Assembly: GCF_041296385.1 (NCBI RefSeq)
Contig: NC_091019.1
Coordinates: 8,145,264 to 8,209,263, forward strand
DNA: 64,000 nt
Reading direction: 5' to 3'
Origin: Aphelocoma coerulescens
Lineage: Eukaryota; Chordata; Aves; Passeriformes; Corvidae
Shown here: positions 1 to 64,000 of the stretch, piece by piece
Position numbering within the stretch: the stretch's first letter is position 1
How the letters are laid out: each line of letters begins with the position of its first letter
Position numbers and translations under genes: made by a program
The notes under the pieces: model-generated
Told to the model about the DNA's origin: nothing
Database searches by the model: none
The model's input: the letters and a program-made list of their open reading frames with translations, nothing else

Positions 1-11
1 GAGAAGGATAT

Positions 12-446
12 AACATTCTTCGACTACAGGGAGAGTCCATGGGGCTTTTCCCATGGGGTCTCTCAAACAGATGTAGGATGCAGCTCCCTTTTTATGCCAA
101 GTTCCCGGCCCCAGCACCCTCTTCCTTTTCCCCACTGGCTGAGGTACTCAGGAGATACAGACTTCCCAAAGTGCCTACTCTATGCCCTCCTCTAATATGC
201 ACCCCCCTTTTGGTATTGAAAAGAAAGAAAAAGAAACTATTCCTAATTCTGTTAAGTGTTTGTTGCCTTGTTGTAGGTTCAGGAATTTAACAGGGCCTTG
301 ATTAATCAACAGTCTCTGTTGGTTACCAACAGTTCTAGAGAACTAATAGTTTCTTCTGTTACTTCACTATCGATAAGTTCCTAGCCTTGTCTACAGGCAG
401 ATTCACATGGTCTGTTTGTAAAGACTCATTCGTCTCATTCCTTTTA
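12..446 (-). repeat. 3' LTR of env-only endogenous retrovirus, end truncated
   Basis: This stretch aligns with 2302-2765 over about 435 bp, with an offset of 2312-2319 and roughly 10-20% difference by eye. Both copies contain GGTTCAGGAATTTAACAGGG and the block beginning GCACCCCCCTTTTGG. On the minus strand the LTR should start TG at 446, as the partner does at 2765; here the second base is mutated. A purine-rich stretch lies just outside the start, as expected for the 3' LTR of a minus-strand provirus. The last ~22 bp of the LTR (2302-2323 in the partner) are missing, because the preceding unit's fold-back segment joins here. The LTR divergence implies an old insertion. Confidence 0.75.
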
Positions 447-480
447 ATCCCTCCTCTTTTTATTTTGCCTCTTTTTTCTT
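447..480 (-). promoter_or_regulatory. Candidate polypurine tract beside the 3' LTR
   Basis: On the minus strand this stretch is almost entirely purine apart from a few T and C, including the run AAAAAGAGGAGGGA directly before the inferred LTR start. In retroviruses a tract in this position primes plus-strand DNA synthesis. The position relative to the LTR pair is what supports the call. It may be degenerate. Confidence 0.5.
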
Positions 481-2130
481 TACAAACCTTAATTACCATT
501 GATTTAATTTTTTCTTCTTGAGTCTTCTTGGATTTTGCTATTATTTGCAGTGACATCCTCATCTATCCTTTTGTAGACATTTCTGGATCAGGTAGGCATG
601 GCTGCTACCGGCATCCCCTTGACCACCTGCTGAAAGAGCTGCACTCAGCAAGGTGTCACACATGATAAAAAGATTAGAGTTGCTATAGCATGTAAGAGGA
701 GAAATCATATTCATTTAGCCCATAGCTGGCCAGTTAACCATGAAAACATATCCCATTCCCATCCTTTCCACATTTGGACAGGTCCATGAGCTGACGTTAT
801 TTCCTTTGTTATTTTTTTGACCACTTTTCCGCTGTCATCTGCTTGCAAACAGCAGCTCGAGTCATTTAATTTCCCACAAACTCCTCCTTCTTCTGCTAAC
901 AGATAATCTAGTACCATCCAATGTTGAAATACCGCTTTCCTCGTTTAAGTGGGTTGGTCAGCAAGAAAGTCAAGAGCTGTGGCTGTTTGGTTGGTTATTA
1001 TTTCCGAGACAGCTTGTAACCTAATTATCCCATTCAAATGATAAATGGGTTCCCAGGCATCTGGGATTAATTCCTTAGGATTCCAAGTGGCTGGTCCATC
1101 CTGTTGTGGAACTGGTTCTGGTGGCCATTCATCTTTTCCCCATTTTGGGGTGCTCCCTCCAGCCAGGGCTGCATCAGTTGACTGCTTTTCTCTAATTAAA
1201 TCATCACAGATTTTGATTCCTAAGCGATTTCCCTGAACTTGTGGCAACAAAAAGAACAACGGGCTAATATACCCCATACCCATACCATATCCCTGACCAG
1301 TTTGGAGGTAACCTGAGCTAAGCATGTTGGCCACAAATGCAATAATGTCCTTTCAAAGCCTGTGTTCCATTATCAAAGGGGCCTTTCTACCTTTTGTCAT
1401 CAATTGGTGGGTCAAAATACAGCGGGATTCCTGGGCCTAACGGTCCTCCAATAGTTGCTCCACCATAAGGGTCACAGTATTTGCGTTTCCAAGCTCCCAA
1501 ATGGGGTTCCCATCTACATTTACGTCTGCAAGCTGTTTGGTTGGATTTGGAGCAGAACTCACTAAGAGGGTTTGAGTTCCAATCTGGTGTTGCCATTCCC
1601 ACTGATAATCATGAGCAACATGTGTTCTACTTGTGGAATTTTCGTGGGGACATCTTAAAAATAGGTGGTCAAAAAAACCCCTTGTCCCTCCCCATTGCTT
1701 TACAGGCTTCCAAATATTTTTGGTAAGTGTGTTAAGAACACTTTACCCAGCTACCATTAGTGAGCTTAACAGGTATTTGATTGCATTTGTCTTGATATTT
1801 GGAACAATTGTAAGGAGGGCAACTGGGGGTCCAAGCCCAATTGTTTAAACCCAGAGGGGAAGTAAATTCATACATGTCTTTTCCTACATAGACCCCCTCT
1901 GTCCTATTTAGGCAATAAGTGCCTGTTGGAGAAGAATGAAGTGGCCGTGAACTTCCTTCTTTGGCCCCAAATCCCGTCCTAGTATGGACCCCACCATTTA
2001 GGTTCAGCTGGGCTAGCCAACCATGGCCACTCTTCAGATCCTCCTGGCCCTCCACAGAGCCAGCAATTGCTAAGGTTAAAAACTTTTGCTACTTCTTCTC
2101 CTAAGGCTGCAAATTGATTCTCTCACACCT
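480..2130 (-). pseudogene. env: Decayed retroviral envelope (env) relic
   Basis: Open fragments on the minus strand, in order, are 2055-1732, 1602-1387, 1334-945, 917-711 and 562-359. They lie in three different frames with stops between them, so the gene is broken by at least two frameshifts and several stops. A CWLC motif of the surface-subunit CXXC type lies at 2065-2054 in yet another frame. The surface portion has several N-glycosylation sequons (NRT, NCS, NGS, NQT) and Cys-rich blocks. The 1334-945 fragment ends in a heptad-like stretch (LQAVSEIITNQTATALDFL). The 917-711 fragment holds GGVCGKLNDSSCC, a C-X7-CC transmembrane-subunit motif, one residue longer than the common C-X6-CC. A Trp-rich segment follows (WKGWEWDMFSWL). 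I saw no clear membrane anchor or cleavage site. The covalent-type SU/TM motifs point to a gamma-like env. It cannot make a functional protein as it stands. Confidence 0.85.
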
Positions 2131-2282
2131 GGCCTAAACTCAGCTGACCATATAAAAGTAGAATTATTAATGAAAATATTTTAATTGTGTGATCTAGTTA
2201 GCTAGTCTAATTTTCATGTTGTCTTCTGCACCACCTGTGGCAAATGAAGACACATAAAACCACTTAACCTAAAACAATGGCC

Positions 2283-2300
2283 GCAAGTATTAGCCCCCCA
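2283..2300 (-). promoter_or_regulatory. Weak candidate primer-binding site
   Basis: On the minus strand, one base past the inferred 5' LTR end (CA at 2303-2302), the sequence begins TGGGGGGCTAATACTTGC. The TGGGGG start resembles a proline-tRNA primer site, but the rest matches poorly. The position is right and the sequence is degenerate. Confidence 0.3.
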
Positions 2301-2301
2301 G

Positions 2302-2765
2302 TGAGGAGACAGAGGCATCCTACAACATTCTTCAACTACAGGGAGAGGCCATGGGGCTTTTCCTGTGCAGTCTCTCTCAAATGATTGTGGGACACTACTC
2401 CCATTTTATGCTAAGTTCCCAGCCATAGCACCCTCTTCCTTTTCCCCTTTGGCTGAGGTACTCAGGAGGTAAAGACTTCCTGAATTGCCTACTCTATGCC
2501 CCCATGTAATATGCACCCCCCTTTTGGTATAGAAAAGGAGGAAGAAGAAACTATTCCTAATTCTATTAAGCCTTTGTTGCCTTGCTCTAGGTTCAGGAAT
2601 TTAACAGGGCCTTGGCTGAGCAACAGTCTCTGTTGATTAGTAACAGTTTCTAAAACTAATACTTTCTTCTATTACTTCCCTATCTGTTACTGCTCTATGC
2701 TAGCCTTGTCTAAGAGTGGATTCACACAGTCTGTTTGTAAAGACACATCCATCTTACTCCTTTCA
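2302..2765 (-). repeat. 5' LTR of env-only endogenous retrovirus (464 bp)
   Basis: Read on the minus strand, this is bounded by TG at 2765 and CA at 2303-2302 and aligns with the copy at 12-446. It is the more complete of the pair. About 170 bp of leader (2131-2301) separate it from the env relic. I found no gag, protease or pol remnant between them, so the element is internally deleted or arose from a shortened RNA. Confidence 0.7.
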
Positions 2766-3139
2766 CTCCCACACCTTCTTGGAGGTGGGACGGCTCCCCC
2801 CGGCACAGCACCTGGAAAAAAACCCCCGTATATGCACACACACACCTGCACTTACCCTGCACTCTGCTGCACACCCCCCCCCCCCCCCCCCCACTAACCC
2901 CCGCCTCCATATCCCTACCATGCCACTCTCAGCTGCCCTGCCCCCACCGTCCCAGCGGGCTGGCAGCACCCACTCCTCACATGCTTCCCCATGCCTTGCA
3001 TTTCCTTCCTGCCCCCTCTGTAGCCTTCCCTCTACCTGCCTTTTCTCCATTGCCTTGCATTGACTTGCTCACCCATCCCCCACCTGACTTCCTTTCACAG
3101 TCATCTAGGTCTGGCCTTACCTTTTCTTTTCCTTCTAGG
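2766..3139. repeat. C-rich low-complexity stretch with short CA run
   Basis: Strongly C/T-rich on the plus strand. It holds a short CA run near 2834-2846, the pure C run at 2874-2892, and many CCC and CCTTCC words. Long open frames here on both strands come from the biased composition, and their reading frame changes from unit to unit with C-run length, so they are not genes. Confidence 0.8.
2874..2892. repeat. C run, 19 C
   Basis: Uninterrupted run of 19 C (G on the minus strand). Its length differs among units. Together with the unit 4 and unit 5 module change, it accounts for all unit length differences. Confidence 0.95.
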
Positions 3140-4110
3140 ACCCTCATTGCCTTGCCTCACCTCGCCAAGCCACCACTTGCCTTGCCTTGCCCTTGAACCC
3201 CTTGCCTTCCATTACCTTGCTCACCCCTCCCCCACCTGGAATTCAAGACCCCTTTTCAATGACATTTCTGGGCCTTGCCCTGCCCTTTCTGCTCCTCCTA
3301 GGAATCTCAAGGCTCTCAAGTATCTCCGGTGTTTCAGGATCACATGAGAGGAAGACCAGGCAAGGACACATGTTGCCACACTCATCTATACGGGCAGCCT
3401 TTGTCTGGGACCAATCTTTGCATGTCTTGAATCTTGGAAGGGCAATTCACATTTTGCCCTTGAGCTCCGGGACCAGAAGGAGAGTTCTTTTGCATACAAA
3501 GGAAAGCAGGTAGCTCAAGTCTCTTAGGTGCAGATTAGAGATGACTCACACAGGATCAAGGCCACACAGAGCAGTTGGGCCTAGCCACTTTTGTGTACCA
3601 GAAGTCCTTGAATGTACTTCTCACCTGCCTTGCCTCGCCTTGCCTTGGCAACGCAACAGTTTCCTTGCCTTGCCCTGCTAGCCCTCCGTAGCCTTGCATT
3701 CCCTTGCATGCCCATGCCACACCCTTGACCTGCCTACTGCTTTCCTCCAGGGCCTTGGCTTGCCGAGCCCTTCTTGTTTCTGCCTGGCCTACCCATCAGT
3801 GGACTTTCCTTCCTCCTAGAGGCAAGCCTTGCCTCTAACTTCTGGGCCTTCTCTTGCCTACCACTCCATTTATTTCCCCCTCACTGCTCTGGCCTTGCCT
3901 ACCTCTTGCTTGACTTGCCTGCAATTGCCTGCACTTGGTTTGCAGTGCCTTGCCTGCATGGAAGGCAAGGTAAAGAGTGGTAGGCAGGGCAAAGCCAGCA
4001 AGTTGTAGGTAGTGCGAGACGTAGGCAAAGGAAGCAAAGCAAGGGTAGCTTAGGAAAAACTAGGCAAGGCACTGAAGGCAAGGCAAGGCCAAGGGACTTG
4101 CAGTGCCTTT
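3140..4110. repeat. CCTTG-rich tract with inverted halves
   Basis: The plus strand is dense in CCTTGCC, CTTGCCT and TTGCCTTGCC between about 3140 and 3290 and again between 3620 and 3955. From about 3960 to 4110 the complementary words (GGCAAGG, AAGGCAAGGC) take over. Near the switch, CCTTGCC at 3948-3954 pairs with GGCAAGG at 3964-3970. The words TGCCTACCACTC and GAGTGGTAGGCA sit farther out on each side, so this is a large imperfect inverted repeat. The intervening 3290-3620 has fewer such words and shows no gene. Confidence 0.8.
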
Positions 4111-5699
4111 CCTTGGGAAGGTAAGGACATAGAGCCAGTGTTGGTGGAGCAGATGTTAAGGTACCATGGGGAGGAATAGCCCAGTGAGATATTTCTCTCC
4201 TGGCCCCTTCTGTGTAGGGGCAATTGTTGGACATATTCAATACTAGAGGTGTATCAGTCCCTGGATATGTTGTATTTTGGAGGAGGGGATGCTGTTTCTT
4301 TGGAGATAGGCTTGTACTTGCTCTCTTTGGCAAGGAAAGCAGGTTTGGATGCGCTCATGAGGTGCTCTTAGGGATTTTAAAGGCTTTTCCCAACAGACAG
4401 TTCTCTGGGTTAGAGCTGTTGAGCTTTCAGCAGGAATGCAAAGGCCAAGCTTGTGACCCTTTTTTCCTGGTGCCTTTAGTGTGTGAGCAGTCCCTGGTGC
4501 TGTTGTCTTTGGATCCTGACTCTGGGAGAGGGAAGGCTTAGGATGGTACCTAGAGCTGAGAAGGAAAGTGCTGAGGGCAGCGTGTGCGCTGCTAGTTTGA
4601 GGGGTGCAGTTGAAGTTGTAGGCAGCAAGAGCTTTCTCAGCTGGCACTGTTGTGAGCTCTGTTTTTGCCAGATGGTTTCAAGTTGGTAGGTGGACTCTGC
4701 CAGAGAGAAAAGATTTGTTTGGGCAAAGAGGTTTGTCTGGCTCTTGGAGTGTGGTGCAAAAAAGAGTCTGCTCTTGGAAGGGGAAGATTCAGGAAAACTT
4801 TTTGTTCTGACACCGTTGATTTGAGTGCAGGGACGTTTCTAACTTGCCTCTGCCCTTGGGGTGGTTTTGAGCAGCGAAAGCTGCGTTTCCTTCTTTGGCA
4901 AGTCGTCAGTGCCATCGTGTGGTTGTTGCGATGAGTGCTGACAGTGCCCAGGAAAAAGCCAAGTGCTTCATTGGCACGGCCCCAGTCGTGTGGGAGCAGT
5001 TGGTGGAAGAACTCCGCTGTGCAGTCTGCCTCTTGGAGACGTAAAAGAATGTGTTCCTATGCATAGCGGGGAAGCAAGAGGAATCTTTTCATTGTTGGCT
5101 GTGCAGTTTCTAAGCGGCAAAAGTAAAGGCAGTTCCAGCATGGCCTCTTTCTTTCAGAACCTTTTCTGTGCCATCATGAAAATGCTCAACATGTAACTCG
5201 CACCCATTGAACTGCATCAAAGGTCCTGGAGCTATGCACTTTCCTTCAAGCTCTATGTACCATCTCTCCACCTCTCGCGGATCCCAAACCCCTTCCAAAC
5301 ATCCAGCAGCTGCTTCTGCACGCAGGGAACAAATGCTAGAACAAGGCGTTGGCCTTCATAGTCCCTCTAAAATCTGTAAACTAAGCAAAACATACCAGTG
5401 ACCAGCATTTTCCTTCGCAAATATATATATAGAGCATCATCACATTCTGTCAAAGTGGGTAAGTTCACCCTTGCAGTGCAGCTTTTCCAGCCGCAGTTCG
5501 GACTGAGAGATGTGCCAGGAGAGAAAGCATTTGTTGACTTTCCTTCTTCTCTGGAACACTTGATACTCGCAGTGCAATCACTTCCACACAACTTCGGTGT
5601 GCCCAGGTTCAAGCAGCTAGAGCTCACAGAGATGGGAAAGTCAGGGCAGAAGACGTTTCAAAAAAACGTTACAGCAGCATTAAAACTGTGCACAGCAGT
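4111..5699. other. Spacer with no recognised gene or element
   Basis: I recognise no protein family, RNA gene or transposon here. Small structures include an imperfect hairpin at 4905-4942, an AT dinucleotide run near 5418-5430, and ACGTTT...AAACGT near 5658-5668. Short open frames of 60 to 173 codons exist on both strands without signs of a gene. The end of this stretch (after ~5400) may be the oldest, unrecognisable part of module C. Confidence 0.6.
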
Positions 5700-6409
5700 C
5701 TGCAGCACTCTAGCTTACTTCTCTGACAGACATGCCATCCCATTGTGGGCTCTCACAGCTCGGTTGCAAGCTATCTTGGTTGCAAGCTACTCTTCTGAAG
5801 AAAAGAACTATAAGAAAAAGCCAATGCTGGGCTGCGCCTTCCCCTTGCTTCACGTAAAGCCACCCCATGCTGCACTCTGCACTTCCCTTCTCCGCCCCAT
5901 TGACCACTGTGTTTTCTGAATCTCGAAGCCTAAAGTTCAGCGATATTGTTTCAGCGGAGGGCTGGAAGAGGAATAGGTAGCAGCACAGCTAAAAGTAGCT
6001 GTCGCTGAGCTTTCTCCTTCCCAAAGCTAATGTGAATACGGCAGGTAGGCGAGTGGCAGCTACCCTCCTCTCTCAGCTTATATGCTGCATGCACGAGCCC
6101 GGTGCTCTGCGCCGTCGTTCACCCTCTTAAGTACCCTTGTCGCGCTTTCATTCTGCCAGAGTCGAACAGTCGTCTACTTCTCGCACAGAGAGCACAGTGC
6201 CGGCAGCGCAACCCTCCAGGCGGCTGCTTCTGCCGAAAGACGCCTGGGCTATGCACTTTCCCTCTCAGTGCTAGGTAGATCTACATTCTGTCTGTGTTGT
6301 GCTCTGAATCTTAACGAAAACATTCTCAGCTAAGTCTCGCACACAGAAGAGTTTTAGGTCAACGAGCTTGCCCAAAGATTGCCCCCGTCCCTATACAAAC
6401 TTATATTTA
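5700..6409 (+). repeat. Satellite module C, diverged partial copy
   Basis: Similar to 7151-7861 (end of module A) at an offset of about 1451. Matched landmarks are GCTGGGCTGC (5827 and 7278), GGAAGAG-AATAGGTAGCAGCACA, the CGCGCTTTCATTCTGCC block, TGCACTTTCCCTC, and GAGTTTTAGGTC versus CAGTTTTAGGTC. Many substitutions and indels make it much more diverged than A is from B. It is less CpG-rich than A and B. Confidence 0.75.
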
Positions 6410-7861
6410 CACCCCATTCCAGTGGTAATCCTCTTTCCTTTACAGCCTGCACAGCGCTGTCAGATCGCGGTGCTCTCCGCACCTGCCTTCTCACTCCCAA
6501 GTACCAGCGCGAACCTTACAGCCTTGCAGGCAGCGAAGACACCGGTAGGCATCTCGCACAGAAGAACGGGCCAGGACGCAAAGATGGTCTTCCTTTCTCC
6601 TCGTTGTCGCCCACATTGTGGTGATGTGTTGAAAGTCTTGGCCAGCGAAAGGCTAATCCAGCAAGTGCTTCTCTCTTGACGCATTTTGCTGAGCGAGAGC
6701 TACACGGATAGTTTAGAATCTGTGAAACAGCAAGACAATGATTGCACGTCGAGCTGAGCAAAAGCCGTGCACGGCACACCGTGGCTGCGTGCAGTGTTCA
6801 TGCGGAAGAGCGGCAAAGCTCCAAGCCCTCGCTGGGCTTCCGTTCTGCCCGGAGCACAGGCGGCGAAGAACGAAGCAGCTGGGCACCGGCTTCATGTAGC
6901 CAGTGGAGCGAATTGCAAATGTCCAGCCGAGAGCTGCTTCACAAGCAGATTCAGCTGAGAACGCTCTGGCTGCTTCAGAAAGGAAGGCGCAGCCCTTGCA
7001 CTCCAGCACACAACCGGGCCAGAAACAGGTCCTTCAACCTTCAGTGCTGCCGACTCCATGCAGCTTGAGCACACCCAGAAGGACGCGTCCAGAAAGAAGG
7101 CGTTCTTCGAGTACCCCCCTCCTCCAAGGAGCCTCGAAACTGAGCACAACACGCTGCGGCTCGGCAGCTTCCTTCTCAGCGAGACGTACCGTCACATTTA
7201 TGCACTCTCGCAGCTCCGTTGCCCACTTGCAGCAGCTGCTGCTACCGAAGCAAAAGGCTCCAGAAGTAAAAGCCACTGCTGGGCTGCACGTTCCCTCTGC
7301 CTCACGTAAAGCAGCAGAAACTGGCCGCTGCACTCTGTCCTTCCATTCTCTGCCGCACCTGCCACTGTCATCTCTGCGTCTCCAAGCATAAACCTGGGCA
7401 CAAATGCTTTCCGGGGAAAGCTGGAAGAGAAATAGGTAGCAGCACAAGTAGCTGCAAGTGGAACTTCCTGGTTTCAACTGCTAACGTGAGTCCGCAAAGA
7501 AGCGAGTGACGGCCACGCTTCCCCTTGCAGCCTGTGCGATGCGCACAGCAGCTCGGGGCTCTGCCTTCATTCCTACGCTCTCCGTACCACGGTCGCGCTT
7601 TCATTCTGCCGGAGTCGAAGCGTCGCCTACTTCTCGCACAAGAGCATTGTGCCCGCAGCGAAATGCTCCAGCCGACTGCTTCTGCCGGAACACGCCCTGG
7701 CCTATGCACTTTCCCTCGCAGCGACATACACCAGCACACTGGGTCTTTCTTGTCGTCCAAATGTAAAGGGAAAGGTTCTCCGCTCCGTCTGGCACAGAGA
7801 ACAGTTTTAGGTCGACAAGCTCACCCAGAGCTCACCCTCGACGCGTGGAAACCCGCATTTG
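6410..7861 (+). repeat. Satellite module A (CpG-rich)
   Basis: Starts at the landmark CACCCCATTCC, which recurs at 7862 in module B. It runs 1452 bp to the start of B; a 12-bp insertion of CTC repeats in B sets the later period at 1464. Bases 6724-7325 match B at 8188-8789 with one difference (T at 6801, C at 8265), whereas 6410-6723 is clearly more diverged. CpG is dense: I counted 13 in 7561-7680. Weaker internal similarity suggests about four ~366-bp monomers. Open frames on both strands overlap throughout and are compositional. Confidence 0.85.
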
Positions 7862-8788
7862 CACCCCATTCCAGCGGCAGCCCGTCCTTCCTTTACAGCC
7901 TGCACAGCGCCGTCAGATCGCGGTGCTCTCCGCACCTGCCTTCTCACTTCCAAGTACCAGCGCGAACCTTACAGCCTTGCAGGCAGCGAAGACGCGGCGA
8001 GGCGTCTCGCACAGAAGAACGGGCCAGGACGCAAAGATGGTCTTCCTTTCTCCTCCTCCTCCTCCTCCTTGCCCGAGTGGTGGTGCTGTGCTGAAAGTCT
8101 TGGCCGGCGAAAGGCTTATGCAGCAAGTGCTTCTCTCCTGACGCATTTCGCTGAGCGAGAGAGCTGCACGGACACTTTCGACTCTGGGAAACAGCAAGAC
8201 AATGATTGCACGTCGAGCTGAGCAAAAGCCGTGCACGGCACACCGTGGCTGCGTGCAGTGTTCACGCGGAAGAGCGGCAAAGCTCCAAGCCCTCGCTGGG
8301 CTTCCGTTCTGCCCGGAGCACAGGCGGCGAAGAACGAAGCAGCTGGGCACCGGCTTCATGTAGCCAGTGGAGCGAATTGCAAATGTCCAGCCGAGAGCTG
8401 CTTCACAAGCAGATTCAGCTGAGAACGCTCTGGCTGCTTCAGAAAGGAAGGCGCAGCCCTTGCACTCCAGCACACAACCGGGCCAGAAACAGGTCCTTCA
8501 ACCTTCAGTGCTGCCGACTCCATGCAGCTTGAGCACACCCAGAAGGACGCGTCCAGAAAGAAGGCGTTCTTCGAGTACCCCCCTCCTCCAAGGAGCCTCG
8601 AAACTGAGCACAACACGCTGCGGCTCGGCAGCTTCCTTCTCAGCGAGACGTACCGTCACATTTATGCACTCTCGCAGCTCCGTTGCCCACTTGCAGCAGC
8701 TGCTGCTACCGAAGCAAAAGGCTCCAGAAGTAAAAGCCACTGCTGGGCTGCACGTTCCCTCTGCCTCACGTAAAGCAGCAGAAACTGG
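7862..8788 (+). repeat. Satellite module B (CpG-rich, 3'-truncated)
   Basis: Second copy of the 1464-bp module, ending abruptly after GCAGAAACTGG, about 540 bp before the module end present in A. The diagnostic base is C at 8265. It holds a CTC microsatellite near 8051-8070 that module A lacks. The truncation point is the entry into the inverted segment. Confidence 0.9.
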
Positions 8789-9070
8789 CTACTTGTGCTG
8801 CTACCTATTTCTCTTCCAGCTTTCCCCGGAAAGCATTTGTGCCCAGGTTTATGCTTGGAGACGCAGAGATGACAGTGGCAGGTGCGGCAGAGAATGGAAG
8901 GACAGAGTGCAGCGGCCAGTTTCTGCTGCTTTACGTGAGGCAGAGGGAACGTGCAGCCCAGCAGTGGCTTTTACTTCTGGAGCCTTTTGCTTCGGTAGCA
9001 GCAGCTGCTGCAAGTGGGCAACGGAGCTGCGAGAGTGCATAAATGTGACGGTACGTCTCGCTGAGAAGGA
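8789..9070 (-). repeat. Inverted copy of module A end (fold-back segment)
   Basis: These 282 bp are the reverse complement of 7170-7451 in module A. Because module B contains the same sequence, 8916-9070 is also the exact reverse complement, as far as I can read, of 8634-8788. This gives a 155-bp-arm inverted repeat with a 127-bp spacer. The last 8 bases (GAGAAGGA) overlap the chosen start of the next unit, and the truncated LTR follows. Confidence 0.92.
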
Positions 9071-9073
9071 TAT

Positions 9074-9508
9074 AACATTCTTCGACTACAGGGAGAGTCC
9101 ATGGGGCTTTTCCCATGGGGTCTCTCAAACAGATGTAGGATGCAGCTCCCTTTTTATGCCAAGTTCCCGGCCCCAGCACCCTCTTCCTTTTCCCCACTGG
9201 CTGAGGTACTCAGGAGATACAGACTTCCCAAAGTGCCTACTCTATGCCCTCCTCTAATATGCACCCCCCTTTTGGTATTGAAAAGAAAGAAAAAGAAACT
9301 ATTCCTAATTCTGTTAAGTGTTTGTTGCCTTGTTGTAGGTTCAGGAATTTAACAGGGCCTTGATTAATCAACAGTCTCTGTTGGTTACCAACAGTTCTAG
9401 AGAACTAATAGTTTCTTCTGTTACTTCACTATCGATAAGTTCCTAGCCTTGTCTACAGGCAGATTCACATGGTCTGTTTGTAAAGACTCATTCGTCTCAT
9501 TCCTTTTA
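9074..9508 (-). repeat. 3' LTR, truncated (unit 2)
   Basis: Copy of the 12-446 LTR. The join to the preceding fold-back segment at 9063-9073 is visible in full here. Confidence 0.75.
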
Positions 9509-9541
9509 ATCCCTCCTCTTTTTATTTTGCCTCTTTTTTCT

Positions 9542-11192
9542 TTACAAACCTTAATTACCATTGATTTAATTTTTTCTTCTTGAGTCTTCTTGGATTTTGC
9601 TATTATTTGCAGTGACATCCTCATCTATCCTTTTGTAGACATTTCTGGATCAGGTAGGCATGGCTGCTACCGGCATCCCCTTGACCACCTGCTGAAAGAG
9701 CTGCACTCAGCAAGGTGTCACACATGATAAAAAGATTAGAGTTGCTATAGCATGTAAGAGGAGAAATCATATTCATTTAGCCCATAGCTGGCCAGTTAAC
9801 CATGAAAACATATCCCATTCCCATCCTTTCCACATTTGGACAGGTCCATGAGCTGACGTTATTTCCTTTGTTATTTTTTTGACCACTTTTCCGCTGTCAT
9901 CTGCTTGCAAACAGCAGCTCGAGTCATTTAATTTCCCACAAACTCCTCCTTCTTCTGCTAACAGATAATCTAGTACCATCCAATGTTGAAATACCGCTTT
10001 CCTCGTTTAAGTGGGTTGGTCAGCAAGAAAGTCAAGAGCTGTGGCTGTTTGGTTGGTTATTATTTCCGAGACAGCTTGTAACCTAATTATCCCATTCAAA
10101 TGATAAATGGGTTCCCAGGCATCTGGGATTAATTCCTTAGGATTCCAAGTGGCTGGTCCATCCTGTTGTGGAACTGGTTCTGGTGGCCATTCATCTTTTC
10201 CCCATTTTGGGGTGCTCCCTCCAGCCAGGGCTGCATCAGTTGACTGCTTTTCTCTAATTAAATCATCACAGATTTTGATTCCTAAGCGATTTCCCTGAAC
10301 TTGTGGCAACAAAAAGAACAACGGGCTAATATACCCCATACCCATACCATATCCCTGACCAGTTTGGAGGTAACCTGAGCTAAGCATGTTGGCCACAAAT
10401 GCAATAATGTCCTTTCAAAGCCTGTGTTCCATTATCAAAGGGGCCTTTCTACCTTTTGTCATCAATTGGTGGGTCAAAATACAGCGGGATTCCTGGGCCT
10501 AACGGTCCTCCAATAGTTGCTCCACCATAAGGGTCACAGTATTTGCGTTTCCAAGCTCCCAAATGGGGTTCCCATCTACATTTACGTCTGCAAGCTGTTT
10601 GGTTGGATTTGGAGCAGAACTCACTAAGAGGGTTTGAGTTCCAATCTGGTGTTGCCATTCCCACTGATAATCATGAGCAACATGTGTTCTACTTGTGGAA
10701 TTTTCGTGGGGACATCTTAAAAATAGGTGGTCAAAAAAACCCCTTGTCCCTCCCCATTGCTTTACAGGCTTCCAAATATTTTTGGTAAGTGTGTTAAGAA
10801 CACTTTACCCAGCTACCATTAGTGAGCTTAACAGGTATTTGATTGCATTTGTCTTGATATTTGGAACAATTGTAAGGAGGGCAACTGGGGGTCCAAGCCC
10901 AATTGTTTAAACCCAGAGGGGAAGTAAATTCATACATGTCTTTTCCTACATAGACCCCCTCTGTCCTATTTAGGCAATAAGTGCCTGTTGGAGAAGAATG
11001 AAGTGGCCGTGAACTTCCTTCTTTGGCCCCAAATCCCGTCCTAGTATGGACCCCACCATTTAGGTTCAGCTGGGCTAGCCAACCATGGCCACTCTTCAGA
11101 TCCTCCTGGCCCTCCACAGAGCCAGCAATTGCTAAGGTTAAAAACTTTTGCTACTTCTTCTCCTAAGGCTGCAAATTGATTCTCTCACACCT
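9542..11192 (-). pseudogene. env: env relic (unit 2)
   Basis: Same broken fragments as in unit 1, at 11117-10794, 10664-10449, 10396-10007, 9979-9773 and 9624-9421, with the same frame breaks. This shows that env decayed before the array was amplified. Confidence 0.85.
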
Positions 11193-11363
11193 GGCCTAAA
11201 CTCAGCTGACCATATAAAAGTAGAATTATTAATGAAAATATTTTAATTGTGTGATCTAGTTAGCTAGTCTAATTTTCATGTTGTCTTCTGCACCACCTGT
11301 GGCAAATGAAGACACATAAAACCACTTAACCTAAAACAATGGCCGCAAGTATTAGCCCCCCAG

Positions 11364-11827
11364 TGAGGAGACAGAGGCATCCTACAACATTCTTCAACTA
11401 CAGGGAGAGGCCATGGGGCTTTTCCTGTGCAGTCTCTCTCAAATGATTGTGGGACACTACTCCCATTTTATGCTAAGTTCCCAGCCATAGCACCCTCTTC
11501 CTTTTCCCCTTTGGCTGAGGTACTCAGGAGGTAAAGACTTCCTGAATTGCCTACTCTATGCCCCCATGTAATATGCACCCCCCTTTTGGTATAGAAAAGG
11601 AGGAAGAAGAAACTATTCCTAATTCTATTAAGCCTTTGTTGCCTTGCTCTAGGTTCAGGAATTTAACAGGGCCTTGGCTGAGCAACAGTCTCTGTTGATT
11701 AGTAACAGTTTCTAAAACTAATACTTTCTTCTATTACTTCCCTATCTGTTACTGCTCTATGCTAGCCTTGTCTAAGAGTGGATTCACACAGTCTGTTTGT
11801 AAAGACACATCCATCTTACTCCTTTCA
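11364..11827 (-). repeat. 5' LTR (unit 2)
   Basis: Copy of 2302-2765 with the same TG...CA bounds on the minus strand. Confidence 0.7.
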
Positions 11828-14760
11828 CTCCCACACCTTCTTGGAGGTGGGACGGCTCCCCCCGGCACAGCACCTGGAAAAAAACCCCCGTATATGCACA
11901 CACACACCTGCACTTACCCTGCACTCTGCTGCACACCCCCCCCCCCCCCCCCCACTAACCCCCGCCTCCATATCCCTACCATGCCACTCTCAGCTGCCCT
12001 GCCCCCACCGTCCCAGCGGGCTGGCAGCACCCACTCCTCACATGCTTCCCCATGCCTTGCATTTCCTTCCTGCCCCCTCTGTAGCCTTCCCTCTACCTGC
12101 CTTTTCTCCATTGCCTTGCATTGACTTGCTCACCCATCCCCCACCTGACTTCCTTTCACAGTCATCTAGGTCTGGCCTTACCTTTTCTTTTCCTTCTAGG
12201 ACCCTCATTGCCTTGCCTCACCTCGCCAAGCCACCACTTGCCTTGCCTTGCCCTTGAACCCCTTGCCTTCCATTACCTTGCTCACCCCTCCCCCACCTGG
12301 AATTCAAGACCCCTTTTCAATGACATTTCTGGGCCTTGCCCTGCCCTTTCTGCTCCTCCTAGGAATCTCAAGGCTCTCAAGTATCTCCGGTGTTTCAGGA
12401 TCACATGAGAGGAAGACCAGGCAAGGACACATGTTGCCACACTCATCTATACGGGCAGCCTTTGTCTGGGACCAATCTTTGCATGTCTTGAATCTTGGAA
12501 GGGCAATTCACATTTTGCCCTTGAGCTCCGGGACCAGAAGGAGAGTTCTTTTGCATACAAAGGAAAGCAGGTAGCTCAAGTCTCTTAGGTGCAGATTAGA
12601 GATGACTCACACAGGATCAAGGCCACACAGAGCAGTTGGGCCTAGCCACTTTTGTGTACCAGAAGTCCTTGAATGTACTTCTCACCTGCCTTGCCTCGCC
12701 TTGCCTTGGCAACGCAACAGTTTCCTTGCCTTGCCCTGCTAGCCCTCCGTAGCCTTGCATTCCCTTGCATGCCCATGCCACACCCTTGACCTGCCTACTG
12801 CTTTCCTCCAGGGCCTTGGCTTGCCGAGCCCTTCTTGTTTCTGCCTGGCCTACCCATCAGTGGACTTTCCTTCCTCCTAGAGGCAAGCCTTGCCTCTAAC
12901 TTCTGGGCCTTCTCTTGCCTACCACTCCATTTATTTCCCCCTCACTGCTCTGGCCTTGCCTACCTCTTGCTTGACTTGCCTGCAATTGCCTGCACTTGGT
13001 TTGCAGTGCCTTGCCTGCATGGAAGGCAAGGTAAAGAGTGGTAGGCAGGGCAAAGCCAGCAAGTTGTAGGTAGTGCGAGACGTAGGCAAAGGAAGCAAAG
13101 CAAGGGTAGCTTAGGAAAAACTAGGCAAGGCACTGAAGGCAAGGCAAGGCCAAGGGACTTGCAGTGCCTTTCCTTGGGAAGGTAAGGACATAGAGCCAGT
13201 GTTGGTGGAGCACATGTTAAGGTACCATGGGGAGGAATAGCCCAGTGAGATATTTCTCTCCTGGCCCCTTCTGTGTAGGGGCAATTGTTGGACATATTCA
13301 ATACTAGAGGTGTATCAGTCCCTGGATATGTTGTATTTTGGAGGAGGGGATGCTGTTTCTTTGGAGATAGGCTTGTACTTGCTCTCTTTGGCAAGGAAAG
13401 CAGGTTTGGATGCGCTCATGAGGTGCTCTTAGGGATTTTAAAGGCTTTTCCCAACAGACAGTTCTCTGGGTTAGAGCTGTTGAGCTTTCAGCAGGAATGC
13501 AAAGGCCAAGCTTGTGACCCTTTTTTCCTGGTGCCTTTAGTGTGTGAGCAGTCCCTGGTGCTGTTGTCTTTGGATCCTGACTCTGGGAGAGGGAAGGCTT
13601 AGGATGGTACCTAGAGCTGAGAAGGAAAGTGCTGAGGGCAGCGTGTGCGCTGCTAGTTTGAGGGGTGCAGTTGAAGTTGTAGGCAGCAAGAGCTTTCTCA
13701 GCTGGCACTGTTGTGAGCTCTGTTTTTGCCAGATGGTTTCAAGTTGGTAGGTGGACTCTGCCAGAGAGAAAAGATTTGTTTGGGCAAAGAGGTTTGTCTG
13801 GCTCTTGGAGTGTGGTGCAAAAAAGAGTCTGCTCTTGGAAGGGGAAGATTCAGGAAAACTTTTTGTTCTGACACCGTTGATTTGAGTGCAGGGACGTTTC
13901 TAACTTGCCTCTGCCCTTGGGGTGGTTTTGAGCAGCGAAAGCTGCGTTTCCTTCTTTGGCAAGTCGTCAGTGCCATCGTGTGGTTGTTGCGATGAGTGCT
14001 GACAGTGCCCAGGAAAAAGCCAAGTGCTTCATTGGCACGGCCCCAGTCGTGTGGGAGCAGTTGGTGGAAGAACTCCGCTGTGCAGTCTGCCTCTTGGAGA
14101 CGTAAAAGAATGTGTTCCTATGCATAGCGGGGAAGCAAGAGGAATCTTTTCATTGTTGGCTGTGCAGTTTCTAAGCGGCAAAAGTAAAGGCAGTTCCAGC
14201 ATGGCCTCTTTCTTTCAGAACCTTTTCTGTGCCATCATGAAAATGCTCAACATGTAACTCGCACCCATTGAACTGCATCAAAGGTCCTGGAGCTATGCAC
14301 TTTCCTTCAAGCTCTATGTACCATCTCTCCACCTCTCGCGGATCCCAAACCCCTTCCAAACATCCAGCAGCTGCTTCTGCACGCAGGGAACAAATGCTAG
14401 AACAAGGCGTTGGCCTTCATAGTCCCTCTAAAATCTGTAAACTAAGCAAAACATACCAGTGACCAGCATTTTCCTTCGCAAATATATATATAGAGCATCA
14501 TCACATTCTGTCAAAGTGGGTAAGTTCACCCTTGCAGTGCAGCTTTTCCAGCCGCAGTTCGGACTGAGAGATGTGCCAGGAGAGAAAGCATTTGTTGACT
14601 TTCCTTCTTCTCTGGAACACTTGATACTCGCAGTGCAATCACTTCCACACAACTTCGGTGTGCCCAGGTTCAAGCAGCTAGAGCTCACAGAGATGGGAAA
14701 GTCAGGGCAGAAGACGTTTCAAAAAAACGTTACAGCAGCATTAAAACTGTGCACAGCAGT
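11828..14760. repeat. C-rich, CCTTG tract and spacer (unit 2)
   Basis: Corresponds to 2766-5699. The CCTTG-rich part is 12201-13171 and the unrecognised spacer is 13172-14760. Differences seen are C for G at 13213. Confidence 0.8.
11936..11953. repeat. C run, 18 C
   Basis: One C shorter than in unit 1, which is the whole length difference between units 1 and 2. Confidence 0.95.
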
Positions 14761-17700
14761 CTGCAGCACTCTAGCTTACTTCTCTGACAGACATGCCATC
14801 CCATTGTGGGCTCTCACAGCTCGGTTGCAAGCTATCTTGGTTGCAAGCTACTCTCCTGAAGAAAAGAACTATAAGAAAAAGCCAATGCTGGGCTGCGCCT
14901 TCCCCTTGCTTCACGTAAAGCCACCCCATGCTGCACTCTGCACTTCCCTTCTCCGCCCCATTGACCACTGTGTTTTCTGAATCTCGAAGCCTAAAGTTCA
15001 GCGATATTGTTTCAGCGGAGGGCTGGAAGAGGAATAGGTAGCAGCACAGCTAAAAGTAGCTGTCGCTGAGCTTTCTCCTTCCCAAAGCTAATGTGAATAC
15101 GGCAGGTAGGCGAGTGGCAGCTACCCTCCTCTCTCAGCTTATATGCTGCATGCACGAGCCCGGTGCTCTGCGCCGTCGTTCACCCTCTTAAGTACCCTTG
15201 TCGCGCTTTCATTCTGCCAGAGTCGAACAGTCGTCTACTTCTCGCACAGAGAGCACAGTGCCGGCAGCGCAACCCTCCAGGCGGCTGCTTCTGCCGAAAG
15301 ACGCCTGGGCTATGCACTTTCCCTCTCAGTGCTAGGTAGATCTACATTCTGTCTGTGTTGTGCTCTGAATCTTAACGAAAACATTCTCAGCTAAGTCTCG
15401 CACACAGAAGAGTTTTAGGTCAACGAGCTTGCCCAAAGATTGCCCCCGTCCCTATACAAACTTATATTTACACCCCATTCCAGTGGTAATCCTCTTTCCT
15501 TTACAGCCTGCACAGCGCTGTCAGATCGCGGTGCTCTCCGCACCTGCCTTCTCACTCCCAAGTACCAGCGCGAACCTTACAGCCTTGCAGGCAGCGAAGA
15601 CACCGGTAGGCATCTCGCACAGAAGAACGGGCCAGGACGCAAAGATGGTCTTCCTTTCTCCTCGTTGTCGCCCACATTGTGGTGATGTGTTGAAAGTCTT
15701 GGCCAGCGAAAGGCTAATCCAGCAAGTGCTTCTCTCTTGACGCATTTTGCTGAGCGAGAGCTACACGGATAGTTTAGAATCTGTGAAACAGCAAGACAAT
15801 GATTGCACGTCGAGCTGAGCAAAAGCCGTGCACGGCACACCGTGGCTGCGTGCAGTGTTCATGCGGAAGAGCGGCAAAGCTCCAAGCCCTCGCTGGGCTT
15901 CCGTTCTGCCCGGAGCACAGGCGGCGAAGAACGAAGCAGCTGGGCACCGGCTTCATGTAGCCAGTGGAGCGAATTGCAAATGTCCAGCCGAGAGCTGCTT
16001 CACAAGCAGATTCAGCTGAGAACGCTCTGGCTGCTTCAGAAAGGAAGGCGCAGCCCTTGCACTCCAGCACACAACCGGGCCAGAAACAGGTCCTTCAACC
16101 TTCAGTGCTGCCGACTCCATGCAGCTTGAGCACACCCAGAAGGACGCGTCCAGAAAGAAGGCGTTCTTCGAGTACCCCCCTCCTCCAAGGAGCCTCGAAA
16201 CTGAGCACAACACGCTGCGGCTCGGCAGCTTCCTTCTCAGCGAGACGTACCGTCACATTTATGCACTCTCGCAGCTCCGTTGCCCACTTGCAGCAGCTGC
16301 TGCTACCGAAGCAAAAGGCTCCAGAAGTAAAAGCCACTGCTGGGCTGCACGTTCCCTCTGCCTCACGTAAAGCAGCAGAAACTGGCCGCTGCACTCTGTC
16401 CTTCCATTCTCTGCCGCACCTGCCACTGTCATCTCTGCGTCTCCAAGCATAAACCTGGGCACAAATGCTTTCCGGGGAAAGCTGGAAGAGAAATAGGTAG
16501 CAGCACAAGTAGCTGCAAGTGGAACTTCCTGGTTTCAACTGCTAACGTGAGTCCGCAAAGAAGCGAGTGACGGCCACGCTTCCCCTTGCAGCCTGTGCGA
16601 TGCGCACAGCAGCTCGGGGCTCTGCCTTCATTCCTACGCTCTCCGTACCACGGTCGCGCTTTCATTCTGCCGGAGTCGAAGCGTCGCCTACTTCTCGCAC
16701 AAGAGCATTGTGCCCGCAGCGAAATGCTCCAGCCGACTGCTTCTGCCGGAACACGCCCTGGCCTATGCACTTTCCCTCGCAGCGACATACACCAGCACAC
16801 TGGGTCTTTCTTGTCGTCCAAATGTAAAGGGAAAGGTTCTCCGCTCCGTCTGGCACAGAGAACAGTTTTAGGTCGACAAGCTCACCCAGAGCTCACCCTC
16901 GACGCGTGGAAACCCGCATTTGCACCCCATTCCAGCGGCAGCCCGTCCTTCCTTTACAGCCTGCACAGCGCCGTCAGATCGCGGTGCTCTCCGCACCTGC
17001 CTTCTCACTTCCAAGTACCAGCGCGAACCTTACAGCCTTGCAGGCAGCGAAGACGCGGCGAGGCGTCTCGCACAGAAGAACGGGCCAGGACGCAAAGATG
17101 GTCTTCCTTTCTCCTCCTCCTCCTCCTCCTTGCCCGAGTGGTGGTGCTGTGCTGAAAGTCTTGGCCGGCGAAAGGCTTATGCAGCAAGTGCTTCTCTCCT
17201 GACGCATTTCGCTGAGCGAGAGAGCTGCACGGACACTTTCGACTCTGGGAAACAGCAAGACAATGATTGCACGTCGAGCTGAGCAAAAGCCGTGCACGGC
17301 ACACCGTGGCTGCGTGCAGTGTTCACGCGGAAGAGCGGCAAAGCTCCAAGCCCTCGCTGGGCTTCCGTTCTGCCCGGAGCACAGGCGGCGAAGAACGAAG
17401 CAGCTGGGCACCGGCTTCATGTAGCCAGTGGAGCGAATTGCAAATGTCCAGCCGAGAGCTGCTTCACAAGCAGATTCAGCTGAGAACGCTCTGGCTGCTT
17501 CAGAAAGGAAGGCGCAGCCCTTGCACTCCAGCACACAACCGGGCCAGAAACAGGTCCTTCAACCTTCAGTGCTGCCGACTCCATGCAGCTTGAGCACACC
17601 CAGAAGGACGCGTCCAGAAAGAAGGCGTTCTTCGAGTACCCCCCTCCTCCAAGGAGCCTCGAAACTGAGCACAACACGCTGCGGCTCGGCAGCTTCCTTC

Positions 17701-17849
17701 TCAGCGAGACGTACCGTCACATTTATGCACTCTCGCAGCTCCGTTGCCCACTTGCAGCAGCTGCTGCTACCGAAGCAAAAGGCTCCAGAAGTAAAAGCCA
17801 CTGCTGGGCTGCACGTTCCCTCTGCCTCACGTAAAGCAGCAGAAACTGG
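14761..17849 (+). repeat. Satellite modules C-A-B (unit 2)
   Basis: C is 14761-15470, A is 15471-16922 and B is 16923-17849. C at 14855 replaces T. Confidence 0.85.
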
Positions 17850-18131
17850 CTACTTGTGCTGCTACCTATTTCTCTTCCAGCTTTCCCCGGAAAGCATTTG
17901 TGCCCAGGTTTATGCTTGGAGACGCAGAGATGACAGTGGCAGGTGCGGCAGAGAATGGAAGGACAGAGTGCAGCGGCCAGTTTCTGCTGCTTTACGTGAG
18001 GCAGAGGGAACGTGCAGCCCAGCAGTGGCTTTTACTTCTGGAGCCTTTTGCTTCGGTAGCAGCAGCTGCTGCAAGTGGGCAACGGAGCTGCGAGAGTGCA
18101 TAAATGTGACGGTACGTCTCGCTGAGAAGGA
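17850..18131 (-). repeat. Fold-back segment (unit 2)
   Basis: Reverse complement of 16231-16512. It also pairs with the end of module B, as in unit 1. Confidence 0.92.
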
Positions 18132-18134
18132 TAT

Positions 18135-18569
18135 AACATTCTTCGACTACAGGGAGAGTCCATGGGGCTTTTCCCATGGGGTCTCTCAAACAGATGTAGG
18201 ATGCAGCTCCCTTTTTATGCCAAGTTCCCGGCCCCAGCACCCTCTTCCTTTTCCCCACTGGCTGAGGTACTCAGGAGATACAGACTTCCCAAAGTGCCTA
18301 CTCTATGCCCTCCTCTAATATGCACCCCCCTTTTGGTATTGAAAAGAAAGAAAAAGAAACTATTCCTAATTCTGTTAAGTGTTTGTTGCCTTGTTGTAGG
18401 TTCAGGAATTTAACAGGGCCTTGATTAATCAACAGTCTCTGTTGGTTACCAACAGTTCTAGAGAACTAATAGTTTCTTCTGTTACTTCACTATCGATAAG
18501 TTCCTAGCCTTGTCTACAGGCAGATTCACATGGTCTGTTTGTAAAGACTCATTCGTCTCATTCCTTTTA
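18135..18569 (-). repeat. 3' LTR, truncated (unit 3)
   Basis: Copy of 12-446. Confidence 0.75.
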
Positions 18570-18602
18570 ATCCCTCCTCTTTTTATTTTGCCTCTTTTTT
18601 CT

Positions 18603-20253
18603 TTACAAACCTTAATTACCATTGATTTAATTTTTTCTTCTTGAGTCTTCTTGGATTTTGCTATTATTTGCAGTGACATCCTCATCTATCCTTTTGTAGA
18701 CATTTCTGGATCAGGTAGGCATGGCTGCTACCGGCATCCCCTTGACCACCTGCTGAAAGAGCTGCACTCAGCAAGGTGTCACACATGATAAAAAGATTAG
18801 AGTTGCTATAGCATGTAAGAGGAGAAATCATATTCATTTAGCCCATAGCTGGCCAGTTAACCATGAAAACATATCCCATTCCCATCCTTTCCACATTTGG
18901 ACAGGTCCATGAGCTGACGTTATTTCCTTTGTTATTTTTTTGACCACTTTTCCGCTGTCATCTGCTTGCAAACAGCAGCTCGAGTCATTTAATTTCCCAC
19001 AAACTCCTCCTTCTTCTGCTAACAGATAATCTAGTACCATCCAATGTTGAAATACCGCTTTCCTCGTTTAAGTGGGTTGGTCAGCAAGAAAGTCAAGAGC
19101 TGTGGCTGTTTGGTTGGTTATTATTTCCGAGACAGCTTGTAACCTAATTATCCCATTCAAATGATAAATGGGTTCCCAGGCATCTGGGATTAATTCCTTA
19201 GGATTCCAAGTGGCTGGTCCATCCTGTTGTGGAACTGGTTCTGGTGGCCATTCATCTTTTCCCCATTTTGGGGTGCTCCCTCCAGCCAGGGCTGCATCAG
19301 TTGACTGCTTTTCTCTAATTAAATCATCACAGATTTTGATTCCTAAGCGATTTCCCTGAACTTGTGGCAACAAAAAGAACAACGGGCTAATATACCCCAT
19401 ACCCATACCATATCCCTGACCAGTTTGGAGGTAACCTGAGCTAAGCATGTTGGCCACAAATGCAATAATGTCCTTTCAAAGCCTGTGTTCCATTATCAAA
19501 GGGGCCTTTCTACCTTTTGTCATCAATTGGTGGGTCAAAATACAGCGGGATTCCTGGGCCTAACGGTCCTCCAATAGTTGCTCCACCATAAGGGTCACAG
19601 TATTTGCGTTTCCAAGCTCCCAAATGGGGTTCCCATCTACATTTACGTCTGCAAGCTGTTTGGTTGGATTTGGAGCAGAACTCACTAAGAGGGTTTGAGT
19701 TCCAATCTGGTGTTGCCATTCCCACTGATAATCATGAGCAACATGTGTTCTACTTGTGGAATTTTCGTGGGGACATCTTAAAAATAGGTGGTCAAAAAAA
19801 CCCCTTGTCCCTCCCCATTGCTTTACAGGCTTCCAAATATTTTTGGTAAGTGTGTTAAGAACACTTTACCCAGCTACCATTAGTGAGCTTAACAGGTATT
19901 TGATTGCATTTGTCTTGATATTTGGAACAATTGTAAGGAGGGCAACTGGGGGTCCAAGCCCAATTGTTTAAACCCAGAGGGGAAGTAAATTCATACATGT
20001 CTTTTCCTACATAGACCCCCTCTGTCCTATTTAGGCAATAAGTGCCTGTTGGAGAAGAATGAAGTGGCCGTGAACTTCCTTCTTTGGCCCCAAATCCCGT
20101 CCTAGTATGGACCCCACCATTTAGGTTCAGCTGGGCTAGCCAACCATGGCCACTCTTCAGATCCTCCTGGCCCTCCACAGAGCCAGCAATTGCTAAGGTT
20201 AAAAACTTTTGCTACTTCTTCTCCTAAGGCTGCAAATTGATTCTCTCACACCT
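18603..20253 (-). pseudogene. env: env relic (unit 3)
   Basis: Fragments at 20178-19855, 19725-19510, 19457-19068, 19040-18834 and 18685-18482, with breaks identical to unit 1. Confidence 0.85.
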
Positions 20254-20424
20254 GGCCTAAACTCAGCTGACCATATAAAAGTAGAATTATTAATGAAAAT
20301 ATTTTAATTGTGTGATCTAGTTAGCTAGTCTAATTTTCATGTTGTCTTCTGCACCACCTGTGGCAAATGAAGACACATAAAACCACTTAACCTAAAACAA
20401 TGGCCGCAAGTATTAGCCCCCCAG

Positions 20425-20888
20425 TGAGGAGACAGAGGCATCCTACAACATTCTTCAACTACAGGGAGAGGCCATGGGGCTTTTCCTGTGCAGTCTCTCT
20501 CAAATGATTGTGGGACACTACTCCCATTTTATGCTAAGTTCCCAGCCATAGCACCCTCTTCCTTTTCCCCTTTGGCTGAGGTACTCAGGAGGTAAAGACT
20601 TCCTGAATTGCCTACTCTATGCCCCCATGTAATATGCACCCCCCTTTTGGTATAGAAAAGGAGGAAGAAGAAACTATTCCTAATTCTATTAAGCCTTTGT
20701 TGCCTTGCTCTAGGTTCAGGAATTTAACAGGGCCTTGGCTGAGCAACAGTCTCTGTTGATTAGTAACAGTTTCTAAAACTAATACTTTCTTCTATTACTT
20801 CCCTATCTGTTACTGCTCTATGCTAGCCTTGTCTAAGAGTGGATTCACACAGTCTGTTTGTAAAGACACATCCATCTTACTCCTTTCA
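20425..20888 (-). repeat. 5' LTR (unit 3)
   Basis: Copy of 2302-2765. Confidence 0.7.
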
Positions 20889-23819
20889 CTCCCACACCTT
20901 CTTGGAGGTGGGACGGCTCCCCCCGGCACAGCACCTGGAAAAAAACCCCCGTATATGCACACACACACCTGCACTTACCCTGCACTCTGCTGCACACCCC
21001 CCCCCCCCCCCCACTAACCCCCGCCTCCATATCCCTACCATGCCACTCTCAGCTGCCCTGCCCCCACCGTCCCAGCGGGCTGGCAGCACCCACTCCTCAC
21101 ATGCTTCCCCATGCCTTGCATTTCCTTCCTGCCCCCTCTGTAGCCTTCCCTCTACCTGCCTTTTCTCCATTGCCTTGCATTGACTTGCTCACCCATCCCC
21201 CACCTGACTTCCTTTCACAGTCATCTAGGTCTGGCCTTACCTTTTCTTTTCCTTCTAGGACCCTCATTGCCTTGCCTCACCTCGCCAAGCCACCACTTGC
21301 CTTGCCTTGCCCTTGAACCCCTTGCCTTCCATTACCTTGCTCACCCCTCCCCCACCTGGAATTCAAGACCCCTTTTCAATGACATTTCTGGGCCTTGCCC
21401 TGCCCTTTCTGCTCCTCCTAGGAATCTCAAGGCTCTCAAGTATCTCCGGTGTTTCAGGATCACATGAGAGGAAGACCAGGCAAGGACACATGTTGCCACA
21501 CTCATCTATACGGGCAGCCTTTGTCTGGGACCAATCTTTGCATGTCTTGAATCTTGGAAGGGCAATTCACATTTTGCCCTTGAGCTCCGGGACCAGAAGG
21601 AGAGTTCTTTTGCATACAAAGGAAAGCAGGTAGCTCAAGTCTCTTAGGTGCAGATTAGAGATGACTCACACAGGATCAAGGCCACACAGAGCAGTTGGGC
21701 CTAGCCACTTTTGTGTACCAGAGGTCCTTGAATGTACTTCTCACCTGCCTTGCCTCGCCTTGCCTTGGCAACGCAACAGTTTCCTTGCCTTGCCCTGCTA
21801 GCCCTCCGTAGCCTTGCATTCCCTTGCATGCCCATGCCACACCCTTGACCTGCCTACTGCTTTCCTCCAGGGCCTTGGCTTGCCGAGCCCTTCTTGTTTC
21901 TGCCTGGCCTACCCATCAGTGGACTTTCCTTCCTCCTAGAGGCAAGCCTTGCCTCTAACTTCTGGGCCTTCTCTTGCCTACCACTCCATTTATTTCCCCC
22001 TCACTGCTCTGGCCTTGCCTACCTCTTGCTTGACTTGCCTGCAATTGCCTGCACTTGGTTTGCAGTGCCTTGCCTGCATGGAAGGCAAGGTAAAGAGTGG
22101 TAGGCAGGGCAAAGCCAGCAAGTTGTAGGTAGTGCGAGACGTAGGCAAAGGAAGCAAAGCAAGGGTAGCTTAGGAAAAACTAGGCAAGGCACTGAAGGCA
22201 AGGCAAGGCCAAGGGACTTGCAGTGCCTTTCCTTGGGAAGGTAAGGACATAGAGCCAGTGTTGGTGGAGCAGATGTTAAGGTACCATGGGGAGGAATAGC
22301 CCAGTGAGATATTTCTCTCCTGGCCCCTTCTGTGTAGGGGCAATTGTTGGACATATTCAATACTAGAGGTGTATCAGTCCCTGGATATGTTGTATTTTGG
22401 AGGAGGGGATGCTGTTTCTTTGGAGATAGGCTTGTACTTGCTCTCTTTGGCAAGGAAAGCAGGTTTGGATGCGCTCATGAGGTGCTCTTAGGGATTTTAA
22501 AGGCTTTTCCCAACAGACAGTTCTCTGGGTTAGAGCTGTTGAGCTTTCAGCAGGAATGCAAAGGCCAAGCTTGTGACCCTTTTTTCCTGGTGCCTTTAGT
22601 GTGTGAGCAGTCCCTGGTGCTGTTGTCTTTGGATCCTGACTCTGGGAGAGGGAAGGCTTAGGATGGTACCTAGAGCTGAGAAGGAAAGTGCTGAGGGCAG
22701 CGTGTGCGCTGCTAGTTTGAGGGGTGCAGTTGAAGTTGTAGGCAGCAAGAGCTTTCTCAGCTGGCACTGTTGTGAGCTCTGTTTTTGCCAGATGGTTTCA
22801 AGTTGGTAGGTGGACTCTGCCAGAGAGAAAAGATTTGTTTGGGCAAAGAGGTTTGTCTGGCTCTTGGAGTGTGGTGCAAAAAAGAGTCTGCTCTTGGAAG
22901 GGGAAGATTCAGGAAAACTTTTTGTTCTGACACCGTTGATTTGAGTGCAGGGACGTTTCTAACTTGCCTCTGCCCTTGGGGTGGTTTTGAGCAGCGAAAG
23001 CTGCGTTTCCTTCTTTGGCAAGTCGTCAGTGCCATCGTGTGGTTGTTGCGATGAGTGCTGACAGTGCCCAGGAAAAAGCCAAGTGCTTCATTGGCACGGC
23101 CCCAGTCGTGTGGGAGCAGTTGGTGGAAGAACTCCGCTGTGCAGTCTGCCTCTTGGAGACGTAAAAGAATGTGTTCCTATGCATAGCGGGGAAGCAAGAG
23201 GAATCTTTTCATTGTTGGCTGTGCAGTTTCTAAGCGGCAAAAGTAAAGGCAGTTCCAGCATGGCCTCTTTCTTTCAGAACCTTTTCTGTGCCATCATGAA
23301 AATGCTCAACATGTAACTCGCACCCATTGAACTGCATCAAAGGTCCTGGAGCTATGCACTTTCCTTCAAGCTCTATGTACCATCTCTCCACCTCTCGCGG
23401 ATCCCAAACCCCTTCCAAACATCCAGCAGCTGCTTCTGCACGCAGGGAACAAATGCTAGAACAAGGCGTTGGCCTTCATAGTCCCTCTAAAATCTGTAAA
23501 CTAAGCAAAACATACCAGTGACCAGCATTTTCCTTCGCAAATATATATATAGAGCATCATCACATTCTGTCAAAGTGGGTAAGTTCACCCTTGCAGTGCA
23601 GCTTTTCCAGCCGCAGTTCGGACTGAGAGATGTGCCAGGAGAGAAAGCATTTGTTGACTTTCCTTCTTCTCTGGAACACTTGATACTCGCAGTGCAATCA
23701 CTTCCACACAACTTCGGTGTGCCCAGGTTCAAGCAGCTAGAGCTCACAGAGATGGGAAAGTCAGGGCAGAAGACGTTTCAAAAAAACGTTACAGCAGCAT
23801 TAAAACTGTGCACAGCAGT
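20889..23819. repeat. C-rich, CCTTG tract and spacer (unit 3)
   Basis: CCTTG-rich part 21260-22230 and spacer 22231-23819. G at 21723 replaces A. Confidence 0.8.
20997..21012. repeat. C run, 16 C
   Basis: The shortest C run in the window; unit 3 is correspondingly the shortest two-module unit. Confidence 0.95.
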
Positions 23820-26800
23820 CTGCAGCACTCTAGCTTACTTCTCTGACAGACATGCCATCCCATTGTGGGCTCTCACAGCTCGGTTGCAAGCTATCTTGGT
23901 TGCAAGCTACTCTCCTGAAGAAAAGAACTATAAGAAAAAGCCAATGCTGGGCTGCGCCTTCCCCTTGCTTCACGTAAAGCCACCCCATGCTGCACTCTGC
24001 ACTTCCCTTCTCCGCCCCATTGACCACTGTGTTTTCTGAATCTCGAAGCCTAAAGTTCAGCGATATTGTTTCAGCGGAGGGCTGGAAGAGGAATAGGTAG
24101 CAGCACAGCTAAAAGTAGCTGTCGCTGAGCTTTCTCCTTCCCAAAGCTAATGTGAATACGGCAGGTAGGCGAGTGGCAGCTACCCTCCTCTCTCAGCTTA
24201 TATGCTGCATGCACGAGCCCGGTGCTCTGCGCCGTCGTTCACCCTCTTAAGTACCCTTGTCGCGCTTTCATTCTGCCAGAGTCGAACAGTCGTCTACTTC
24301 TCGCACAGAGAGCACAGTGCCGGCAGCGCAACCCTCCAGGCGGCTGCTTCTGCCGAAAGACGCCTGGGCTATGCACTTTCCCTCTCAGTGCTAGGTAGAT
24401 CTACATTCTGTCTGTGTTGTGCTCTGAATCTTAACGAAAACATTCTCAGCTAAGTCTCGCACACAGAAGAGTTTTAGGTCAACGAGCTTGCCCAAAGATT
24501 GCCCCCGTCCCTATACAAACTTATATTTACACCCCATTCCAGTGGTAATCCTCTTTCCTTTACAGCCTGCACAGCGCTGTCAGATCGCGGTGCTCTCCGC
24601 ACCTGCCTTCTCACTCCCAAGTACCAGCGCGAACCTTACAGCCTTGCAGGCAGCGAAGACACCGGTAGGCATCTCGCACAGAAGAACGGGCCAGGACGCA
24701 AAGATGGTCTTCCTTTCTCCTCGTTGTCGCCCACATTGTGGTGATGTGTTGAAAGTCTTGGCCAGCGAAAGGCTAATCCAGCAAGTGCTTCTCTCTTGAC
24801 GCATTTTGCTGAGCGAGAGCTACACGGATAGTTTAGAATCTGTGAAACAGCAAGACAATGATTGCACGTCGAGCTGAGCAAAAGCCGTGCACGGCACACC
24901 GTGGCTGCGTGCAGTGTTCATGCGGAAGAGCGGCAAAGCTCCAAGCCCTCGCTGGGCTTCCGTTCTGCCCGGAGCACAGGCGGCGAAGAACGAAGCAGCT
25001 GGGCACCGGCTTCATGTAGCCAGTGGAGCGAATTGCAAATGTCCAGCCGAGAGCTGCTTCACAAGCAGATTCAGCTGAGAACGCTCTGGCTGCTTCAGAA
25101 AGGAAGGCGCAGCCCTTGCACTCCAGCACACAACCGGGCCAGAAACAGGTCCTTCAACCTTCAGTGCTGCCGACTCCATGCAGCTTGAGCACACCCAGAA
25201 GGACGCGTCCAGAAAGAAGGCGTTCTTCGAGTACCCCCCTCCTCCAAGGAGCCTCGAAACTGAGCACAACACGCTGCGGCTCGGCAGCTTCCTTCTCAGC
25301 GAGACGTACCGTCACATTTATGCACTCTCGCAGCTCCGTTGCCCACTTGCAGCAGCTGCTGCTACCGAAGCAAAAGGCTCCAGAAGTAAAAGCCACTGCT
25401 GGGCTGCACGTTCCCTCTGCCTCACGTAAAGCAGCAGAAACTGGCCGCTGCACTCTGTCCTTCCATTCTCTGCCGCACCTGCCACTGTCATCTCTGCGTC
25501 TCCAAGCATAAACCTGGGCACAAATGCTTTCCGGGGAAAGCTGGAAGAGAAATAGGTAGCAGCACAAGTAGCTGCAAGTGGAACTTCCTGGTTTCAACTG
25601 CTAACGTGAGTCCGCAAAGAAGCGAGTGACGGCCACGCTTCCCCTTGCAGCCTGTGCGATGCGCACAGCAGCTCGGGGCTCTGCCTTCATTCCTACGCTC
25701 TCCGTACCACGGTCGCGCTTTCATTCTGCCGGAGTCGAAGCGTCGCCTACTTCTCGCACAAGAGCATTGTGCCCGCAGCGAAATGCTCCAGCCGACTGCT
25801 TCTGCCGGAACACGCCCTGGCCTATGCACTTTCCCTCGCAGCGACATACACCAGCACACTGGGTCTTTCTTGTCGTCCAAATGTAAAGGGAAAGGTTCTC
25901 CGCTCCGTCTGGCACAGAGAACAGTTTTAGGTCGACAAGCTCACCCAGAGCTCACCCTCGACGCGTGGAAACCCGCATTTGCACCCCATTCCAGCGGCAG
26001 CCCGTCCTTCCTTTACAGCCTGCACAGCGCCGTCAGATCGCGGTGCTCTCCGCACCTGCCTTCTCACTTCCAAGTACCAGCGCGAACCTTACAGCCTTGC
26101 AGGCAGCGAAGACGCGGCGAGGCGTCTCGCACAGAAGAACGGGCCAGGACGCAAAGATGGTCTTCCTTTCTCCTCCTCCTCCTCCTCCTTGCCCGAGTGG
26201 TGGTGCTGTGCTGAAAGTCTTGGCCGGCGAAAGGCTTATGCAGCAAGTGCTTCTCTCCTGACGCATTTCGCTGAGCGAGAGAGCTGCACGGACACTTTCG
26301 ACTCTGGGAAACAGCAAGACAATGATTGCACGTCGAGCTGAGCAAAAGCCGTGCACGGCACACCGTGGCTGCGTGCAGTGTTCACGCGGAAGAGCGGCAA
26401 AGCTCCAAGCCCTCGCTGGGCTTCCGTTCTGCCCGGAGCACAGGCGGCGAAGAACGAAGCAGCTGGGCACCGGCTTCATGTAGCCAGTGGAGCGAATTGC
26501 AAATGTCCAGCCGAGAGCTGCTTCACAAGCAGATTCAGCTGAGAACGCTCTGGCTGCTTCAGAAAGGAAGGCGCAGCCCTTGCACTCCAGCACACAACCG
26601 GGCCAGAAACAGGTCCTTCAACCTTCAGTGCTGCCGACTCCATGCAGCTTGAGCACACCCAGAAGGACGCGTCCAGAAAGAAGGCGTTCTTCGAGTACCC
26701 CCCTCCTCCAAGGAGCCTCGAAACTGAGCACAACACGCTGCGGCTCGGCAGCTTCCTTCTCAGCGAGACGTACCGTCACATTTATGCACTCTCGCAGCTC

Positions 26801-26908
26801 CGTTGCCCACTTGCAGCAGCTGCTGCTACCGAAGCAAAAGGCTCCAGAAGTAAAAGCCACTGCTGGGCTGCACGTTCCCTCTGCCTCACGTAAAGCAGCA
26901 GAAACTGG
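23820..26908 (+). repeat. Satellite modules C-A-B (unit 3)
   Basis: C is 23820-24529, A is 24530-25981 and B is 25982-26908. C at 23914 is shared with unit 2. Confidence 0.85.
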
Positions 26909-27190
26909 CTACTTGTGCTGCTACCTATTTCTCTTCCAGCTTTCCCCGGAAAGCATTTGTGCCCAGGTTTATGCTTGGAGACGCAGAGATGACAGTGGCA
27001 GGTGCGGCAGAGAATGGAAGGACAGAGTGCAGCGGCCAGTTTCTGCTGCTTTACGTGAGGCAGAGGGAACGTGCAGCCCAGCAGTGGCTTTTACTTCTGG
27101 AGCCTTTTGCTTCGGTAGCAGCAGCTGCTGCAAGTGGGCAACGGAGCTGCGAGAGTGCATAAATGTGACGGTACGTCTCGCTGAGAAGGA
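26909..27190 (-). repeat. Fold-back segment (unit 3)
   Basis: Reverse complement of 25290-25571. Confidence 0.92.
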
Positions 27191-27193
27191 TAT

Positions 27194-27628
27194 AACATTC
27201 TTCGACTACAGGGAGAGTCCATGGGGCTTTTCCCATGGGGTCTCTCAAACAGATGTAGGATGCAGCTCCCTTTTTATGCCAAGTTCCCGGCCCCAGCACC
27301 CTCTTCCTTTTCCCCACTGGCTGAGGTACTCAGGAGATACAGACTTCCCAAAGTGCCTACTCTATGCCCTCCTCTAATATGCACCCCCCTTTTGGTATTG
27401 AAAAGAAAGAAAAAGAAACTATTCCTAATTCTGTTAAGTGTTTGTTGCCTTGTTGTAGGTTCAGGAATTTAACAGGGCCTTGATTAATCAACAGTCTCTG
27501 TTGGTTACCAACAGTTCTAGAGAACTAATAGTTTCTTCTGTTACTTCACTATCGATAAGTTCCTAGCCTTGTCTACAGGCAGATTCACATGGTCTGTTTG
27601 TAAAGACTCATTCGTCTCATTCCTTTTA
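27194..27628 (-). repeat. 3' LTR, truncated (unit 4)
   Basis: Copy of 12-446. Confidence 0.75.
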
Positions 27629-27661
27629 ATCCCTCCTCTTTTTATTTTGCCTCTTTTTTCT

Positions 27662-29312
27662 TTACAAACCTTAATTACCATTGATTTAATTTTTTCTTCT
27701 TGAGTCTTCTTGGATTTTGCTATTATTTGCAGTGACATCCTCATCTATCCTTTTGTAGACATTTCTGGATCAGGTAGGCATGGCTGCTACCGGCATCCCC
27801 TTGACCACCTGCTGAAAGAGCTGCACTCAGCAAGGTGTCACACATGATAAAAAGATTAGAGTTGCTATAGCATGTAAGAGGAGAAATCATATTCATTTAG
27901 CCCATAGCTGGCCAGTTAACCATGAAAACATATCCCATTCCCATCCTTTCCACATTTGGACAGGTCCATGAGCTGACGTTATTTCCTTTGTTATTTTTTT
28001 GACCACTTTTCCGCTGTCATCTGCTTGCAAACAGCAGCTCGAGTCATTTAATTTCCCACAAACTCCTCCTTCTTCTGCTAACAGATAATCTAGTACCATC
28101 CAATGTTGAAATACCGCTTTCCTCGTTTAAGTGGGTTGGTCAGCAAGAAAGTCAAGAGCTGTGGCTGTTTGGTTGGTTATTATTTCCGAGACAGCTTGTA
28201 ACCTAATTATCCCATTCAAATGATAAATGGGTTCCCAGGCATCTGGGATTAATTCCTTAGGATTCCAAGTGGCTGGTCCATCCTGTTGTGGAACTGGTTC
28301 TGGTGGCCATTCATCTTTTCCCCATTTTGGGGTGCTCCCTCCAGCCAGGGCTGCATCAGTTGACTGCTTTTCTCTAATTAAATCATCACAGATTTTGATT
28401 CCTAAGCGATTTCCCTGAACTTGTGGCAACAAAAAGAACAACGGGCTAATATACCCCATACCCATACCATATCCCTGACCAGTTTGGAGGTAACCTGAGC
28501 TAAGCATGTTGGCCACAAATGCAATAATGTCCTTTCAAAGCCTGTGTTCCATTATCAAAGGGGCCTTTCTACCTTTTGTCATCAATTGGTAGGTCAAAAT
28601 ACAGCGGGATTCCTGGGCCTAACGGTCCTCCAATAGTTGCTCCACCATAAGGGTCACAGTATTTGCGTTTCCAAGCTCCCAAATGGGGTTCCCATCTACA
28701 TTTACGTCTGCAAGCTGTTTGGTTGGATTTGGAGCAGAACTCACTAAGAGGGTTTGAGTTCCAATCTGGTGTTGCCATTCCCACTGATAATCATGAGCAA
28801 CATGTGTTCTACTTGTGGAATTTTCGTGGGGACATCTTAAAAATAGGTGGTCAAAAAAACCCCTTGTCCCTCCCCATTGCTTTACAGGCTTCCAAATATT
28901 TTTGGTAAGTGTGTTAAGAACACTTTACCCAGCTACCATTAGTGAGCTTAACAGGTATTTGATTGCATTTGTCTTGATATTTGGAACAATTGTAAGGAGG
29001 GCAACTGGGGGTCCAAGCCCAATTGTTTAAACCCAGAGGGGAAGTAAATTCATACATGTCTTTTCCTACATAGACCCCCTCTGTCCTATTTAGGCAATAA
29101 GTGCCTGTTGGAGAAGAATGAAGTGGCCGTGAACTTCCTTCTTTGGCCCCAAATCCCGTCCTAGTATGGACCCCACCATTTAGGTTCAGCTGGGCTAGCC
29201 AACCATGGCCACTCTTCAGATCCTCCTGGCCCTCCACAGAGCCAGCAATTGCTAAGGTTAAAAACTTTTGCTACTTCTTCTCCTAAGGCTGCAAATTGAT
29301 TCTCTCACACCT
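27662..29312 (-). pseudogene. env: env relic (unit 4)
   Basis: Fragments at 29237-28914, 28784-28569, 28516-28127, 28099-27893 and 27744-27541. A private change at 28591 alters one Pro to Leu in the second fragment, which is already a dead reading frame. Confidence 0.85.
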
Positions 29313-29483
29313 GGCCTAAACTCAGCTGACCATATAAAAGTAGAATTATTAATGAAAATATTTTAATTGTGTGATCTAGTTAGCTAGTCTAATTTTCATG
29401 TTGTCTTCTGCACCACCTGTGGCAAATGAAGACACATAAAACCACTTAACCTAAAACAATGGCCGCAAGTATTAGCCCCCCAG

Positions 29484-29947
29484 TGAGGAGACAGAGGCAT
29501 CCTACAACATTCTTCAACTACAGGGAGAGGCCATGGGGCTTTTCCTGTGCAGTCTCTCTCAAATGATTGTGGGACACTACTCCCATTTTATGCTAAGTTC
29601 CCAGCCATAGCACCCTCTTCCTTTTCCCCTTTGGCTGAGGTACTCAGGAGGTAAAGACTTCCTGAATTGCCTACTCTATGCCCCCATGTAATATGCACCC
29701 CCCTTTTGGTATAGAAAAGGAGGAAGAAGAAACTATTCCTAATTCTATTAAGCCTTTGTTGCCTTGCTCTAGGTTCAGGAATTTAACAGGGCCTTGGCTG
29801 AGCAACAGTCTCTGTTGATTAGTAACAGTTTCTAAAACTAATACTTTCTTCTATTACTTCCCTATCTGTTACTGCTCTATGCTAGCCTTGTCTAAGAGTG
29901 GATTCACACAGTCTGTTTGTAAAGACACATCCATCTTACTCCTTTCA
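29484..29947 (-). repeat. 5' LTR (unit 4)
   Basis: Copy of 2302-2765. Confidence 0.7.
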
Positions 29948-32879
29948 CTCCCACACCTTCTTGGAGGTGGGACGGCTCCCCCCGGCACAGCACCTGGAAA
30001 AAAACCCCCGTATATGCACACACACACCTGCACTTACCCTGCACTCTGCTGCACACCCCCCCCCCCCCCCCCACTAACCCCCGCCTCCATATCCCTACCA
30101 TGCCACTCTCAGCTGCCCTGCCCCCACCGTCCCAGCGGGCTGGCAGCACCCACTCCTCACATGCTTCCCCATGCCTTGCATTTCCTTCCTGCCCCCTCTG
30201 TAGCCTTCCCTCTACCTGCCTTTTCTCCATTGCCTTGCATTGACTTGCTCACCCATCCCCCACCTGACTTCCTTTCACAGTCATCTAGGTCTGGCCTTAC
30301 CTTTTCTTTTCCTTCTAGGACCCTCATTGCCTTGCCTCACCTCGCCAAGCCACCACTTGCCTTGCCTTGCCCTTGAACCCCTTGCCTTCCATTACCTTGC
30401 TCACCCCTCCCCCACCTGGAATTCAAGACCCCTTTTCAATGACATTTCTGGGCCTTGCCCTGCCCTTTCTGCTCCTCCTAGGAATCTCAAGGCTCTCAAG
30501 TATCTCCGGTGTTTCAGGATCACATGAGAGGAAGACCAGGCAAGGACACATGTTGCCACACTCATCTATACGGGCAGCCTTTGTCTGGGACCAATCTTTG
30601 CATGTCTTGAATCTTGGAAGGGCAATTCACATTTTGCCCTTGAGCTCCGGGACCAGAAGGAGAGTTCTTTTGCATACAAAGGAAAGCAGGTAGCTCAAGT
30701 CTCTTAGGTGCAGATTAGAGATGACTCACACAGGATCAAGGCCACACAGAGCAGTTGGGCCTAGCCACTTTTGTGTACCAGAAGTCCTTGAATGTACTTC
30801 TCACCTGCCTTGCCTCGCCTTGCCTTGGCAACGCAACAGTTTCCTTGCCTTGCCCTGCTAGCCCTCCGTAGCCTTGCATTCCCTTGCATGCCCATGCCAC
30901 ACCCTTGACCTGCCTACTGCTTTCCTCCAGGGCCTTGGCTTGCCGAGCCCTTCTTGTTTCTGCCTGGCCTACCCATCAGTGGACTTTCCTTCCTCCTAGA
31001 GGCAAGCCTTGCCTCTAACTTCTGGGCCTTCTCTTGCCTACCACTCCATTTATTTCCCCCTCACTGCTCTGGCCTTGCCTACCTCTTGCTTGACTTGCCT
31101 GCAATTGCCTGCACTTGGTTTGCAGTGCCTTGCCTGCATGGAAGGCAAGGTAAAGAGTGGTAGGCAGGGCAAAGCCAGCAAGTTGTAGGTAGTGCGAGAC
31201 GTAGGCAAAGGAAGCAAAGCAAGGGTAGCTTAGGAAAAACTAGGCAAGGCACTGAAGGCAAGGCAAGGCCAAGGGACTTGCAGTGCCTTTCCTTGGGAAG
31301 GTAAGGACATAGAGCCAGTGTTGGTGGAGCAGATGTTAAGGTACCATGGGGAGGAATAGCCCAGTGAGATATTTCTCTCCTGGCCCCTTCTGTGTAGGGG
31401 CAATTGTTGGACATATTCAATACTAGAGGTGTATCAGTCCCTGGATATGTTGTATTTTGGAGGAGGGGATGCTGTTTCTTTGGAGATAGGCTTGTACTTG
31501 CTCTCTTTGGCAAGGAAAGCAGGTTTGGATGCGCTCATGAGGTGCTCTTAGGGATTTTAAAGGCTTTTCCCAACAGACAGTTCTCTGGGTTAGAGCTGTT
31601 GAGCTTTCAGCAGGAATGCAAAGGCCAAGCTTGTGACCCTTTTTTCCTGGTGCCTTTAGTGTGTGAGCAGTCCCTGGTGCTGTTGTCTTTGGATCCTGAC
31701 TCTGGGAGAGGGAAGGCTTAGGATGGTACCTAGAGCTGAGAAGGAAAGTGCTGAGGGCAGCGTGTGCGCTGCTAGTTTGAGGGGTGCAGTTGAAGTTGTA
31801 GGCAGCAAGAGCTTTCTCAGCTGGCACTGTTGTGAGCTCTGTTTTTGCCAGATGGTTTCAAGTTGGTAGGTGGACTCTGCCAGAGAGAAAAGATTTGTTT
31901 GGGCAAAGAGGTTTGTCTGGCTCTTGGAGTGTGGTGCAAAAAAGAGTCTGCTCTTGGAAGGGGAAGATTCAGGAAAACTTTTTGTTCTGACACCGTTGAT
32001 TTGAGTGCAGGGACGTTTCTAACTTGCCTCTGCCCTTGGGGTGGTTTTGAGCAGCGAAAGCTGCGTTTCCTTCTTTGGCAAGTCGTCAGTGCCATCGTGT
32101 GGTTGTTGCGATGAGTGCTGACAGTGCCCAGGAAAAAGCCAAGTGCTTCATTGGCACGGCCCCAGTCGTGTGGGAGCAGTTGGTGGAAGAACTCCGCTGT
32201 GCAGTCTGCCTCTTGGAGACGTAAAAGAATGTGTTCCTATGCATAGCGGGGAAGCAAGAGGAATCTTTTCATTGTTGGCTGTGCAGTTTCTAAGCGGCAA
32301 AAGTAAAGGCAGTTCCAGCATGGCCTCTTTCTTTCAGAACCTTTTCTGTGCCATCATGAAAATGCTCAACATGTAACTCGCACCCATTGAACTGCATCAA
32401 AGGTCCTGGAGCTATGCACTTTCCTTCAAGCTCTATGTACCATCTCTCCACCTCTCGCGGATCCCAAACCCCTTCCAAACATCCAGCAGCTGCTTCTGCA
32501 CGCAGGGAACAAATGCTAGAACAAGGCGTTGGCCTTCATAGTCCCTCTAAAATCTGTAAACTAAGCAAAACATACCAGTGACCAGCATTTTCCTTCGCAA
32601 ATATATATATAGAGCATCATCACATTCTGTCAAAGTGGGTAAGTTCACCCTTGCAGTGCAGCTTTTCCAGCCGCAGTTCGGACTGAGAGATGTGCCAGGA
32701 GAGAAAGCATTTGTTGACTTTCCTTCTTCTCTGGAACACTTGATACTCGCAGTGCAATCACTTCCACACAACTTCGGTGTGCCCAGGTTCAAGCAGCTAG
32801 AGCTCACAGAGATGGGAAAGTCAGGGCAGAAGACGTTTCAAAAAAACGTTACAGCAGCATTAAAACTGTGCACAGCAGT
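29948..32879. repeat. C-rich, CCTTG tract and spacer (unit 4)
   Basis: CCTTG-rich part 30320-31290 and spacer 31291-32879. No difference from unit 1 noticed apart from the C run. Confidence 0.8.
30056..30072. repeat. C run, 17 C
   Basis: Unit 4 length plus the missing 1464-bp module equals 9060, which is 9043 plus this 17-C run. Confidence 0.95.
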
Positions 32880-33589
32880 CTGCAGCACTCTAGCTTACTT
32901 CTCTGACAGACATGCCATCCCATTGTGGGCTCTCACAGCTCGGTTGCAAGCTATCTTGGTTGCAAGCTACTCTTCTGAAGAAAAGAACTATAAGAAAAAG
33001 CCAATGCTGGGCTGCGCCTTCCCCTTGCTTCACGTAAAGCCACCCCATGCTGCACTCTGCACTTCCCTTCTCCGCCCCATTGACCACTGTGTTTTCTGAA
33101 TCTCGAAGCCTAAAGTTCAGCGATATTGTTTCAGCGGAGGGCTGGAAGAGGAATAGGTAGCAGCACAGCTAAAAGTAGCTGTCGCTGAGCTTTCTCCTTC
33201 CCAAAGCTAATGTGAATACGGCAGGTAGGCGAGTGGCAGCTACCCTCCTCTCTCAGCTTATATGCTGCATGCACGAGCCCGGTGCTCTGCGCCGTCGTTC
33301 ACCCTCTTAAGTACCCTTGTCGCGCTTTCATTCTGCCAGAGTCGAACAGTCGTCTACTTCTCGCACAGAGAGCACAGTGCCGGCAGCGCAACCCTCCAGG
33401 CGGCTGCTTCTGCCGAAAGACGCCTGGGCTATGCACTTTCCCTCTCAGTGCTAGGTAGATCTACATTCTGTCTGTGTTGTGCTCTGAATCTTAACGAAAA
33501 CATTCTCAGCTAAGTCTCGCACACAGAAGAGTTTTAGGTCAACGAGCTTGCCCAAAGATTGCCCCCGTCCCTATACAAACTTATATTTA
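32880..33589 (+). repeat. Satellite module C (unit 4)
   Basis: Copy of 5700-6409, followed by a single hybrid module instead of two. Confidence 0.8.
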
Positions 33590-34504
33590 CACCCCATTCC
33601 AGTGGTAATCCTCTTTCCTTTACAGCCTGCACAGCGCTGTCAGATCGCGGTGCTCTCCGCACCTGCCTTCTCACTCCCAAGTACCAGCGCGAACCTTACA
33701 GCCTTGCAGGCAGCGAAGACACCGGTAGGCATCTCGCACAGAAGAACGGGCCAGGACGCAAAGATGGTCTTCCTTTCTCCTCGTTGTCGCCCACATTGTG
33801 GTGATGTGTTGAAAGTCTTGGCCAGCGAAAGGCTAATCCAGCAAGTGCTTCTCTCTTGACGCATTTTGCTGAGCGAGAGCTACACGGATAGTTTAGAATC
33901 TGTGAAACAGCAAGACAATGATTGCACGTCGAGCTGAGCAAAAGCCGTGCACGGCACACCGTGGCTGCGTGCAGTGTTCATGCGGAAGAGCGGCAAAGCT
34001 CCAAGCCCTCGCTGGGCTTCCGTTCTGCCCGGAGCACAGGCGGCGAAGAACGAAGCAGCTGGGCACCGGCTTCATGTAGCCAGTGGAGCGAATTGCAAAT
34101 GTCCAGCCGAGAGCTGCTTCACAAGCAGATTCAGCTGAGAACGCTCTGGCTGCTTCAGAAAGGAAGGCGCAGCCCTTGCACTCCAGCACACAACCGGGCC
34201 AGAAACAGGTCCTTCAACCTTCAGTGCTGCCGACTCCATGCAGCTTGAGCACACCCAGAAGGACGCGTCCAGAAAGAAGGCGTTCTTCGAGTACCCCCCT
34301 CCTCCAAGGAGCCTCGAAACTGAGCACAACACGCTGCGGCTCGGCAGCTTCCTTCTCAGCGAGACGTACCGTCACATTTATGCACTCTCGCAGCTCCGTT
34401 GCCCACTTGCAGCAGCTGCTGCTACCGAAGCAAAAGGCTCCAGAAGTAAAAGCCACTGCTGGGCTGCACGTTCCCTCTGCCTCACGTAAAGCAGCAGAAA
34501 CTGG
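33590..34504 (+). repeat. Hybrid A/B satellite module
   Basis: It starts as module A: it has the A-type head and the A-type T at 33981. It ends as module B, passing into the fold-back segment at 34505 with no A-type tail. The switch lies within 33982-34505, where A and B are identical, so the exact point cannot be read. The result is a clean loss of 1464 bp. Confidence 0.95.
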
Positions 34505-34786
34505 CTACTTGTGCTGCTACCTATTTCTCTTCCAGCTTTCCCCGGAAAGCATTTGTGCCCAGGTTTATGCTTGGAGACGCAGAGATGACAGTGGCAGGTG
34601 CGGCAGAGAATGGAAGGACAGAGTGCAGCGGCCAGTTTCTGCTGCTTTACGTGAGGCAGAGGGAACGTGCAGCCCAGCAGTGGCTTTTACTTCTGGAGCC
34701 TTTTGCTTCGGTAGCAGCAGCTGCTGCAAGTGGGCAACGGAGCTGCGAGAGTGCATAAATGTGACGGTACGTCTCGCTGAGAAGGA
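34505..34786 (-). repeat. Fold-back segment (unit 4)
   Basis: Same 282 bp as 8789-9070. The A-type tail that serves as its full-length template is absent from this unit, so only the 155-bp pairing with the hybrid module end remains. Confidence 0.92.
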
Positions 34787-34789
34787 TAT

Positions 34790-35224
34790 AACATTCTTCG
34801 ACTACAGGGAGAGTCCATGGGGCTTTTCCCATGGGGTCTCTCAAACAGATGTAGGATGCAGCTCCCTTTTTATGCCAAGTTCCCGGCCCCAGCACCCTCT
34901 TCCTTTTCCCCACTGGCTGAGGTACTCAGGAGATACAGACTTCCCAAAGTGCCTACTCTATGCCCTCCTCTAATATGCACCCCCCTTTTGGTATTGAAAA
35001 GAAAGAAAAAGAAACTATTCCTAATTCTGTTAAGTGTTTGTTGCCTTGTTGTAGGTTCAGGAATTTAACAGGGCCTTGATTAATCAACAGTCTCTGTTGG
35101 TTACCAACAGTTCTAGAGAACTAATAGTTTCTTCTGTTACTTCACTATCGATAAGTTCCTAGCCTTGTCTACAGGCAGATTCACATGGTCTGTTTGTAAA
35201 GACTCATTCGTCTCATTCCTTTTA
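34790..35224 (-). repeat. 3' LTR, truncated (unit 5)
   Basis: Copy of 12-446. Confidence 0.75.
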
Positions 35225-35257
35225 ATCCCTCCTCTTTTTATTTTGCCTCTTTTTTCT

Positions 35258-36908
35258 TTACAAACCTTAATTACCATTGATTTAATTTTTTCTTCTTGAG
35301 TCTTCTTGGATTTTGCTATTATTTGCAGTGACATCCTCATCTATCCTTTTGTAGACATTTCTGGATCAGGTAGGCATGGCTGCTACCGGCATCCCCTTGA
35401 CCACCTGCTGAAAGAGCTGCACTCAGCAAGGTGTCACACATGATAAAAAGATTAGAGTTGCTATAGCATGTAAGAGGAGAAATCATATTCATTTAGCCCA
35501 TAGCTGGCCAGTTAACCATGAAAACATATCCCATTCCCATCCTTTCCACATTTGGACAGGTCCATGAGCTGACGTTATTTCCTTTGTTATTTTTTTGACC
35601 ACTTTTCCGCTGTCATCTGCTTGCAAACAGCAGCTCGAGTCATTTAATTTCCCACAAACTCCTCCTTCTTCTGCTAACAGATAATCTAGTACCATCCAAT
35701 GTTGAAATACCGCTTTCCTCGTTTAAGTGGGTTGGTCAGCAAGAAAGTCAAGAGCTGTGGCTGTTTGGTTGGTTATTATTTCCGAGACAGCTTGTAACCT
35801 AATTATCCCATTCAAATGATAAATGGGTTCCCAGGCATCTGGGATTAATTCCTTAGGATTCCAAGTGGCTGGTCCATCCTGTTGTGGAACTGGTTCTGGT
35901 GGCCATTCATCTTTTCCCCATTTTGGGGTGCTCCCTCCAGCCAGGGCTGCATCAGTTGACTGCTTTTCTCTAATTAAATCATCACAGATTTTGATTCCTA
36001 AGCGATTTCCCTGAACTTGTGGCAACAAAAAGAACAACGGGCTAATATACCCCATACCCATACCATATCCCTGACCAGTTTGGAGGTAACCTGAGCTAAG
36101 CATGTTGGCCACAAATGCAATAATGTCCTTTCAAAGCCTGTGTTCCATTATCAAAGGGGCCTTTCTACCTTTTGTCATCAATTGGTGGGTCAAAATACAG
36201 CGGGATTCCTGGGCCTAACGGTCCTCCAATAGTTGCTCCACCATAAGGGTCACAGTATTTGCGTTTCCAAGCTCCCAAATGGGGTTCCCATCTACATTTA
36301 CGTCTGCAAGCTGTTTGGTTGGATTTGGAGCAGAACTCACTAAGAGGGTTTGAGTTCCAATCTGGTGTTGCCATTCCCACTGATAATCATGAGCAACATG
36401 TGTTCTACTTGTGGAATTTTCGTGGGGACATCTTAAAAATAGGTGGTCAAAAAAACCCCTTGTCCCTCCCCATTGCTTTACAGGCTTCCAAATATTTTTG
36501 GTAAGTGTGTTAAGAACACTTTACCCAGCTACCATTAGTGAGCTTAACAGGTATTTGATTGCATTTGTCTTGATATTTGGAACAATTGTAAGGAGGGCAA
36601 CTGGGGGTCCAAGCCCAATTGTTTAAACCCAGAGGGGAAGTAAATTCATACATGTCTTTTCCTACATAGACCCCCTCTGTCCTATTTAGGCAATAAGTGC
36701 CTGTTGGAGAAGAATGAAGTGGCCGTGAACTTCCTTCTTTGGCCCCAAATCCCGTCCTAGTATGGACCCCACCATTTAGGTTCAGCTGGGCTAGCCAACC
36801 ATGGCCACTCTTCAGATCCTCCTGGCCCTCCACAGAGCCAGCAATTGCTAAGGTTAAAAACTTTTGCTACTTCTTCTCCTAAGGCTGCAAATTGATTCTC
36901 TCACACCT
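35258..36908 (-). pseudogene. env: env relic (unit 5)
   Basis: Fragments at 36833-36510, 36380-36165, 36112-35723, 35695-35489 and 35340-35137, with breaks identical to unit 1. Confidence 0.85.
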
Positions 36909-37079
36909 GGCCTAAACTCAGCTGACCATATAAAAGTAGAATTATTAATGAAAATATTTTAATTGTGTGATCTAGTTAGCTAGTCTAATTTTCATGTTGT
37001 CTTCTGCACCACCTGTGGCAAATGAAGACACATAAAACCACTTAACCTAAAACAATGGCCGCAAGTATTAGCCCCCCAG

Positions 37080-37543
37080 TGAGGAGACAGAGGCATCCTA
37101 CAACATTCTTCAACTACAGGGAGAGGCCATGGGGCTTTTCCTGTGCAGTCTCTCTCAAATGATTGTGGGACACTACTCCCATTTTATGCTAAGTTCCCAG
37201 CCATAGCACCCTCTTCCTTTTCCCCTTTGGCTGAGGTACTCAGGAGGTAAAGACTTCCTGAATTGCCTACTCTATGCCCCCATGTAATATGCACCCCCCT
37301 TTTGGTATAGAAAAGGAGGAAGAAGAAACTATTCCTAATTCTATTAAGCCTTTGTTGCCTTGCTCTAGGTTCAGGAATTTAACAGGGCCTTGGCTGAGCA
37401 ACAGTCTCTGTTGATTAGTAACAGTTTCTAAAACTAATACTTTCTTCTATTACTTCCCTATCTGTTACTGCTCTATGCTAGCCTTGTCTAAGAGTGGATT
37501 CACACAGTCTGTTTGTAAAGACACATCCATCTTACTCCTTTCA
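37080..37543 (-). repeat. 5' LTR (unit 5)
   Basis: Copy of 2302-2765. Confidence 0.7.
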
Positions 37544-40478
37544 CTCCCACACCTTCTTGGAGGTGGGACGGCTCCCCCCGGCACAGCACCTGGAAAAAAA
37601 CCCCCGTATATGCACACACACACCTGCACTTACCCTGCACTCTGCTGCACACCCCCCCCCCCCCCCCCCCCACTAACCCCCGCCTCCATATCCCTACCAT
37701 GCCACTCTCAGCTGCCCTGCCCCCACCGTCCCAGCGGGCTGGCAGCACCCACTCCTCACATGCTTCCCCATGCCTTGCATTTCCTTCCTGCCCCCTCTGT
37801 AGCCTTCCCTCTACCTGCCTTTTCTCCATTGCCTTGCATTGACTTGCTCACCCATCCCCCACCTGACTTCCTTTCACAGTCATCTAGGTCTGGCCTTACC
37901 TTTTCTTTTCCTTCTAGGACCCTCATTGCCTTGCCTCACCTCGCCAAGCCACCACTTGCCTTGCCTTGCCCTTGAACCCCTTGCCTTCCATTACCTTGCT
38001 CACCCCTCCCCCACCTGGAATTCAAGACCCCTTTTCAATGACATTTCTGGGCCTTGCCCTGCCCTTTCTGCTCCTCCTAGGAATCTCAAGGCTCTCAAGT
38101 ATCTCCGGTGTTTCAGGATCACATGAGAGGAAGACCAGGCAAGGACACATGTTGCCACACTCATCTATACGGGCAGCCTTTGTCTGGGACCAATCTTTGC
38201 ATGTCTTGAATCTTGGAAGGGCAATTCACATTTTGCCCTTGAGCTCCGGGACCAGAAGGAGAGTTCTTTTGCATACAAAGGAAAGCAGGTAGCTCAAGTC
38301 TCTTAGGTGCAGATTAGAGATGACTCACACAGGATCAAGGCCACACAGAGCAGTTGGGCCTAGCCACTTTTGTGTACCAGAAGTCCTTGAATGTACTTCT
38401 CACCTGCCTTGCCTCGCCTTGCCTTGGCAACGCAACAGTTTCCTTGCCTTGCCCTGCTAGCCCTCCGTAGCCTTGCATTCCCTTGCATGCCCATGCCACA
38501 CCCTTGACCTGCCTACTGCTTTCCTCCAGGGCCTTGGCTTGCCGAGCCCTTCTTGTTTCTGCCTGGCCTACCCATCAGTGGACTTTCCTTCCTCCTAGAG
38601 GCAAGCCTTGCCTCTAACTTCTGGGCCTTCTCTTGCCTACCACTCCATTTATTTCCCCCTCACTGCTCTGGCCTTGCCTACCTCTTGCTTGACTTGCCTG
38701 CAATTGCCTGCACTTGGTTTGCAGTGCCTTGCCTGCATGGAAGGCAAGGTAAAGAGTGGTAGGCAGGGCAAAGCCAGCAAGTTGTAGGTAGTGCGAGACG
38801 TAGGCAAAGGAAGCAAAGCAAGGGTAGCTTAGGAAAAACTAGGCAAGGCACTGAAGGCAAGGCAAGGCCAAGGGACTTGCAGTGCCTTTCCTTGGGAAGG
38901 TAAGGACATAGAGCCAGTGTTGGTGGAGCAGATGTTAAGGTACCATGGGGAGGAATAGCCCAGTGAGATATTTCTCTCCTGGCCCCTTCTGTGTAGGGGC
39001 AATTGTTGGACATATTCAATACTAGAGGTGTATCAGTCCCTGGATATGTTGTATTTTGGAGGAGGGGATGCTGTTTCTTTGGAGATAGGCTTGTACTTGC
39101 TCTCTTTGGCAAGGAAAGCAGGTTTGGATGCGCTCATGAGGTGCTCTTAGGGATTTTAAAGGCTTTTCCCAACAGACAGTTCTCTGGGTTAGAGCTGTTG
39201 AGCTTTCAGCAGGAATGCAAAGGCCAAGCTTGTGACCCTTTTTTCCTGGTGCCTTTAGTGTGTGAGCAGTCCCTGGTGCTGTTGTCTTTGGATCCTGACT
39301 CTGGGAGAGGGAAGGCTTAGGATGGTACCTAGAGCTGAGAAGGAAAGTGCTGAGGGCAGCGTGTGCGCTGCTAGTTTGAGGGGTGCAGTTGAAGTTGTAG
39401 GCAGCAAGAGCTTTCTCAGCTGGCACTGTTGTGAGCTCTGTTTTTGCCAGATGGTTTCAAGTTGGTAGGTGGACTCTGCCAGAGAGAAAAGATTTGTTTG
39501 GGCAAAGAGGTTTGTCTGGCTCTTGGAGTGTGGTGCAAAAAAGAGTCTGCTCTTGGAAGGGGAAGATTCAGGAAAACTTTTTGTTCTGACACCGTTGATT
39601 TGAGTGCAGGGACGTTTCTAACTTGCCTCTGCCCTTGGGGTGGTTTTGAGCAGCGAAAGCTGCGTTTCCTTCTTTGGCAAGTCGTCAGTGCCATCGTGTG
39701 GTTGTTGCGATGAGTGCTGACAGTGCCCAGGAAAAAGCCAAGTGCTTCATTGGCACGGCCCCAGTCGTGTGGGAGCAGTTGGTGGAAGAACTCCGCTGTG
39801 CAGTCTGCCTCTTGGAGACGTAAAAGAATGTGTTCCTATGCATAGCGGGGAAGCAAGAGGAATCTTTTCATTGTTGGCTGTGCAGTTTCTAAGCGGCAAA
39901 AGTAAAGGCAGTTCCAGCATGGCCTCTTTCTTTCAGAACCTTTTCTGTGCCATCATGAAAATGCTCAACATGTAACTCGCACCCATTGAACTGCATCAAA
40001 GGTCCTGGAGCTATGCACTTTCCTTCAAGCTCTATGTACCATCTCTCCACCTCTCGCGGATCCCAAACCCCTTCCAAACATCCAGCAGCTGCTTCTGCAC
40101 GCAGGGAACAAATGCTAGAACAAGGCGTTGGCCTTCATAGTCCCTCTAAAATCTGTAAACTAAGCAAAACATACCAGTGACCAGCATTTTCCTTCGCAAA
40201 TATATATATAGAGCATCATCACATTCTGTCAAAGTGGGTAAGTTCACCCTTGCAGTGCAGCTTTTCCAGCCGCAGTTCGGACTGAGAGATGTGCCAGGAG
40301 AGAAAGCATTTGTTGACTTTCCTTCTTCTCTGGAACACTTGATACTCGCAGTGCAATCACTTCCACACAACTTCGGTGTGCCCAGGTTCAAGCAGCTAGA
40401 GCTCACAGAGATGGGAAAGTCAGGGCAGAAGACGTTTCAAAAAAACGTTACAGCAGCATTAAAACTGTGCACAGCAGT
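37544..40478. repeat. C-rich, CCTTG tract and spacer (unit 5)
   Basis: CCTTG-rich part 37919-38889 and spacer 38890-40478. Confidence 0.8.
37652..37671. repeat. C run, 20 C
   Basis: The longest C run in the window. Confidence 0.95.
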
Positions 40479-41188
40479 CTGCAGCACTCTAGCTTACTTC
40501 TCTGACAGACATGCCATCCCATTGTGGGCTCTCACAGCTCGGTTGCAAGCTATCTTGGTTGCAAGCTACTCTTCTGAAGAAAAGAACTATAAGAAAAAGC
40601 CAATGCTGGGCTGCGCCTTCCCCTTGCTTCACGTAAAGCCACCCCATGCTGCACTCTGCACTTCCCTTCTCCGCCCCATTGACCACTGTGTTTTCTGAAT
40701 CTCGAAGCCTAAAGTTCAGCGATATTGTTTCAGCGGAGGGCTGGAAGAGGAATAGGTAGCAGCACAGCTAAAAGTAGCTGTCGCTGAGCTTTCTCCTTCC
40801 CAAAGCTAATGTGAATACGGCAGGTAGGCGAGTGGCAGCTACCCTCCTCTCTCAGCTTATATGCTGCATGCACGAGCCCGGTGCTCTGCGCCGTCGTTCA
40901 CCCTCTTAAGTACCCTTGTCGCGCTTTCATTCTGCCAGAGTCGAACAGTCGTCTACTTCTCGCACAGAGAGCACAGTGCCGGCAGCGCAACCCTCCAGGC
41001 GGCTGCTTCTGCCGAAAGACGCCTGGGCTATGCACTTTCCCTCTCAGTGCTAGGTAGATCTACATTCTGTCTGTGTTGTGCTCTGAATCTTAACGAAAAC
41101 ATTCTCAGCTAAGTCTCGCACACAGAAGAGTTTTAGGTCAACGAGCTTGCCCAAAGATTGCCCCCGTCCCTATACAAACTTATATTTA
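40479..41188 (+). repeat. Satellite module C (unit 5)
   Basis: Copy of 5700-6409. Confidence 0.8.
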
Positions 41189-42640
41189 CACCCCATTCCA
41201 GTGGTAATCCTCTTTCCTTTACAGCCTGCACAGCGCTGTCAGATCGCGGTGCTCTCCGCACCTGCCTTCTCACTCCCAAGTACCAGCGCGAACCTTACAG
41301 CCTTGCAGGCAGCGAAGACACCGGTAGGCATCTCGCACAGAAGAACGGGCCAGGACGCAAAGATGGTCTTCCTTTCTCCTCGTTGTCGCCCACATTGTGG
41401 TGATGTGTTGAAAGTCTTGGCCAGCGAAAGGCTAATCCAGCAAGTGCTTCTCTCTTGACGCATTTTGCTGAGGGAGAGCTACACGGATAGTTTAGAATCT
41501 GTGAAACAGCAAGACAATGATTGCACGTCGAGCTGAGCAAAAGCCGTGCACGGCACACCGTGGCTGCGTGCAGTGTTCATGCGGAAGAGCGGCAAAGCTC
41601 CAAGCCCTCGCTGGGCTTCCGTTCTGCCCGGAGCACAGGCGGCGAAGAACGAAGCAGCTGGGCACCGGCTTCATGTAGCCAGTGGAGCGAATTGCAAATG
41701 TCCAGCCGAGAGCTGCTTCACAAGCAGATTCAGCTGAGAACGCTCTGGCTGCTTCAGAAAGGAAGGCGCAGCCCTTGCACTCCAGCACACAACCGGGCCA
41801 GAAACAGGTCCTTCAACCTTCAGTGCTGCCGACTCCATGCAGCTTGAGCACACCCAGAAGGACGCGTCCAGAAAGAAGGCGTTCTTCGAGTACCCCCCTC
41901 CTCCAAGGAGCCTCGAAACTGAGCACAACACGCTGCGGCTCGGCAGCTTCCTTCTCAGCGAGACGTACCGTCACATTTATGCACTCTCGCAGCTCCGTTG
42001 CCCACTTGCAGCAGCTGCTGCTACCGAAGCAAAAGGCTCCAGAAGTAAAAGCCACTGCTGGGCTGCACGTTCCCTCTGCCTCACGTAAAGCAGCAGAAAC
42101 TGGCCGCTGCACTCTGTCCTTCCATTCTCTGCCGCACCTGCCACTGTCATCTCTGCGTCTCCAAGCATAAACCTGGGCACAAATGCTTTCCGGGGAAAGC
42201 TGGAAGAGAAATAGGTAGCAGCACAAGTAGCTGCAAGTGGAACTTCCTGGTTTCAACTGCTAACGTGAGTCCGCAAAGAAGCGAGTGACGGCCACGCTTC
42301 CCCTTGCAGCCTGTGCGATGCGCACAGCAGCTCGGGGCTCTGCCTTCATTCCTACGCTCTCCGTACCACGGTCGCGCTTTCATTCTGCCGGAGTCGAAGC
42401 GTCGCCTACTTCTCGCACAAGAGCATTGTGCCCGCAGCGAAATGCTCCAGCCGACTGCTTCTGCCGGAACACGCCCTGGCCTATGCACTTTCCCTCGCAG
42501 CGACATACACCAGCACACTGGGTCTTTCTTGTCGTCCAAATGTAAAGGGAAAGGTTCTCCGCTCCGTCTGGCACAGAGAACAGTTTTAGGTCGACAAGCT
42601 CACCCAGAGCTCACCCTCGACGCGTGGAAACCCGCATTTG
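41189..42640 (+). repeat. Satellite module A (unit 5)
   Basis: A-type head, A-type T at the diagnostic site and A-type tail. G at 41473 replaces C. Confidence 0.9.
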
Positions 42641-44104
42641 CACCCCATTCCAGCGGCAGCCCGTCCTTCCTTTACAGCCTGCACAGCGCCGTCAGATCGC
42701 GGTGCTCTCCGCACCTGCCTTCTCACTTCCAAGTACCAGCGCGAACCTTACAGCCTTGCAGGCAGCGAAGACGCGGCGAGGCGTCTCGCACAGAAGAACG
42801 GGCCAGGACGCAAAGATGGTCTTCCTTTCTCCTCCTCCTCCTCCTCCTTGCCCGAGTGGTGGTGCTGTGCTGAAAGTCTTGGCCGGCGAAAGGCTTATGC
42901 AGCAAGTGCTTCTCTCCTGACGCATTTCGCTGAGCGAGAGAGCTGCACGGACACTTTCGACTCTGGGAAACAGCAAGACAATGATTGCACGTCGAGCTGA
43001 GCAAAAGCCGTGCACGGCACACCGTGGCTGCGTGCAGTGTTCACGCGGAAGAGCGGCAAAGCTCCAAGCCCTCGCTGGGCTTCCGTTCTGCCCGGAGCAC
43101 AGGCGGCGAAGAACGAAGCAGCTGGGCACCGGCTTCATGTAGCCAGTGGAGCGAATTGCAAATGTCCAGCCGAGAGCTGCTTCACAAGCAGATTCAGCTG
43201 AGAACGCTCTGGCTGCTTCAGAAAGGAAGGCGCAGCCCTTGCACTCCAGCACACAACCGGGCCAGAAACAGGTCCTTCAACCTTCAGTGCTGCCGACTCC
43301 ATGCAGCTTGAGCACACCCAGAAGGACGCGTCCAGAAAGAAGGCGTTCTTCGAGTACCCCCCTCCTCCAAGGAGCCTCGAAACTGAGCACAACACGCTGC
43401 GGCTCGGCAGCTTCCTTCTCAGCGAGACGTACCGTCACATTTATGCACTCTCGCAGCTCCGTTGCCCACTTGCAGCAGCTGCTGCTACCGAAGCAAAAGG
43501 CTCCAGAAGTAAAAGCCACTGCTGGGCTGCACGTTCCCTCTGCCTCACGTAAAGCAGCAGAAACTGGCCGCTGCACTCTGTCCTTCCATTCTCTGCCGCA
43601 CCTGCCACTGTCATCTCTGCGTCTCCAAGCATAAACCTGGGCACAAATGCTTTCCGGGGAAAGCTGGAAGAGAAATAGGTAGCAGCACAAGTAGCTGCAA
43701 GTGGAACTTCCTGGTTTCAACTGCTAACGTGAGTCCGCAAAGAAGCGAGTGACGGCCACGCTTCCCCTTGCAGCCTGTGCGATGCGCACAGCAGCTCGGG
43801 GCTCTGCCTTCATTCCTACGCTCTCCGTACCACGGTCGCGCTTTCATTCTGCCGGAGTCGAAGCGTCGCCTACTTCTCGCACAAGAGCATTGTGCCCGCA
43901 GCGAAATGCTCCAGCCGACTGCTTCTGCCGGAACACGCCCTGGCCTATGCACTTTCCCTCGCAGCGACATACACCAGCACACTGGGTCTTTCTTGTCGTC
44001 CAAATGTAAAGGGAAAGGTTCTCCGCTCCGTCTGGCACAGAGAACAGTTTTAGGTCGACAAGCTCACCCAGAGCTCACCCTCGACGCGTGGAAACCCGCA
44101 TTTG
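42641..44104 (+). repeat. Extra hybrid B/A satellite module (1464 bp)
   Basis: It starts as module B (CTC microsatellite, C at 43044) but continues into the A-type tail after 43568 instead of the fold-back segment. It is the mirror image of the hybrid in unit 4, and the switch lies within 43045-43568, the equivalent interval. Confidence 0.95.
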
Positions 44105-45031
44105 CACCCCATTCCAGCGGCAGCCCGTCCTTCCTTTACAGCCTGCACAGCGCCGTCAGATCGCGGTGCTCTCCGCACCTGCCTTCTCACTTCCAAGTAC
44201 CAGCGCGAACCTTACAGCCTTGCAGGCAGCGAAGACGCGGCGAGGCGTCTCGCACAGAAGAACGGGCCAGGACGCAAAGATGGTCTTCCTTTCTCCTCCT
44301 CCTCCTCCTCCTTGCCCGAGTGGTGGTGCTGTGCTGAAAGTCTTGGCCGGCGAAAGGCTTATGCAGCAAGTGCTTCTCTCCTGACGCATTTCGCTGAGCG
44401 AGAGAGCTGCACGGACACTTTCGACTCTGGGAAACAGCAAGACAATGATTGCACGTCGAGCTGAGCAAAAGCCGTGCACGGCACACCGTGGCTGCGTGCA
44501 GTGTTCACGCGGAAGAGCGGCAAAGCTCCAAGCCCTCGCTGGGCTTCCGTTCTGCCCGGAGCACAGGCGGCGAAGAACGAAGCAGCTGGGCACCGGCTTC
44601 ATGTAGCCAGTGGAGCGAATTGCAAATGTCCAGCCGAGAGCTGCTTCACAAGCAGATTCAGCTGAGAACGCTCTGGCTGCTTCAGAAAGGAAGGCGCAGC
44701 CCTTGCACTCCAGCACACAACCGGGCCAGAAACAGGTCCTTCAACCTTCAGTGCTGCCGACTCCATGCAGCTTGAGCACACCCAGAAGGACGCGTCCAGA
44801 AAGAAGGCGTTCTTCGAGTACCCCCCTCCTCCAAGGAGCCTCGAAACTGAGCACAACACGCTGCGGCTCGGCAGCTTCCTTCTCAGCGAGACGTACCGTC
44901 ACATTTATGCACTCTCGCAGCTCCGTTGCCCACTTGCAGCAGCTGCTGCTACCGAAGCAAAAGGCTCCAGAAGTAAAAGCCACTGCTGGGCTGCACGTTC
45001 CCTCTGCCTCACGTAAAGCAGCAGAAACTGG
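44105..45031 (+). repeat. Satellite module B (unit 5)
   Basis: B-type head and B-type truncated end. It is exactly 1464 bp downstream of the preceding module start. Confidence 0.9.
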
Positions 45032-45313
45032 CTACTTGTGCTGCTACCTATTTCTCTTCCAGCTTTCCCCGGAAAGCATTTGTGCCCAGGTTTATGCTTG
45101 GAGACGCAGAGATGACAGTGGCAGGTGCGGCAGAGAATGGAAGGACAGAGTGCAGCGGCCAGTTTCTGCTGCTTTACGTGAGGCAGAGGGAACGTGCAGC
45201 CCAGCAGTGGCTTTTACTTCTGGAGCCTTTTGCTTCGGTAGCAGCAGCTGCTGCAAGTGGGCAACGGAGCTGCGAGAGTGCATAAATGTGACGGTACGTC
45301 TCGCTGAGAAGGA
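45032..45313 (-). repeat. Fold-back segment (unit 5)
   Basis: Same 282 bp as 8789-9070. In this unit two upstream A-type tails match it in inverted orientation. Confidence 0.92.
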
Positions 45314-45316
45314 TAT

Positions 45317-45751
45317 AACATTCTTCGACTACAGGGAGAGTCCATGGGGCTTTTCCCATGGGGTCTCTCAAACAGATGTAGGATGCAGCTCCCTTTTTAT
45401 GCCAAGTTCCCGGCCCCAGCACCCTCTTCCTTTTCCCCACTGGCTGAGGTACTCAGGAGATACAGACTTCCCAAAGTGCCTACTCTATGCCCTCCTCTAA
45501 TATGCACCCCCCTTTTGGTATTGAAAAGAAAGAAAAAGAAACTATTCCTAATTCTGTTAAGTGTTTGTTGCCTTGTTGTAGGTTCAGGAATTTAACAGGG
45601 CCTTGATTAATCAACAGTCTCTGTTGGTTACCAACAGTTCTAGAGAACTAATAGTTTCTTCTGTTACTTCACTATCGATAAGTTCCTAGCCTTGTCTACA
45701 GGCAGATTCACATGGTCTGTTTGTAAAGACTCATTCGTCTCATTCCTTTTA
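45317..45751 (-). repeat. 3' LTR, truncated (unit 6)
   Basis: Copy of 12-446. Confidence 0.75.
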
Positions 45752-45784
45752 ATCCCTCCTCTTTTTATTTTGCCTCTTTTTTCT

Positions 45785-47435
45785 TTACAAACCTTAATTA
45801 CCATTGATTTAATTTTTTCTTCTTGAGTCTTCTTGGATTTTGCTATTATTTGCAGTGACATCCTCATCTATCCTTTTGTAGACATTTCTGGATCAGGTAG
45901 GCATGGCTGCTACCGGCATCCCCTTGACCACCTGCTGAAAGAGCTGCACTCAGCAAGGTGTCACACATGATAAAAAGATTAGAGTTGCTATAGCATGTAA
46001 GAGGAGAAATCATATTCATTTAGCCCATAGCTGGCCAGTTAACCATGAAAACATATCCCATTCCCATCCTTTCCACATTTGGACAGGTCCATGAGCTGAC
46101 GTTATTTCCTTTGTTATTTTTTTGACCACTTTTCCGCTGTCATCTGCTTGCAAACAGCAGCTCGAGTCATTTAATTTCCCACAAACTCCTCCTTCTTCTG
46201 CTAACAGATAATCTAGTACCATCCAATGTTGAAATACCGCTTTCCTCGTTTAAGTGGGTTGGTCAGCAAGAAAGTCAAGAGCTGTGGCTGTTTGGTTGGT
46301 TATTATTTCCGAGACAGCTTGTAACCTAATTATCCCATTCAAATGATAAATGGGTTCCCAGGCATCTGGGATTAATTCCTTAGGATTCCAAGTGGCTGGT
46401 CCATCCTGTTGTGGAACTGGTTCTGGTGGCCATTCATCTTTTCCCCATTTTGGGGTGCTCCCTCCAGCCAGGGCTGCATCAGTTGACTGCTTTTCTCTAA
46501 TTAAATCATCACAGATTTTGATTCCTAAGCGATTTCCCTGAACTTGTGGCAACAAAAAGAACAACGGGCTAATATACCCCATACCCATACCATATCCCTG
46601 ACCAGTTTGGAGGTAACCTGAGCTAAGCATGTTGGCCACAAATGCAATAATGTCCTTTCAAAGCCTGTGTTCCATTATCAAAGGGGCCTTTCTACCTTTT
46701 GTCATCAATTGGTGGGTCAAAATACAGCGGGATTCCTGGGCCTAACGGTCCTCCAATAGTTGCTCCACCATAAGGGTCACAGTATTTGCGTTTCCAAGCT
46801 CCCAAATGGGGTTCCCATCTACATTTACGTCTGCAAGCTGTTTGGTTGGATTTGGAGCAGAACTCACTAAGAGGGTTTGAGTTCCAATCTGGTGTTGCCA
46901 TTCCCACTGATAATCATGAGCAACATGTGTTCTACTTGTGGAATTTTCGTGGGGACATCTTAAAAATAGGTGGTCAAAAAAACCCCTTGTCCCTCCCCAT
47001 TGCTTTACAGGCTTCCAAATATTTTTGGTAAGTGTGTTAAGAACACTTTACCCAGCTACCATTAGTGAGCTTAACAGGTATTTGATTGCATTTGTCTTGA
47101 TATTTGGAACAATTGTAAGGAGGGCAACTGGGGGTCCAAGCCCAATTGTTTAAACCCAGAGGGGAAGTAAATTCATACATGTCTTTTCCTACATAGACCC
47201 CCTCTGTCCTATTTAGGCAATAAGTGCCTGTTGGAGAAGAATGAAGTGGCCGTGAACTTCCTTCTTTGGCCCCAAATCCCGTCCTAGTATGGACCCCACC
47301 ATTTAGGTTCAGCTGGGCTAGCCAACCATGGCCACTCTTCAGATCCTCCTGGCCCTCCACAGAGCCAGCAATTGCTAAGGTTAAAAACTTTTGCTACTTC
47401 TTCTCCTAAGGCTGCAAATTGATTCTCTCACACCT
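45785..47435 (-). pseudogene. env: env relic (unit 6)
   Basis: Fragments at 47360-47037, 46907-46692, 46639-46250, 46222-46016 and 45867-45664, with breaks identical to unit 1. Confidence 0.85.
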
Positions 47436-47606
47436 GGCCTAAACTCAGCTGACCATATAAAAGTAGAATTATTAATGAAAATATTTTAATTGTGTGATCT
47501 AGTTAGCTAGTCTAATTTTCATGTTGTCTTCTGCACCACCTGTGGCAAATGAAGACACATAAAACCACTTAACCTAAAACAATGGCCGCAAGTATTAGCC
47601 CCCCAG

Positions 47607-48070
47607 TGAGGAGACAGAGGCATCCTACAACATTCTTCAACTACAGGGAGAGGCCATGGGGCTTTTCCTGTGCAGTCTCTCTCAAATGATTGTGGGACAC
47701 TACTCCCATTTTATGCTAAGTTCCCAGCCATAGCACCCTCTTCCTTTTCCCCTTTGGCTGAGGTACTCAGGAGGTAAAGACTTCCTGAATTGCCTACTCT
47801 ATGCCCCCATGTAATATGCACCCCCCTTTTGGTATAGAAAAGGAGGAAGAAGAAACTATTCCTAATTCTATTAAGCCTTTGTTGCCTTGCTCTAGGTTCA
47901 GGAATTTAACAGGGCCTTGGCTGAGCAACAGTCTCTGTTGATTAGTAACAGTTTCTAAAACTAATACTTTCTTCTATTACTTCCCTATCTGTTACTGCTC
48001 TATGCTAGCCTTGTCTAAGAGTGGATTCACACAGTCTGTTTGTAAAGACACATCCATCTTACTCCTTTCA
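47607..48070 (-). repeat. 5' LTR (unit 6)
   Basis: Copy of 2302-2765. Confidence 0.7.
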
Positions 48071-51003
48071 CTCCCACACCTTCTTGGAGGTGGGACGGCT
48101 CCCCCCGGCACAGCACCTGGAAAAAAACCCCCGTATATGCACACACACACCTGCACTTACCCTGCACTCTGCTGCACACCCCCCCCCCCCCCCCCCACTA
48201 ACCCCCGCCTCCATATCCCTACCATGCCACTCTCAGCTGCCCTGCCCCCACCGTCCCAGCGGGCTGGCAGCACCCACTCCTCACATGCTTCCCCATGCCT
48301 TGCATTTCCTTCCTGCCCCCTCTGTAGCCTTCCCTCTACCTGCCTTTTCTCCATTGCCTTGCATTGACTTGCTCACCCATCCCCCACCTGACTTCCTTTC
48401 ACAGTCATCTAGGTCTGGCCTTACCTTTTCTTTTCCTTCTAGGACCCTCATTGCCTTGCCTCACCTCGCCAAGCCACCACTTGCCTTGCCTTGCCCTTGA
48501 ACCCCTTGCCTTCCATTACCTTGCTCACCCCTCCCCCACCTGGAATTCAAGACCCCTTTTCAATGACATTTCTGGGCCTTGCCCTGCCCTTTCTGCTCCT
48601 CCTAGGAATCTCAAGGCTCTCAAGTATCTCCGGTGTTTCAGGATCACATGAGAGGAAGACCAGGCAAGGACACATGTTGCCACACTCATCTATACGGGCA
48701 GCCTTTGTCTGGGACCAATCTTTGCATGTCTTGAATCTTGGAAGGGCAATTCACATTTTGCCCTTGAGCTCCGGGACCAGAAGGAGAGTTCTTTTGCATA
48801 CAAAGGAAAGCAGGTAGCTCAAGTCTCTTAGGTGCAGATTAGAGATGACTCACACAGGATCAAGGCCACACAGAGCAGTTGGGCCTAGCCACTTTTGTGT
48901 ACCAGAAGTCCTTGAATGTACTTCTCACCTGCCTTGCCTCGCCTTGCCTTGGCAACGCAACAGTTTCCTTGCCTTGCCCTGCTAGCCCTCCGTAGCCTTG
49001 CATTCCCTTGCATGCCCATGCCACACCCTTGACCTGCCTACTGCTTTCCTCCAGGGCCTTGGCTTGCCGAGCCCTTCTTGTTTCTGCCTGGCCTACCCAT
49101 CAGTGGACTTTCCTTCCTCCTAGAGGCAAGCCTTGCCTCTAACTTCTGGGCCTTCTCTTGCCTACCACTCCATTTATTTCCCCCTCACTGCTCTGGCCTT
49201 GCCTACCTCTTGCTTGACTTGCCTGCAATTGCCTGCACTTGGTTTGCAGTGCCTTGCCTGCATGGAAGGCAAGGTAAAGAGTGGTAGGCAGGGCAAAGCC
49301 AGCAAGTTGTAGGTAGTGCGAGACGTAGGCAAAGGAAGCAAAGCAAGGGTAGCTTAGGAAAAACTAGGCAAGGCACTGAAGGCAAGGCAAGGCCAAGGGA
49401 CTTGCAGTGCCTTTCCTTGGGAAGGTAAGGACATAGAGCCAGTGTTGGTGGAGCAGATGTTAAGGTACCATGGGGAGGAATAGCCCAGTGAGATATTTCT
49501 CTCCTGGCCCCTTCTGTGTAGGGGCAATTGTTGGACATATTCAATACTAGAGGTGTATCAGTCCCTGGATATGTTGTATTTTGGAGGAGGGGATGCTGTT
49601 TCTTTGGAGATAGGCTTGTACTTGCTCTCTTTGGCAAGGAAAGCAGGTTTGGATGCGCTCATGAGGTGCTCTTAGGGATTTTAAAGGCTTTTCCCAACAG
49701 ACAGTTCTCTGGGTTAGAGCTGTTGAGCTTTCAGCAGGAATGCAAAGGCCAAGCTTGTGACCCTTTTTTCCTGGTGCCTTTAGTGTGTGAGCAGTCCCTG
49801 GTGCTGTTGTCTTTGGATCCTGACTCTGGGAGAGGGAAGGCTTAGGATGGTACCTAGAGCTGAGAAGGAAAGTGCTGAGGGCAGCGTGTGCGCTGCTAGT
49901 TTGAGGGGTGCAGTTGAAGTTGTAGGCAGCAAGAGCTTTCTCAGCTGGCACTGTTGTGAGCTCTGTTTTTGCCAGATGGTTTCAAGTTGGTAGGTGGACT
50001 CTGCCAGAGAGAAAAGATTTGTTTGGGCAAAGAGGTTTGTCTGGCTCTTGGAGTGTGGTGCAAAAAAGAGTCTGCTCTTGGAAGGGGAAGATTCAGGAAA
50101 ACTTTTTGTTCTGACACCGTTGATTTGAGTGCAGGGACGTTTCTAACTTGCCTCTGCCCTTGGGGTGGTTTTGAGCAGCGAAAGGTGCGTTTCCTTCTTT
50201 GGCAAGTCGTCAGTGCCATCGTGTGGTTGTTGCGATGAGTGCTGACAGTGCCCAGGAAAAAGCCAAGTGCTTCATTGGCACGGCCCCAGTCGTGTGGGAG
50301 CAGTTGGTGGAAGAACTCCGCTGTGCAGTCTGCCTCTTGGAGACGTAAAAGAATGTGTTCCTATGCATAGCGGGGAAGCAAGAGGAATCTTTTCATTGTT
50401 GGCTGTGCAGTTTCTAAGCGGCAAAAGTAAAGGCAGTTCCAGCATGGCCTCTTTCTTTCAGAACCTTTTCTGTGCCATCATGAAAATGCTCAACATGTAA
50501 CTCGCACCCATTGAACTGCATCAAAGGTCCTGGAGCTATGCACTTTCCTTCAAGCTCTATGTACCATCTCTCCACCTCTCGCGGATCCCAAACCCCTTCC
50601 AAACATCCAGCAGCTGCTTCTGCACGCAGGGAACAAATGCTAGAACAAGGCGTTGGCCTTCATAGTCCCTCTAAAATCTGTAAACTAAGCAAAACATACC
50701 AGTGACCAGCATTTTCCTTCGCAAATATATATATAGAGCATCATCACATTCTGTCAAAGTGGGTAAGTTCACCCTTGCAGTGCAGCTTTTCCAGCCGCAG
50801 TTCGGACTGAGAGATGTGCCAGGAGAGAAAGCATTTGTTGACTTTCCTTCTTCTCTGGAACACTTGATACTCGCAGTGCAATCACTTCCACACAACTTCG
50901 GTGTGCCCAGGTTCAAGCAGCTAGAGCTCACAGAGATGGGAAAGTCAGGGCAGAAGACGTTTCAAAAAAACGTTACAGCAGCATTAAAACTGTGCACAGC
51001 AGT
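48071..51003. repeat. C-rich, CCTTG tract and spacer (unit 6)
   Basis: CCTTG-rich part 48444-49414 and spacer 49415-51003. G at 50185 replaces C and is shared with unit 7. Confidence 0.8.
48179..48196. repeat. C run, 18 C
   Basis: Same length as in units 2 and 7. Confidence 0.95.
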
Positions 51004-54000
51004 CTGCAGCACTCTAGCTTACTTCTCTGACAGACATGCCATCCCATTGTGGGCTCTCACAGCTCGGTTGCAAGCTATCTTGGTTGCAAGCTACTCTTCT
51101 GAAGAAAAGAACTATAAGAAAAAGCCAATGCTGGGCTGCGCCTTCCCCTTGCTTCACGTAAAGCCACCCCATGCTGCACTCTGCACTTCCCTTCTCCGCC
51201 CCATTGACCACTGTGTTTTCTGAATCTCGAAGCCTAAAGTTCAGCGATATTGTTTCAGCGGAGGGCTGGAAGAGGAATAGGTAGCAGCACAGCTAAAAGT
51301 AGCTGTCGCTGAGCTTTCTCCTTCCCAAAGCTAATGTGAATACGGCAGGTAGGCGAGTGGCAGCTACCCTCCTCTCTCAGCTTATATGCTGCATGCACGA
51401 GCCCGGTGCTCTGCGCCGTCGTTCACCCTCTTAAGTACCCTTGTCGCGCTTTCATTCTGCCAGAGTCGAACAGTCGTCTACTTCTCGCACAGAGAGCACA
51501 GTGCCGGCAGCGCAACCCTCCAGGCGGCTGCTTCTGCCGAAAGACGCCTGGGCTATGCACTTTCCCTCTCAGTGCTAGGTAGATCTACATTCTGTCTGTG
51601 TTGTGCTCTGAATCTTAACGAAAACATTCTCAGCTAAGTCTCGCACACAGAAGAGTTTTAGGTCAACGAGCTTGCCCAAAGATTGCCCCCGTCCCTATAC
51701 AAACTTATATTTACACCCCATTCCAGTGGTAATCCTCTTTCCTTTACAGCCTGCACAGCGCTGTCAGATCGCGGTGCTCTCCGCACCTGCCTTCTCACTC
51801 CCAAGTACCAGCGCGAACCTTACAGCCTTGCAGGCAGCGAAGACACCGGTAGGCATCTCGCACAGAAGAACGGGCCAGGACGCAAAGATGGTCTTCCTTT
51901 CTCCTCGTTGTCGCCCACATTGTGGTGATGTGTTGAAAGTCTTGGCCAGCGAAAGGCTAATCCAGCAAGTGCTTCTCTCTTGACGCATTTTGCTGAGCGA
52001 GAGCTACACGGATAGTTTAGAATCTGTGAAACAGCAAGACAATGATTGCACGTCGAGCTGAGCAAAAGCCGTGCACGGCACACCGTGGCTGCGTGCAGTG
52101 TTCATGCGGAAGAGCGGCAAAGCTCCAAGCCCTCGCTGGGCTTCCGTTCTGCCCGGAGCACAGGCGGCGAAGAACGAAGCAGCTGGGCACCGGCTTCATG
52201 TAGCCAGTGGAGCGAATTGCAAATGTCCAGCCGAGAGCTGCTTCACAAGCAGATTCAGCTGAGAACGCTCTGGCTGCTTCAGAAAGGAAGGCGCAGCCCT
52301 TGCACTCCAGCACACAACCGGGCCAGAAACAGGTCCTTCAACCTTCAGTGCTGCCGACTCCATGCAGCTTGAGCACACCCAGAAGGACGCGTCCAGAAAG
52401 AAGGCGTTCTTCGAGTACCCCCCTCCTCCAAGGAGCCTCGAAACTGAGCACAACACGCTGCGGCTCGGCAGCTTCCTTCTCAGCGAGACGTACCGTCACA
52501 TTTATGCACTCTCGCAGCTCCGTTGCCCACTTGCAGCAGCTGCTGCTACCGAAGCAAAAGGCTCCAGAAGTAAAAGCCACTGCTGGGCTGCACGTTCCCT
52601 CTGCCTCACGTAAAGCAGCAGAAACTGGCCGCTGCACTCTGTCCTTCCATTCTCTGCCGCACCTGCCACTGTCATCTCTGCGTCTCCAAGCATAAACCTG
52701 GGCACAAATGCTTTCCGGGGAAAGCTGGAAGAGAAATAGGTAGCAGCACAAGTAGCTGCAAGTGGAACTTCCTGGTTTCAACTGCTAACGTGAGTCCGCA
52801 AAGAAGCGAGTGACGGCCACGCTTCCCCTTGCAGCCTGTGCGATGCGCACAGCAGCTCGGGGCTCTGCCTTCATTCCTACGCTCTCCGTACCACGGTCGC
52901 GCTTTCATTCTGCCGGAGTCGAAGCGTCGCCTACTTCTCGCACAAGAGCATTGTGCCCGCAGCGAAATGCTCCAGCCGACTGCTTCTGCCGGAACACGCC
53001 CTGGCCTATGCACTTTCCCTCGCAGCGACATACACCAGCACACTGGGTCTTTCTTGTCGTCCAAATGTAAAGGGAAAGGTTCTCCGCTCCGTCTGGCACA
53101 GAGAACAGTTTTAGGTCGACAAGCTCACCCAGAGCTCACCCTCGACGCGTGGAAACCCGCATTTGCACCCCATTCCAGCGGCAGCCCGTCCTTCCTTTAC
53201 AGCCTGCACAGCGCCGTCAGATCGCGGTGCTCTCCGCACCTGCCTTCTCACTTCCAAGTACCAGCGCGAACCTTACAGCCTTGCAGGCAGCGAAGACGCG
53301 GCGAGGCGTCTCGCACAGAAGAACGGGCCAGGACGCAAAGATGGTCTTCCTTTCTCCTCCTCCTCCTCCTCCTTGCCCGAGTGGTGGTGCTGTGCTGAAA
53401 GTCTTGGCCGGCGAAAGGCTTATGCAGCAAGTGCTTCTCTCCTGACGCATTTCGCTGAGCGAGAGAGCTGCACGGACACTTTCGACTCTGGGAAACAGCA
53501 AGACAATGATTGCACGTCGAGCTGAGCAAAAGCCGTGCACGGCACACCGTGGCTGCGTGCAGTGTTCACGCGGAAGAGCGGCAAAGCTCCAAGCCCTCGC
53601 TGGGCTTCCGTTCTGCCCGGAGCACAGGCGGCGAAGAACGAAGCAGCTGGGCACCGGCTTCATGTAGCCAGTGGAGCGAATTGCAAATGTCCAGCCGAGA
53701 GCTGCTTCACAAGCAGATTCAGCTGAGAACGCTCTGGCTGCTTCAGAAAGGAAGGCGCAGCCCTTGCACTCCAGCACACAACCGGGCCAGAAACAGGTCC
53801 TTCAACCTTCAGTGCTGCCGACTCCATGCAGCTTGAGCACACCCAGAAGGACGCGTCCAGAAAGAAGGCGTTCTTCGAGTACCCCCCTCCTCCAAGGAGC
53901 CTCGAAACTGAGCACAACACGCTGCGGCTCGGCAGCTTCCTTCTCAGCGAGACGTACCGTCACATTTATGCACTCTCGCAGCTCCGTTGCCCACTTGCAG

Positions 54001-54092
54001 CAGCTGCTGCTACCGAAGCAAAAGGCTCCAGAAGTAAAAGCCACTGCTGGGCTGCACGTTCCCTCTGCCTCACGTAAAGCAGCAGAAACTGG
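51004..54092 (+). repeat. Satellite modules C-A-B (unit 6)
   Basis: C is 51004-51713, A is 51714-53165 and B is 53166-54092. Confidence 0.85.
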
Positions 54093-54374
54093 CTACTTGT
54101 GCTGCTACCTATTTCTCTTCCAGCTTTCCCCGGAAAGCATTTGTGCCCAGGTTTATGCTTGGAGACGCAGAGATGACAGTGGCAGGTGCGGCAGAGAATG
54201 GAAGGACAGAGTGCAGCGGCCAGTTTCTGCTGCTTTACGTGAGGCAGAGGGAACGTGCAGCCCAGCAGTGGCTTTTACTTCTGGAGCCTTTTGCTTCGGT
54301 AGCAGCAGCTGCTGCAAGTGGGCAACGGAGCTGCGAGAGTGCATAAATGTGACGGTACGTCTCGCTGAGAAGGA
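54093..54374 (-). repeat. Fold-back segment (unit 6)
   Basis: Reverse complement of 52474-52755. Confidence 0.92.
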
Positions 54375-54377
54375 TAT

Positions 54378-54812
54378 AACATTCTTCGACTACAGGGAGA
54401 GTCCATGGGGCTTTTCCCATGGGGTCTCTCAAACAGATGTAGGATGCAGCTCCCTTTTTATGCCAAGTTCCCGGCCCCAGCACCCTCTTCCTTTTCCCCA
54501 CTGGCTGAGGTACTCAGGAGATACAGACTTCCCAAAGTGCCTACTCTATGCCCTCCTCTAATATGCACCCCCCTTTTGGTATTGAAAAGAAAGAAAAAGA
54601 AACTATTCCTAATTCTGTTAAGTGTTTGTTGCCTTGTTGTAGGTTCAGGAATTTAACAGGGCCTTGATTAATCAACAGTCTCTGTTGGTTACCAACAGTT
54701 CTAGAGAACTAATAGTTTCTTCTGTTACTTCACTATCGATAAGTTCCTAGCCTTGTCTACAGGCAGATTCACATGGTCTGTTTGTAAAGACTCATTCGTC
54801 TCATTCCTTTTA
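54378..54812 (-). repeat. 3' LTR, truncated (unit 7)
   Basis: Copy of 12-446. Confidence 0.75.
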
Positions 54813-54845
54813 ATCCCTCCTCTTTTTATTTTGCCTCTTTTTTCT

Positions 54846-56496
54846 TTACAAACCTTAATTACCATTGATTTAATTTTTTCTTCTTGAGTCTTCTTGGATT
54901 TTGCTATTATTTGCAGTGACATCCTCATCTATCCTTTTGTAGACATTTCTGGATCAGGTAGGCATGGCTGCTACCGGCATCCCCTTGACCACCTGCTGAA
55001 AGAGCTGCACTCAGCAAGGTGTCACACATGATAAAAAGATTAGAGTTGCTATAGCATGTAAGAGGAGAAATCATATTCATTTAGCCCATAGCTGGCCAGT
55101 TAACCATGAAAACATATCCCATTCCCATCCTTTCCACATTTGGACAGGTCCATGAGCTGACGTTATTTCCTTTGTTATTTTTTTGACCACTTTTCCGCTG
55201 TCATCTGCTTGCAAACAGCAGCTCGAGTCATTTAATTTCCCACAAACTCCTCCTTCTTCTGCTAACAGATAATCTAGTACCATCCAATGTTGAAATACCG
55301 CTTTCCTCGTTTAAGTGGGTTGGTCAGCAAGAAAGTCAAGAGCTGTGGCTGTTTGGTTGGTTATTATTTCCGAGACAGCTTGTAACCTAATTATCCCATT
55401 CAAATGATAAATGGGTTCCCAGGCATCTGGGATTAATTCCTTAGGATTCCAAGTGGCTGGTCCATCCTGTTGTGGAACTGGTTCTGGTGGCCATTCATCT
55501 TTTCCCCATTTTGGGGTGCTCCCTCCAGCCAGGGCTGCATCAGTTGACTGCTTTTCTCTAATTAAATCATCACAGATTTTGATTCCTAAGCGATTTCCCT
55601 GAACTTGTGGCAACAAAAAGAACAACGGGCTAATATACCCCATACCCATACCATATCCCTGACCAGTTTGGAGGTAACCTGAGCTAAGCATGTTGGCCAC
55701 AAATGCAATAATGTCCTTTCAAAGCCTGTGTTCCATTATCAAAGGGGCCTTTCTACCTTTTGTCATCAATTGGTGGGTCAAAATACAGCGGGATTCCTGG
55801 GCCTAACGGTCCTCCAATAGTTGCTCCACCATAAGGGTCACAGTATTTGCGTTTCCAAGCTCCCAAATGGGGTTCCCATCTACATTTACGTCTGCAAGCT
55901 GTTTGGTTGGATTTGGAGCAGAACTCACTAAGAGGGTTTGAGTTCCAATCTGGTGTTGCCATTCCCACTGATAATCATGAGCAACATGTGTTCTACTTGT
56001 GGAATTTTCGTGGGGACATCTTAAAAATAGGTGGTCAAAAAAACCCCTTGTCCCTCCCCATTGCTTTACAGGCTTCCAAATATTTTTGGTAAGTGTGTTA
56101 AGAACACTTTACCCAGCTACCATTAGTGAGCTTAACAGGTATTTGATTGCATTTGTCTTGATATTTGGAACAATTGTAAGGAGGGCAACTGGGGGTCCAA
56201 GCCCAATTGTTTAAACCCAGAGGGGAAGTAAATTCATACATGTCTTTTCCTACATAGACCCCCTCTGTCCTATTTAGGCAATAAGTGCCTGTTGGAGAAG
56301 AATGAAGTGGCCGTGAACTTCCTTCTTTGGCCCCAAATCCCGTCCTAGTATGGACCCCACCATTTAGGTTCAGCTGGGCTAGCCAACCATGGCCACTCTT
56401 CAGATCCTCCTGGCCCTCCACAGAGCCAGCAATTGCTAAGGTTAAAAACTTTTGCTACTTCTTCTCCTAAGGCTGCAAATTGATTCTCTCACACCT
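54846..56496 (-). pseudogene. env: env relic (unit 7)
   Basis: Fragments at 56421-56098, 55968-55753, 55700-55311, 55283-55077 and 54928-54725, with breaks identical to unit 1. Confidence 0.85.
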
Positions 56497-56667
56497 GGCC
56501 TAAACTCAGCTGACCATATAAAAGTAGAATTATTAATGAAAATATTTTAATTGTGTGATCTAGTTAGCTAGTCTAATTTTCATGTTGTCTTCTGCACCAC
56601 CTGTGGCAAATGAAGACACATAAAACCACTTAACCTAAAACAATGGCCGCAAGTATTAGCCCCCCAG

Positions 56668-57131
56668 TGAGGAGACAGAGGCATCCTACAACATTCTTCA
56701 ACTACAGGGAGAGGCCATGGGGCTTTTCCTGTGCAGTCTCTCTCAAATGATTGTGGGACACTACTCCCATTTTATGCTAAGTTCCCAGCCATAGCACCCT
56801 CTTCCTTTTCCCCTTTGGCTGAGGTACTCAGGAGGTAAAGACTTCCTGAATTGCCTACTCTATGCCCCCATGTAATATGCACCCCCCTTTTGGTATAGAA
56901 AAGGAGGAAGAAGAAACTATTCCTAATTCTATTAAGCCTTTGTTGCCTTGCTCTAGGTTCAGGAATTTAACAGGGCCTTGGCTGAGCAACAGTCTCTGTT
57001 GATTAGTAACAGTTTCTAAAACTAATACTTTCTTCTATTACTTCCCTATCTGTTACTGCTCTATGCTAGCCTTGTCTAAGAGTGGATTCACACAGTCTGT
57101 TTGTAAAGACACATCCATCTTACTCCTTTCA
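56668..57131 (-). repeat. 5' LTR (unit 7)
   Basis: Copy of 2302-2765. Confidence 0.7.
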
Positions 57132-60064
57132 CTCCCACACCTTCTTGGAGGTGGGACGGCTCCCCCCGGCACAGCACCTGGAAAAAAACCCCCGTATATG
57201 CACACACACACCTGCACTTACCCTGCACTCTGCTGCACACCCCCCCCCCCCCCCCCCACTAACCCCCGCCTCCATATCCCTACCATGCCACTCTCAGCTG
57301 CCCTGCCCCCACCGTCCCAGCGGGCTGGCAGCACCCACTCCTCACATGCTTCCCCATGCCTTGCATTTCCTTCCTGCCCCCTCTGTAGCCTTCCCTCTAC
57401 CTGCCTTTTCTCCATTGCCTTGCATTGACTTGCTCACCCATCCCCCACCTGACTTCCTTTCACAGTCATCTAGGTCTGGCCTTACCTTTTCTTTTCCTTC
57501 TAGGACCCTCATTGCCTTGCCTCACCTCGCCAAGCCACCACTTGCCTTGCCTTGCCCTTGAACCCCTTGCCTTCCATTACCTTGCTCACCCCTCCCCCAC
57601 CTGGAATTCAAGACCCCTTTTCAATGACATTTCTGGGCCTTGCCCTGCCCTTTCTGCTCCTCCTAGGAATCTCAAGGCTCTCAAGTATCTCCGGTGTTTC
57701 AGGATCACATGAGAGGAAGACCAGGCAAGGACACATGTTGCCACACTCATCTATACGGGCAGCCTTTGTCTGGGACCAATCTTTGCATGTCTTGAATCTT
57801 GGAAGGGCAATTCACATTTTGCCCTTGAGCTCCGGGACCAGAAGGAGAGTTCTTTTGCATACAAAGGAAAGCAGGTAGCTCAAGTCTCTTAGGTGCAGAT
57901 TAGAGATGACTCACACAGGATCAAGGCCACACAGAGCAGTTGGGCCTAGCCACTTTTGTGTACCAGAAGTCCTTGAATGTACTTCTCACCTGCCTTGCCT
58001 CGCCTTGCCTTGGCAACGCAACAGTTTCCTTGCCTTGCCCTGCTAGCCCTCCGTAGCCTTGCATTCCCTTGCATGCCCATGCCACACCCTTGACCTGCCT
58101 ACTGCTTTCCTCCAGGGCCTTGGCTTGCCGAGCCCTTCTTGTTTCTGCCTGGCCTACCCATCAGTGGACTTTCCTTCCTCCTAGAGGCAAGCCTTGCCTC
58201 TAACTTCTGGGCCTTCTCTTGCCTACCACTCCATTTATTTCCCCCTCACTGCTCTGGCCTTGCCTACCTCTTGCTTGACTTGCCTGCAATTGCCTGCACT
58301 TGGTTTGCAGTGCCTTGCCTGCATGGAAGGCAAGGTAAAGAGTGGTAGGCAGGGCAAAGCCAGCAAGTTGTAGGTAGTGCGAGACGTAGGCAAAGGAAGC
58401 AAAGCAAGGGTAGCTTAGGAAAAACTAGGCAAGGCACTGAAGGCAAGGCAAGGCCAAGGGACTTGCAGTGCCTTTCCTTGGGAAGGTAAGGACATAGAGC
58501 CAGTGTTGGTGGAGCAGATGTTAAGGTACCATGGGGAGGAATAGCCCAGTGAGATATTTCTCTCCTGGCCCCTTCTGTGTAGGGGCAATTGTTGGACATA
58601 TTCAATACTAGAGGTGTATCAGTCCCTGGATATGTTGTATTTTGGAGGAGGGGATGCTGTTTCTTTGGAGATAGGCTTGTACTTGCTCTCTTTGGCAAGG
58701 AAAGCAGGTTTGGATGCGCTCATGAGGTGCTCTTAGGGATTTTAAAGGCTTTTCCCAACAGACAGTTCTCTGGGTTAGAGCTGTTGAGCTTTCAGCAGGA
58801 ATGCAAAGGCCAAGCTTGTGACCCTTTTTTCCTGGTGCCTTTAGTGTGTGAGCAGTCCCTGGTGCTGTTGTCTTTGGATCCTGACTCTGGGAGAGGGAAG
58901 GCTTAGGATGGTACCTAGAGCTGAGAAGGAAAGTGCTGAGGGCAGCGTGTGCGCTGCTAGTTTGAGGGGTGCAGTTGAAGTTGTAGGCAGCAAGAGCTTT
59001 CTCAGCTGGCACTGTTGTGAGCTCTGTTTTTGCCAGATGGTTTCAAGTTGGTAGGTGGACTCTGCCAGAGAGAAAAGATTTGTTTGGGCAAAGAGGTTTG
59101 TCTGGCTCTTGGAGTGTGGTGCAAAAAAGAGTCTGCTCTTGGAAGGGGAAGATTCAGGAAAACTTTTTGTTCTGACACCGTTGATTTGAGTGCAGGGACG
59201 TTTCTAACTTGCCTCTGCCCTTGGGGTGGTTTTGAGCAGCGAAAGGTGCGTTTCCTTCTTTGGCAAGTCGTCAGTGCCATCGTGTGGTTGTTGCGATGAG
59301 TGCTGACAGTGCCCAGGAAAAAGCCAAGTGCTTCATTGGCACGGCCCCAGTCGTGTGGGAGCAGTTGGTGGAAGAACTCCGCTGTGCAGTCTGCCTCTTG
59401 GAGACGTAAAAGAATGTGTTCCTATGCATAGCGGGGAAGCAAGAGGAATCTTTTCATTGTTGGCTGTGCAGTTTCTAAGCGGCAAAAGTAAAGGCAGTTC
59501 CAGCATGGCCTCTTTCTTTCAGAACCTTTTCTGTGCCATCATGAAAATGCTCAACATGTAACTCGCACCCATTGAACTGCATCAAAGGTCCTGGAGCTAT
59601 GCACTTTCCTTCAAGCTCTATGTACCATCTCTCCACCTCTCGCGGATCCCAAACCCCTTCCAAACATCCAGCAGCTGCTTCTGCACGCAGGGAACAAATG
59701 CTAGAACAAGGCGTTGGCCTTCATAGTCCCTCTAAAATCTGTAAACTAAGCAAAACATACCAGTGACCAGCATTTTCCTTCGCAAATATATATATAGAGC
59801 ATCATCACATTCTGTCAAAGTGGGTAAGTTCACCCTTGCAGTGCAGCTTTTCCAGCCGCAGTTCGGACTGAGAGATGTGCCAGGAGAGAAAGCATTTGTT
59901 GACTTTCCTTCTTCTCTGGAACACTTGATACTCGCAGTGCAATCACTTCCACACAACTTCGGTGTGCCCAGGTTCAAGCAGCTAGAGCTCACAGAGATGG
60001 GAAAGTCAGGGCAGAAGACGTTTCAAAAAAACGTTACAGCAGCATTAAAACTGTGCACAGCAGT
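57132..60064. repeat. C-rich, CCTTG tract and spacer (unit 7)
   Basis: CCTTG-rich part 57505-58475 and spacer 58476-60064. G at 59246 is shared with unit 6. Confidence 0.8.
57240..57257. repeat. C run, 18 C
   Basis: Same length as in unit 6, consistent with their shared single-base variant. Confidence 0.95.
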
Positions 60065-63000
60065 CTGCAGCACTCTAGCTTACTTCTCTGACAGACATGC
60101 CATCCCATTGTGGGCTCTCACAGCTCGGTTGCAAGCTATCTTGGTTGCAAGCTACTCTTCTGAAGAAAAGAACTATAAGAAAAAGCCAATGCTGGGCTGC
60201 GCCTTCCCCTTGCTTCACGTAAAGCCACCCCATGCTGCACTCTGCACTTCCCTTCTCCGCCCCATTGACCACTGTGTTTTCTGAATCTCGAAGCCTAAAG
60301 TTCAGCGATATTGTTTCAGCGGAGGGCTGGAAGAGGAATAGGTAGCAGCACAGCTAAAAGTAGCTGTCGCTGAGCTTTCTCCTTCCCAAAGCTAATGTGA
60401 ATACGGCAGGTAGGCGAGTGGCAGCTACCCTCCTCTCTCAGCTTATATGCTGCATGCACGAGCCCGGTGCTCTGCGCCGTCGTTCACCCTCTTAAGTACC
60501 CTTGTCGCGCTTTCATTCTGCCAGAGTCGAACAGTCGTCTACTTCTCGCACAGAGAGCACAGTGCCGGCAGCGCAACCCTCCAGGCGGCTGCTTCTGCCG
60601 AAAGACGCCTGGGCTATGCACTTTCCCTCTCAGTGCTAGGTAGATCTACATTCTGTCTGTGTTGTGCTCTGAATCTTAACGAAAACATTCTCAGCTAAGT
60701 CTCGCACACAGAAGAGTTTTAGGTCAACGAGCTTGCCCAAAGATTGCCCCCGTCCCTATACAAACTTATATTTACACCCCATTCCAGTGGTAATCCTCTT
60801 TCCTTTACAGCCTGCACAGCGCTGTCAGATCGCGGTGCTCTCCGCACCTGCCTTCTCACTCCCAAGTACCAGCGCGAACCTTACAGCCTTGCAGGCAGCG
60901 AAGACACCGGTAGGCATCTCGCACAGAAGAACGGGCCAGGACGCAAAGATGGTCTTCCTTTCTCCTCGTTGTCGCCCACATTGTGGTGATGTGTTGAAAG
61001 TCTTGGCCAGCGAAAGGCTAATCCAGCAAGTGCTTCTCTCTTGACGCATTTTGCTGAGCGAGAGCTACACGGATAGTTTAGAATCTGTGAAACAGCAAGA
61101 CAATGATTGCACGTCGAGCTGAGCAAAAGCCGTGCACGGCACACCGTGGCTGCGTGCAGTGTTCATGCGGAAGAGCGGCAAAGCTCCAAGCCCTCGCTGG
61201 GCTTCCGTTCTGCCCGGAGCACAGGCGGCGAAGAACGAAGCAGCTGGGCACCGGCTTCATGTAGCCAGTGGAGCGAATTGCAAATGTCCAGCCGAGAGCT
61301 GCTTCACAAGCAGATTCAGCTGAGAACGCTCTGGCTGCTTCAGAAAGGAAGGCGCAGCCCTTGCACTCCAGCACACAACCGGGCCAGAAACAGGTCCTTC
61401 AACCTTCAGTGCTGCCGACTCCATGCAGCTTGAGCACACCCAGAAGGACGCGTCCAGAAAGAAGGCGTTCTTCGAGTACCCCCCTCCTCCAAGGAGCCTC
61501 GAAACTGAGCACAACACGCTGCGGCTCGGCAGCTTCCTTCTCAGCGAGACGTACCGTCACATTTATGCACTCTCGCAGCTCCGTTGCCCACTTGCAGCAG
61601 CTGCTGCTACCGAAGCAAAAGGCTCCAGAAGTAAAAGCCACTGCTGGGCTGCACGTTCCCTCTGCCTCACGTAAAGCAGCAGAAACTGGCCGCTGCACTC
61701 TGTCCTTCCATTCTCTGCCGCACCTGCCACTGTCATCTCTGCGTCTCCAAGCATAAACCTGGGCACAAATGCTTTCCGGGGAAAGCTGGAAGAGAAATAG
61801 GTAGCAGCACAAGTAGCTGCAAGTGGAACTTCCTGGTTTCAACTGCTAACGTGAGTCCGCAAAGAAGCGAGTGACGGCCACGCTTCCCCTTGCAGCCTGT
61901 GCGATGCGCACAGCAGCTCGGGGCTCTGCCTTCATTCCTACGCTCTCCGTACCACGGTCGCGCTTTCATTCTGCCGGAGTCGAAGCGTCGCCTACTTCTC
62001 GCACAAGAGCATTGTGCCCGCAGCGAAATGCTCCAGCCGACTGCTTCTGCCGGAACACGCCCTGGCCTATGCACTTTCCCTCGCAGCGACATACACCAGC
62101 ACACTGGGTCTTTCTTGTCGTCCAAATGTAAAGGGAAAGGTTCTCCGCTCCGTCTGGCACAGAGAACAGTTTTAGGTCGACAAGCTCACCCAGAGCTCAC
62201 CCTCGACGCGTGGAAACCCGCATTTGCACCCCATTCCAGCGGCAGCCCGTCCTTCCTTTACAGCCTGCACAGCGCCGTCAGATCGCGGTGCTCTCCGCAC
62301 CTGCCTTCTCACTTCCAAGTACCAGCGCGAACCTTACAGCCTTGCAGGCAGCGAAGACGCGGCGAGGCGTCTCGCACAGAAGAACGGGCCAGGACGCAAA
62401 GATGGTCTTCCTTTCTCCTCCTCCTCCTCCTCCTTGCCCGAGTGGTGGTGCTGTGCTGAAAGTCTTGGCCGGCGAAAGGCTTATGCAGCAAGTGCTTCTC
62501 TCCTGACGCATTTCGCTGAGCGAGAGAGCTGCACGGACACTTTCGACTCTGGGAAACAGCAAGACAATGATTGCACGTCGAGCTGAGCAAAAGCCGTGCA
62601 CGGCACACCGTGGCTGCGTGCAGTGTTCACGCGGAAGAGCGGCAAAGCTCCAAGCCCTCGCTGGGCTTCCGTTCTGCCCGGAGCACAGGCGGCGAAGAAC
62701 GAAGCAGCTGGGCACCGGCTTCATGTAGCCAGTGGAGCGAATTGCAAATGTCCAGCCGAGAGCTGCTTCACAAGCAGATTCAGCTGAGAACGCTCTGGCT
62801 GCTTCAGAAAGGAAGGCGCAGCCCTTGCACTCCAGCACACAACCGGGCCAGAAACAGGTCCTTCAACCTTCAGTGCTGCCGACTCCATGCAGCTTGAGCA
62901 CACCCAGAAGGACGCGTCCAGAAAGAAGGCGTTCTTCGAGTACCCCCCTCCTCCAAGGAGCCTCGAAACTGAGCACAACACGCTGCGGCTCGGCAGCTTC

Positions 63001-63153
63001 CTTCTCAGCGAGACGTACCGTCACATTTATGCACTCTCGCAGCTCCGTTGCCCACTTGCAGCAGCTGCTGCTACCGAAGCAAAAGGCTCCAGAAGTAAAA
63101 GCCACTGCTGGGCTGCACGTTCCCTCTGCCTCACGTAAAGCAGCAGAAACTGG
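60065..63153 (+). repeat. Satellite modules C-A-B (unit 7)
   Basis: C is 60065-60774, A is 60775-62226 and B is 62227-63153. Confidence 0.85.
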
Positions 63154-63435
63154 CTACTTGTGCTGCTACCTATTTCTCTTCCAGCTTTCCCCGGAAAGCA
63201 TTTGTGCCCAGGTTTATGCTTGGAGACGCAGAGATGACAGTGGCAGGTGCGGCAGAGAATGGAAGGACAGAGTGCAGCGGCCAGTTTCTGCTGCTTTACG
63301 TGAGGCAGAGGGAACGTGCAGCCCAGCAGTGGCTTTTACTTCTGGAGCCTTTTGCTTCGGTAGCAGCAGCTGCTGCAAGTGGGCAACGGAGCTGCGAGAG
63401 TGCATAAATGTGACGGTACGTCTCGCTGAGAAGGA
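63154..63435 (-). repeat. Fold-back segment (unit 7)
   Basis: Reverse complement of 61535-61816. Confidence 0.92.
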
Positions 63436-63438
63436 TAT

Positions 63439-63873
63439 AACATTCTTCGACTACAGGGAGAGTCCATGGGGCTTTTCCCATGGGGTCTCTCAAACAGATG
63501 TAGGATGCAGCTCCCTTTTTATGCCAAGTTCCCGGCCCCAGCACCCTCTTCCTTTTCCCCACTGGCTGAGGTACTCAGGAGATACAGACTTCCCAAAGTG
63601 CCTACTCTATGCCCTCCTCTAATATGCACCCCCCTTTTGGTATTGAAAAGAAAGAAAAAGAAACTATTCCTAATTCTGTTAAGTGTTTGTTGCCTTGTTG
63701 TAGGTTCAGGAATTTAACAGGGCCTTGATTAATCAACAGTCTCTGTTGGTTACCAACAGTTCTAGAGAACTAATAGTTTCTTCTGTTACTTCACTATCGA
63801 TAAGTTCCTAGCCTTGTCTACAGGCAGATTCACATGGTCTGTTTGTAAAGACTCATTCGTCTCATTCCTTTTA
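63439..63873 (-). repeat. 3' LTR, truncated (unit 8)
   Basis: Copy of 12-446, complete in the window. Confidence 0.75.
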
Positions 63874-63906
63874 ATCCCTCCTCTTTTTATTTTGCCTCTT
63901 TTTTCT

Positions 63907-64000
63907 TTACAAACCTTAATTACCATTGATTTAATTTTTTCTTCTTGAGTCTTCTTGGATTTTGCTATTATTTGCAGTGACATCCTCATCTATCCTTTTG
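63907..64000 (-). pseudogene. env: env relic, distal end only (unit 8)
   Basis: Only the part next to the purine tract is inside the window; the rest lies beyond the right edge. Confidence 0.7.

Follow-up and report, generated by a model that had tools for sequence, protein, structure and literature searches.

A lost and a gained module in neighbouring units of a macrosatellite array from Aphelocoma coerulescens

Introduction

How do two adjoining units of a tandem array come to carry opposite changes, one having lost a module and the other having gained one? The question is raised by a 64,000-nt stretch of the genome of Aphelocoma coerulescens (hereafter the window), for which a preliminary description had proposed a single out-of-register event. 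We report here that the pair of lost and gained modules is real in the assembled sequence, and that several known routes can explain it.

Results

Units, modules and interval I

The window is a head-to-tail tandem array of ~9,061-bp units. Self-comparison delimits seven full units (1..63427), of which units 4 and 5 are of abnormal length, followed by a partial eighth unit of 573 bp that runs to 64000. Units start at positions 1, 9063, 18124, 27183, 34779, 45306, 54367 and 63428, and the full ones measure 9062, 9061, 9059, 7596, 10527, 9061 and 9061 bp in order. An alignment of the seven units gives more than 99.9% identity where they are comparable. Variation between units over 63 kb consists of 6 SNPs and one poly-C tract (16-20), the latter being the source of the leftover length differences of a few bp. 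The array, with its kilobase-scale units arranged head to tail at high identity, is thus a macrosatellite.

Each normal unit (1, 2, 3, 6 and 7) contains two divergent modules of ~1.46 kb, A and B, which in all five units share a stretch of exactly 524 identical bp at an offset of 1464. This interval, which we call I, lies on the plus strand at 6802..7325 in module A of unit 1 and at 8266-8789 in module B. Module A has a T immediately before it and module B a C; upstream of this one mismatch, 77 further bases are identical. To the left of I, A/B identity is 62-94% per 100-column window and then rises to 99-100%, and downstream the tails of the two modules are dissimilar. At offsets 1300-1649 in unit 1, the longest exact A/B runs after I are 77, 51 and 44 bp. 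The window holds 14 exact copies of I on the plus strand, and no further full-length ungapped plus-strand match was found when up to 200 mismatches were allowed.

A perfect inverted repeat closes all seven units. The final 156 bp of I serve as its left arm, and at the end of unit 4 (34350..34786) its two 156-bp arms (34350-34505 and 34631-34786) are separated by a 125-bp spacer; at the end of unit 5 (44877..45313) the arms lie at 44877-45032 and 45158-45313.

The unit also holds the decayed remnant of an endogenous retrovirus related to songbird ENR1 proteins. Six of the 14 protein matches to the ORF at 948-1352 (minus strand) are named ENR1, a retroviral env name, and the ORF at 714-944 (minus strand) matches the Pfam family TLV_coat with 20.9 bits (E 0.00017), below the curated cut-off of 22.5. 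The env piece at 1732-2088 (minus strand) found no match in the protein search. Direct repeats of ~450 bp within the unit, 83% identical, are probably LTR-like. The Pfam scan covered 79 of the 97 stop-to-stop ORFs of at least 55 aa at E 0.1; two other matches among the 79 (E 0.039 and 0.044) were taken as chance, and Pfam on 7 ORFs at E 0.1 gave none. A tRNA search of the window and an Rfam search at gathering thresholds were both negative, and five repeat words (doubled or near-doubled CR1-type octamers, and telomere repeats) had no exact match in the sequence. A protein search with the module returned two unnamed proteins, 70 and 73% identical to the query across roughly one quarter of its length. 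Relatives of the module were confirmed neither among 5 pattern matches in viral contigs nor among 64 in prokaryote genomes.

Two hybrid units

Unit 4 (27183..34778, plus strand, 7,596 bp) is 1,463-1,466 bp shorter than the five normal units and has a single module with an A head and a B tail. Unit 5 (34779..45305, plus strand, 10,527 bp) is 1,465-1,468 bp longer and carries modules A, a B/A hybrid, and B. The switch from A to B falls somewhere inside the seventh copy of I (33982..34505, plus strand, 524 bp), which is preceded by T and followed by a B tail; the switch from B to A falls somewhere inside the ninth, the middle I of unit 5 (43045..43568, plus strand), with C before and an A tail after. 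From I to the end of unit 4 (797 bp) there are 0 mismatches to unit 6 read from its B interval, and from 43045 to the end of unit 5 there are 0 to unit 6 read from its A interval. Within unit 5, identity at offset 1464 spans 41581-43568, or 1,988 bp. The hybrid structures given in the preliminary description are therefore borne out base for base, and its coordinates for the two switch intervals are exact. Units 4 and 5 are structural variants of a higher-order repeat, each with a hybrid sub-unit joined inside I.

The same description took the shared bounds of the two switch intervals as a clue to a single event. They are uninformative in this respect. The junctions are of reciprocal type, one passing from A to B and the other from B to A inside the shared 524 bp, and homology alone predicts this: the intervals are equivalent because I is the sole long stretch of A/B identity, the next run being 77 bp (unit 1), and homology-driven exchange is expected inside it. 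We thus rejected the idea that the identical bounds are a coincidence in need of explanation.

Routes to the observed block string

The sequence between successive copies of I falls into two kinds of block, x and y, which follow one another across the 14 copies in the order y x y x y x x y y x y x y. Relative to a regular array, a single y and the x next to it have changed places, with block counts unchanged. The x block at 34506..41580 (plus strand, 7,075 bp) is preceded by another x, the y before it being missing, and unit 5 holds two identical y blocks of 940 bp, at 42105..43044 and 43569..44508 (both plus strand).

Such a string could in principle arise in the assembly, either by an error of block order or by setting side by side short and long units that come from elsewhere or from two haplotypes. 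When two blocks lie between three copies of a repeat, their interchange is the elementary ambiguity of a repeat graph and leaves counts unchanged, and unit order is hard to anchor because 63 kb offer only the 6 SNPs and the poly-C tract. However, I is only 524 bp long, so that any read longer than ~0.6 kb covers one junction and one of ~9.6 kb spans the two, and an assembly that resolves identical 9-kb units presumably rests on long reads. We consider an artefact distinctly unlikely.

It had been argued that ordinary unequal crossing over cannot leave both products together, and this held in our enumeration: in a six-unit model array, 0 of the 71 distinct recombinants of a single crossover between sister arrays carried an adjacent short-long pair, whereas both products lie on one molecule as assembled. 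We therefore discarded a single ordinary unequal crossover as the source of the pair. The proposed alternative, a slipped conversion or double exchange, does yield the observed string by replacing two blocks with two, but it is not alone in doing so. The same string was obtained by enumeration from a one-unit circle with one slipped crossover, from a one-unit copy inserted with nothing replaced, and from a further exchange between two reciprocal products (NNNSLNNNN), each of which leaves the array one unit longer, and from a 1,464-bp circle that leaves unit 4 and re-enters next door, with no net change. Nor does the sequence show that total length was conserved: the claim measures the pair against two ideal units, and inserting one unit would yield an identical sequence in an array longer by one unit.

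How much weight does adjacency carry? If a short and a long unit are placed by chance among seven, 6 of 21 placements are adjacent (~0.29; 1/7 when ordered). Simulated plain unequal exchange at three rate ratios left them adjacent in 0.265 (n=34), 0.323 (n=2013) and 0.296 (n=1094) of the seven-unit stretches with one short, one long and five normal units. One linked event is therefore favoured only about 3.5-fold. These values lend some weight to two ordinary unequal exchanges, linked or not: a short and a long unit would be made on two sisters by an ectopic exchange across I, or each by an event of its own, and later exchange between whole units would join them on one array, adjacent by chance. 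Standard steps suffice for this history, an exchange between reciprocal products being one of its forms, and human centromere arrays are reported to contain hybrid monomers in abundance (PMC9549924). Against it, a short unit stands directly before a long one in only 1 of 24 combinations carrying both (eight-unit enumeration, offsets unweighted), and no second short or long unit is present among the seven in view. We regard it as possible, if somewhat unlikely.

The markers within the units say little about a donor. No variants between the compared units lie to the right of unit position 6694, and neither donor nor tract can be traced because the hybrid modules and tails are free of markers. 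Compared with unit 4, the x block of unit 5 has different bases at 1409 and 6694; compared with unit 6, the differing positions are 4881 and 6694, and its poly-C length departs from both. Among the units in view, unit 1 comes closest, with differences at 6694 and in the poly-C tract only. A block copied from either direct neighbour would have had to change afterwards, since it matches neither of them exactly.

This bears on the slipped conversion, in which synthesis on, or a double exchange with, a sister or homologue would slip by one module over one unit and return to register in the next, with no net change in length. Its template may be unit 5's own sister copy, so that no changed x-block markers would be needed. 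It nonetheless requires two ectopic switches in opposite directions, with a tract of 8,539-9,587 bp that both starts and stops inside I, and here it is indistinguishable from routes with fewer ectopic steps; we hold it to be quite improbable. Even less probable is the transposition of a small circle, in which recombination between two copies of I inside unit 4 would free a 1,464-bp circle (y+I) that re-enters at an I of unit 5. Length is kept on one molecule, and of the 14 reinsertion sites in an eight-unit model, 2 give a short-long pair and another 2 a long-short pair, but both excision and reinsertion next door would be needed.

Discussion

An exchange very probably passed through I. Homologous recombination in the wrong register between copies of I would produce either x-I-x, with a module lost, or y-I-y, with a module gained, and units 4 and 5 carry one junction of each type. 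The inverted repeat, whose left arm ends I, would be a plausible break site. This account of the pair, read from the assembled sequence with its route left aside, is probably correct.

As to the route, we tentatively favour a slipped insertion, in which an additional unit of ~9,061 bp, either circular or in the form of an equivalent copied intermediate, would enter an I of one normal unit with its register slipped by one module. The more specific reading, that a single extrachromosomal circle of one unit returned to the array it came from through one crossover in slipped register and left the pair as its footprint, is rather doubtful. Such a crossover would generate the two mirror junctions together, on the same molecule and exactly one unit apart, and would leave the array one unit longer rather than equal in length. 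In our enumeration, the irregular products of one-unit circle insertion were short-long or long-short pairs only. According to PMC3225859, most circles in eukaryotes span exact multiples of the tandem unit, and their homologous integration is proposed as a way for arrays to expand. Adjoining units of human rDNA are described as closer in sub-repeat length than random units (PMC8559705). Because neighbours there are alike, a lone short-long pair would look more like one recent event than like drift. Against the circle, slipped integration has 524 bp of homology available versus 9 kb for integration in register; moreover, this route is read from the junction pattern of the chromosome, and simulated plain exchange also reproduces the adjacency.

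The re-integration of circles into tandem arrays is an existing proposal (PMC3225859). A circle inserted in register leaves no trace, while two divergent modules that share an identical stretch mark slipped insertions, the mark being neighbouring short and long units. Were the circle reading true, pairs of short and long neighbours would provide a readable count of circle re-integration in satellite arrays. Tallying, over whole arrays in existing long-read assemblies, how often short and long units adjoin or stand apart could test re-integration; without such a tally, this single short-long pair is an ordinary product of recombination. A narrow search of the open-licence literature found no neighbouring deletion-duplication pairs in macrosatellites, though such pairs may be in print, and no title in the literature searched named an array matching this one.

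Variants with hybrid modules are already known as a kind, and the pair is a further member. Alpha-satellite higher-order repeats likewise lose or gain whole sub-units of a regular unit and contain hybrid sub-units (PMC9549924), whereas our avian array, with its 9-kb unit, has a sub-unit of 1.46 kb and shows the loss and the gain in adjoining units. A kilobase-scale, GC-rich avian tandem array is also known from chicken, the HINT1W repeat (52 copies of a 5,648-bp unit; PMC9974502), but its unit length differs; no HINT-type domain was found in our 79 scanned ORFs of at least 55 aa, a search that short exons would escape. The exact unit multiples of extrachromosomal tandem-repeat circles and their proposed integration for array growth (PMC3225859) also resemble what we describe, which on our side is a compatible chromosomal junction pattern. 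Finally, human rDNA varies in sub-repeat copy number between the units of a large tandem array, with 0 to 4 copies of the R repeat (PMC8559705), but adjoining units there tend to be alike, whereas the neighbours reported here have changed in opposite directions.

Array and unit architecture

The units follow one another head to tail, starting at window positions 1, 9063, 18124, 27183, 34779, 45306, 54367 and 63428. Lost and gained modules aside, the seven full units vary at six single-base sites (unit-1 positions 1409, 3603, 4152, 4881, 5794 and 6694) and in the length of one poly-C tract (16-20). The normal unit comprises two ~1.46-kb modules, A and B, with a partial third copy, a linker containing many CTTGCC words, and what is left of a retrovirus, decayed and in minus orientation (unit positions 9-2770). 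The remnant lies between two LTR-like direct repeats (9-451 and 2321-2770 in unit 1, 83% identical), which enclose env-like pieces, also on the minus strand. One of these (948-1352, minus) had 14 protein matches, of which six are named ENR1, one is a hypothetical protein and seven are nameless. The ENR1-named matches come from songbirds (Peucedramus, Orthonyx, Cardinalis, Setophaga, Cnemophilus and Cyanistes), and the three best matches, at 77-81% identity, are nameless proteins. These matches point to a bird, perhaps a songbird, as the probable host. No match to a gag or pol family was found among the 79 ORFs scanned.

The CpG observed/expected ratio in unit 1 is 0.65-0.82 in the modules and tail (5683-9062) and 0.17 and 0.23 in the retroviral part and linker (9-5682); the modules could be recent acquisitions or could lack germline methylation. 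Part of a module reading frame (8364-9257, plus strand) is matched at 70 and 73% by two unnamed short-contig proteins (P0001, P0002), and the module therefore has relatives elsewhere.

A single swap of adjacent blocks

In the five normal units (1, 2, 3, 6 and 7), modules A and B are identical over exactly 524 bp at offset 1464 (hereafter interval I), preceded by one mismatch and then, further upstream, 77 identical bases. The resulting 602 bp of near-identity (6724-7325 and 8188-8789 in unit 1, likewise in all five) stand out from an A/B identity of 62-94% elsewhere by 100-column windows, and perhaps reflect an earlier conversion between A and B that had become fixed by the time the array spread. 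Beyond I, the longest exact A/B runs in unit 1 are 77, 51 and 44 bp (offsets 1300-1649). In unit 5, which has three modules, the offset-1464 identity is a single 1,988-bp run.

The window holds 14 exact copies of I, all on the plus strand, where a search allowing up to 200 mismatches found no further full-length ungapped match. The copies are separated by block y (940 bp, seven identical copies) and block x (7,071-7,075 bp, six copies) in the order y x y x y x x y y x y x y, so that one adjacent y/x pair is swapped. The bases preceding the copies read T C T C T C T T C C T C T C. Exact I copies and head and tail bases bear out the preliminary placement of the two hybrids: copy 7 (33982-34505) joins an A head to a B tail in short unit 4, and copy 9 (43045-43568) a B head to an A tail in long unit 5. 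Downstream of both switches the compared pieces show no mismatch to unit 6. Upstream there is one mismatch in 3,000 bp for unit 4 (C/G at 32061/50185) and one in 3,500 bp for unit 5 (G/C at 41473/51998).

The preliminary description pointed out that the two switches have equal bounds. If homology guides an exchange between A and B, I is where it should fall, so this equality is not a second coincidence; the one that needs explaining is the neighbourhood of a short and a long unit. As had been argued, a single crossover between sister arrays cannot place both products side by side (0 of 71 recombinants had an adjacent short-long pair). Two ordinary unequal exchanges can. Random placement of a short and a long unit within seven makes them neighbours in 6 of 21 cases, and simulated plain unequal exchange, scored on seven-unit stretches containing one short and one long unit but otherwise normal, gave adjacency fractions of 0.265 (n=34), 0.323 (n=2013) and 0.296 (n=1094) at three rate ratios, the two orders being about equally common. 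A model in which the pair is always adjacent is thus favoured only about 3.5-fold. Two ordinary exchanges, although doubtful, keep a substantial share of our belief.

Candidate routes to the pair

Routes were enumerated on block strings, with copied and replaced lengths of up to four blocks for slipped-template copying. A one-unit circle entering a slipped I by one crossover yields the adjacent short-long pair and one extra unit, as does one more exchange between two reciprocal products. A two-block copy taken from a slipped template yields it at a net gain of one unit, no change or a net loss of one unit when 0, 2 or 4 blocks are replaced. Moving a 1,464-bp circle from unit 4 into its neighbour yields it at net zero; we consider this small-circle transfer very improbable. 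All these routes end in the identical block string, and several mechanisms are accordingly compatible with it.

The slipped double exchange proposed initially does produce the string, with two blocks copied and two replaced, but so do the other routes, and the conservation of total length on which it relied is an assumption; we regard it as quite unlikely. Our tentative preference, held at well under even confidence, is that one extra unit would have been inserted at a slipped register. Slipped one-break copying would be a weaker form of this gain, because one x block further on the nascent strand should come to an I that is in phase, leaving a short and a normal unit.

All six variable sites lie left of I, which leaves the hybrid modules and tails unmarked. 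In unit 5 the x block departs from that of unit 4 at 1409 and 6694 (poly-C 20 versus 17) and from that of unit 6 at 4881 and 6694 (20 versus 18); it is closest to unit 1 (6694 only, 20 versus 19). Poly-C length differences may reflect slippage or sequencing error. These markers make a recent copy of an adjacent unit slightly less likely and are neutral as to a distant circle or the in-place exchange first proposed. Only two single-base variants are common to more than one unit, 5794 in units 2 and 3 (window 14855 and 23914) and 4881 in units 6 and 7 (50185 and 59246). Both are shared by direct neighbours, which fits local copying, but these are just two cases.

The order of blocks between repeat copies is the elementary ambiguity of a repeat graph. 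The swap has exactly this form. Any long read spans I, making false junctions improbable, but near-identical units are harder to order correctly. An assembly artefact is on balance unlikely.

Inverted repeats at unit ends

A perfect inverted repeat with 156-bp arms and a 125-bp spacer lies where I ends, at the close of all seven full units (arms 8634-8789 and 8915-9070 in unit 1). The tail of the unit duplicates, in inverted orientation, the stretch in which module A ends and block y begins, with a 2-bp overlap at the join (8788-8789), and in unit 1, where this was checked, 7170-7452 forms a 283-bp perfect inverted pair with 8788-9070. Repeats of this type are known to be prone to breakage and to stall replication forks; the unit-end repeat is a putative trigger of the exchange.

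Comparison with known arrays

A narrow literature search found no paper on a neighbouring loss and gain, and this adjacency is the unusual detail of the variant. Circles of exact unit multiples, with integration proposed, are described in one study (PMC3225859). Two others describe human centromere arrays with hybrid monomers, in which entire monomers are also gained or lost (PMC9549924), and, in human rDNA, variable sub-repeat copy number and contiguous copies more alike than random ones (PMC8559705). Units 4 and 5 are a further instance of such sub-unit variants.
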